Shown here: positions 1 to 37,495 of the stretch, one piece after another
Numbering within the stretch: the stretch's first letter is position 1
Layout of the letters: each line of letters starts with the position of its first letter
Assembly: GCA_029865985.1 (NCBI GenBank)
Contig: JARXAF010000162.1
Coordinates: 1-37,495, forward strand
Direction: 5' to 3'
Length of the DNA stretch: 37,495 nucleotides
DNA from: Verrucomicrobiota bacterium
GTDB lineage: Bacteria; Verrucomicrobiota; Verrucomicrobiia; Limisphaerales; UBA9464
Notes under the pieces: model-generated
The model's input: the letters and a program-made list of their open reading frames with translations, nothing else
The model's database searches: none
Told to the model about the DNA's origin: nothing
Made by a program: the position numbers and the translations under genes

Positions 1-2015
1 TCAGCGGCCCAGTTGGTGACCAATGAAGTCGGGCAAACGATCAGCGTGGGGGGAAGGGGTTGGGCTCCCGCCGCCGCATTGAGCGAGGCGCAATGGGCCA
101 GCACCTGAAGGGTTTTACCCAGACCCATTTCATCAGCCAAAATGCCGCCGAAGCCGTGGTCACGCAGGAACCGAATCCAAGCCACACCGTGTTTCTGGTA
201 GGGGCGCAAGACCGACTCGAGCGCCCCGAGCGGTGGACAAGTCTGAGTTGCCGTTCCGGTTTGCTGGGCGACGCGTTCTCGCCAAGCTGCGGGTGCTTGG
301 ACCGCGTGCCCTTGTTCCCGCAGCGATGCGTCGAGGAACCCGGCTTGGGCGGATCCCATCCGGTAGCGTCCGTCTCGTTGGTCGGGCGAGCAGTCGAGCA
401 GCACTTCCTGCAACTCTTCCACCGCGCCGGTGTCGATCAGGACCGTCTTCCCGGAGCGGGATTTGCCCTGCCCCCCGCCGAGCACCAATCGCTGGATGTC
501 GGCGGCACTGAAGCGCTCGCCGTCTTCGGCCACGTAAGAGACCTCAAGGTCGAACCAACGCTCCCCCGAGGGCGTGATTTGGAACCGGGGTTCCACGCGC
601 ACCAAGTTCTTGCGGGTGCTGGTCTCGAGGCGCTCCTCCAGCGACACCTCCCACTCGCGTTCCAGTCGTGGGTGAAGGCGCGAAAAGTAGGCCAGCACGC
701 GCTCCTGACCGTTGAGCTGCCAGCGCCCTTGGGAATCGGGGCCCGAGAAGCCGGCCTGCCGGAGGCGCATGAAGGCCGTGTGCTCGGCGGACAGGTCGCG
801 GGCCGTGTAGCGCCTGACGTTGGCCGGGTCGGGCATCCACGCGGCCTCGTCGCGCGCGGTGACGCCCACGGTCATGATGCGGGCGCCGTAGCGGCATTGC
901 AGCAGGGCCGTCAACATGGCCAGGCCACCGGTCAACTGGAGCAGGAACTTCGGTGGGGCCGGTTCGAGCACAAAGTCTTCCAGGCGGATATTGGTTTCGA
1001 GGCCCGAACTGCCCGAGAGCTTCGGCCAGTCTTGCGAGAGAAAGCGGGGGACATCGGAGCGAGGCACCCGCTGGGGCGATTGCAACACACCGCGAAGCGC
1101 TGGCGACAAGCCGAGCGGTTGGAGGGTGGTTCCGCTCAGAATCCAGGTTTCGTCGGGGCTGTTCAACAAGGTGGATCCCTTGGGAGCACTCTTCAGGCTC
1201 AGGCTGATTTCGCCATTGGCTTCAAGTTGTGCGCGCAGGGGCAGAGGTGCGGCCTCGCGGGAAACCGTCAGCGGCGTCTTACGCCCCAAGTTGAGTTGCG
1301 TATGGTCGGCCATGGCGTGCAGCAGCGGCACGAGTGCGGCCGAACCCAGCTGAATCATGCCAGGAGAATCCCCTCCAGCGGCCAGCTCCGCGGCGTCGAG
1401 GAGGCGCGCGTCGGCTTCGGACAAGCGGAAGGGCCCGGACTGGATCAGCGCATTCAATGGGGCCCGGCTGTTGGCGGTGATGCCCTCGAACATCACCATC
1501 ACGCGGTCCCGGGTCATCGCGTCGGCGAGGTTGGGTGGGAAGATGACTTGGATCTCCAGCGGCTTGCCGGTCTCGGATCGTCGCAGTCGGACGGGGTCTT
1601 TGCTGGAAAGCGGAGGCTTGGATCCGGTGCCGGGCGATCGACCAGCGTTGGACGGGCTTCCTGAAGCGGCCGCCGGCGAGCCCACCCTCGGTCCCGTCGG
1701 AGCCGATTTTGATCCGGTGGGTTCAGGTGTGGCTGGTTTCAGGTGGTGCAGGCCAACAGCCACCGAATGGGCGCACAACGTTCCCCATTCCCGGGATTGT
1801 CGGCATGGGCAGATGTTTTCGATGTCCAGCTCATGCTGGATGACCAGTCCGGCTCGAAGCGAGTTGGCATCGGACATGACCACGCCTTTCAGCAGCGGCG
1901 GGGTCCAATTCGAGGACAGCACCTTGCCTGAGGCGAGCAGCGCCCGGGCGTGTTTCATCACTTCCCAGCCGGCGGCCTTGGCGAAGAAGGCTTCAGTCAG
2001 TTGCAAGGTGGACAC
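1..2015 (-). CDS. SNF2-family helicase with N-terminal SWIM zinc finger (3' end cut by window edge)
   Basis: Reading the minus strand gives one open frame of about 670 codons that leaves the window at base 1, so the C-terminal helicase half is missing. Near the N-terminus (about 1746-1820) is a CxC...CxH cluster (ICPC then LCAH), the signature of a SWIM zinc finger, which is thought to bind DNA or protein. Close to the window edge (about 60-210) come the SNF2 landmarks: [11 protein letters not shown], the Walker A region DEMGLGKT, and motif Ia [11 protein letters not shown]. The 1000-odd bases between encode an uncharacterised linker like that of other bacterial SWIM-SNF2 proteins. The family couples ATP hydrolysis to translocation on double-stranded DNA; the bacterial role is poorly known. 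The likely start is GTG at 2015, 25 bases after the HAD gene stop, so the two probably share an mRNA. No convincing ribosome site was seen, so the start is uncertain. Confidence 0.85.
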
Positions 2016-2040
2016 GGGACTGGAGGAAAACGAACCCGGT

Positions 2041-2817
2041 TCAAAGGCCGAGGCGGATCAGGCCTTCCAGGGTTCCGTTGCCCGCGGTCTTGCTCGCAAT
2101 CCATCCGCCCTCTGCCCGCACCTGTAGTTGCACGGCGGCCAGTGCATTGGAGGGCGAGATCAAATGGTGGGCGTGTTCGCGGCGCAGCATGGACAAGTCG
2201 TTGAGATGGTCGCCGGCGGCCACCCGTGCTTCGGGCCCGATGCCCAGGATGCGGCCCAACTCCGACAGGGCGGTGCCCTTGCTGTAGCCCCGGTGGCTCA
2301 GGCGCACGTAGATGTCATTGCGTACCGCGACCAGGTTGGGATGCCGTTCGCAAAAGGTGTCCAACTCGGCGTGGATCTCGTCCATTTGCAAGTTGGATTG
2401 GGCAATGGCACACAGCGGCGAGAAGGCGTCACTGTAGAAGGTGGCTTCATGGCGTGACGAAAGGGATTGGATTTGCTGTTCCGTTTCTGTCTCCACCGAC
2501 TGGAACAGTTGCTTGTGGTCTTGGGTGCAGCGGCTGTTCCACGGTTCTACCGGCACAAAGCGGTCGTGCTTCCGCTCAAAAATTTCGCGCTCAACGAGGA
2601 TCAGGTAATCGGGCTGCACCGAGGCCCGGGCGCGGCCCAGGGTTTCCATCAGGCTTGCCATGTCGCGCCCGGTGTTAATGACCCAGTGACCACCGCGGGC
2701 TTGGAAAGCGGCGATGCGCTCCTGAAGTGCATAGGGGATTTTCGGATCACCGAAGTCGTCGTGGATGGTGCCGTCGAAGTCGGTCGACAGCAGTCGGAGG
2801 GAGGCACCTTGGCTCAT
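2041..2817 (-). CDS. HAD-superfamily hydrolase (Cof/IIB-like phosphatase)
   Basis: A 258-residue protein with all four HAD motifs. Motif I is DFDGT (nucleophile D13, acid/base D15), motif II is NTGRD (residues 48-52), a lysine lies in HRGYSKGT, and motif IV is [12 protein letters not shown]. The large insert between motifs II and III is the C2 cap expected of Cof-type/IIB members, which dephosphorylate sugar phosphates or related small metabolites in the cytoplasm. The substrate cannot be read from sequence. ATG at 2817 was chosen because it puts the catalytic Asp 13 residues from the N-terminus, as usual; an in-frame TTG at 2856 would add 13 unremarkable residues. The gene lies 25 bases upstream of the SNF2 gene, and its 5' side faces the divergent TPR gene across about 100 bases. 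Confidence 0.85.
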
Positions 2818-2916
2818 GCGCGGGCGAAGACTGGGGTGGCTGGTCTCGTCGGGCAAGGTCGGGTCCGCAGTTGTGGTGAACGCCTTGGGAGGTTACCAGT
2901 GAGGGCGTACGACTCT

Positions 2917-3381
2917 ATGTCCAGCCACCAAGATCAGTTTGATGATGCCATGTTCGACTACTCGACCGGCGAGTACGCGGTCGCCATTTCGAAATTCCAG
3001 GCAATCTTGGCGGAGGATTCCGACCACTTCGATGCACGTCTGGGCTTGGCCATGTGCCATTACCGGTTGGGCGACTACGCCACGGCCATCTCCGAGGGAC
3101 ATCGCGCCGAGAAGCTCAAGCCCAACGAGCAATTGGTGCACACCAACCTTTCGCTCTTCTACATGAAGTCGGGCGACAAGCAGACCGCCGAGAAGCACGG
3201 CCTTCAGGCCCGCATCGCGTCGTGGAAGGGCAACATGGCCGCCCCGGGAACGAAGCCTGCCGAGGAAGAAGACTCCGAACTCCGCATGGCACAACCCAAA
3301 GCCCAGGCCTTCAAAATGCCCGAGAAATTCCCCGACATGCCCTGGAAGAAAAACACCCGCCCGGGCGGTGGGCAGCATTGA
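2917..3381 (+). CDS. small TPR protein
   Basis: A 154-residue soluble protein carrying about three tetratricopeptide repeats (roughly residues 8-105), with the usual small/aromatic pattern (for example YSTGEYAVAISKF and YRLGDYATAISEG). A short charged and proline-rich tail ends in GGGQH. TPRs form helical hairpins for protein-protein contacts; no enzymatic domain is present, so the partner is unknown. There are two plausible starts. ATG at 2917 begins directly before the first repeat. GTG at 2899 is in frame and has a textbook GGGAGG at 2887-2892 with a 6-base spacer. I report the ATG, but the ribosome site argues that six extra residues may be present. The gene is divergent from the HAD/SNF2 pair and followed by 164 bases without a gene. 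Confidence 0.8.
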   Translation: MSSHQDQFDDAMFDYSTGEYAVAISKFQAILAEDSDHFDARLGLAMCHYRLGDYATAISEGHRAEKLKPNEQLVHTNLSLFYMKSGDKQTAEKHGLQARIASWKGNMAAPGTKPAEEEDSELRMAQPKAQAFKMPEKFPDMPWKKNTRPGGGQH

Positions 3382-3545
3382 GGGGGTGGCCTGGGGCGTT
3401 CCTCCACGAGCTGCGCGGGAGAAAACGATTCATCGCGATTCCCATGCGACGTTTCTGTTCCTCGCCAGCCTCCCGCGGCGTCGTGACGGGATCCACGTGG
3501 AGTCTTGGCGGGGGCGGGGCGGCGGGGCAGAGTGGTTGAAATCTC

Positions 3546-4838
3546 ATGCGCATCACCCGACTTGAAGTTCGCGATATTCGCTTTCCAACGTCCAAAGGCT
3601 TGGACGGATCGGATGCGATGAATCCGGATCCGGATTATTCCTCGGCCTATGTGATCTTGCACACGGACACCGAGTGGAAGGGCTACGGGTCCACCTTCAC
3701 CATCGGCCGCGGTAATGACGTGGTGTGCGCCGCGGTCATGGCCCATGAACATCTCGTGGTGGGGCTCACGCTCGAAGAGTTCTGCGCGGCGCCCGGTGCG
3801 GTTTGGCGGCGTTTGACTGGCGATTCGCAATTGCGCTGGATCGGGCCCGACAAGGGGGTGATTCACCTGGCGCTGGCGGCGATCGTCAACGCCCTTTGGG
3901 ATTTGTACGCCCGTCATGCTGGCAAGCCGGTCTGGAAACTGGTGAGCGAGTTCACGCCCGAAGAGTTCGTGGCCTGTGTGGATTTTCGGTACCTCACCGA
4001 CGCCCTGACGCCGACTGAGGCGTTGGACTTGCTGCGCCGTGCCGAACCGGGCAAGGCCGAGCGCATCGCCCGTCTGGAGCGCGAGGGCTACCCGGCCTAC
4101 ACCACCAGCGCCGGATGGCTGGGCTACCCCGACGACAAGATCCGTCGCCTGTGCCGCGAGGCCGTGGCCGAGGGGTGGAACCACATCAAGGTGAAGGTGG
4201 GTCGCGATTTGCAGGACGACATCCGCCGCCTGGGCATCATCCGCGAGGAGATCGGCTGGGATCGCAAGCTGATGGTGGATGCCAATCAGGTCTGGGACGT
4301 GCCGCAGGCCATCGAATGGATGCAGTCCTTGGCGCCGTTCAAGCCCTGGTGGATCGAGGAACCGACCTCGCCCGACGACGTGCTCGGCCATGCCGCCATC
4401 GCGCGGGCCATGGAGCCGCTGGGCATCGGTGTGGCCACGGGTGAGCACGGGATGAACCGGATCCTCTTCAAGCAGTTGCTGCAGGCCCGGGCCATCTCGT
4501 TCTGCCAAATCGATTCCTGCCGTTTGGGTGGCGTGAACGAGAACCTCGCGGTGCTGCTCCTGGCGGCGAAGTTCGGTGTGCCGGTGTGCCCGCATGCCGG
4601 GGGCGTCGGGTTGTGCGAGTTCGTTCAGCACATGAGCATGATCGACTTCACCTCGGTCAGCAGCAGCTGGGATGGACGGGTGTGCGAGTTCGTGGACCAC
4701 TTGCACGAGCATTTCACCGATCCCTGCCGCATCCGCGCCGGCCGCTATCTCGCGCCTGAAAAACCGGGCTACAGCACCGAGATGCACGCCGCGACCCTCG
4801 CCCGCTACGAGTACCCCGCCGGCTCCGAATGGCGGTGA
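3546..4838 (+). CDS. fucD: L-fuconate dehydratase (enolase superfamily)
   Basis: A 430-residue member of the mandelate racemase branch of the enolase superfamily, close in length and residue spacing to characterised L-fuconate dehydratases. Visible catalytic parts are the KxK pair K215/K217 (IKVKVG), Mg2+ ligands D245 (MVDAN), E271 (WIEEP) and E300 (ATGEH), and the His-Asp dyad H350 (CPHAGG) with D323 (QIDSC). These sit within about three residues of the positions known for the Xanthomonas enzyme. The family removes water from L-fuconate to give 2-keto-3-deoxy-L-fuconate in the non-phosphorylated fucose pathway. No other fucose gene is in the window, so pathway membership rests on the family alone. 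ATG at 3546 starts [17 protein letters not shown], matching the usual N-terminus. No Shine-Dalgarno sequence is apparent. Confidence 0.9.
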
Positions 4839-4880
4839 TGGTGGGGCGGGGAGGGGCTATTCAAGCCGCGGGTTTTAGGT

Positions 4881-4908
4881 CTGACCAAAATACGATCAAT
4901 CGTAAAAT
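4881..4908 (+). promoter_or_regulatory. candidate sigma70 promoter of the DUF4143 ATPase gene
   Basis: CTGACC (4881-4886) and TAAAAT (4903-4908) are 16 bases apart and match the -35 and -10 consensus at 4 of 6 and 5 of 6 positions. Transcription would begin near 4915, between the two palindromes. The spacer and -10 box lie inside the first palindrome, so a bound protein would block RNA polymerase. Sequence inspection only. Confidence 0.45.
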
Positions 4909-4942
4909 GGTGTTTACCAAAATACGATTCATCGTAAATTGG
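4884..4942 (+). repeat. two 27-bp palindromic operator-like repeats
   Basis: Two near-identical 27-base units lie at 4884-4910 and 4916-4942, starting exactly 32 bases apart, about three helical turns. Each has the dyad form CCA-N3-TACGAT-N2-ATCGTA-N3-TGG. They differ only at the two central bases and near the right edge. The stretch is strikingly A+T-rich for this genome. The first unit covers a candidate -10 box and the second reaches the start of the DUF4143 ATPase gene. This is the architecture expected of a repressor operator pair. The binding protein is unknown; autoregulation is an inference. Confidence 0.8.
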
Positions 4943-4947
4943 TTCCA

Positions 4948-6156
4948 GTGAACGATCGTCGCCGAATCTATGATTCCATCCTGGAGACCCATCTGGAGAC
5001 CCATCGGCAGATGGCCTTCGTCAGCGGTCCCCGGCAGGTGGGCAAGACCACGGTTTGCCGTCATGGAGCGGAGTCCTATCTCAACTGGGACGCGGCCGAC
5101 GACCGGCGTCTGATTCAGAAGGGAGCGACGGCCGTGGCCGCAGCCATCGGAGCCGACAAAGCTCGCGCCGGTCGCCCTAAGGTAGTCTTCGATGAGATCC
5201 ACAAAGACCGCCGCTGGAAGGCCTTCCTCAAGGGTTTTTTCGATGTTCATGCCGATCGGAAGAAACTCGGCGTGGTGGTCACCGGCAGCGCCCGGCTCAA
5301 TGTCTATCGCCGGGGAGGGGACAGTCTCATGGGGCGATACTTCCTCTACCGAATGCATCCCTTCAGCGTGGCCGAATGCCTGCGCACCGACACGCCCGCC
5401 GAGGTGCTTTCGCCGCCTGTGAGGATCAGCGATGACGACTGGAACGCCCTGCTGCGTCATGGCGGGTTCCCGGAACCTTTTCTGACGCGGTCGCCGGCCT
5501 TCACCCGCAAATGGGCGCGACTTCGACTCGATCAGCTCACTGGTGAGGATCTTCGCGACCTCGGCGCCTTCCGCGATCTGGCTGGTTTGGATCAGTTGGC
5601 ACGCATCCTCTCGGAGCGATCCTCTGTTCAACTCAACTTTTCCGAGTTGGCTCGCGAGCTTCAGGTTACCGCCGAGACCTCGAACCGGTGGATCGCCGCT
5701 CTGGAACAATTGCATCTGGGGTTCACGCTGAGGCCCTGGTCCAAGGACATCGCCAACTCTCTACGAAAGGAACCCCGGTGGTTTCTGCGCGATTGGTCGG
5801 GCGTTGAAGATGTAGGTCGCCGCGCTGAGACCTTCGTGGGCTGCCACCTGCTCAAAGCGGTCGAGGCGTGGACTGACCTCGGGTTGGGCACGTTCGAGTT
5901 GGCTTATCTTCGCACCAAACAGGGGCAGGAGGTTGACTTCGTGGTTGTGCGCGACCGGAAGCCTTGGTGCCTTGTTGAGGTCAAGAATTCCGCGGCTGAA
6001 CTCTCGCCCTCCCTAGCCTTCTTCCAGCAACGGACCGGGGCTCCCTATGCCTTCCAAGTGGAATTGGACGCGCCGTATGTGCCCGTCGATTGCTTCAAAC
6101 ACCATGGGCTTCCGTTGCGCGTGCCGGCCCGCACCTTTCTCAGTCAGTGGGTTTGA
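4948..6156 (+). CDS. AAA ATPase with C-terminal DUF4143 (nuclease-like fold)
   Basis: A 402-residue protein of the large AAA_14/DUF4143 family. Walker A is SGPRQVGKTT near residue 30, Walker B is VVFDEIHK, and VVTGSARL fits sensor 1. The C-terminal third has VDFVVV followed by CLVEVKNS, the D...ExK pattern of a PD-(D/E)XK-like fold typical of DUF4143. Such genes are widespread and mobile-looking in bacteria and archaea; their function is not established. GTG at 4948 is preferred because it gives the family-like N-terminus VNDRRRIYDSIL; the frame also opens at TTG 4939, inside the second palindrome. The second palindrome ends 5 bases before the GTG and there is no Shine-Dalgarno sequence, so translation may be leader-poor. 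The sequence encoding LETHLETH (4981-5004) is a perfect 12-base tandem duplication. The gene is solitary. Confidence 0.85.
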   Translation: MNDRRRIYDSILETHLETHRQMAFVSGPRQVGKTTVCRHGAESYLNWDAADDRRLIQKGATAVAAAIGADKARAGRPKVVFDEIHKDRRWKAFLKGFFDVHADRKKLGVVVTGSARLNVYRRGGDSLMGRYFLYRMHPFSVAECLRTDTPAEVLSPPVRISDDDWNALLRHGGFPEPFLTRSPAFTRKWARLRLDQLTGEDLRDLGAFRDLAGLDQLARILSERSSVQLNFSELARELQVTAETSNRWIAALEQLHLGFTLRPWSKDIANSLRKEPRWFLRDWSGVEDVGRRAETFVGCHLLKAVEAWTDLGLGTFELAYLRTKQGQEVDFVVVRDRKPWCLVEVKNSAAELSPSLAFFQQRTGAPYAFQVELDAPYVPVDCFKHHGLPLRVPARTFLSQWV

Positions 6157-6320
6157 ATTGAAGACTCGGAGAGGTCCTTTGGTAGTTGGGGTGGCGTTCG
6201 AGAGAGTAGTTAGAAATCTGGGAACAAGCGCGAACAGACTGCGGGAACAGGCGGTCTTGCACCCGGCCGCGGGCATTCCCTAGTGTCTGCGTCTTTCCGG
6301 GCTTGGCCCGGCTTATCACC

Positions 6321-7559
6321 ATGGCTTCGCTCAACGACAATTATTTCAAGCTCAAGGCGGGTTATCTGTTTCCGGAAATCGGACGGCGGGTGAAGGCGTT
6401 CAATGACGCCAACCCGGCGGCGGCCGCCCGATTGATCCGGTGCGGCATCGGCGACGTGACCGAGCCGTTGCCTGCGGCCGTGGTCGCAGCGCTGCACAAG
6501 GCCGTCGACGAGATGGCTGTGCGGAGCACCTTCAAGGGCTACGGCCCCGAGCAGGGCTACGAGTGGTTGCGGGCGGCCATCGCTCAGAATGATTTCCGGG
6601 CCCGCGGCATCGATGTGGCCGACGATGAGATCTTCGTGAGCGACGGTTCCAAATGCGATTGCGGGGCGATCCTCGACATCATGGGATCCTCCAACCGCAT
6701 GGCCATCACCGATCCGGTTTACCCCGTGTACGTGGACACCAACGTCATGGTTGGCCACACGGGCGAGGCCGATGCCTCGGGCGCCTACGCGGGCATCACC
6801 TACTTGCCGTGTACGGCCCAGAACGGGTTCATCCCGGAGCCGCCGAAGGAGCGCGTGGACGTCATCTACCTGTGCTCGCCGAACAACCCCACCGGGGCCA
6901 CAGCCTCGCGGGCACAGCTCGAGGCTTGGGTGAAGTACGCGCTGGCCAATCGCTCGATCATCCTCTTCGACGCGGCCTATGAGGCCTACATCAGCGATCC
7001 GACGATCCCGCATTCCATCTACGAGATCCCGGGAGCGCGCGAGTGCGCCATCGAGTTCCGCAGCTTCTCCAAGAACGGCGGATTCACCGGCGTTCGGTGC
7101 GCCTTCACGGTGGTGCCCAAGACGCTGTTGGCCTCGACGGCCTCGGGGGAGTTCAAGCCCTTGCACCCGTTGTGGTCTCGGCGCATGACCACCAAGTTCA
7201 ACGGTGTGTCGTACCTCGTGCAGCGTGCAGCCGAAGCCCTGTATTCGCCGGAAGGCAAGGCCCAGGTGGCTGCCCTGGTCGAACATTACATGGGCAACGC
7301 CAAGATCCTCGTGGCGGGCGCTCAGGCGGCGGGTCATCGCGTGTTTGGTGGCGTCAATGCCCCGTACATCTGGGTGGATGCGCCGAAGGGCCACACCAGT
7401 TGGCAGGCCTTCGATCGCATTCTCAACGAGGCCAATGTGGTGATCACTCCGGGAAGCGGTTTCGGCAGCAATGGCGAGGGCTGGTTCCGCGTCAGCGCGT
7501 TCAATAGTCGAGCCAATGCCGAAGAGGTTTCCCGCCGTTTGCAGGCGTTGAGCTGGTAA
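6321..7559 (+). CDS. dapL: LL-diaminopimelate aminotransferase
   Basis: A 412-residue fold-type I PLP aminotransferase with the DapL signature. It opens [20 protein letters not shown], continues with [10 protein letters not shown] and [10 protein letters not shown], and has [15 protein letters not shown] (D217/Y220) and the PLP lysine K251 in [14 protein letters not shown]. The enzyme converts tetrahydrodipicolinate directly to LL-2,6-diaminopimelate using glutamate, replacing the succinylase/acetylase steps (DapD/E or their equivalents) of the lysine and peptidoglycan pathway. It was first described in plants and Chlamydiae and is known in Verrucomicrobia. The product is the substrate of DapF, encoded about 24 kb away in this window. 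ATG at 6321 was preferred over an upstream in-frame TTG at 6303 because it matches the family N-terminus. The gene appears to be transcribed alone, with 164 bases before it and 105 after. Confidence 0.95.
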
Positions 7560-7642
7560 CGTGGGCCCGTGCGGAGCGCCCTCAGGCATCCGCTCGCCTC
7601 AGTCTGTGGGAGACGCAAAGTTGGGCGTTGGAGGTTGGGGAA

Positions 7643-7666
7643 ATGTGGCATAATTTAACGCCACAT
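7643..7666 (+). promoter_or_regulatory. inverted repeat over the start codon of the PDZ protein gene
   Basis: Seven-base arms ATGTGGC (7643-7649) and GCCACAT (7660-7666) flank a 10-base A+T-rich loop. The right arm includes the first two bases of the ATG at 7665, and the CATAAT sequence (7649-7654) inside looks like a -10 box. It could be an operator or an mRNA hairpin that hides the start codon. There is no good -35 box; TTGGAG at 7628 is only 15 bases away. Confidence 0.45.
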
Positions 7667-9839
7667 GACACGCCTCCTGTTGCTCCTCCTGGCGTTAGCC
7701 CTGCCCCTGGCGGCGGCTCCGTCGAGCAAAGACCCCGCCCGCTGGATCGCCGCGGTTTCTCCGGGTTTGTTGCAGGTGGAATTCACCCTGCAGTTCGACC
7801 GGGGTGACGCCCCGCATGGGATTCTCGATCAGGACCCCCGTTCCACCGGGCCTCGATCCAACAGCTTGGCTGATTTGGTGGCCGACGAACGACCTCTGGA
7901 AACCACGGGTTTTCTGGTGGGGCCAACGACCGTGGTCGCCATGGACCCGTGTGTTCATCCGCGATTCATCAAGTCCATTGTGGTCAGACAGGGGGCCAAT
8001 CGCTCCACGGCTCGGATCACGGCCTACGGCGTGGATCAGTGGGCCTTTGTCCTGACCCTCGACCAACCCATCGCCGGGACCAAACCCATCGAATTTCCCG
8101 CCAAGGGCACCGAGTCTCCGGCCGCGTTGGTGAGCTATTTCCGCCAGGACGGACAAATGGTCCGTGTGGCTTTGCCGTGGGGGGGTCAGTATTTGGAAAC
8201 CGAGTCGGGCAAGGCGCTGCGGGTGTTGGAACATCAAGGAGTGGCCCTGAGCGCCCAGGCCCGTCCGCTCGGTTTGGTCATGAATCACCGGCTCGATGCC
8301 GACAACCAGTGGCGGGGCAATCCGCTGGCCTGGAAAATGATCGATGCCACGGCCTTCGCTGCCCAATTGAAGGAGTTGGAGGGGTTGACCGCACAGGCGC
8401 TGGTGCGGGTCCGATTGAGTTTCCGCAGTCCCAAGGCGACCCCGGGCCAGAACCCGATGCGCATGCGCAACCGGGGAGACGAGGAATCGGACGATTCGGC
8501 CACCGAGCGCAATGAGTTGGGCGTGGTTCTGCCTGGAGGGCGCGTGGCGGTGTTGGCGGCGCTCAAGAGCGGGATCACGGCGCGGTTGGAGCGCGCGTCC
8601 ATCCAGCGCGAAGGCAAACCGCCTGTTCCGGCCAAGTTCATCGCCTCGCTCCGAGATTTCGGAGTGTTGGTGGTGGAACCCGAGCAACCGCTCGGTGATG
8701 CGTTGCGGATCGATGCGACGCATCCGGCCGACCGCATGGGTCAGTTGCTGCTGCGGGCTGAGATCGATTTGCGCGGCGAGACCCGTTCTTCCTATTTCCA
8801 CGAATCCCGCATCGCCGGGGTCCGCGTGGGCGCGCGGTTGGAACCCTACCCCGAGCTGCCCGATCCCGAGGTGAAGGATACCTTCCTTTTCACGATGGAC
8901 CGGGCCTTGTTCGCCTTGCCAGTGACCCGCCGGGAACTCCTGGGCGGCGTGCGCGATCCGTTCGCTGGACGTCGCCAGTTGACCACAGCGCGTCAACTGG
9001 CCGAGGCAGTCCGACGCCTGCCCGAGACAGCCGATCCAGCCAATGTGCCTGTGTCCGAGGCCGAAGAAAACCGCTTGGCGTGGCTCGGAGTCGAGTTGCA
9101 GCCGCTGACCCGCGAGTTGGCCCGGGCCAATCAGGTGTCCGACCAGACGCGTGACGGACAAACCGGCGGGTTGATCACGTACATTCACCCCGACTCGCCG
9201 GCCGCCAAGGCGGGCATCAAGGCCGGCATGGTGCTGCTGCGGTTGCGCACCCCGACACAGCCGGTCCCGATCGAGGTTCAATTGGAGGAGGATTTCGCCC
9301 GCGCCCAGGGCTTTCCGTGGGAGCGGTTGGATGACATCCGCGATCAGTTCTTCGAACGTATCCCGACGCCCTGGCCGCCGGTCGAGACCCCGGTGACGCG
9401 GGCCCTGACCGATTTGGGTTTTGGAGCCCGCGTCACGGCGGAGTTCTTCGACGAGGGGCAAGTGCTGAGCCGCGAGTTCGAGGTGGTTCCGGGTCCGACT
9501 CATTACGAGTCGGCGGCGCGGTTCAAGTCGGAGAGCCTGGGCATCACGGTGCGCAATCTCACCTACGACGTCCGTCGCTACATCCAACGCAAGGCCGACG
9601 AGCCGGGCGTGGTGGTTTCGCGAATTGAACCGGGCGCGCGCGCCAGTGTCGCCGGTGTGAAGCCCTACGAGTTGATCACCCACGTGCAAGATCAACCGGT
9701 TTCCACGGTGGCCGACTTCGAACGCCTGGTGGCGGCCGAAAAGGGGGATCTGAAGCTGACACTCAAGCGCATGGCCAAGGGTCGCATCGTGACCATTCGC
9801 GCCGTGTCTTCGGAGACCAAGGCGGAGACCAAGGAGTAG
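7665..9839 (+). CDS. exported PDZ protein, degenerate trypsin-like (DegP-like) protease
   Basis: A 724-residue protein with a clear Sec signal peptide (leucine-rich MTRLLLLLLALALPLAAA). The first 400 or so residues look like a trypsin/DegP-type double barrel (for example ETTGFLVGPTTVVAMDP, GVALSAQARPLGLVMN), but the expected TNxHV histidine box and GNSGGP serine box are not recognisable, so proteolytic activity is doubtful. Two PDZ domains follow, at about 466-545 (LGVELQPL ... SPAAKAGIKAGMVLL) and about 625-715 (SLGITVRNL ... ASVAGVKPYELI). It heads a tight operon with the DUF1549/DUF1553 and DUF1501 genes, suggesting it binds or chaperones exported partners. The pseudo-protease call is an inference from missing motifs. 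An alternative is a family with a shifted active site. Confidence 0.8.
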   Translation: MTRLLLLLLALALPLAAAPSSKDPARWIAAVSPGLLQVEFTLQFDRGDAPHGILDQDPRSTGPRSNSLADLVADERPLETTGFLVGPTTVVAMDPCVHPRFIKSIVVRQGANRSTARITAYGVDQWAFVLTLDQPIAGTKPIEFPAKGTESPAALVSYFRQDGQMVRVALPWGGQYLETESGKALRVLEHQGVALSAQARPLGLVMNHRLDADNQWRGNPLAWKMIDATAFAAQLKELEGLTAQALVRVRLSFRSPKATPGQNPMRMRNRGDEESDDSATERNELGVVLPGGRVAVLAALKSGITARLERASIQREGKPPVPAKFIASLRDFGVLVVEPEQPLGDALRIDATHPADRMGQLLLRAEIDLRGETRSSYFHESRIAGVRVGARLEPYPELPDPEVKDTFLFTMDRALFALPVTRRELLGGVRDPFAGRRQLTTARQLAEAVRRLPETADPANVPVSEAEENRLAWLGVELQPLTRELARANQVSDQTRDGQTGGLITYIHPDSPAAKAGIKAGMVLLRLRTPTQPVPIEVQLEEDFARAQGFPWERLDDIRDQFFERIPTPWPPVETPVTRALTDLGFGARVTAEFFDEGQVLSREFEVVPGPTHYESAARFKSESLGITVRNLTYDVRRYIQRKADEPGVVVSRIEPGARASVAGVKPYELITHVQDQPVSTVADFERLVAAEKGDLKLTLKRMAKGRIVTIRAVSSETKAETKE

Positions 9840-9846
9840 GAAGACC

Positions 9847-12366
9847 ATGAATCAACCGGCATTGAGCATTGGGTCTGGCAGGGGTGGGTGGGTTGCTGCC
9901 CTTCGATGGACAGGGATCGCATCCCTTTTTGCCCTCGCACTCAATGCGGCTGAAGCACCGGCCAATGAATCCCATTGGGCGTTTCTCCCGGTTTCGCGTC
10001 CTTCCATTCCCGCACTCGAAGCCGCGTCAGAGGTTGTCAATCCGGTCGACGCGTTCATTCAGGCCCGTCTTTCTCAAAGCGCGTTGAAGCCTTCCGCTGA
10101 GGCAGATCGCGGCACTCTCATCCGGCGGTTGTATTTGGTCATGCTGGGAGTGCCACCGACTCCGGAAGAGGTGTCCGCGTTCGTGTCGGACACCCGACCC
10201 CAGGCCTTCGAACGCCAGGTGGACCGGGTTCTGGAAGACGCCCGTTATGGTGAACGCTGGGGGCGTCATTGGTTGGATGTCATCCGCTTTGCCGAGAGCA
10301 ACGGGTTCGAGACCAACCGGGAGCGGTTGAGTGCGTGGCGCTTCCGCGACTACGTGATCAACGCCTTCAACACCGACAAGCCTTACGATCGGTTCATCCG
10401 CGAGCAAATCGCCGGCGACGCATTGGGTGTCGACGTGGCCACGGGCTTTCTGGTCGGCGGGCCAGTGGACATCGTGAAGAGCCCGGACATCACACTCACC
10501 GCCCAGCAGCGCGCCGATGAGATCGACGACATGGTGGGCACCACCGGGACTTCATTCCTTGGACTCACCTTGGGTTGTGCGCGTTGCCACACCCACAAGT
10601 TCGATCCCGTCACCCACACGGAATATTACGCCTTGTCGGCCATCTTCTCCGGTGTCCAGCACGGTGAACGCCCGTTGCCCCCATCACCGGAACGGGCTGC
10701 GAATGTGACGCGAATCGAAGACCGCATTCGTGATTTGGAGAAGCAACTCGAAGCTTACATTCCGAAGGCGGTGACTTCTTCCTCGACGGCTCGCAAGGAC
10801 CTTCGCCCGGCTGTAAACTCCGTCCGGAACGAAGACCGCTTTGCGGAAACCGAAGCGCGATTCCTTCGCTTCACCATCCTGGCCTCCAGCGGTGGCGAAC
10901 CGTGCATCGATGAGCTCGAGGCTGGGGCGGGCAATGTCAATTTGGCTCTGGCCTCGGCAGGAACCAAAGCCACGGCCTCGGGGAGTCTGGCCGGCTATGA
11001 GATCCACAAGCTGGAGCATTTGAATGATGGGCGTCCCGGCAACGCTCGATCGTGGATTTCCAGCGAGGCAGGCAAGGGCTGGGTGCAATTGGAGTTCCCC
11101 AAGACCGTTCGCATCGACCGCGTGGTCTGGGGGCGTGACCGGGAGGGGGGATTCAAGGACCGCGTGGCGACTCAGTACCGCATTGAGGTCGCGACCGAGC
11201 CGGGTGCCTGGAAGACGGTGGCCTCCTCCGAAGATCGGGTTCCCTTTGCCGGGGAATCCACCAAGCCCGCAGGGCCCGTCTACCGCTTTGATGGCATCGC
11301 CGAATCCGAGGCTGCCCAAGGACGGCGTTGGCTGGCGGAACTCGAATCAGCTCGCAAGGAGAAGGGCGAGTTGTCGAAGTCACCCACGGTGTATTCTGGA
11401 ACGTTCTCGCAGCCAGGGCCGACCCATCGGCTGCATCGTGGCGATCCGCTCCAGAAGCGCGAGGAGGTCACTCCGGGAACATTGGCGTTGTTCCAGCCCT
11501 TGACCATGCCCACGAACGCTCCGGAGCGCGACCGTCGTCTCGCTTTAGCGGACTGGATCGCCCGATCGGACAACCCGCTGACCGCTCGGGTGATTGTCAA
11601 TCGCGTGTGGCAGCATCAGTTCGGAGTGGGGTTGGTCAACACGCCCAACGACTTCGGCAAGAACGGCTCCAAGCCTTCGCATCCGGAACTGCTGGATTGG
11701 CTGGCCAGTGATTTGGTGGAGCACGGTTGGAGCCTCAAGCATTTGCAGCGGCGCATTCTGACTTCGGCCACCTGGCGGCAATCGGGAACCCCTCGCAAGG
11801 AGGCCCTGGCGGTGGATGCCGGCAGCCGATTGCTGTGGCGTTTCCCGCCGCGGCGACTGGAAGCCGAAGGCATCCGTGACAGCATCTTGGCCGTCAGCGG
11901 TAACCTCGATCGATCTCGGGGAGGACCGAGTTTCTATTTGCACGAGGTGGATCGGGAGAACGTCTACCATTACCACCCCAAGGAAGCGTTCGGGCCCGCC
12001 GATACGCGGCGCATGGTCTATGCCTTCAAGGTTCGCATGGAGCAGGATGGGATCTTCGGGGCGTTCGATTGTCCGGATGGCAGTTTGGTCATGCCCAAGC
12101 GCAGTGTTTCCACGACGCCCTTGCAGGCGCTCAATCTCTTCAACAGCCGATTCATTCTCGACCAGTCGCAGACCTTTGCCGGCCGGTTGCGGCGTGAGGT
12201 CGGAGACGATCCCGCGGGCCAGGTTCGTGCCGCGTGGCAACTGGCCTTCAATCGGGTTCCGCAGCGGACCGAGGTGGAGGAAGCGGTGGCCTTTGTTCGT
12301 TCGGAAGGGTTGCAGGCTTTTTGCCGAGGCATCCTCAACGCCAACGAGTTTCTGTTCATCCCATGA
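9847..12366 (+). CDS. DUF1549/DUF1553 exported protein with discoidin-like insert
   Basis: An 839-residue protein with an N-terminal signal segment (about residues 18-35). DUF1549 spans roughly 60-290 and contains [38 protein letters not shown] and a CxxCH at C244-C247-H248 ([12 protein letters not shown]), a possible haem attachment site. About 330-480 resembles an F5/8 type C (discoidin) domain ([18 protein letters not shown] ... [20 protein letters not shown]). DUF1553 fills the C-terminus from about 555, with [13 protein letters not shown] and [18 protein letters not shown]. The family is abundant in Planctomycetes and Verrucomicrobia and usually sits beside DUF1501, as here; function is unknown. 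AAGGAG at 9831-9836 serves ATG 9847, 7 bases after the preceding stop. The stop overlaps the next start as ATGA. Confidence 0.9.
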
Positions 12367-13868
12367 GCGCGCCGAACCTTCCCACTTTCCACAGCCCACT
12401 GCTGAATCGGCGTCGCTTCCTCGGCGACACCGGTCTGGGCCTGGGATCCATTGCCTTGACCCATCTTCTGGGCCGACAGGGTCTTCTGGCTGAAACGCCC
12501 GGTCGCCCGGAACCCTTCCGCCCGGCGATCGATCCAGGTCGGCCTTATGGTGCGCGCCAACCGCACTTCGCGCCGCGCGCCAAGAATGTGTTGGTGATCT
12601 TCTGCAGCGGGGCCTGCAGCCAGCTCGACACCTTCGATTACAAGCCGGAGTTGATACGACGCCATGGTCAACCCATGCCCGGCACCGAGAAGCTCATCAC
12701 CTTCCAGGGTGAGCAGGGGGCACTCAACAAGAGCCCGTGGCAGTTCCGTCCCCGCGGTCAGAGCGGCAAGATGATCTCGGACTTGCTGCCACACCTCGGC
12801 GATCTGGCCGATGAGATGTGCTTCATCCACTCCATGCAGGGGAAGACCAACACGCACGGCCCCGGCGAGAATTACATGTCCACCGGCTACACGCTGGATG
12901 GATTTCCCAGCATGGGAGCGTGGATGACCTACGCACTGGGCAGCGACGACCAGAGCCTGCCCGCCTATGTGGCGATCCCTGACCCGCGCGGGAAGCCCCA
13001 GAACAGCGTGAACAACTGGGCGCCCGGATTCTTGCCGGCGGCCTTTCAAGGCACCGAGTTCAACGCCACAAACCCGATCCGCAACTTGGCCCGCCCCGGT
13101 GGCGTGGCTGCATCCAGCGACAGTGCTACGCGGAGTTTTCTCCAGCGCCTCAATGAACGCCACGCTGAGCGGTTTCCCGGTGACACCGAACTGGCCGCGC
13201 GAATCGCCAGCTACGAATTAGCCGCCCGCATGCAGCTCACCGTCCCGGAGGTGGCCAACTTGTCCAGCGAGCCCGAACACATCTTGCGGCTCTACGGAGC
13301 CGATGAAGGTGGAACCAAGATCAAGGACACCCGGGCGGCCTACGCCCGCAATTGTATCCTCGCTCGCCGGCTGATCGAAAAGGGAGTCCGGTTTGTTCAG
13401 CTCTTCAATGGCGCCTACCAGACCGGAGGCGAAGGGGTGAGCAACTGGGATGGTCACAAGGACATCGCCAACCAATACGCCGTGCATGGTCCGGTGCTCG
13501 ACAAGCCCACGGCCGGCTTGCTCATCGACTTGCGTCAGCGCGGTCTGTTGGAAGACACGCTGTTGGTCTGGTGCACGGAGTTTGGTCGCATGCCGACCTT
13601 CCAAAAGGGTTCCCAAGGGCGCGACCACAACCCGGCTGGGTTCACCTGCTGGATGGCGGGGGCCGGAGTGAAGCGCGGGTTCAGTCACGGAGCCACCGAC
13701 GAGTTCGGATACAAATCTATCGAGAACGTGGTCACGGTGCACGACTTCCACGCCACGATCTTGCACTTGCTCGGACTCGACCACCAACGCCTCACCTACT
13801 ACCACAACGGCCTCGAGCGTCGCCTAACTGACGTTCACGGCGAGGTGGTTCAGTCGGTGTTGGCTTGA
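12363..13868 (+). CDS. DUF1501 protein with Tat-type signal
   Basis: A 501-residue DUF1501 protein, a family related to the alkaline-phosphatase/sulfatase superfamily. Residues 15-20 (NRRRFL) followed by [17 protein letters not shown] make a twin-arginine-like signal, implying export in a folded state. Family landmarks are [71 protein letters not shown] and [19 protein letters not shown] near the C-terminus. His/Asp residues in those segments are likely metal ligands by analogy. No activity has been firmly shown for the family. The start is fixed by the 4-base ATGA overlap with the DUF1549/DUF1553 gene, which implies translational coupling. This is the standard gene order for the pair. Confidence 0.92.
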
Positions 13869-13931
13869 GCGATTGGTGGCGCGGTTGCTTTGCACCCAAC
13901 CGAATAGTTCCGGCTGAACCTCGATGCACTC

Positions 13932-15368
13932 TCAGGCCAGCAGCAGGGCTCGGCAAGCCTTCTCGAGCTTCTTGAGCTGGGCGGCTGACTTGGCCTCGAT
14001 GTAGCAGCGGATCAAGGGCTCAGTGCCGCTGGCGCGGAAGGCGACCCACTCGCGGTTCGGTAACAAGAACTTGAAGCCGTCGGTGGTGATGAATTGCTGC
14101 ACCTGGGCCGTGCCGACCTTGTCGAGACCTGCAGCCAGTCGCTGGAGCAGCGCCTCTTTTTTGTCGGGCGGAATGGCCACGTTGATGCGCGTGGTGTGGA
14201 ACTCGCCGGTCTTCTTCTCCAGTTCCGCCAAGATCTTCATTAAGGGCTTCTTCTCGGTGGCCACGAGTTCGGCCATGAGCAGGCACGCCAGGATGCCGTC
14301 CTTCTCGGGCACGTGCCCCTTCACGCTGAGACCGCCGGACTCTTCACCACCTACGATGATCGGTTCCGATTCCATCAGGGCCCCAATGTATTTGAAGCCC
14401 ACGGGCGTCTCATGGACCTGCACTCCCAGCAGTTCGGCCACCGCATCGACCTGATGGCTGGTCGGAACTGTGCGCACCACCGCGCCGGTCCAGCCACGGT
14501 TCTTCTTCAGGTGATAGAGGGCCAGGGCGAGGATTTGGTTGGGAGTGAGCCAGGTGCCGTCGCGGTCCACGATGCCGAAACGGTCGGCATCCCCGTCGAG
14601 TCCCAGACCCAGGGTCGCCTTGCCGGACAGGACTGCTTCGCGGGCCGGTGCCATGCCTTCAGCATTGGGTTCCGGATGATGTCCGCCAAAGCTGGGGTTC
14701 AACGTGTCGTGGAACCGCAGGACCTTGGCCCCACCGTCTTCTTCGAGCAGCGTGTCGAGGTAGCCGCGACCGGTGCCGTACATGAGTTCGACGGCGACCT
14801 TGAGTTTGGCCTTCTTGATGACGTCAAACTGGATGAGTTTGCGCAGTTGCTTGAGATAAGCCGGGGCTGGATCGATCTCTTTGCAGCGGAACGAGCCGAC
14901 CAATCCGGCCTGAAAGGTCCAGCCCGATTCCTGACGGTGGCGGATGTGGCCTTCGATGCGGCGGGTGACCTCGGGAGGAGCGGCGGCTCCATTGGAGACA
15001 CTGAACTTGAGTCCCTGATATTCAGCCGGGTTGTGGCTGGCGGTCATATTGATGCCGCCCAAGGCCTTACGCACCCGAATCGCGTGGGCGATGACCGGGG
15101 TCGGCGCATCCCGCTGGCAGAGCAGGGGAACCAGCCCGTTGGCGGCCAGCACTTCGGCCACGGCCAGGGAGAATTCGCGGCCCAGAAACCGGGTGTCGTG
15201 ACCGATGATGACTTCGGGTTTCTGGGAGGCAGCGGTGTCTCCGGCCGCCTTGAGTTCCTCGAGCAAGTAGTCGGCGATGCCTTGCGCGGCGAACCGCACG
15301 TTTTCGAAGGTGAAGTCCCGGGCGATGAGCCCACGCCATCCGGAGGTACCGAACTTGATCGAAGTCAC
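13932..15368 (-). CDS. phosphoglucomutase/phosphomannomutase
   Basis: A 478-residue alpha-D-phosphohexomutase. It opens MTSIKFGTSGWRG, carries the phosphoserine loop TASHNP (S111), the metal loop GLDGDADRFG (D258, D260, D262), the sugar-binding loop GGEESGG and the phosphate-binding RASGTEPLIR. The enzyme interconverts hexose 1- and 6-phosphates in the cytoplasm for glycogen, cell-wall or capsule precursors. Glucose versus mannose preference cannot be settled by eye. GTG at 15368 was preferred because the conserved N-terminus begins there; an in-frame ATG at 15461 would add 31 unlike residues. It is convergent with the DUF1501 gene, with 63 bases and no clear terminator between. It appears to be a single-gene unit. 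Confidence 0.92.
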   Translation of the reverse strand: MTSIKFGTSGWRGLIARDFTFENVRFAAQGIADYLLEELKAAGDTAASQKPEVIIGHDTRFLGREFSLAVAEVLAANGLVPLLCQRDAPTPVIAHAIRVRKALGGINMTASHNPAEYQGLKFSVSNGAAAPPEVTRRIEGHIRHRQESGWTFQAGLVGSFRCKEIDPAPAYLKQLRKLIQFDVIKKAKLKVAVELMYGTGRGYLDTLLEEDGGAKVLRFHDTLNPSFGGHHPEPNAEGMAPAREAVLSGKATLGLGLDGDADRFGIVDRDGTWLTPNQILALALYHLKKNRGWTGAVVRTVPTSHQVDAVAELLGVQVHETPVGFKYIGALMESEPIIVGGEESGGLSVKGHVPEKDGILACLLMAELVATEKKPLMKILAELEKKTGEFHTTRINVAIPPDKKEALLQRLAAGLDKVGTAQVQQFITTDGFKFLLPNREWVAFRASGTEPLIRCYIEAKSAAQLKKLEKACRALLLA

Positions 15369-15549
15369 ACAGGAGTTGTCGGCCGATGGCTCGAGGATTT
15401 CAAGCCGGGCGAGGCCTTTTCTTGAATTCTGTCTGCTTGCGGAGCCAGGTCGTGGAGCCATTTCGGGAGGGCCGGAGAAGGAGTGGAATCAGAGCCCTTC
15501 CATCCCAAGGAGTCGGTGGGTAAGCATCTTGGTTAAAGAGATCTATCCA

Positions 15550-16044
15550 ATGAACCTGCTCAAGAATCCGCTGCGCCATTCTTTGAGATGTCTTTCGAAG
15601 AGTCGTTCTTCCCCTGGGTTCGCCCTCATTCGGCACCTCTATTTGGTGATGGGGTTGTCCATGATCGGTTTGGCCTCAGTCACCGTTTTCTTCTATGTGA
15701 AGACGCTTTGGGCCTCTGGAGCTTCGGTGGACCTGACCTTTCGGACGGTTCCCATGGGTGTCGCTTTGGTGGTTTTTCTGTTGGGTGTCGCTTTTGTCCG
15801 CTCGGCCCTGTCGCTCTCTCGGTTGGATGGTTGGGAAAAGGCGCTGGAGCCCGTGAACTGGCCAGATTCGGGCTCGATCTCAGAGCCTGCTGGTTCGGAA
15901 CGGGTCGAGAAGGAAAAGGCTATTCGGGATGCCTACCAATGCACGGCCTGTGGAGCGTGGATTGAGGATGCTTCCGCGGTTTCTCCCAGTGGTGATGTTC
16001 GATGCGCCTATTGCAACGTCTGGTTCAATGTCCACCGGCATTAA
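15550..16044 (+). CDS. small membrane protein with C-terminal zinc ribbon
   Basis: A 164-residue protein not matched to a named family. Two hydrophobic helices (about 28-52 and 66-90) form a hairpin in the membrane. A polar linker leads to four cysteines in a CTAC...CAYC arrangement (C121, C124, C142, C145), a rubredoxin/zinc-ribbon-like knuckle, ending NVWFNVHRH. By the positive-inside tendency (basic N-terminus) both ends are probably cytoplasmic. The function is unknown; metal binding is inferred from cysteine spacing alone. ATG at 15550 follows an AAAGAGAT stretch that could serve as a weak ribosome site. It is divergent from the phosphohexomutase (181 bases apart) and convergent with the second DUF1501 gene (52 bases). 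Confidence 0.7.
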   Translation: MNLLKNPLRHSLRCLSKSRSSPGFALIRHLYLVMGLSMIGLASVTVFFYVKTLWASGASVDLTFRTVPMGVALVVFLLGVAFVRSALSLSRLDGWEKALEPVNWPDSGSISEPAGSERVEKEKAIRDAYQCTACGAWIEDASAVSPSGDVRCAYCNVWFNVHRH

Positions 16045-16096
16045 GCGGTGGAGATCTTCGCCGTGATGGAGCCCAGCCCAGCGAGACGATGTTCGT

Positions 16097-17752
16097 TCAA
16101 ATCAAGTCGGGCTCGCCGGTGATGCGGACCTTGTCCTGCGCCTGGATGCCGCCGGACTTGAGGCTTTGGTTCGGGTCGGCGTAGCCGGGGATGATGCGGT
16201 TGAGTTGCTCCTGGCTGGCCCCGAGATGATCGCGGATGACCTTGCCCATCACTGAGCGGAAATCGGTCGCGCGCTGCAAGTAGCGGCCGGTGCTCTGGAA
16301 CATCGAGCCATTCATGCCCGTTTGCCAGGCCACCGGATCCGACGGGCCGCAGTTGAAAACACCACTGTGGGTGACCTTGCCGGTGGCGTCGGTGCGCAAC
16401 CCCTTGATGCCGCCACCGGCGACATACATGACGCTGGCCTCGGCGTGGTCGGTGCCGTTGTCGGAATTCTCGATGGTGGTGCGACCGAACTCCGACAAGG
16501 TCACGATGACCAGGTCGTCCCAGCGGCACTGGTCGGCATACCGGCGGAAATACTGCCGGAGCGCGTAGATTGACCAGCCGACCCGCTGCAACAAGCTTGC
16601 GTGGGCGCCGGTGACCCCGCCTTGGTTGCTGTGGGTGTCCCAGCCGTCGATTTGGGTACCGGCCACGAGGGCATCGGTTTTGTTGAGGACCAATGCCGCC
16701 GACTTGAGTTGGTTGAAGTAGCCGTAGGCGGAAGTGGGAACCACATAGCCCGGGTTATTGGTGCCCGACGGCCCGGCTCCGTTCTTGGCGTTGGTGGTCG
16801 GGAATAGATAATACGGTTTGTTGCCGTCCGAGTTTTCGCTGTCGACGAAGGTGTTGCCGGTTTCGCTGAAATCGATGCCGGCAAAGATCTCCAGCGTGCG
16901 GCGCATGTTCTCATATTGCTGCTGGAGCAGGTCTCGGTTGGCTTTGTCGGGGAAGGAGGCGCCCGTGGCTGCCTCGAGCGTGCGGGCGGCCTTGAGATTG
17001 CCGTCGGCGGTATTGGGTACACCCAGCAAATCGTAGCGGGTCGGGTCTGAAAGATTGGTCATCGCCGCGCGGGATCCACGCAGGAGGAGCGGTAGCGAAT
17101 TTTGGAAGGAGACGCCGGTCAGCGAGTTCTTTCCAGCACGGCCCGATTCAACCATGGCTCGGTAGAGCAGGCCGTCCTTGACCATGTTGGTCCGGGGAGC
17201 GCCGGTTTCCCAATAGGCTTGGGAATCGAAGTGGGAACGTGATTGCTGCGGATAAGCCACCCGGTGGATGAGGGCCAATTCACCCGCATTGTAGACCGGC
17301 GTCAGGAATTTGAGTGCCGGATGCAGTCCGGCAAACCCATTGCCCAGTGGCAGTGAGTAGGGATAGGCGAAGGTGGCCCCGGTGGTGCCCGCCTCAGGAA
17401 ACAGCGCCTTGCCCTGGGCGTTCCAGCTTTGTGCGGGATCGACCGGGATGGCGATGTTGTCGCGGATTTTGGGACCGTAGGCGTCGTCGCCGTGGGGTAT
17501 GACGTTGTTGAGGCCGTCATTGGCCCCGCGCAGGAAGATGAAGAGCAGTTTCTTCACCCGGCCGTTGGCGTTCGGTTGTCCGATCCCGCCCTCTGCGAGT
17601 GCCTTCTGGACGAAGAGCGGCACATCGGTCAGCGAGCTGAGGGCAGCCGTGGCCGCTAGGCCGGTGGCGGTGCTGAAGAAGTTCCGGCGGGTGAGGATAT
17701 GGGGCGTATTCATGGCGCGGGAGTCGGAGCGGTTTTCAGTGCCGGACCTCAT
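16097..17752 (-). CDS. DUF1501 protein (second copy, downstream of DUF1800)
   Basis: A 551-residue DUF1501 protein, divergent from the one at 12363. The N-terminus has TRRNFFSTATGLAATAALSSL (about 21-41), a twin-arginine-like export signal, then KKLLFIFLRGANDGLNNVIPHGDDAY, LPLGNGFAGLHPAL, RSHFDSQAYWETG, GWDTHSNQGG and VIVTLSEFGRTTIENSDNGTDHAEASVMYVAGGGIKG. These are the hallmarks of the DUF1501 subgroup paired with DUF1800. ATG at 17752 overlaps the DUF1800 stop as ATGA, which supports it as the coupled start. An internal ATG at 17713 gives a shorter, also family-like N-terminus (MNTPHILTRRNFF). It probably acts outside the cytoplasm; its substrate is unknown. Confidence 0.9.
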   Translation of the reverse strand: MRSGTENRSDSRAMNTPHILTRRNFFSTATGLAATAALSSLTDVPLFVQKALAEGGIGQPNANGRVKKLLFIFLRGANDGLNNVIPHGDDAYGPKIRDNIAIPVDPAQSWNAQGKALFPEAGTTGATFAYPYSLPLGNGFAGLHPALKFLTPVYNAGELALIHRVAYPQQSRSHFDSQAYWETGAPRTNMVKDGLLYRAMVESGRAGKNSLTGVSFQNSLPLLLRGSRAAMTNLSDPTRYDLLGVPNTADGNLKAARTLEAATGASFPDKANRDLLQQQYENMRRTLEIFAGIDFSETGNTFVDSENSDGNKPYYLFPTTNAKNGAGPSGTNNPGYVVPTSAYGYFNQLKSAALVLNKTDALVAGTQIDGWDTHSNQGGVTGAHASLLQRVGWSIYALRQYFRRYADQCRWDDLVIVTLSEFGRTTIENSDNGTDHAEASVMYVAGGGIKGLRTDATGKVTHSGVFNCGPSDPVAWQTGMNGSMFQSTGRYLQRATDFRSVMGKVIRDHLGASQEQLNRIIPGYADPNQSLKSGGIQAQDKVRITGEPDLI

Positions 17753-20310
17753 TGTTCCTGAAAACGGGGTGAACTCAGCAGGAGGGCGGCCAGGCCACGC
17801 ACACGGGTATCGTAGTCCTTGGTTCCGGGAACCAGCCCGGCGAACTCGGAGGGCGTGGTGCCGTTGTCGGTGGTGTTGAGAAACTGGATGCCCAGTGACC
17901 GATACTGGCTGAAGTTGGCGGAGCCTTCAGAAGGAAACAGCAACCGGAGCAGGTAATCGGTGACGGCTTCAGCAGAACGGTTGGCTCCGTTGGTCAGGCG
18001 GAGCGCCAGCAGTGCCGAGGGATCCATCCGGCTCAAGCCCAGTGAATCGGGTGAGCTACGCACGCCGGTGCCCGTCGCCAGTCCGGCTCCGGCCAGAGCC
18101 AGCGACTGCACATAGCGCAAGCGCTCGCTGAGGGTGCCGGCACTGATCCAACCGCCGGCATCTTCTGCGTAGCCGTCGGGTTCGGCTCGGTCGAAGAGGC
18201 GCATGCGGCCGGCCCGGTCCAGCAATCCGCCGGAGGCCACGAGGCTGGGCGCGTCGGCTCTCGCAGTGAGGGTTCCATCGGGTTTGGAGGCGCGGAAGGC
18301 TCGCAACGTGGAGGCCGCGAACTCCAGAGGCGTCTTCACCTTGGCGGCCGCGGTGTTCGGGTTGCGGAAGAGATCACTCTTGAGGATGACTCGCAGAACG
18401 TTACGCATCTGCCCTTTGGGGCCACCTTGGGGAGGGTTCTCCCAGGCCAGCATGCAGTCGTGGACCAGTGACTCCTCGGGGGAGGTTTCCGCATCGGTGA
18501 AGTCGTAGCCGTGGTGGAAGTTGTCGTGCACCAGCAGGCGGCAAAGTTTCACCGACAGATATTCCTGGGTGAAGGGTTGGTCGGCCATGTGACGGACTGT
18601 TTGGTAGCCATCTTGGATGCCGTTGGTGGTTGTGCCGTTGTTGAGCTTCAGACCGTAAGGACGACCCGCCCATGGAGGACCAAACCGGGCAGGCACAGTC
18701 TTGGGCGAGTTGGTGAGGATGTTCCCTTGGGCATCCCGTTCGTAGAACACCCACTTGACCCGGGGATCATGGCGATCAGTCCGGTAGCGGAAGGACCAGA
18801 GTCCGATGAGGTTGGTGACGCTGTTGCGCTCTGTGGCATTGGTGAGCCCGGAGTTGATCATCGCGGTGGTCCGCGGCGCAAAGGGGTTGGCCGCCTGATT
18901 GGTGGCGAGGAGTTCCACCGTCCATCCGGTCCAGGCCCGGGAAATTTGTTCGATGTCGCCTTGGTCGTAGCCGTTGTCCACGCCGAAGGCGAAGAGTTCA
19001 CACAACTCGCGGGCGTAGTTCTCGTTGGCGATGCGGTTGGTCTTGGTGGTGGTGTTGTAGTCGCCCCGGGACAGGACAGTGTCGAGGTAGATGATCATGG
19101 CCGGACTTTCGGCACTGATCTTCAGGAGGTCGTGGAAGGTGCACTGCGGGTTCAGGAAGGCCTGCCGCCAGCGGATGTTTTCTTTGAACTCCTGCCGAGT
19201 CGATTCCGGGCCCGACCAGGCATTGGGCAATCCGGCCCGCTCATCGAAGTAGGTCAAGCCTTTGGAGTATTCGGTGACGAAGTGGTTCTCCAGGAATTGC
19301 TGGAACACCTGGGCCAATTGGCGGCGCGACTGAATCGCGTGGAGGACATGCCAAGCGCGCAAGTCACCGATGGTGGCGGTGCCGTTTTGTAGCCGCGAAT
19401 AGTAGGGGATGGGCGATTCGGCATCCCCCTGCAGTGGGACGGTTGCTGCAATGCCGCTACCGCTGAGTCTTGCGGTCAGTTGCAGGCCTGATGATTGGGT
19501 CAGGTACCAGAAACTCAGGGTGTAAGGAGTGGAGGCGCTGAGGTTTGTGGGGATGGTTTGAATCACCGAATCGGTCCCACTGCTTCCAGCGGTATTTTGA
19601 ACCAGATGGAAGGACGCATTGCCTCCATGCACGTAGTCGGTGGTGCGGGCCGAATGGACGGTGTTGGTGGTCGTGGCCCAGTTGGCGGAGGACAGGGGTT
19701 GTTCGAAATCGCCGTTGATCAGCAAGTTCGCAGCGGTTCCGTTGTCGGTGGTGCCGGCGACCAGACGGAAGTCGTCGAGGTACGCGTCGCCGGCGCCATT
19801 CAAGTACAGGTAGAGTTTGGAGGAGGAGCCCGTGCCCGTGATGATGACTTTCCGCCAAACCGGACCGGTTTCCGTGGATTCGTCCAGGTTTTCCGAAATC
19901 TTCTCGGGTGCGAGTTGCTCCTCGATGTAGGCGTCGGTGCCCAGGGTGGCGAGCCGATTTAGATCGTCCGGGGTTGGGCCGTAAGCGATGCGGTTGAGGA
20001 GTGTGCTGGACCGCACCATTTCGCTCGCCAGCGGCAGGGCTTCGAGTTGGTAAAAACCAGAATCGCCGACCGCGGCTGAATCGGATGTCCATCGGTTGCC
20101 CCAGTGCTTACCGGCGAGGGGTGATGCCGATGTCCCGAGAGAAGGGGTGCTTCGGACCCGGTATTCGGAAACCGAGGGCACCAATTGGAATTCGAGCGAG
20201 GGGCGTCCGTTGGTCCAGGCGAGGGACAGAATGCCGGGAGTCTCGGCAACCATCCGGACCATCCCCAGGACTCCGCAGAGTATCCAGCCGGCGAAAACGG
20301 GTTTCATCAT
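17749..20310 (-). CDS. DUF1800 exported protein interrupted by a carbohydrate-binding-like insert
   Basis: An 853-residue protein with a signal peptide (MMKPVFAGWILCGVLGMVRMVA). The DUF1800 start LLNRIAYGPTPDDLNRL lies at about 104-120. The family then resumes at about 317-350 with LRAWHVLHAIQSRRQLAQVFQQFLENHF, and later has NYARELCELFAFGVDNGY and ISRAWTGW. Between them, about 145-300, is a beta-rich stretch (LINGDFEQPL ... TPYTLSFWYLTQSS) resembling CBM4/9-type jelly-roll modules. DUF1800 proteins are routinely encoded with DUF1501 proteins; their role is unknown. The frame continues upstream to 20460, but ATG 20310 (or 20307) gives the proper signal peptide. It ends in a 4-base overlap with the DUF1501 gene. 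The upstream large exported gene ends 97 bases away on the same strand. Confidence 0.88.
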   Translation of the reverse strand: MMKPVFAGWILCGVLGMVRMVAETPGILSLAWTNGRPSLEFQLVPSVSEYRVRSTPSLGTSASPLAGKHWGNRWTSDSAAVGDSGFYQLEALPLASEMVRSSTLLNRIAYGPTPDDLNRLATLGTDAYIEEQLAPEKISENLDESTETGPVWRKVIITGTGSSSKLYLYLNGAGDAYLDDFRLVAGTTDNGTAANLLINGDFEQPLSSANWATTTNTVHSARTTDYVHGGNASFHLVQNTAGSSGTDSVIQTIPTNLSASTPYTLSFWYLTQSSGLQLTARLSGSGIAATVPLQGDAESPIPYYSRLQNGTATIGDLRAWHVLHAIQSRRQLAQVFQQFLENHFVTEYSKGLTYFDERAGLPNAWSGPESTRQEFKENIRWRQAFLNPQCTFHDLLKISAESPAMIIYLDTVLSRGDYNTTTKTNRIANENYARELCELFAFGVDNGYDQGDIEQISRAWTGWTVELLATNQAANPFAPRTTAMINSGLTNATERNSVTNLIGLWSFRYRTDRHDPRVKWVFYERDAQGNILTNSPKTVPARFGPPWAGRPYGLKLNNGTTTNGIQDGYQTVRHMADQPFTQEYLSVKLCRLLVHDNFHHGYDFTDAETSPEESLVHDCMLAWENPPQGGPKGQMRNVLRVILKSDLFRNPNTAAAKVKTPLEFAASTLRAFRASKPDGTLTARADAPSLVASGGLLDRAGRMRLFDRAEPDGYAEDAGGWISAGTLSERLRYVQSLALAGAGLATGTGVRSSPDSLGLSRMDPSALLALRLTNGANRSAEAVTDYLLRLLFPSEGSANFSQYRSLGIQFLNTTDNGTTPSEFAGLVPGTKDYDTRVRGLAALLLSSPRFQEQ

Positions 20311-20407
20311 ATCAAGATCGGTAGGGACTGATAATTTGCTTAGCAGGTACAGGGCCAATGGTTCCAGTCGGAAACTGGAGAACCGGAATCGGTGATCAAC
20401 ACACGGA

Positions 20408-23400
20408 TCAAGGTTTGGCAAATCCCGGGGCGGTCCATTGCTGATGGCGGCCAGAACCATTGGTGACGGTGCCCAAGCCTCGGAGACGGAAGGTTTTGCC
20501 GCCGGCGCTGGAGTCGAGGCGTAGTCGCGTGGTCACTGGTGGTAGTTCCTGCACCAGAGTCCACGTGGTGGAGTCGTTCGCGGGAGCCGAGTCGATGCGG
20601 TAACCCCGATCGGCCTCGGGCGAGGTGGTCCAAGTGAGTTCGGTGATGCCGTTCTGGATGCGAGCTTGAAAATCGAGGGGAGCCTTCAATGGGTGCTCCA
20701 GCAAGCAGGGGTCGCCTAGCAAGTAGGTGAGTCGCGCATTGACTGAGGCGTTGCGTTCTGCGGAATCGGTGAGCATCGCATGGGCGGGGGCTCCGGTGTG
20801 GACCCGGTCGGTGATCCAGGGCGAGAAAGCGGCGGCCGTGCCAGCCAGCAGCACGGAGTTTTCACTGCCCAGACAGGTGCGCAAAAAGTCTTCTCCATAG
20901 CCGCTGTACCACTGCCCCAGGAAGGAGCCGAAGGCGAACAGGAAGGCGACCCGCGGGACATCGCCAGGCCGTTTCCAGGCGACATTCTTCGCGAAGTGGC
21001 TGTGGCCGGGTTTCGCTGCTCCAGTCATCCCGAGGACCCCGAAATGGGAGTAGTCGGTCTGGAACCCCCAGCGGACGGGTGGCCCTTCCTGAAACAAGTC
21101 GGAGTTCCATGCCACCGGCTGCAGGGGTTCTGCTAGTCCGGATCGGGAAGCGATGTGAACGAGATTCCGATCCACCAAAGCGCCTAAGACATTGGCATAA
21201 CCGATGGCGGTGTCCTGAAACGGGAGGAGTCCTCGTCGGTACCTCCAGGCCTTGTCGAAGTAGCGCTCCAGCAGGGCGATTTCGATGTCGGCTGCGCTTT
21301 TGGGATTGCCCTTGAGTTCGGCGAATCGGCTGTCGAAGTGGGAGAGTCGAGCGAAGTCGATGCGCCCCAGCGGCACTTCAATGCGGCCGGGACGGCCATC
21401 GGGTTCCCGAGGTAGTTCGTTCTGGTCCCAGCGGCCGTCTCCGGCGTCGTTGCCGAGGATGCAGTAGGTGCATTGGCTGCGGGGGCAGTCGGGGCAGCCG
21501 GTCTTGAAGGACTGGGTGTCGGTCCACTTTCCGGTGAGGTCGCTGTAGAAGAGGTCGGCGGGCCAGGCACCCAGGTGGATGCCTGCGGGATCTTGGCAAC
21601 CGATATGTCCGTCTTCGGCAGCCCAACCGCTTTGGGGTATGGTGGGGTGCCCGATGAGCACGGCCACCTGAGTTCGGCCAGGATGCGCTTCGTATTCGCG
21701 TCGGATGAGGGCTTTGATGGCGAGGAGATTGGTCTTGTTCCGCGGGAGTGATTCGGCTTCGTAGCGTCGGCAGTCGAAGTCTTGCGGGTCGGCATCCCAG
21801 TGGCGTGGTACCCGGTGTTGAACGACTTCCCAGCCGTCGGCGATGAGGTCGGCACGGTAGCGCGCCAAGCTTCCAGTCAGGCGCTCAGCGAGGGTTTCAT
21901 CGACCAGCAAGAGCGCGCGTCCGCGGTCGTTGTTCGGCGGTGTGTCATGAGCCACGCACAGTTCCAGTGGTGCCTGATTCGTCCGGAGGACCCGGTAACC
22001 GTAGGTCTGTCCGGGTCGAGCATTCGGGTCGAGGAAGACAGAGGTGCGCGCATCTCGATCTATGGTTTCCCAGTCGGTGGGGTTAGGGCCCCAGGACTTG
22101 CGCGCGATGGGGTAGAAGGCCCCGTGGTCTCCGTCACCCTCCCACTCCCGCTGGAAGTTCAGTCGGATGCCTGAAGCCAGGGACTCTCCGGAAATGCGAT
22201 GGGAGTCATCCGCTTCGAGGGATCGGTGTTCGCCCCGAACGAGACCGTCCGGCGGGTTGGGACTGCCAATGCTTCGGGGTTTCAAATGGTTGCGCACGAT
22301 GACTCGATCCAATCGGCCGAGTGCGGGGGATTGGCCGTCGAGGGCGTTGCCCAAACTGAAGGAGTTGTGGTCGGCACGCGGGCTGGAGGGGCGTGTGTGG
22401 GATTCCCGGGGGAGCCGATCAAAGGTGTCGGCGGTGAAGGAAAGGTGGAAGGTCCAGTTGGTTCGTCCCGTCGCCGCATAGCCATGGAGTGACGATCGGG
22501 GGAGGGGAGACCAAAGGGTTTGCTGGAAGGTCTCGGAAATCCGGGTGAGCCCGAGTCGGCGGCCCGTGGCATCGATGCTCACACGCAATCCCGGGGCTTC
22601 CAAAAGCACGCATTCCGCGCCGGGAGCATCATTGGTCGCGCCATGGAACCAATCCGGGGAGTAGTCGACGGAGATGGATCCGTGGAGCGGTTGGAGGTGG
22701 GTCCGCGTGATGCCGTCGCGGGTCGAGCTCAGTGGGTAAAGCAGCACTTGGCCGGCTCGATGGAATCCGGCTGAACTTCGGTCGAACGAGGGTTCTCGGG
22801 ACGCCGAGGAACCGGGCAACGGGGCCGTGCCGCCGTCGGACTCGAAGCGGTCGGAGTCGAATCCGAAGGAGGACAGGTTTTTTGGCGTGCTGCTCGACGG
22901 GTTGTCAGGATCGGTGCCGTCGAGGAACTCCTGGAGATCGGTGCGCCCATCGCGGTCGCGGTCGCCGCGTCCAGGGACCGACCGTGACTTCGGTGTCTCC
23001 GTCGTGTCCGCAAGGTCCGATTCGCGCCGGAGGGAGCTCGATCCGATCCAGCGAAAACCATGGCGCGGGAACTCTCGGAGCACCGTGGCCGTGGCCACAG
23101 TGACCAGAGCATTGCTGACGGTGGTTCCGTTGACCCAGTAGTCGATGGGCCAATGGTGGAAGCCGAGTTTGATGGGGTTGATGCCACCGGCCTCGGTCAA
23201 GGCCTGGTCTTGGATGGCACGGGGTTTCAGGTACAGCGCCCGGGTGATCAGCGTTGGCAAGGTCTCGGGCGGGAGGACGGTCATGCTCGGAAGAACCGCG
23301 GCCAATTCCGGGTCGAGGAGGGTGTGCCCGAAGCCAGGGCGTATCCGCCGACTCCCCGGAGGCAAATAGAGTGACCCCGCCGCTTCAACGAAGGCATCGG

Positions 23401-24202
23401 TGACCGTGGGCGGAACGATCGCGTTCGGGTTTCCGTCGGGCGAGGCGTGGGTGAAGCCCCGGGAATCGGCCACTTCTCCGATCACGCAGCGCAGCAATTC
23501 GAGCGAGGAATCCGATGACCTTCGGTTGAGGATGTCGGCTCGGGCGATGGTGAGTTGCTGACCGTTCACACGGCTCGACTTCAAGTCGCTGAAGGGGGCC
23601 GTCACCCGGTGGAAGAGGCCGTTGCGGAGCGCCAAGGTGCTGTTGGTGGATTCGATGCCGACGTCGCAGTGCTGGATCTCGAAATGCCACAAGGCCGCGG
23701 TAGTCCCGGTCCACTGCAAAGCCACCCGGGCGTGGGAGATGCGGAAGTCATTCCAGCGGGACTGGTCGGACTCCAAGCGTGCACCGTTCACGGAAAGGGC
23801 GACGTCGGCGTAGGGGTTGGTTTTTGGGGTTCCCACGGATCCCGGAACAGGCTCTCCTGCTGAATCATCGTCGGAGGCGGTGAACACGATGGGGGACTCG
23901 GGCGTGGCCTGCCAAGAAACCCGGGCGTCTTTTCCCAACTCCAACCCCGCTGATCTTCCCGGCAGGAACTTGATCACGCATCCACCCTCGAAGCGCACCG
24001 ATCCCTCCAATCGAATGGGTCTCCCAACCAGGTAGGTGAGTCCTGCTCGGAAGGTTTGGTTTTTGCCGGAGACTACCTCGATGGGAGCCGCCAACACCGG
24101 CAGCCATCCGGCGAGGAAAAGTAGCACCAGAAGCCCCGTTATCCGGTGTTCCCAGAAGGACGCACCGCGGGATTCCGCTTCAATTCCGACAATGCTTGGC
24201 AT
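20408..24202 (-). CDS. large exported mosaic protein with C25 (gingipain)/caspase-like region
   Basis: A 1264-residue secreted protein. After a signal peptide (about 20-39) come beta-helix-like repeats (about 60-240); an Asp-rich calcium loop with DRDRDGRTDLQEFLDGTDPD (about 414-433), like thrombospondin-3 or dockerin repeats; a lectin/LamG-like stretch (about 485-640); an Fn3-like module (about 676-745); then a 400-residue region from RALLLVDETLAERL (762). That region has VAVLIGHPTIPQSG, GAWPADLFYSDLTGKWTD, PLGRIDF, FAFGSFLGQW and LLGDPCLLEH, whose order recalls peptidase C25-like caspase folds. A second Fn3-like module (1185-1245) ends it. No obvious His-Cys dyad was identified, so activity is uncertain. 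ATG 24202 was chosen over TTG 24256 for the signal peptide. It is divergent from the FKBP gene and probably leads the DUF1800/DUF1501 cluster. Confidence 0.8.
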   Translation of the reverse strand: MPSIVGIEAESRGASFWEHRITGLLVLLFLAGWLPVLAAPIEVVSGKNQTFRAGLTYLVGRPIRLEGSVRFEGGCVIKFLPGRSAGLELGKDARVSWQATPESPIVFTASDDDSAGEPVPGSVGTPKTNPYADVALSVNGARLESDQSRWNDFRISHARVALQWTGTTAALWHFEIQHCDVGIESTNSTLALRNGLFHRVTAPFSDLKSSRVNGQQLTIARADILNRRSSDSSLELLRCVIGEVADSRGFTHASPDGNPNAIVPPTVTDAFVEAAGSLYLPPGSRRIRPGFGHTLLDPELAAVLPSMTVLPPETLPTLITRALYLKPRAIQDQALTEAGGINPIKLGFHHWPIDYWVNGTTVSNALVTVATATVLREFPRHGFRWIGSSSLRRESDLADTTETPKSRSVPGRGDRDRDGRTDLQEFLDGTDPDNPSSSTPKNLSSFGFDSDRFESDGGTAPLPGSSASREPSFDRSSAGFHRAGQVLLYPLSSTRDGITRTHLQPLHGSISVDYSPDWFHGATNDAPGAECVLLEAPGLRVSIDATGRRLGLTRISETFQQTLWSPLPRSSLHGYAATGRTNWTFHLSFTADTFDRLPRESHTRPSSPRADHNSFSLGNALDGQSPALGRLDRVIVRNHLKPRSIGSPNPPDGLVRGEHRSLEADDSHRISGESLASGIRLNFQREWEGDGDHGAFYPIARKSWGPNPTDWETIDRDARTSVFLDPNARPGQTYGYRVLRTNQAPLELCVAHDTPPNNDRGRALLLVDETLAERLTGSLARYRADLIADGWEVVQHRVPRHWDADPQDFDCRRYEAESLPRNKTNLLAIKALIRREYEAHPGRTQVAVLIGHPTIPQSGWAAEDGHIGCQDPAGIHLGAWPADLFYSDLTGKWTDTQSFKTGCPDCPRSQCTYCILGNDAGDGRWDQNELPREPDGRPGRIEVPLGRIDFARLSHFDSRFAELKGNPKSAADIEIALLERYFDKAWRYRRGLLPFQDTAIGYANVLGALVDRNLVHIASRSGLAEPLQPVAWNSDLFQEGPPVRWGFQTDYSHFGVLGMTGAAKPGHSHFAKNVAWKRPGDVPRVAFLFAFGSFLGQWYSGYGEDFLRTCLGSENSVLLAGTAAAFSPWITDRVHTGAPAHAMLTDSAERNASVNARLTYLLGDPCLLEHPLKAPLDFQARIQNGITELTWTTSPEADRGYRIDSAPANDSTTWTLVQELPPVTTRLRLDSSAGGKTFRLRGLGTVTNGSGRHQQWTAPGFAKP

Positions 24203-24415
24203 CGGCCGATAGACTCGTTCCTGGCGTCTCCAAGGCAAGCTTCGCCCATCCGACAAAACGAAGAGGTGGACGGATTCTCTGCCGGTTCCTGCGCTCGATT
24301 TGAAACGTGAGGTTATCGCCGGCTCTCGACTTGGGGCGAAAAGGCTGGTAGACCATTGTCAAGCAACCGCCCTGTAGCTCGCCGTAGAGCCCGGGGTGGA
24401 ATACGTAGGCTGACA

Positions 24416-25369
24416 ATGAAAACACTTCCGATCTTCCTGTTGTCCGGCGTTCTGGCCGGTTCTGTGATGGGGCAAAACAACGCCGTCAAGGTGTCCCCAC
24501 CCGCGCCACCCGCGCCTTTTTCGGGCGCTGCCGCCTCCACCAACGCCCCGGCGGATCCCGGAGCTGGCAAGTTCAAGACCGACCTCGAGAAGCACAGCTA
24601 CGCCATGGGCGTACTCTTGGCGGGTGACATCAAGCGCCAGTTGTCTCGGGGCAACTACGAGCATGATACCGAGGTTGTGATCAAGGCGTTCTCGGAGGCT
24701 CTGCGGGGCAAACCGACGGTGATCACCGACGGGGAAGCCAATGTCATCTTGCGGAACTACAGCACTGAGATTCGCAAAAAAGCGGATGAAAAGCGCAAGG
24801 AAGACGGTGAGAAGGCCAAGGTGGTGGGTGAGGCCTTCCTGGCGGCCAACAAGTCCAAAGAAGGCGTCAAGGTGACAGCGAGCGGCTTGCAGTACAAGGT
24901 GCTCAAGGCCGCCGAGGGGGCCAAGGCCAAGGGTGATGATGTGGTCGAGGTGCATTACCGCGGTACGCTGGTTGATGGGACCGAGTTCGACAGCTCCTAC
25001 ACTCGCGGACAGCCAGCCAGCTTTGGCCTGAGCCGGGTGATCAAGGGATGGACCGAAGGTTTGCAGCTCATGACGGTGGGTTCGAAGTACCAGTTCGTGA
25101 TTCCCTCGGAACTGGCCTATGGACAAAACGGTTCTCCGCCGAAGATTCCGCCCCATTCCACCCTCATCTTCGAGGTGGACTTGCTCAACGTAAAGCCGCA
25201 GGCAGCCCCGCCGCTGCCCAGCAGCGTCACCAGTGACATCATCAAGGTTCCGAGTGCCGATGAGTTGAAAAAGGGCGCTCAGATCGAGGTGATCAAGTCC
25301 AACGACGCCGAGCGCCTCCAGAAGGAAGCCGCCGCTCAGAAGAAGAAGTCCGAGGCGCCGAAGCCGTAA
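24416..25369 (+). CDS. exported FKBP-type peptidyl-prolyl isomerase (Mip/FkpA-like)
   Basis: A 317-residue protein. A signal peptide (MKTLPIFLLSGVLAGSVMG) is followed by a Pro/Ala-rich spacer. Next comes an alpha-helical FKBP N-terminal domain (about 52-150: KHSYAMGVLLAGDIKRQL ... YSTEIRKKADEKRKEDGEKAKVVGEAFLAANK). The FKBP domain is at about 152-260 (SGLQYKVL, VEVHYRGTLVDGTEFDSS, VIKGWTEGLQLMTVGSKYQFVIPSELAYG, STLIFEVDLL). The layout matches Mip/FkpA, which dimerise through the helical part and catalyse prolyl isomerisation in the periplasm. The C-terminal 55 residues form a charged tail ending in KKKSEAPKP, an extension beyond the usual domain. ATG 24416 gives a proper signal peptide. A strong terminator follows 25 bases after the stop, so this is probably a single-gene unit. 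Confidence 0.92.
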   Translation: MKTLPIFLLSGVLAGSVMGQNNAVKVSPPAPPAPFSGAAASTNAPADPGAGKFKTDLEKHSYAMGVLLAGDIKRQLSRGNYEHDTEVVIKAFSEALRGKPTVITDGEANVILRNYSTEIRKKADEKRKEDGEKAKVVGEAFLAANKSKEGVKVTASGLQYKVLKAAEGAKAKGDDVVEVHYRGTLVDGTEFDSSYTRGQPASFGLSRVIKGWTEGLQLMTVGSKYQFVIPSELAYGQNGSPPKIPPHSTLIFEVDLLNVKPQAAPPLPSSVTSDIIKVPSADELKKGAQIEVIKSNDAERLQKEAAAQKKKSEAPKP

Positions 25370-25393
25370 GGATTCCTCCAGTTCTTCACCAAG

Positions 25394-25433
25394 ACCGCGC
25401 CCTCGTGTTTCACGGCGGCGCGGTTGTTTTTTT
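25394..25433 (+). terminator. intrinsic terminator of the FKBP gene
   Basis: Arms ACCGCGCC (25394-25401) and GGCGCGGT (25417-25424) enclose a second small stem CGTG-TTT-CACG, and are followed by a T-run interrupted by one G up to 25433. It lies 25 bases after the FKBP stop. Confidence 0.85.
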
Positions 25434-25528
25434 GGCGGGATCCAGAGAGGGACGATTTTCAGCAATCCGCCGCTTGCATGTCCCCAGGAGTGGGGTACCT
25501 GTTGTTTTAGAAAATAGTACGTCTGCGT

Positions 25529-26806
25529 ATGAAAACGGTCGAAAACTACGATTCGGTCATCATTGGGGCGGGTCCAGCCGGTTGCTCCACTGCCACGGCA
25601 CTCGCCATGCACGGTCGCAGAGTGTTGGTGATCGAGCGGGAGAAGTTTCCCCGCTACCATATTGGCGAGTCGATGATCCCCTTCACCTATCCGCCGTTGG
25701 AGCGGATCGGGATGATCCCCAAGCTTCGCCAGTCGGGCTTCATGAAGAAGTATTCCGTGCAGTTCGTTTCCCCCTCGGGCCGGGCTTCGCAACCGTTCTA
25801 TTTCTTCAACCGGTACGATCGCGAAACGGTGGCGCAGTCGTGGCAGGTGCTGCGCAGCGAGTTCGACCAGATGATGCTCGATAATGCCCGAGAGCACGGC
25901 GTCACGGTTTGGGAAGAGTCGGAAGTCACCGAACTGCTCCAAGACGGGGTGGGCACCTACTCTGGCGTCCGGGTGAAGTCCCGCGAGCACGGTGAGGTGG
26001 AGGTGCGCTGCCCGGTCACCGTGGACGCAACGGGGCGCGAGGCCATCGCCGCCACGCGCAACGCTTGGCGACGCGGCGATCCCAAGCTCAACAAAGTGGC
26101 CGTGTGGACCTATTACGAGGGAGCCAAGCGGGACACCGGCATTGATGAGGGAGGCACCACTGTGGCTTTCATTCCGGACAAGGGTTGGTTCTGGTACATC
26201 CCCCAGCACAACAATCGGGTGAGCGTGGGTGTGGTGGCCGATGGCAAGTACCTGACCCGTGGGGGTCTCAAGGACCCCGAAGCCATTTTCCAACGCGAGA
26301 TTGGGCAGAACCAGTGGATCCAAGATCACCTGTCCACCGGTAAAGTTTGTGATCAGTACTGGCTCACGGCCGAGTACACCTTCCGTTCCGAATACTGTGC
26401 GGACCGCGGGTTGGTGCTGGTGGGCGATGCCGTGGGGTTCCTGGACCCCGTTTTTTCAAGCGGGATGATGATCGCCCTCAAGACGGGCGTGGCCGCGGCG
26501 GATGCCATCCATGCCGCTCTCCAAGCGGGCGATGTGTCCCCGGAGCGTTTTACCGAATACGGTCGGGTCACCCGACAGAGCATCGAGAACATGCGCAAGC
26601 TGGTGTACGCATTCTACGACCCGAACGTCAGCTTCAAGACCATCACCGACCAATTTCCGGATTTGGCCAATGACCTCACCGACTGCTTGTCGGGTGATGT
26701 GAATAAGGATTTCTCCCGGATGTTCGAGGCGTTCTCCCGCTTCACTCCGATTCCCGACGAGTTGCCGTATGGTGCTCCGAGGCCTGCGGCGGCGATCGCT
26801 GCCTGA
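25529..26806 (+). CDS. flavin-dependent halogenase-like FAD oxidoreductase
   Basis: A 425-residue FAD enzyme. The dinucleotide fold is IIGAGPAGCSTATALA (11-26), followed by FPRYHIGESMIP (40-51). The halogenase signature WxWxIP is present as W220-F-W222-Y-I-P225, and GDAVGFLDPVFSSG (299-312) closes the flavin site. K73/K74 in GFMKKYSVQF falls where carrier-type or phenolic halogenases place the catalytic lysine that forms the haloamine. Halogenases oxidise chloride or bromide with FADH2 and O2. WxWxIP is shared with related hydroxylases and with geranylgeranyl-reductase-like proteins, so halogenation is possible but not proven. No NRPS/PKS genes are nearby. A MoaD-like and a NIL gene follow 123 bases downstream on the same strand with no terminator between. 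Confidence 0.8.
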   Translation: MKTVENYDSVIIGAGPAGCSTATALAMHGRRVLVIEREKFPRYHIGESMIPFTYPPLERIGMIPKLRQSGFMKKYSVQFVSPSGRASQPFYFFNRYDRETVAQSWQVLRSEFDQMMLDNAREHGVTVWEESEVTELLQDGVGTYSGVRVKSREHGEVEVRCPVTVDATGREAIAATRNAWRRGDPKLNKVAVWTYYEGAKRDTGIDEGGTTVAFIPDKGWFWYIPQHNNRVSVGVVADGKYLTRGGLKDPEAIFQREIGQNQWIQDHLSTGKVCDQYWLTAEYTFRSEYCADRGLVLVGDAVGFLDPVFSSGMMIALKTGVAAADAIHAALQAGDVSPERFTEYGRVTRQSIENMRKLVYAFYDPNVSFKTITDQFPDLANDLTDCLSGDVNKDFSRMFEAFSRFTPIPDELPYGAPRPAAAIAA

Positions 26807-26929
26807 CAAAGCCCAACCGCGAGTCATCGACGTCGGCCGAGGGCACCTTTGAAGGCGATGACGGCGATGACAGCGTTCTTGCCTTCGGGCGGGATTTCCG
26901 GATTCTCTGGGACTTTAGAAACCGATCTT

Positions 26930-27205
26930 ATGGCCGTCCAAGTCCGCATTCCTACACCGCTGCGCAAGCTCACCCACGACGTTGAACTCGTTCAGGTCAG
27001 CCCTGGCACCATTGCCGGCGCGATCGCCGAGTTGCAGAACCAGTTCCCCGGCATTGCCGATCGACTCATTGACGAAAAGGGTGAGGTTCGCCGCTTCGTC
27101 AATGTGTACGTCAATGAAGAGGACATCCGCTTCCTCGACAATCAGGCTACCGTCATCAAAGACGGCGACGAAATCAGCATCATTCCGGCCATCGCCGGAG
27201 GTTGA
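26930..27205 (+). CDS. MoaD/ThiS-family sulfur carrier protein
   Basis: A 91-residue beta-grasp protein ending in the diagnostic Gly-Gly (IIPAIAGG), which in this family is adenylylated and thiocarboxylated to deliver sulfur. The body MAVQVRIPTPLRKLT ... DGDEISIIPAIAGG matches MoaD/ThiS-like carriers. ATG at 26930 was chosen because the ubiquitin-like strand VQVRIP begins immediately; the frame is open back to 26849, but those residues look non-native. A NIL-domain gene starts 35 bases after the stop. In several bacteria MoaD/ThiS-like and NIL-domain genes are neighbours in cysteine or homocysteine biosynthesis loci, so a role in sulfur assimilation is more likely than molybdopterin synthesis. 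No activating E1-like enzyme is encoded in this window. Confidence 0.85.
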   Translation: MAVQVRIPTPLRKLTHDVELVQVSPGTIAGAIAELQNQFPGIADRLIDEKGEVRRFVNVYVNEEDIRFLDNQATVIKDGDEISIIPAIAGG

Positions 27206-27240
27206 TCTTCTTCAGCAGTTTCACTGTTTCCATCGGCACC

Positions 27241-27588
27241 ATGCCCACCAAAACCTCCAAACCGGCCAAGGCAACGGCCACCGGAAAGAGCGCCCCCAAG
27301 GCCTCTAAAGCGACCAAGACCCTCCGGAAACAGGCCGATTCGGCCCATACCTCCGCGCGGTTTTGGCTGACTTATCCGCCTCAGCGCATCAAGGCGCCGG
27401 TGATTTGGAAGCTGGGCCACCAGTTCAAGTTGGTGACCAGCATTCGACAGGCCAGCGTGACGGATGTCGTGGGCATCGTCTGCCTGGAGGTCGAAGGGTC
27501 CGCGTCGGAGATCACCGCCGGAGTCCAGTGGCTCAAGAAGCAAGGTGTCCGCGTCGAACCCGTGGAGCTGAGTGCGGTGGAGTCCTGA
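27241..27588 (+). CDS. NIL-domain protein
   Basis: A 115-residue protein. The first 40 residues are Lys/Ala/Thr-rich and probably disordered. Residues about 41-110 (RFWLTYPPQRIKAPVIWKLG ... VCLEVEGSASEITAGVQWLKKQGVRVEPVE) match the NIL domain, an ACT-like fold known from the C-terminus of the methionine importer ATPase MetN and from NIL-ferredoxins. As a free-standing protein it may bind a sulfur amino acid or partner with the adjacent sulfur carrier; both are inferences. ATG 27241 is preferred; a TTG at 27202 that overlaps the MoaD stop is possible and sits just after GGAGG, but too close to it. A terminator lies about 110 bases downstream. Confidence 0.82.
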   Translation: MPTKTSKPAKATATGKSAPKASKATKTLRKQADSAHTSARFWLTYPPQRIKAPVIWKLGHQFKLVTSIRQASVTDVVGIVCLEVEGSASEITAGVQWLKKQGVRVEPVELSAVES

Positions 27589-27700
27589 ACTCCGTCGAGG
27601 TGCCTTTCGCCGCGCCGTTTGAATCCAGGCTCGAGACCGTTGAGCCGAATTCTTTCCCGGAATTGATCCGTAAGCGTTTCGATTTCAGCAGTCCGTTTGC

Positions 27701-27743
27701 AACAGGCCGAAGCCCTTCCGGGTTCATCGGCCTGTTTTCTTTT
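27701..27743 (+). terminator. intrinsic terminator of the halogenase/MoaD/NIL unit
   Basis: Ten-base arms AACAGGCCGA (27701-27710) and TCGGCCTGTT (27727-27736) surround a loop with a small CCC/GGG stem, followed by a T-rich run to 27743. The right arm runs through the last codons of the convergent minus-strand gene, whose stop is at 27724-27726. The T-run is only on the plus strand side. Confidence 0.8.
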
Positions 27744-30700
27744 CTCCCCGCTTGGCCTCCACGCGTTCGTAGTTCAGCGGGCCCACCCAACGGGTATTGA
27801 AATGCTGGTGCAGTGCGTCGCTGGCGAAGGCGGGGCGGGGCTCTTGACCGTGACGTGCGTCGTCCATGCCGTGCCAGGGGAGGGGTTCGATGCGGTCGCC
27901 GGCCGCGACGTGGTAGTCGGCGTCCTTGTTCCATCCGACGGTCCAGAGGAAGAAGCGCCGCTGGTGCCCGGACGGAATCTTCGGCAGGGCGTCTGCGGCG
28001 AAAGACAGGGTCAGTTCGTCGCCGGCGGCCACCGTGACCACGCCATTGTCTTCCGCCGCAAGGAGCGGATCCACCGCACCATATCGGGTGGCCCAACCGC
28101 TGGGGGTGATCCGCCACGGCGGACGCTGGCGGACGTTCTCGTGCAGCGGTGTCAACGGGTCGGAAGGTCCTATGGCGGCGAACTCCCCATAGCCATGCCA
28201 ATGGAGGTCGGTCGAGGTGGGGCGCAGTGTGCCCACTTCAGCCGATCGATTGTTCTGGAACAGGGCGACGCGGTCCCAATGCAGCTCGAAGGCGTAGGTC
28301 ATCCGCAGCCGTTGGGTGCCCGGTGGTAAGTGACCTCCCAAGGGCACGAGGATGGTTTTGGTGCGTCCGGCGGGGACACCCACGACCACGTTCTGAAGGG
28401 GTTGCCATTGGCCTGGGGCGGTCTCCGCTTCGAGTTGAGGGAAGGGGAAGGGCAACTCCGGATCATGACTGCCCGCGATGTTGGCCATGCCGCCGCCAAA
28501 TCGCAGCCAACCGCTCAGGGCCAAGGTCAGCTCCGGTGAGCCTGCCAAGGGACCGAAATCCAGCAGCACCGAGGTGCTTTCGGCCAGTCCACGCAGTTGA
28601 GGAGCGCGCAGGCGCGGCGAGAATCGTTGTCCGTCTTCCCGATCCAGTGTGGCGGTGAGGTCGGTGCCGTCGCCTGCTTGGGCGGCGCGGAGCGGGATGC
28701 GGCCGGAGAGAATCCGCAATTCGTGCCGGGGGAAGGGCTGTCTGGGCACCAGCTTGCTGGTCGAGTGGGCTTCGGCGTTCGCCTCGATGTCCACCCAACC
28801 GAGCTTGGCTTCGTCGAGGTAGAGGATTTCGCGCAGTTCCTCGGTGAGTTGCACGGTGTAGCGACCGTCCTTGGGAACGAACTCCGTCGTGCCGCCCAGA
28901 GCCACCCATTCCCTCGGGTCCGCCACGATGTTATGGCCGGGGCGCGAGGGCAGTCCCACGGGCGCGGAGCTGAGGATGTCGGTCAGGAAGCGGAACCGGG
29001 TGCCATCCCAGGCATAGAGATAAGGGCAGGAGCCGGTGGGGTTCTTGGGTTCGATGAGGTCGACCACCTGTTTCGGATGCGCACTCACTCCGAACAAGGG
29101 TTGCGTGTCGGCCCAGCGGGCGATGACCGTCTCGATGTCCTTGTGGCGGCCCACGCCGATCTCCACGGGCTTGCGCTGGACGCTGCGCAGGGCTCGCCAA
29201 TTGCCGGCGTTGAGTTCGATGCGCAGGCCGATGCCGCTGAAATTGGAGCGGTTGCCAATAGGGCGAAACTTCACCAGTCCGTTCGCGTTGGCTCCTTCGT
29301 TGCGGAAGAATCGGACGCCCGCTCCCTTGCTTTCGACGAGGCAGTCGATGTCGCCGTCCTGATCGAAGTCGGCGAAGGCCGCATGGTTCACCACCGACGA
29401 GGCCAGCGGTTTCAGACCCAGCGCTTCGGTCATCTCGTGGAAGCCCCGTCGGCCGCGGTTGCGCCAGACACGGAGGCCGTCGGTGCCCCAACTCACCAAG
29501 TCCAACCAACCGTCGTTGTCGTAGTCGAGGGCGCGGAGGGTTTGGATGCCATTTTTCTTGGCTGGAATGCGCACGGGTTCCTTGAGGCCGCCGAAATACA
29601 AGGCCACCGCCGCATCGGTCACCAGGGCGACATCGGCGCGGAGATCGTTGTTGAAATCACCGACCGCCAGATATCGAGCCACCGGCCAGTCCATGGGCTG
29701 GGCTCCGGCCGCCAGACCGTCGCGCCGTTGGTTCGTGAGGATCCAGGGACGCTCCCCTTTGCGCGTGAGCAGCACATCCGGGAGGTCGTCGTTGTTCCAG
29801 TCTTCGATGGTCACCGAGGTCACGCCCGTGACGTCAAATCCATCTCGTGGAGCCGCCTTGCGCTCTCTGAAAATCGCCGTGCCGAAATTGGTGAAGGCGC
29901 GCAACCGGCCCTCTGGGGTGACCGCCAGCAAGGCGAGTTTACCCGTCACGTCAATGTCCCCGAGGGTGGCTCCCGTTGCCTTGACGGCCCGGATACCACC
30001 GAGCGCTGAGCCATCTGTCATGAATCCGTTGGTGGCGAACTTGAGCAGTTGCGAGCCTTCGCTGCCCACGATGATCGCGTCGTCGTAGCGGTCGTTGTTC
30101 AAGTCACCCACGACGATTTCCTGAACCGTGCCAACCGTGGAGACCCAGGGTTCTGACCTCGCGGCGAAGGTTGCGTTGGAGTTCCACAGCAGGCGGAGCG
30201 ATCCCTTGTCGTCGCTGAGCAGGACATCGTTCCAGCCGCGACGGTTCAGGTCGAACAAGCCGAACGGTCCCCGCAATTGTCCCGCCTCGGGCCCCAGGGC
30301 GCGCGCGGTGTCTTCTACAAACCGGACGGAGACTGGGTCGGATTCAGGCTGTTCGAGGGCGAATGGAGCGAGGATCTCGGTGTACTTGCACTTCTCAAAG
30401 AGAGTCGGATTGTCGGCCGCCTGCGACTTGCCCGCGGAAATCCTTTGGTGTTCGGCCAGTTCAGCCGCCGCTTGTTCCCGTGCTCCTTGTCGCAAGTAGG
30501 CTTGACTGAGTTGGTAATGGGCCGAGGGGTGATCCTTGTCGAATTCAATGACCTCCACGAACTGTTCGGCGGCGTCAGGAAAGCGTCCCCAACCCGCATA
30601 GGCCAGGCCCAGTTGAAAGCTGACAGTGTTGAGGGTGCGGTCGGCTTGCTTGGCTTCTGTCAGGGATTGGACGGCATTGGAAAACGCCCCGAGTCGCAGG

Positions 30701-31056
30701 TGGGCACAACCGGCCAGATAATGAGCGCCCCCCCGGCCAGGTTCGACTTGCAGTGCCTCACGGGCATGAACCAGCGCTTGAGAAGGCTGGCTGGCCAGGA
30801 GGTAGGCGTTGGCCAGATTGAGATGCACATCCGGGTTGGCCGGATTCATCAACAAGGCCGCCTGAAACGCCTCGATCGCCCTCCGAGCATCGCCTGCCGC
30901 ATGGTAGCCGCGGCCGGCATTCATGTGGGTGGCGAACTGGGAATCGTCGTTCGAGGATCGCTGGAACCACCAGGCCGTCGCGGCGATCCCGAGAATGAAG
31001 ACGAAAATGCCCACCACCAGCGCGGGTGCGGCCGTGGATTTCTTCGGAAGGCTCAT
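27724..31056 (-). CDS. membrane-anchored TPR + FG-GAP/VCBS (ASPIC/UnbV-like) protein
   Basis: A 1110-residue protein. A single transmembrane or uncleaved signal helix (about 12-31: ALVVGIFVFILGIAATAWWF) leads to about five TPRs (43-215). Next is a beta-propeller of FG-GAP/VCBS-type repeats (about 265-570) with calcium-type DxNxDxxxD loops: GDLNNDRYDDAIIV, EDWNNDDLPDVLL, GDFNNDLRADVAL, DYDNDGWLDLV, DFDQDGDIDCLV. About 580-680 resembles the ASPIC/UnbV domain that follows such repeats in many secreted proteins. The final 430 residues match nothing I recognise. It should face the periplasm, with TPRs for partner binding. The function is unknown. ATG 31056 gives the natural N-terminus. It is a single gene, convergent with the NIL gene and 106 bases downstream of dapF on the same strand. 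Confidence 0.85.
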   Translation of the reverse strand: MSLPKKSTAAPALVVGIFVFILGIAATAWWFQRSSNDDSQFATHMNAGRGYHAAGDARRAIEAFQAALLMNPANPDVHLNLANAYLLASQPSQALVHAREALQVEPGRGGAHYLAGCAHLRLGAFSNAVQSLTEAKQADRTLNTVSFQLGLAYAGWGRFPDAAEQFVEVIEFDKDHPSAHYQLSQAYLRQGAREQAAAELAEHQRISAGKSQAADNPTLFEKCKYTEILAPFALEQPESDPVSVRFVEDTARALGPEAGQLRGPFGLFDLNRRGWNDVLLSDDKGSLRLLWNSNATFAARSEPWVSTVGTVQEIVVGDLNNDRYDDAIIVGSEGSQLLKFATNGFMTDGSALGGIRAVKATGATLGDIDVTGKLALLAVTPEGRLRAFTNFGTAIFRERKAAPRDGFDVTGVTSVTIEDWNNDDLPDVLLTRKGERPWILTNQRRDGLAAGAQPMDWPVARYLAVGDFNNDLRADVALVTDAAVALYFGGLKEPVRIPAKKNGIQTLRALDYDNDGWLDLVSWGTDGLRVWRNRGRRGFHEMTEALGLKPLASSVVNHAAFADFDQDGDIDCLVESKGAGVRFFRNEGANANGLVKFRPIGNRSNFSGIGLRIELNAGNWRALRSVQRKPVEIGVGRHKDIETVIARWADTQPLFGVSAHPKQVVDLIEPKNPTGSCPYLYAWDGTRFRFLTDILSSAPVGLPSRPGHNIVADPREWVALGGTTEFVPKDGRYTVQLTEELREILYLDEAKLGWVDIEANAEAHSTSKLVPRQPFPRHELRILSGRIPLRAAQAGDGTDLTATLDREDGQRFSPRLRAPQLRGLAESTSVLLDFGPLAGSPELTLALSGWLRFGGGMANIAGSHDPELPFPFPQLEAETAPGQWQPLQNVVVGVPAGRTKTILVPLGGHLPPGTQRLRMTYAFELHWDRVALFQNNRSAEVGTLRPTSTDLHWHGYGEFAAIGPSDPLTPLHENVRQRPPWRITPSGWATRYGAVDPLLAAEDNGVVTVAAGDELTLSFAADALPKIPSGHQRRFFLWTVGWNKDADYHVAAGDRIEPLPWHGMDDARHGQEPRPAFASDALHQHFNTRWVGPLNYERVEAKRGEKKTGR

Positions 31057-31162
31057 GCGGTTGTCGGGAACCTACTGGTAATTGAGAAAAAACAACACAC
31101 GGACTCGGGCTTCATCCCTCGGATGCTGGGATTTGACCTCATCGAGCGATTTCGGATCGCTG

Positions 31163-31978
31163 TCAGATCAGGATCCGTCCCTCGAAGACGAACGAGGCAG
31201 GTCCGCCCAGTCGGACATCGCTGAAGCCTTCTTGGCCGTCGGATCGGAAGGAAACGCTCAACTCATCCCCACTTTGCACCTGGATGCGGATGGGTGAAGT
31301 GAAGCCGTGCAGTCGGGAGGCGACCAGAGCGCTGGCCGTCACACCGGTGCCGCAGGCCAGAGTCTCTCCTTCGACGCCGCGCTCATAGGTCCGCACGCGG
31401 AGTTGGTTGGGGCCTTGGACCTGCGCGAAATTCACGTTCGTTCCCCGTGGTTTGAAGTGCTCGTGCCAGCGCAGTTCCGAACCCAAGGGCTGCACCATGG
31501 CTTTGTCGGCGTCTTCCACGAAGACCACGGCATGCGGCACACCGGTGTTGATGGAACTCACCTCCAAGACTCCCGTTTGCGTCGCGACCTTCTCAGATAA
31601 GCGGAGGTCGTGCGGAGCCGTGAGGTTGATGGTCACCCGCTCTCCCTGGAACTCGGCGGTGATCAGACCGGCAGCGGTCTCGAAGGTCACCGTGGGCTTG
31701 GTCCAACCCGTGGTCCGCTGAATGTACCGTGCAAAGCAGCGGGCGCCGTTGCCGCACATGGCGGCGTCGGATCCGTCGGAGTTGTAGAAGCGCCAGGCCC
31801 AGTCGGCCTTGCCGGTGAGGCTCGGCACCAGAAGCATCAGGCCGTCGGCTCCGATGCCGAACTGCCGGTGGCACAATTTGGCCACTTGCTCCGGAGTCAG
31901 CACGATGCGTCCGTTGCGGTTGTCGAGCAGGATGAAGTCGTTGCCGGCCCCGCTCATCTTGAGGAACTCCAGAGTCAT
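31163..31978 (-). CDS. dapF: diaminopimelate epimerase
   Basis: A 271-residue protein of normal length for DapF. The family's paired catalytic cysteines are C75 (DAAMCGNGARC) and C209 (GETLACGTGVTA), which act as acid and base to interconvert LL- and meso-diaminopimelate without a cofactor. Other landmarks are KMSGAGNDF (7-15), FGIGADGL, NTGVPHAV and the GTNVNF segment. meso-DAP goes to peptidoglycan and, after decarboxylation, to lysine. With dapL in the same window this supports the aminotransferase variant of the pathway. ATG 31978 yields MTLEFLKMSGAGNDF, the family N-terminus. It is divergent from panC, sharing a 149-base intergenic region with no obvious promoter consensus. Confidence 0.96.
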   Translation of the reverse strand: MTLEFLKMSGAGNDFILLDNRNGRIVLTPEQVAKLCHRQFGIGADGLMLLVPSLTGKADWAWRFYNSDGSDAAMCGNGARCFARYIQRTTGWTKPTVTFETAAGLITAEFQGERVTINLTAPHDLRLSEKVATQTGVLEVSSINTGVPHAVVFVEDADKAMVQPLGSELRWHEHFKPRGTNVNFAQVQGPNQLRVRTYERGVEGETLACGTGVTASALVASRLHGFTSPIRIQVQSGDELSVSFRSDGQEGFSDVRLGGPASFVFEGRILI

Positions 31979-32127
31979 GTCGGAGGTGGATCATAGGCCG
32001 ATGTCCCGCCGCGACAAGAGTTCGGGAAGGTTGGGAATCTGGACAGCGTGGAGGCGCCCAGGACTTGGATCGCCGACCTGGATCGCCGAGGGCTTGAACT
32101 TCGCCCAGTCGCGCGCAGGCTTTCCGC

Positions 32128-32994
32128 ATGCGAATCATCCGATCGCCCAAGTCCATGCAGCGTCAGGCGCTGCAGTGGCGAAGCCGAGGCCTCCGAGTCG
32201 GTTTTGTGCCGACCATGGGTTATCTGCATGCGGGTCACCTGAGCCTGGTGCATGAGGCACGGCGGCGGGTCGGGCCCGACGGGTTGGTGGTGGTGAGCAT
32301 CTATGTGAACCCCACCCAGTTCGCACCGACGGAAGATTTGGCCAAGTACCCCAGAGACTTCGCCCGGGATTCCAAGTTGTGCCGCGAGGCCGGGGTAGAC
32401 GTGATCTTTGCTCCGACGGATGGCGACATGTATGCGGGGCGCGACGACGGGAATTACTCCACCTATGTCGTGGAGGAGGGGTTGACGCAGGGTCTGGAGG
32501 GGGCTTCGCGTCCCACCCATTTCCGGGGCGTGACCACCGTGGTGGCGAAGCTTTTCAACTGCGTGCTGCCCGAGGTTTCGGTCTTCGGGGCCAAGGACTG
32601 GCAGCAGGCGGCCGTGATTCGGCGCATGGTGAAGGATCTCCAATTTCCGATCCGGATCGTGGTGGCACCGACCACGCGGGAATCGGATGGGCTGGCGATG
32701 AGTTCGCGCAACCGCTACCTGCAACCCGAGGAGCGTGCGCAAGCCACGGTCTTGTGGCGTTCCCAGCAATGGGTCCGCCAAGAGGTCCGGCGATGTGCGC
32801 AGGGGATTTCATCAGCCCGTCTCCGTCAGGGAGTGGAAGCCTTGGTGGCCGAATGTCCGGCCGCGCGCCTAGACTACGTCGCCTTCGTCGATCCGGATAC
32901 CTTGCGCCCGGTAGACTCGGTCCGCCGAGGGCATCGCATCGTTTTGGCCGTCTTTGTCGGCAAGACGCGCCTCATCGACAACGGCGCGATCTGA
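32128..32994 (+). CDS. panC: pantothenate synthetase
   Basis: A 288-residue cytoplasmic enzyme of the nucleotidyltransferase (HIGH) class. It contains VPTMGYLHAGHLSLV (27-41, HIGH-like HAGH at 34-37), VVSIYVNPTQF, FRGVTTVVAKLFN, FGAKDWQQ and TTRESDGLAMSSRNRYL (KMSKS-like SSRNRYL). PanC activates D-pantoate with ATP and condenses it with beta-alanine to make pantothenate, the coenzyme A precursor. Length and motif order are typical. The start ATG 32128 opens MRIIRSPKSMQ, as expected. No other pan gene is nearby; it may be monocistronic, sharing a bidirectional hairpin with trxA about 80 bases after its stop. Confidence 0.96.
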   Translation: MRIIRSPKSMQRQALQWRSRGLRVGFVPTMGYLHAGHLSLVHEARRRVGPDGLVVVSIYVNPTQFAPTEDLAKYPRDFARDSKLCREAGVDVIFAPTDGDMYAGRDDGNYSTYVVEEGLTQGLEGASRPTHFRGVTTVVAKLFNCVLPEVSVFGAKDWQQAAVIRRMVKDLQFPIRIVVAPTTRESDGLAMSSRNRYLQPEERAQATVLWRSQQWVRQEVRRCAQGISSARLRQGVEALVAECPAARLDYVAFVDPDTLRPVDSVRRGHRIVLAVFVGKTRLIDNGAI

Positions 32995-33071
32995 TTGGCG
33001 CAGATCCTAGCATGGCATGAGGGTGGTCGTCTCCTGTTCCCAGAAGTATGAGGCCAACAGTCCAACCCAAG

Positions 33072-33102
33072 AAAAAACCGCCCGGGTTTGCCGGGCGGTT
33101 TT
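33072..33102. terminator. bidirectional intrinsic terminator between panC and trxA
   Basis: A perfect 12-base stem, AAAACCGCCCGG (33074-33085) with CCGGGCGGTTTT (33091-33102) and loop GTTTG. The plus strand ends in T's after the stem. The minus strand reads the A-run at 33072-33077 as six U's, which suits trxA, whose stop is 26 bases upstream. Confidence 0.88.
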
Positions 33103-33128
33103 CGCAAAACGGTAGAACTGGAGGCGAG

Positions 33129-33464
33129 TCAACCGGCGATGACTCGGTCGAGGCTGGCCTTGAGATCCTTCTTGGACTTCAGGCCCACGGACTGCTCGAC
33201 CACCTGACCGCCCTTGAAGAGCAACAGGGTGGGGATGGAGCGGATTCCGAACTGACCGGCCAAGTCTTGATAGTCGTCGATGTTGACCTTGGCGATCTTG
33301 GCCTTGCCGGCGTATTCGGTGGCCAGCTCGTCGAGAACCGGACCGAGCATCTTGCAAGGGCCGCACCACTCGGCCCAAAAATCCACCAGCACGGGTTGTC
33401 CGGACCCAATGATCTCGGTGGGAAAGTTCTCGGTGGTCGCAGTGATGATGTTGGCAGCAGCCAT
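33129..33464 (-). CDS. trxA: thioredoxin
   Basis: A 111-residue cytoplasmic thioredoxin of standard length. The redox site is WCGPC (W33, C34-C37) in VDFWAEWCGPCKMLGPVLDEL. The cis-proline loop SIPTLLLF and the conserved KVNIDDYQDLAGQFGIRSIPT are present. It reduces disulfides in client proteins using electrons from thioredoxin reductase. It lies 26 bases downstream of the Ala/Pro-rich membrane-anchored protein gene and is probably co-transcribed with it from the promoter upstream of that gene. It ends at the bidirectional terminator. The start ATG is fixed by length and alignment. Confidence 0.96.
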   Translation of the reverse strand: MAAANIITATTENFPTEIIGSGQPVLVDFWAEWCGPCKMLGPVLDELATEYAGKAKIAKVNIDDYQDLAGQFGIRSIPTLLLFKGGQVVEQSVGLKSKKDLKASLDRVIAG

Positions 33465-33490
33465 AGGGAGATGAAGAAAGTCTAAGAAAC

Positions 33491-33910
33491 TCAGTTCGCA
33501 ACGAAGAATTGCACGGCGACGGCGGCGATGCCGAGGACCATCGCGGCGAACGCCAATCCCATGTCGAGGCCACTGATGCTGGCGGGTTTGGCGGCCGGGC
33601 GGCTGACCGGGGCGGCGGGCTTCGCAGCCGGGGCCGCAGGAGCGGCGGGCTTGGCAGCTGGGGCAGCCGAGTGGGACGCCACAGGAGCAGCAGCAACGGC
33701 TGCAGCGGGAGCGGGTACAGCCGGCGAAGCGGGGGCAGACACCGGGGCGGGAGCCGGAGCCGCAGCAGCGGGCACGCGGATTGACGGCCCACCAGCGGGC
33801 TTCGGCGGCAGGCTGATGCGGACCGTCTGCTTCTTCTGGGCGGACGCCTCGGCCGGCTTGGGGGGTTCGGCAGCGGCGGGCGGGTTGACCGGAGGCGTGT
33901 TTTCGGACAT
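33491..33910 (-). CDS. Ala/Pro-rich protein with C-terminal membrane anchor
   Basis: A 139-residue low-complexity protein. The N-terminal part is charged and proline-rich (MSENTPPVNPP ... KKQTVRISLPPKP). The middle is an Ala/Pro/Lys array with repeated KPAAPAAP-type units (about 50-110), and the only ordered segment is a C-terminal hydrophobic helix (about 116-136: MGLAFAAMVLGIAAVAVQFF) ending three residues later. It looks tail-anchored with a long flexible cytoplasmic arm, but periplasmic orientation cannot be excluded. There is no recognised family. It is just upstream of trxA, suggesting co-expression. ATG 33910 (MSENTPP) was preferred over an in-frame TTG five codons upstream. Low complexity makes the gene call less certain than its neighbours, but the promoter and trxA linkage support it. 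Confidence 0.72.
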   Translation of the reverse strand: MSENTPPVNPPAAAEPPKPAEASAQKKQTVRISLPPKPAGGPSIRVPAAAAPAPAPVSAPASPAVPAPAAAVAAAPVASHSAAPAAKPAAPAAPAAKPAAPVSRPAAKPASISGLDMGLAFAAMVLGIAAVAVQFFVAN

Positions 33911-33925
33911 AGGATTAAGTTCCAA

Positions 33926-33954
33926 ACGCTAGGAATCGGGTTTCGGGGTGTCAA
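33926..33954 (-). promoter_or_regulatory. candidate promoter of the Ala/Pro-rich protein gene and trxA
   Basis: On the minus strand a perfect TTGACA (33954-33949) is followed after 17 bases by TAGCGT (33931-33926), a weak -10. The predicted transcript would start only about 10 bases before the ATG at 33910. Confidence 0.4.
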
Positions 33955-34148
33955 CGGGATTGTCCCGGCAGACCATGGATTTCATGAAAGAAATCTGGCC
34001 GCTTCGGGTGCCCCACTTTCCGTTTTTCCCGTTCGGTGGCGAACTTGGTTGCTCGGCCAGGTTCGTGCGTACGTTCTGCTCACAGCACTGACAGCAAGAC
34101 TGCGCCTGAGTGCTTCAAATTGTCGCGACTTCCCGTCAGGCTGCACCG

Positions 34149-35108
34149 ATGCACAGCAAACCCATCGTCGTGACCGGCGGTGCGGGCTTCATCGGCTCGC
34201 ACTTGACCGACCGTCTGCTGGAGGCGGGTGAAACGGTGATCGTGGTGGATGATTTGTCCACCGGTTCCCGTTCCAATTTGGCGTTGGCCGAGCGGAATCC
34301 CCGGTTTCATTTTCACGCCTGCAAGGTGTCGGAATGCGCGGATCTGGAATCCCTCGTGGCGGGAGCCTCGATGGTGGTGCATCTGGCGGCGGCCGTGGGG
34401 GTTGAACGGGTGATGCGTTCGCCCATTCAAACCATCGAAACCAATTTGGGGGAAACCGAGATTGTATTGGCGGCGGCTTCCAAGAGTCGGACGCCTGTTC
34501 TGCTGGCGTCGACTTCGGAGGTCTACGGAAAGAGTTCTCAGCCGGAGTTTTCCGAGGCCGACGATTTGCTCATCGGGCCGTCCACGCTGGGGCGTTGGAG
34601 CTACGCGTGTTCCAAGCTCATGGATGAGTTTCTGGCGATGGCCTACCATCGAGAGCGGGGCGTGCCGGTTCGGATCGTACGCTTCTTCAACACCGTGGGC
34701 CCTCGGCAGACGGGTGCCTACGGCATGGTGATTCCGCGTTTTGTCGCAGCAGCTCGGGCTGGGGATCCTGTTCGGGTCTATGGGGATGGGCTTCAGTCTC
34801 GATGCTTCTGTCATGTCGCCGATTCGGTCGAAGCCGTGATCCGGTTGATGCGTTCTGCAGAGGCTGTGGGACAGGTGGTCAATGTGGGCAATGACCAGCC
34901 TGTGCAAATCCGGGAGTTGGCCGAACGGGTTATTCATGCGACGCGCTCGCCGTCTCCGGTGGAGTTGGTTCCCTACGCATCTGTCTTCGGCCCCGGTTTC
35001 GAGGACATGCGGCATCGCAAGCCGAGCTTGAAGTTGCTGGAGAGGTTAACCGGTTTCCGCCCGCGGCGAACGCTGGATGAAATCCTGCGTGACTTGTCGG
35101 GTTCCTGA
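34149..35108 (+). CDS. NAD-dependent nucleotide-sugar epimerase/dehydratase (extended SDR)
   Basis: A 319-residue extended short-chain dehydrogenase. The NAD(P) fold is VTGGAGFIGSHL (8-19, G10/G13/G16), the acid VDDLSTG follows strand two, and the catalytic YxxxK is Y152/K156 in WSYACSKLMDEF with upstream STSEVYG. NTVGPRQTGAYGMVIPRFV and VYGDGLQSRCFCHVADSVEAV are typical of sugar-nucleotide epimerases/4,6-dehydratases. It should act on a UDP-, GDP- or dTDP-sugar for surface polysaccharide; the exact substrate cannot be told by eye. ATG 34149 was chosen because it starts eight residues before the glycine loop; an in-frame start at 34110 would add 13 residues. No glycosyltransferases are adjacent, and the gene seems to be transcribed alone. 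Confidence 0.9.
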   Translation: MHSKPIVVTGGAGFIGSHLTDRLLEAGETVIVVDDLSTGSRSNLALAERNPRFHFHACKVSECADLESLVAGASMVVHLAAAVGVERVMRSPIQTIETNLGETEIVLAAASKSRTPVLLASTSEVYGKSSQPEFSEADDLLIGPSTLGRWSYACSKLMDEFLAMAYHRERGVPVRIVRFFNTVGPRQTGAYGMVIPRFVAAARAGDPVRVYGDGLQSRCFCHVADSVEAVIRLMRSAEAVGQVVNVGNDQPVQIRELAERVIHATRSPSPVELVPYASVFGPGFEDMRHRKPSLKLLERLTGFRPRRTLDEILRDLSGS

Positions 35109-35283
35109 ACGGGTGGTCTCAAACGGGCTGCTTGGGCACCTCGGGTGCGGCCGGGCCGTTTTCATCGAATGCTCGGGGAGCGGAGCGTTGCTCGAGAGGG
35201 CTGAGGAAGGAGTCTGATTGCCTCGAAATGATTCCGTTCCTCCGGAATGGGCCCTGCGGTCCCAATTGGGAATCAGCAAAACA

Positions 35284-35311
35284 AAAAGGCACCCCGGTGG
35301 GGGTGCCTTTT
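35284..35311. terminator. bidirectional terminator hairpin downstream of the prepilin-like gene
   Basis: Twelve-base arms AAAAGGCACCCC (35284-35295) and GGGGTGCCTTTT (35300-35311) enclose the tetraloop GGTG. The minus-strand read ends in a T-run, fitting the prepilin-like gene whose stop is at 35352. It may also stop read-through from the epimerase gene. Confidence 0.85.
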
Positions 35312-35316
35312 GAGCG

Positions 35317-35336
35317 TTCAACCCGGTGGGGTTGAA
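35317..35336. terminator. second adjacent hairpin with the same tetraloop
   Basis: TTCAACCC (35317-35324) pairs with GGGTTGAA (35329-35336) around GGTG, the same loop as the neighbouring terminator five bases away. It may be an accessory stem or an mRNA 3'-end stabiliser for the prepilin-like gene; it lacks its own T-run. Confidence 0.55.
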
Positions 35337-35351
35337 TCTGATGCAGACAAC

Positions 35352-36113
35352 TTAGTTGCCAGCAGCCGGGAAGATGAAGTTCTGCGCGCCCGAGTTGGCG
35401 GCGGCGTCGCGGATCTGATCGCGGACGCGGCCCGAGGACACCTGCTGAACAGAGCCGTCACCCAAGAGGATGTTGCCCGCGTTCTGGTGGATCGAGCTGG
35501 TGTAGCCGATCTTGTTCAGAGCCGCAACGGCAATGGCGCCATTGGCGTCGGGGTTCGCGAAGATGATGTGCTTGCCAGCCAGCTGCTGCTCGGTCGAACC
35601 GTTGGTCAGGTTGCGGTCCCCGCCCAAGATGCTCTGGGGCTGCTCTTCGGTCGCCGTGGTGCCGAGGAAATAGCTCGGAACCTTCAGGTTGTTAGCGATG
35701 GCCAGACGCTGCACGCCCACCCAGGTGTTGGAGGCGGTGAAGCGGCTACCGTCGGAGGGGCACCAGACGATCTTCGGCGTGCTCAGCTCGTTGGAGACGG
35801 CAGCGAAGCAGGCAGTGACGTTGTTCGAGATGGTCGTGGTGGGAGCGCCGGCCGCGGTGGCGGCGATCAGCGAGACACCGCCCTGGGCGGGATCAACCTG
35901 CCAGGGATAGGCACCACCGAAGTCCACCGCGAAGGTGCGGAAGGCCAGTCCGATGTTCTTGAGGTTGTTGACGCAGGAGATGCGGTTGGCGCGAGCCTTG
36001 GCCTTGGCCAGAGCGGGCAAGAGCATGCCAGCCAGAATCGCGATGATGGCGATAACGACGAGCAACTCGATCAGCGTGAAGGCGCCGAGACGTTGTTTGC
36101 GGAGACGATTCAT
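35352..36113 (-). CDS. prepilin-like (type II secretion pseudopilin) protein with H-X9-DG tail
   Basis: A 253-residue protein. The basic leader [11 protein letters not shown] is followed by [24 protein letters not shown], the prepilin cleavage/methylation motif; cutting before F12 places Glu at +5. Near the C-terminus H-X9-DG is visible (H...LLGDGSVQ), the signature of the large DUF1559-like family common in Planctomycetes and Verrucomicrobia. These proteins are processed by a prepilin peptidase and assemble at, or lie beside, type II secretion-like machinery; most have no proven function. ATG 36113 was chosen because it gives the short basic leader; the frame is open to 36167. It has a good sigma70 promoter and a terminator of its own, so it is probably a strongly expressed single-gene unit. 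Confidence 0.9.
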
Positions 36114-36152
36114 AGGATCTTTGTGTGAATTTAAGGGCTTACGGTGGCGGCG

Positions 36153-36180
36153 ACTGTAGGGAGTCAACCTAAGCTGTCAA
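36153..36180 (-). promoter_or_regulatory. promoter of the prepilin-like gene
   Basis: On the minus strand TTGACA (36180-36175, perfect -35) and TACAGT (36158-36153, 4 of 6) are 16 bases apart. The predicted start of transcription near 36146 leaves a 33-base leader before the ATG at 36113. The rest of 36181-36343 holds no gene or repeat that I can see. Confidence 0.6.
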
Positions 36181-36344
36181 CGCCATTTGTCCCGATTTCA
36201 GCAATGGGGGTGCCATCGGTCAAAAACGGCTGTTTTGTTGGTAATTCAGCGGATTTCTCCAGAACGGTCTGCGTGAACCGCGTGAGGTTGACGCAATGGG
36301 TGTGTTTTTTCTGCGCCGGCTTTTCATGCGCGCTGTTGGGCAAG

Positions 36345-36370
36345 AAAAAACCCGGGCCATGGCCCGGGTT
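36345..36370 (-). terminator. terminator of the glutamine synthetase gene
   Basis: A near-perfect palindrome, AACCCGGGCC (36349-36358) and GGCCCGGGTT (36361-36370) separated by AT. On the minus strand it is followed by a run of six T's (36350-36345). It lies 38 bases after the glnII stop. Confidence 0.85.
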
Positions 36371-36408
36371 GTTGATTGTCGGTCAGCGAGGTTTGTTACC
36401 TCGGTCGA

Positions 36409-37437
36409 TCACGGCGTCGGCACCGTGGCGATCGTCTGCAAGATGCGGCTGGCAATCGCGTACGGGTCGCCCTGGGAGTTCGGACGACGGTCTTCGACGT
36501 AGCCCTTGTAGCCGTTGTTGACGAAGCTGTGAGGGACGCGGATCGAAGCGCCGCGGTTGGCGACACCGTAGCTGAACTTGTCGATCGACTGGGTCTCGTG
36601 CAAACCGGTCAGGCGGAGGTGATTGTCCGGTCCGTACACGGCGATGTGCTCGTTCTTGTACTTGTCGAACGCCGCCATGAGGGCCTCGAAGTAAGCTTGG
36701 CCACCCTTCTCGCGCATGTAGGTGGTGGAGAAGTTCGAGTGCATGCCCGAACCGTTCCAATCCACGTCCTTGCCCAGGGGCTTGCAGTGAAAGTTCACGT
36801 CGACGCCGTACTTCTCACACAGGCGCATGAGCATGTAACGGGCGATCCAAACCTGATCAGCGGCGGTCTTGGAGCCCTTGCCGAAGATCTGGAATTCCCA
36901 CTGGCCCTTGGCCACTTCGGCGTTGATGCCCTCGTGGTTGATACCGGCATCGAGGCACTGTTCGAGGTGCTCCTCGACGATTTCGCGTGCGACGTCACCG
37001 ACGGCCTTGTAGCCAACGCCGGTGTAATACTCGCCCTGGGGATAGGGGAAATTGTCGGCACCGGCGGGGAAACCCAGCGGGCGGCCATCCCGATACAGAA
37101 AGTATTCCTGCTCGAAGCCAAACCAGGCGCCCGGGTCATCGAGAATGGTCGCACGGGTGTTCGAGGGGTGAGGGGTCACGCCATCGGGCATCATCACTTC
37201 GCACATCACCAACGCACCGTTCTTGCGGGTGCTGTCGGGATAGACGGCCACCGGCTTGAGCACGCAGTCCGAGCTGCGGCCCTCGGCCTGACGGGTGGAG
37301 CTGCCGTCGAAATTCCAGAGCGGCAACTGCTCGAGCTTCGGGAAGCTCTCGAATTCCTTGATCTGGGTTTTGCCGCGGAGGTTGGGGACTGGCTGGTAAC
37401 CATCGAGCCAGATGTATTCCAATTTGTATTTAGCCAT
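36409..37437 (-). CDS. glnII: glutamine synthetase type II (eukaryote-like)
   Basis: A 342-residue protein, the short length typical of GSII rather than the 440-470 residues of GSI. Landmarks are MAKYKLEYIWLDGY, WNFDGSSTRQAEG (41-53), GAWFGFEQEYFLY (metal-binding Glu), NHEGINAEVAKGQWEFQIF, DWNGSGMHSNFST and ANRGASIRVP. It makes glutamine from glutamate, ammonia and ATP and acts as an oligomer in the cytoplasm. GSII is known from rhizobia, Streptomyces and Frankia among bacteria and from eukaryotes. It lacks the adenylylation site that regulates GSI, so control would be transcriptional or by feedback. ATG 37437 starts the family N-terminus; a longer frame to 37488 looks spurious. A 10-base direct repeat lies just upstream. 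Confidence 0.95.
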   Translation of the reverse strand: MAKYKLEYIWLDGYQPVPNLRGKTQIKEFESFPKLEQLPLWNFDGSSTRQAEGRSSDCVLKPVAVYPDSTRKNGALVMCEVMMPDGVTPHPSNTRATILDDPGAWFGFEQEYFLYRDGRPLGFPAGADNFPYPQGEYYTGVGYKAVGDVAREIVEEHLEQCLDAGINHEGINAEVAKGQWEFQIFGKGSKTAADQVWIARYMLMRLCEKYGVDVNFHCKPLGKDVDWNGSGMHSNFSTTYMREKGGQAYFEALMAAFDKYKNEHIAVYGPDNHLRLTGLHETQSIDKFSYGVANRGASIRVPHSFVNNGYKGYVEDRRPNSQGDPYAIASRILQTIATVPTP

Positions 37438-37456
37438 GGATGTGAATGGTAGTGAC

Positions 37457-37484
37457 TGCAGCGAATCGTCCCGATGCAGCGAAT
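37457..37484. repeat. 10-bp direct repeat upstream of glnII
   Basis: TGCAGCGAAT occurs at 37457-37466 and again at 37475-37484, an 18-base period, 20-47 bases upstream of the glnII ATG. It could be a regulator site. Only the window edge lies beyond, so the promoter itself may be cut off. Confidence 0.5.
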
Positions 37485-37495
37485 TCATGAAGCAG

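Follow-up and report, generated by a model that had tools for sequence, protein, structure and literature searches.

RgpB, Kgp and PorU are exported, multi-domain proteins of peptidase family C25 (clan CD), among which PorU acts as a sortase. The locus described here lies in a window of 37,495 nucleotides (contig JARXAF010000162.1, the whole stretch of DNA analysed) and encodes a large protein that is likewise exported and multi-domain. Its fold is like theirs over approximately 360 residues, including the IgSF/Fn3-like domain that follows the peptidase-type domain. It differs from all three in having Ser in place of the catalytic Cys and Tyr or Asp in place of the catalytic His, in sharing 11 to 13% identity, and in giving no PF01364 match at E ≤ 1.

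In the excerpts of PMC6426788 covered, pseudo-orthocaspases (Tyr/Ser variants) have a clan CD fold in which Tyr and Ser replace the His-Cys dyad, as in the window protein. They belong to the caspase p20 family, a different family of clan CD, whereas the best fold matches of the window protein are to C25. No caspase family Pfam match was found in the window protein at E ≤ 1.

The two genes alongside encode DUF1800 and DUF1501 proteins, and the parts of the literature covered call the function of DUF1501 unknown. According to excerpts of PMC5122149, bacterial chitin synthase genes are accompanied by DUF1800-DUF1501 genes in Gammaproteobacteria and Agrobacterium vitis. The window locus brings together the same two families, again with a twin-arginine motif in DUF1501. 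Those pairs stand beside chitin synthase, with a C25-like gene not mentioned in the excerpts, whereas the window pair stands beside a C25-like gene.

In the DUF1549/DUF1553-DUF1501 pairs of PVC bacteria, a large partner precedes DUF1501 as DUF1800 does here, although that partner is DUF1549/DUF1553 and not DUF1800. A pair of this type is also present in the window at 9847-13868; its partner, judged by its motifs, is presumably DUF1549/DUF1553.

Layout of the locus

Three co-directional minus-strand ORFs were found as a sequence-only reading of the window had described them. The large exported protein (BIG; 20408..24202, minus strand, stop included; ORF list) comprises 1264 residues from the ATG at 24202. 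The DUF1800 protein (17749..20307, minus strand, stop included) comprises 852 residues with a Sec-type signal peptide judged by eye. The DUF1501 protein (16097..17713, minus strand; start set by comparison) comprises 538 residues from the favoured start, with a Tat signal (LTRRNFF). Both family identities given in the sequence-only reading were upheld by Pfam matches above cut-off: PF08811 at 218.1 bits (cut-off 26.1) and PF07394 at 69.8 bits (cut-off 27).

The stop of the large gene and the DUF1800 ATG at 20307 are separated by 100 bases. No terminator-like site was found on the minus strand within this gap. One promoter-like site precedes DUF1800, at chance level.

The DUF1800/DUF1501 junction had been read as an ATGA overlap. 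The ATGA is present, but probably does not mark the DUF1501 start: it is spelled without further constraint by the terminal Gln codon CAA (...EQ) followed by TGA, and relatives keep the ATG at 17713. The longest DUF1501 reading starts at 17752 (551 residues), and the start common to relatives is M14 of this reading, which is ATG 17713. ATGA occurs in 11 of 17 genus sequences compared and CAG-TGA in the other six, three of which (L088, L089 and L095) carry an in-frame stop ahead of the Tat segment. A longer DUF1501 reading may be possible in the 11 ATGA sequences.

Domain architecture of the large protein

Searches with the whole protein against Pfam and NCBIfam (E ≤ 1) and against PDB sequences (E ≤ 10) gave no match. 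Its N-terminal half, for which a beta-helix had been proposed from the sequence, gave no Pfam match and no credible PDB sequence match. Translation read by eye places an approximate Sec-type signal peptide, ending ...GLLVLLFLAGWLPVLA-A, at 24065..24202 (minus strand). It is followed by an N-terminal module (residues ~49-400; 23003..24058, minus strand) that recurs in other large Verrucomicrobial proteins.

A TSP3-type calcium loop (residues ~412-436; 22895..22969, minus strand) was placed in the window protein by alignment. The calcium loop had been proposed from the sequence and is borne out by TSP3_bac, which 7 of 12 proteins of the genus match at E ≤ 1, the best of them at 4.8e-7. The proposal of a lectin-like segment fared less well. 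A profile of the middle segment (residues ~447-645; 22268..22864, minus strand) matches residues 67-148 of homolog L064 (E 2.5e-8), mostly ahead of the Laminin_G_3 stretch of that protein (173-279) and hardly overlapping it. In L065, the homologous stretch was hardly found. The Laminin_G_3 matches of L064 and L065 were for this reason set aside as lectin support, and the lectin-like nature of the segment is regarded as weak.

Residues 665-757 (21932..22210, minus strand) form a tentative Fn3-like domain ahead of the C25-like domain, with strands in the predicted structure and weak profile matches to Fn3-domain chains, e.g. titin. The Fn3-like prediction is better supported at the C-terminus (residues 1170-1264; 20411..20695, minus strand), where both profile matches and structural comparison of the predicted model point to an Fn3/IgSF-like domain.

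Fold and catalytic residues of the C25-like domain

Residues ~758-1169 (20696..21931, minus strand) comprise a C25-like domain with a gingipain-type fold and a lost catalytic dyad, as judged from the model, fold matches and alignments. The predicted structure of the C-terminal half has a pLDDT of 90.7. RgpB/Kgp chains match this model at Z 24.9, 24.7, 23.7 and 23.4 with 354-361 residues aligned. PorU is match 5 (Z 12.6); later rows reach Z ≤ 11.6 and are mostly single Fn3 domains. Foldseek alone gave no gingipain among the 50 matches listed, most of which were Fn3 domains; VIA re-comparison of the same candidates placed the gingipains on top. A PDB sequence search with the C25-like profile returned Fn3-type chains. 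PF01364 is matched by 9 of 21 large-protein homologs at E ≤ 1, and profile-profile alignment also links the segment to C25. The gingipain-like segment of the sequence-only reading is thus borne out by model fold, homologs and profiles, and a gingipain (peptidase C25) fold of the C-terminal half is strongly supported.

All four alignments agree in placing Ser1093 (codon 20924..20926, minus strand) at the catalytic Cys position. The catalytic His aligns with Tyr1051 (codon 21050..21052, minus strand) in two of the four and with Asp1050 in the other two. Ser occupies the nucleophile site in 121/121 covered homolog rows, which correspond to 105/105 distinct rows; the search patterns that collected these homologs do not span the site. 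Among loci L110-L177 (68 loci, 71 rows), Ser was found in 71/71 and His at the His column in 2/71. At the place of the catalytic His, the homolog alignments show neither a conserved His nor another evident base. By comparison, GHG and Cys are kept in 13/13 canonical C25 proteins (13 used out of 26 PF01364 matches). In five pairwise comparisons the C25-like domain evolves at dN/dS 0.07-0.10, whereas the N-terminal and middle segments reach 0.13-0.25.

The homologs apparently form a large, unnamed gingipain-fold family in which the Ser replacing Cys is invariant, to judge from the rows aligned. No Ser variant of C25 is mentioned in the parts of the open-licence literature covered, including PMC5122149, PMC5615132, PMC6653060, PMC4452313, PMC3597751 and PMC6426788.

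DUF1501 and DUF1800 proteins

The twin-arginine RRxF is kept in 32/32 DUF1501 relatives; the Pfam TAT_signal match is below cut-off (E 0.25). Within the subfamily, D79 and S173-H174 are present in 32/32 rows covering them, D372, H374, E421, D435 and H436 in 30/30, and H509 in 29/29. In a broader sample of 38 DUF1501-like proteins, H174, D372, H374, E421 and H436 are present in 38/38 and D435 in 37/38. D79 (8/38), S173 (15/38) and H509 (8/38) are not kept in this set. By analogy with the alkaline-phosphatase superfamily, these residues are putative bimetal ligands and a putative nucleophile; since D79, S173 and H509 vary, the assignment of the nucleophile and of some ligands is tentative.

The predicted DUF1501 structure, made from an alignment of 38 rows, has a pLDDT of 43. 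All 50 structural matches listed for this model belong, judging in part by title, to the alkaline-phosphatase superfamily, the best being PafA (Z 12.7). With a pLDDT of 43, the matches constitute weak evidence. A PDB sequence search with DUF1501 gave nothing credible.

The DUF1800 protein contains a carbohydrate-binding-like (CBM_4_9) insert at approximately residues 143-300 (19408..19881, minus strand). The profile match is below cut-off (E 5e-4; residues 244-324 of a 903-residue reading, corresponding to 193-273 of 852), and the insert region is skipped in several relatives' matches. A PDB sequence search with DUF1800 returned only Fn3-like stretches. Viral scans for DUF1800/DUF1501 relatives returned 1 locus, 0, 67 and 0.

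Twenty canonical DUF1800 proteins matched DUF1549/DUF1553 with E 8.4e-5 and a probability of 60% in the C-terminal part, and with E 3e-5 (47%) in a global comparison. With the profile reversed E was 0.8, and column shuffling reached 0.036 at best in 60 trials. With all DUF1800 proteins pooled the match fell to E 0.011, and the subfamily of the window protein gave no signal against DUF1549/DUF1553 (E 0.32). A remote kinship of DUF1800 with DUF1549/DUF1553 is a possible lead from these profiles. If true, both kinds of DUF1501 pair would be one system.

Gene order in relatives

Large-gene homologs were found in 19/19 genus genomes, some cut by contig ends. The genus survey scored up to 11 candidates per genome and the survey of other genomes of the class up to 13, the latter at E ≤ 1e-20; L075 was masked over bases 1-5490 and L137 partly masked. 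The conserved gene order expected from the sequence-only reading holds in the genus of the window, where the large gene lies beside DUF1800-DUF1501 in 17/17 of the contigs that carry the large gene as well as DUF1800. This adjacency persists down to 47% identity and is kept in L086 and L087, in which the window's PGM, FKBP and FAD neighbours were found on neither side.

In the other genera covered the expectation fails. No C25-like gene lies next to DUF1800 in 20 DUF1800 loci fetched (three with <2.5 kb upstream). A C25-like gene was found in 15 further genomes of the class, DUF1800 being present in 12 of them, and none showed the adjacency. The link of the large gene to the pair may therefore be lineage-specific or absent. 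DUF1501 follows DUF1800 in 40/40 other loci fetched.

The order C25-like, DUF1800, DUF1501 was also seen in Opitutaceae (L143/L318). Here a terminator-like hairpin, identified by eye, separates the C25-like gene from DUF1800, which here belongs to a different subfamily. Given these two features, the locus was read as a chance adjacency and not as an independent trio.

Discussion

The sequence-only reading envisaged a surface system for polymer or protein processing in which the large protein recognises and perhaps cleaves its substrate. Cleavage by a gingipain-like cysteine peptidase acting on protein or polymer has the fold in its favour. Both members of the dyad are absent, however, with Ser for Cys in every covered homolog and no conserved His opposite the catalytic His, and the alignments do not support this activity, which we consider most improbable. 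A role in polymer processing at the surface is possible, with DUF1501 and not the large protein as the enzyme. With the cutting residues lost and DUF1800-DUF1501 alongside, the set resembles a surface polymer-handling module more than a protease system. We tentatively favour such a module, exported, with DUF1501 as the enzyme and the large protein as a non-proteolytic binder.

Signal sequences, as read by eye, suggest that all three proteins are exported. The large protein may be a calcium-stabilised multi-domain binder whose pseudo-peptidase domain serves as a recognition surface and not as a protease. DUF1501, putatively exported folded via Tat, would be the catalytic part. It would belong to the alkaline-phosphatase superfamily and work as a metal-dependent hydrolase or transferase on phosphate or sulfate esters, the putative substrate being a polysaccharide of the envelope or an external one. 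DUF1800 would act as partner of DUF1501, with a carbohydrate-binding-like insert in this lineage.

The large gene may alternatively be a mere neighbour, sharing a strand with DUF1800-DUF1501 in one genus but no function. This is a somewhat doubtful but substantial possibility. It accords with the absence of the arrangement from the other DUF1800 loci and class genomes, with the hairpin in the sole other adjacency found, and with the chance-level promoter-like site; the adjacency throughout the genus contigs, including the two with different surroundings, argues against it. An active C25-like domain with Ser1093 as nucleophile and an alternative base replacing the usual His, either a serine peptidase or a PorU-like sortase-type transferase, is unlikely. 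The invariant Ser, strong purifying selection on the domain and the PorU match speak for activity, but no obvious base is conserved at the equivalent place, and pseudo-orthocaspases, which carry the same Tyr/Ser replacement, are presumed in the excerpts covered to have lost proteolysis with it (PMC6426788). More speculative still, and improbable in our view, is the proposal that the Ser-fixed family acts on surface polymers as a Ser-dependent transferase or sortase-like enzyme and was recruited to DUF1800-DUF1501 in one genus, with DUF1800 and DUF1549/DUF1553 as remote kin.

A widespread C25-fold family with a fixed Ser makes the choice between pseudo-enzyme and new enzyme testable. Within clan CD, it would be a counterpart of the Tyr/Ser pseudo-orthocaspases, which belong to a different family. 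For DUF1501, which has 45 matches in this genome, the superfamily hint would provide a concrete starting point on activity.

Gene arrangement and junctions

Three co-directional genes lie on the minus strand, as the sequence-only reading had placed them: the gene for a large exported protein of 1264 residues (20408-24202), a DUF1800 gene (17749-20307) and a DUF1501 gene ending at 16097. Both DUF families were confirmed by Pfam; for the large protein, neither Pfam nor NCBIfam gave a family at E<=1, and PDB sequences gave no match at E<=10. The genome to which the window belongs, as contig C29, comprises 3.6 Mb in 216 contigs and has 45 DUF1501 matches against one DUF1800 gene. A second DUF1501 gene, 2 kb from the trio, is preceded by a gene that we take, from its motifs, to be of DUF1549/DUF1553 type (pair at 9847-13868, plus strand); the window thus has the two kinds of DUF1501 pair close together. 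Homologs of this DUF1549/DUF1553-type gene were found at 18 of 20 other DUF1501 loci in the genome.

The ATGA overlap proposed for the DUF1800/DUF1501 junction is present as sequence (17749-17752), produced by a final Gln codon, CAA, followed by TGA. Of 17 genus sequences, 11 share it, but the other six have CAG and no ATGA, and the start common to all is the ATG at 17713, 35 bases past the DUF1800 stop. At L088, L089 and L095 a stop codon lies between the ATGA point and the Tat segment. A 100-base gap separates the large gene from DUF1800; within it no minus-strand terminator-like site was found and one promoter-like site occurred, at chance level; co-transcription of the two is plausible from the sequence.

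Gene order within and outside the genus

The large gene was found in all 19 genomes of the genus and DUF1800 in 18. The two were adjacent on one strand in 17/17 contigs carrying both; in genomes G011 and G017 they were separated or lost at contig ends. DUF1501 came next in 16/16 contigs with room, the G005 contig ending inside DUF1800. The trio was also kept at L086 and L087, although neither flank there showed the PGM, FKBP and FAD genes that neighbour it in the window, and at L088 and L089, where a single side was visible. In genome G009 the large gene occurs twice; the additional copy (L078, G009:C4; also L107) is split over several frames, with an FKBP gene adjoining as in the window, and would be a duplication, a strain mixture or an assembly error.

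DUF1501 was present at 20/20 DUF1800-relative loci sampled outside the genus and a C25-like gene at none, with more than 6 kb upstream covered in 17 of these loci and less than 2.5 kb in three (L052, L054, L057). At a further 20 DUF1800 loci, DUF1501 was next in every case. Among 113 class genomes searched at E<=1e-20, 62 gave a DUF1800 match and 16 a match to the C25-like family (up to 13 C25-like candidates scored per genome, positions taken from the coordinates listed). Only in the window's genome did the two genes stand side by side; 12 of the other 15 also had DUF1800, but apart. Another C25-like gene is present at 87 loci (four or more of them counted twice; L075 masked over 5.5 kb); within the stretches covered there, DUF1800 occurred at one (L143), a DUF1501-type gene at two (L075, L116) and a DUF1549/DUF1553-type gene at two (L116, L135). 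The gene order suggested for survey was therefore conserved inside the genus but not at the DUF1800 loci sampled outside it; within the reach of these searches, the trio is an arrangement of this one genus.

Fold of the large protein

The calcium-loop family TSP3_bac was matched in 7/12 genus proteins, the window copy itself giving no match. A proposed lectin-like segment is weakly indicated, by the relatedness of about 200 residues after the calcium loop to the stretch preceding the Laminin_G_3 match in one homolog. An Fn3-like domain before the C25-like domain is tentative and one after it is clear. The N-terminal module, a putative beta-helix in the sequence-only reading, recurs in other large proteins. 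The C25-like domain, of about 410 residues, matched Peptidase_C25 in 9/21 relatives at E<=1 (best 5.3e-7).

A structure model of residues 665-1264 was built from 61 aligned sequences (pLDDT 90.7, pTM 0.93). Its best structural matches were the gingipains RgpB (4ief, Z 24.9; 1cvr, Z 24.7) and Kgp (4rbm, Z 23.7; 6i9a, Z 23.4), followed by PorU (Z 12.6); the remaining matches listed had Z of 11.6 or less and were mostly Fn3 domains. RgpB and Kgp were absent among the matches listed by Foldseek alone for the same model. The suggested caspase-like, gingipain-like segment was borne out as to predicted fold when the model was compared with peptidase C25.

Loss of the catalytic dyad

The canonical C25 reference set comprised 13 domains from related genomes, taken from 26 PF01364 matches (the rest partial, weak or outside the loci set), and all 13 had GHG and Cys. 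Global profile-profile alignment to this set (E 1.7e-14) placed Cys at Ser1093 and His at Tyr1051; local alignment (E 7e-10) covered the first part only, ending short of the Ser1093 site. With mafft in three modes and 40 of the 61 family members, Ser1093 was opposite Cys in all three and the canonical His opposite Tyr1051 in one and Asp1050 in two. The Ser column held Ser in 121/121 covering rows (105 distinct; 152 rows aligned). Across L110-L177, Ser was found in 71/71 rows from 68 loci and His at the His column in 2/71; of these loci, L110 represents a paralog from the window's own genus, and L111-L177 are apparently outside it. Related genomes from other genera do carry canonical C25 domains with GHG and Cys (L178-L187, L193, L194, L200), but no PF01364 match at E<=0.001 was found in the 19 genus genomes.

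The same Tyr/Ser state as in the window protein is described in PMC6426788 for pseudo-orthocaspases, which are presumed inactive. With both dyad residues replaced and this state in their place, gingipain-like cleavage of substrate by a cysteine peptidase, as the sequence-only reading had it, is therefore rejected. The domain might instead be a Ser-dependent enzyme.

The Ser-variant family

At least 509 relatives were confirmed among 586 pattern matches listed, both search patterns being placed away from the Ser site; by record title, 80 of them come from Verrucomicrobiota, Planctomycetota, Bacteroidota, Acidobacteriota, Omnitrophota and others. The C25-like domain is, by its substitution pattern, not decaying, because in five within-genus pairs its dN/dS was 0.07-0.10, lower than that of the N-terminal and middle segments (0.13-0.25), synonymous sites being at or near saturation in the two most distant pairs. 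For the C-terminal Fn3 (90 residues) dN/dS was 0.066 in the closest pair and 0.17-0.29 in the others. A Flavobacteriales member (L146) carries a C-terminal T9SS sorting domain (TIGR04183, over cut-off), consistent with a surface or secreted location.

DUF1501 and DUF1800

All covering rows of 32 DUF1501 relatives of the same subfamily kept RRxF, together with a group of Asp, His, Glu and Ser residues. In a more diverse set of 38 proteins, H174, D372, H374, E421, D435 and H436 were kept in 37 or 38, and D79, S173 and H509 were not kept. A model from these 38 rows was poor (pLDDT 43); the best of 50 structural matches listed was PafA (12.7), and ENPPs, sulfatases, phosphonoacetate hydrolase, phosphopentomutase and MCR-1 were also matched. 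By title or known family, we take all 50 to belong to the alkaline-phosphatase superfamily, presumably also the Pfam clan of DUF1501. DUF1501-like proteins occur at 67 IMG/VR viral-contig loci (L244-L310), some on contigs of more than 200 kb, as phage genes or host fragments.

DUF1800 has an insert of about 150 residues that is missing from several relatives; its match to CBM_4_9 falls below threshold (E 5e-4). Canonical DUF1800 (L224-L243) and the DUF1549/DUF1553 partner (L204-L223) gave a weak C-terminal profile match at E 8.4e-5, against 0.036 for the best of 60 shuffles. PMC5122149 associates the DUF1800-DUF1501 pair with chitin synthase operons and DUF1501 with Tat export.

Interpretation

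The exported, dyad-less C25-fold protein is real and has a fixed place beside DUF1800-DUF1501 in one genus. Tentatively, and as the likeliest of the roles considered, the trio proteins would bind and modify a polymer, either of the envelope or external, and DUF1501 would be the enzyme; this is slightly weakened because distant DUF1501 proteins vary at D79, S173 and H509 and because lectin support is weak. The part of general interest is the widespread Ser-variant C25 family.
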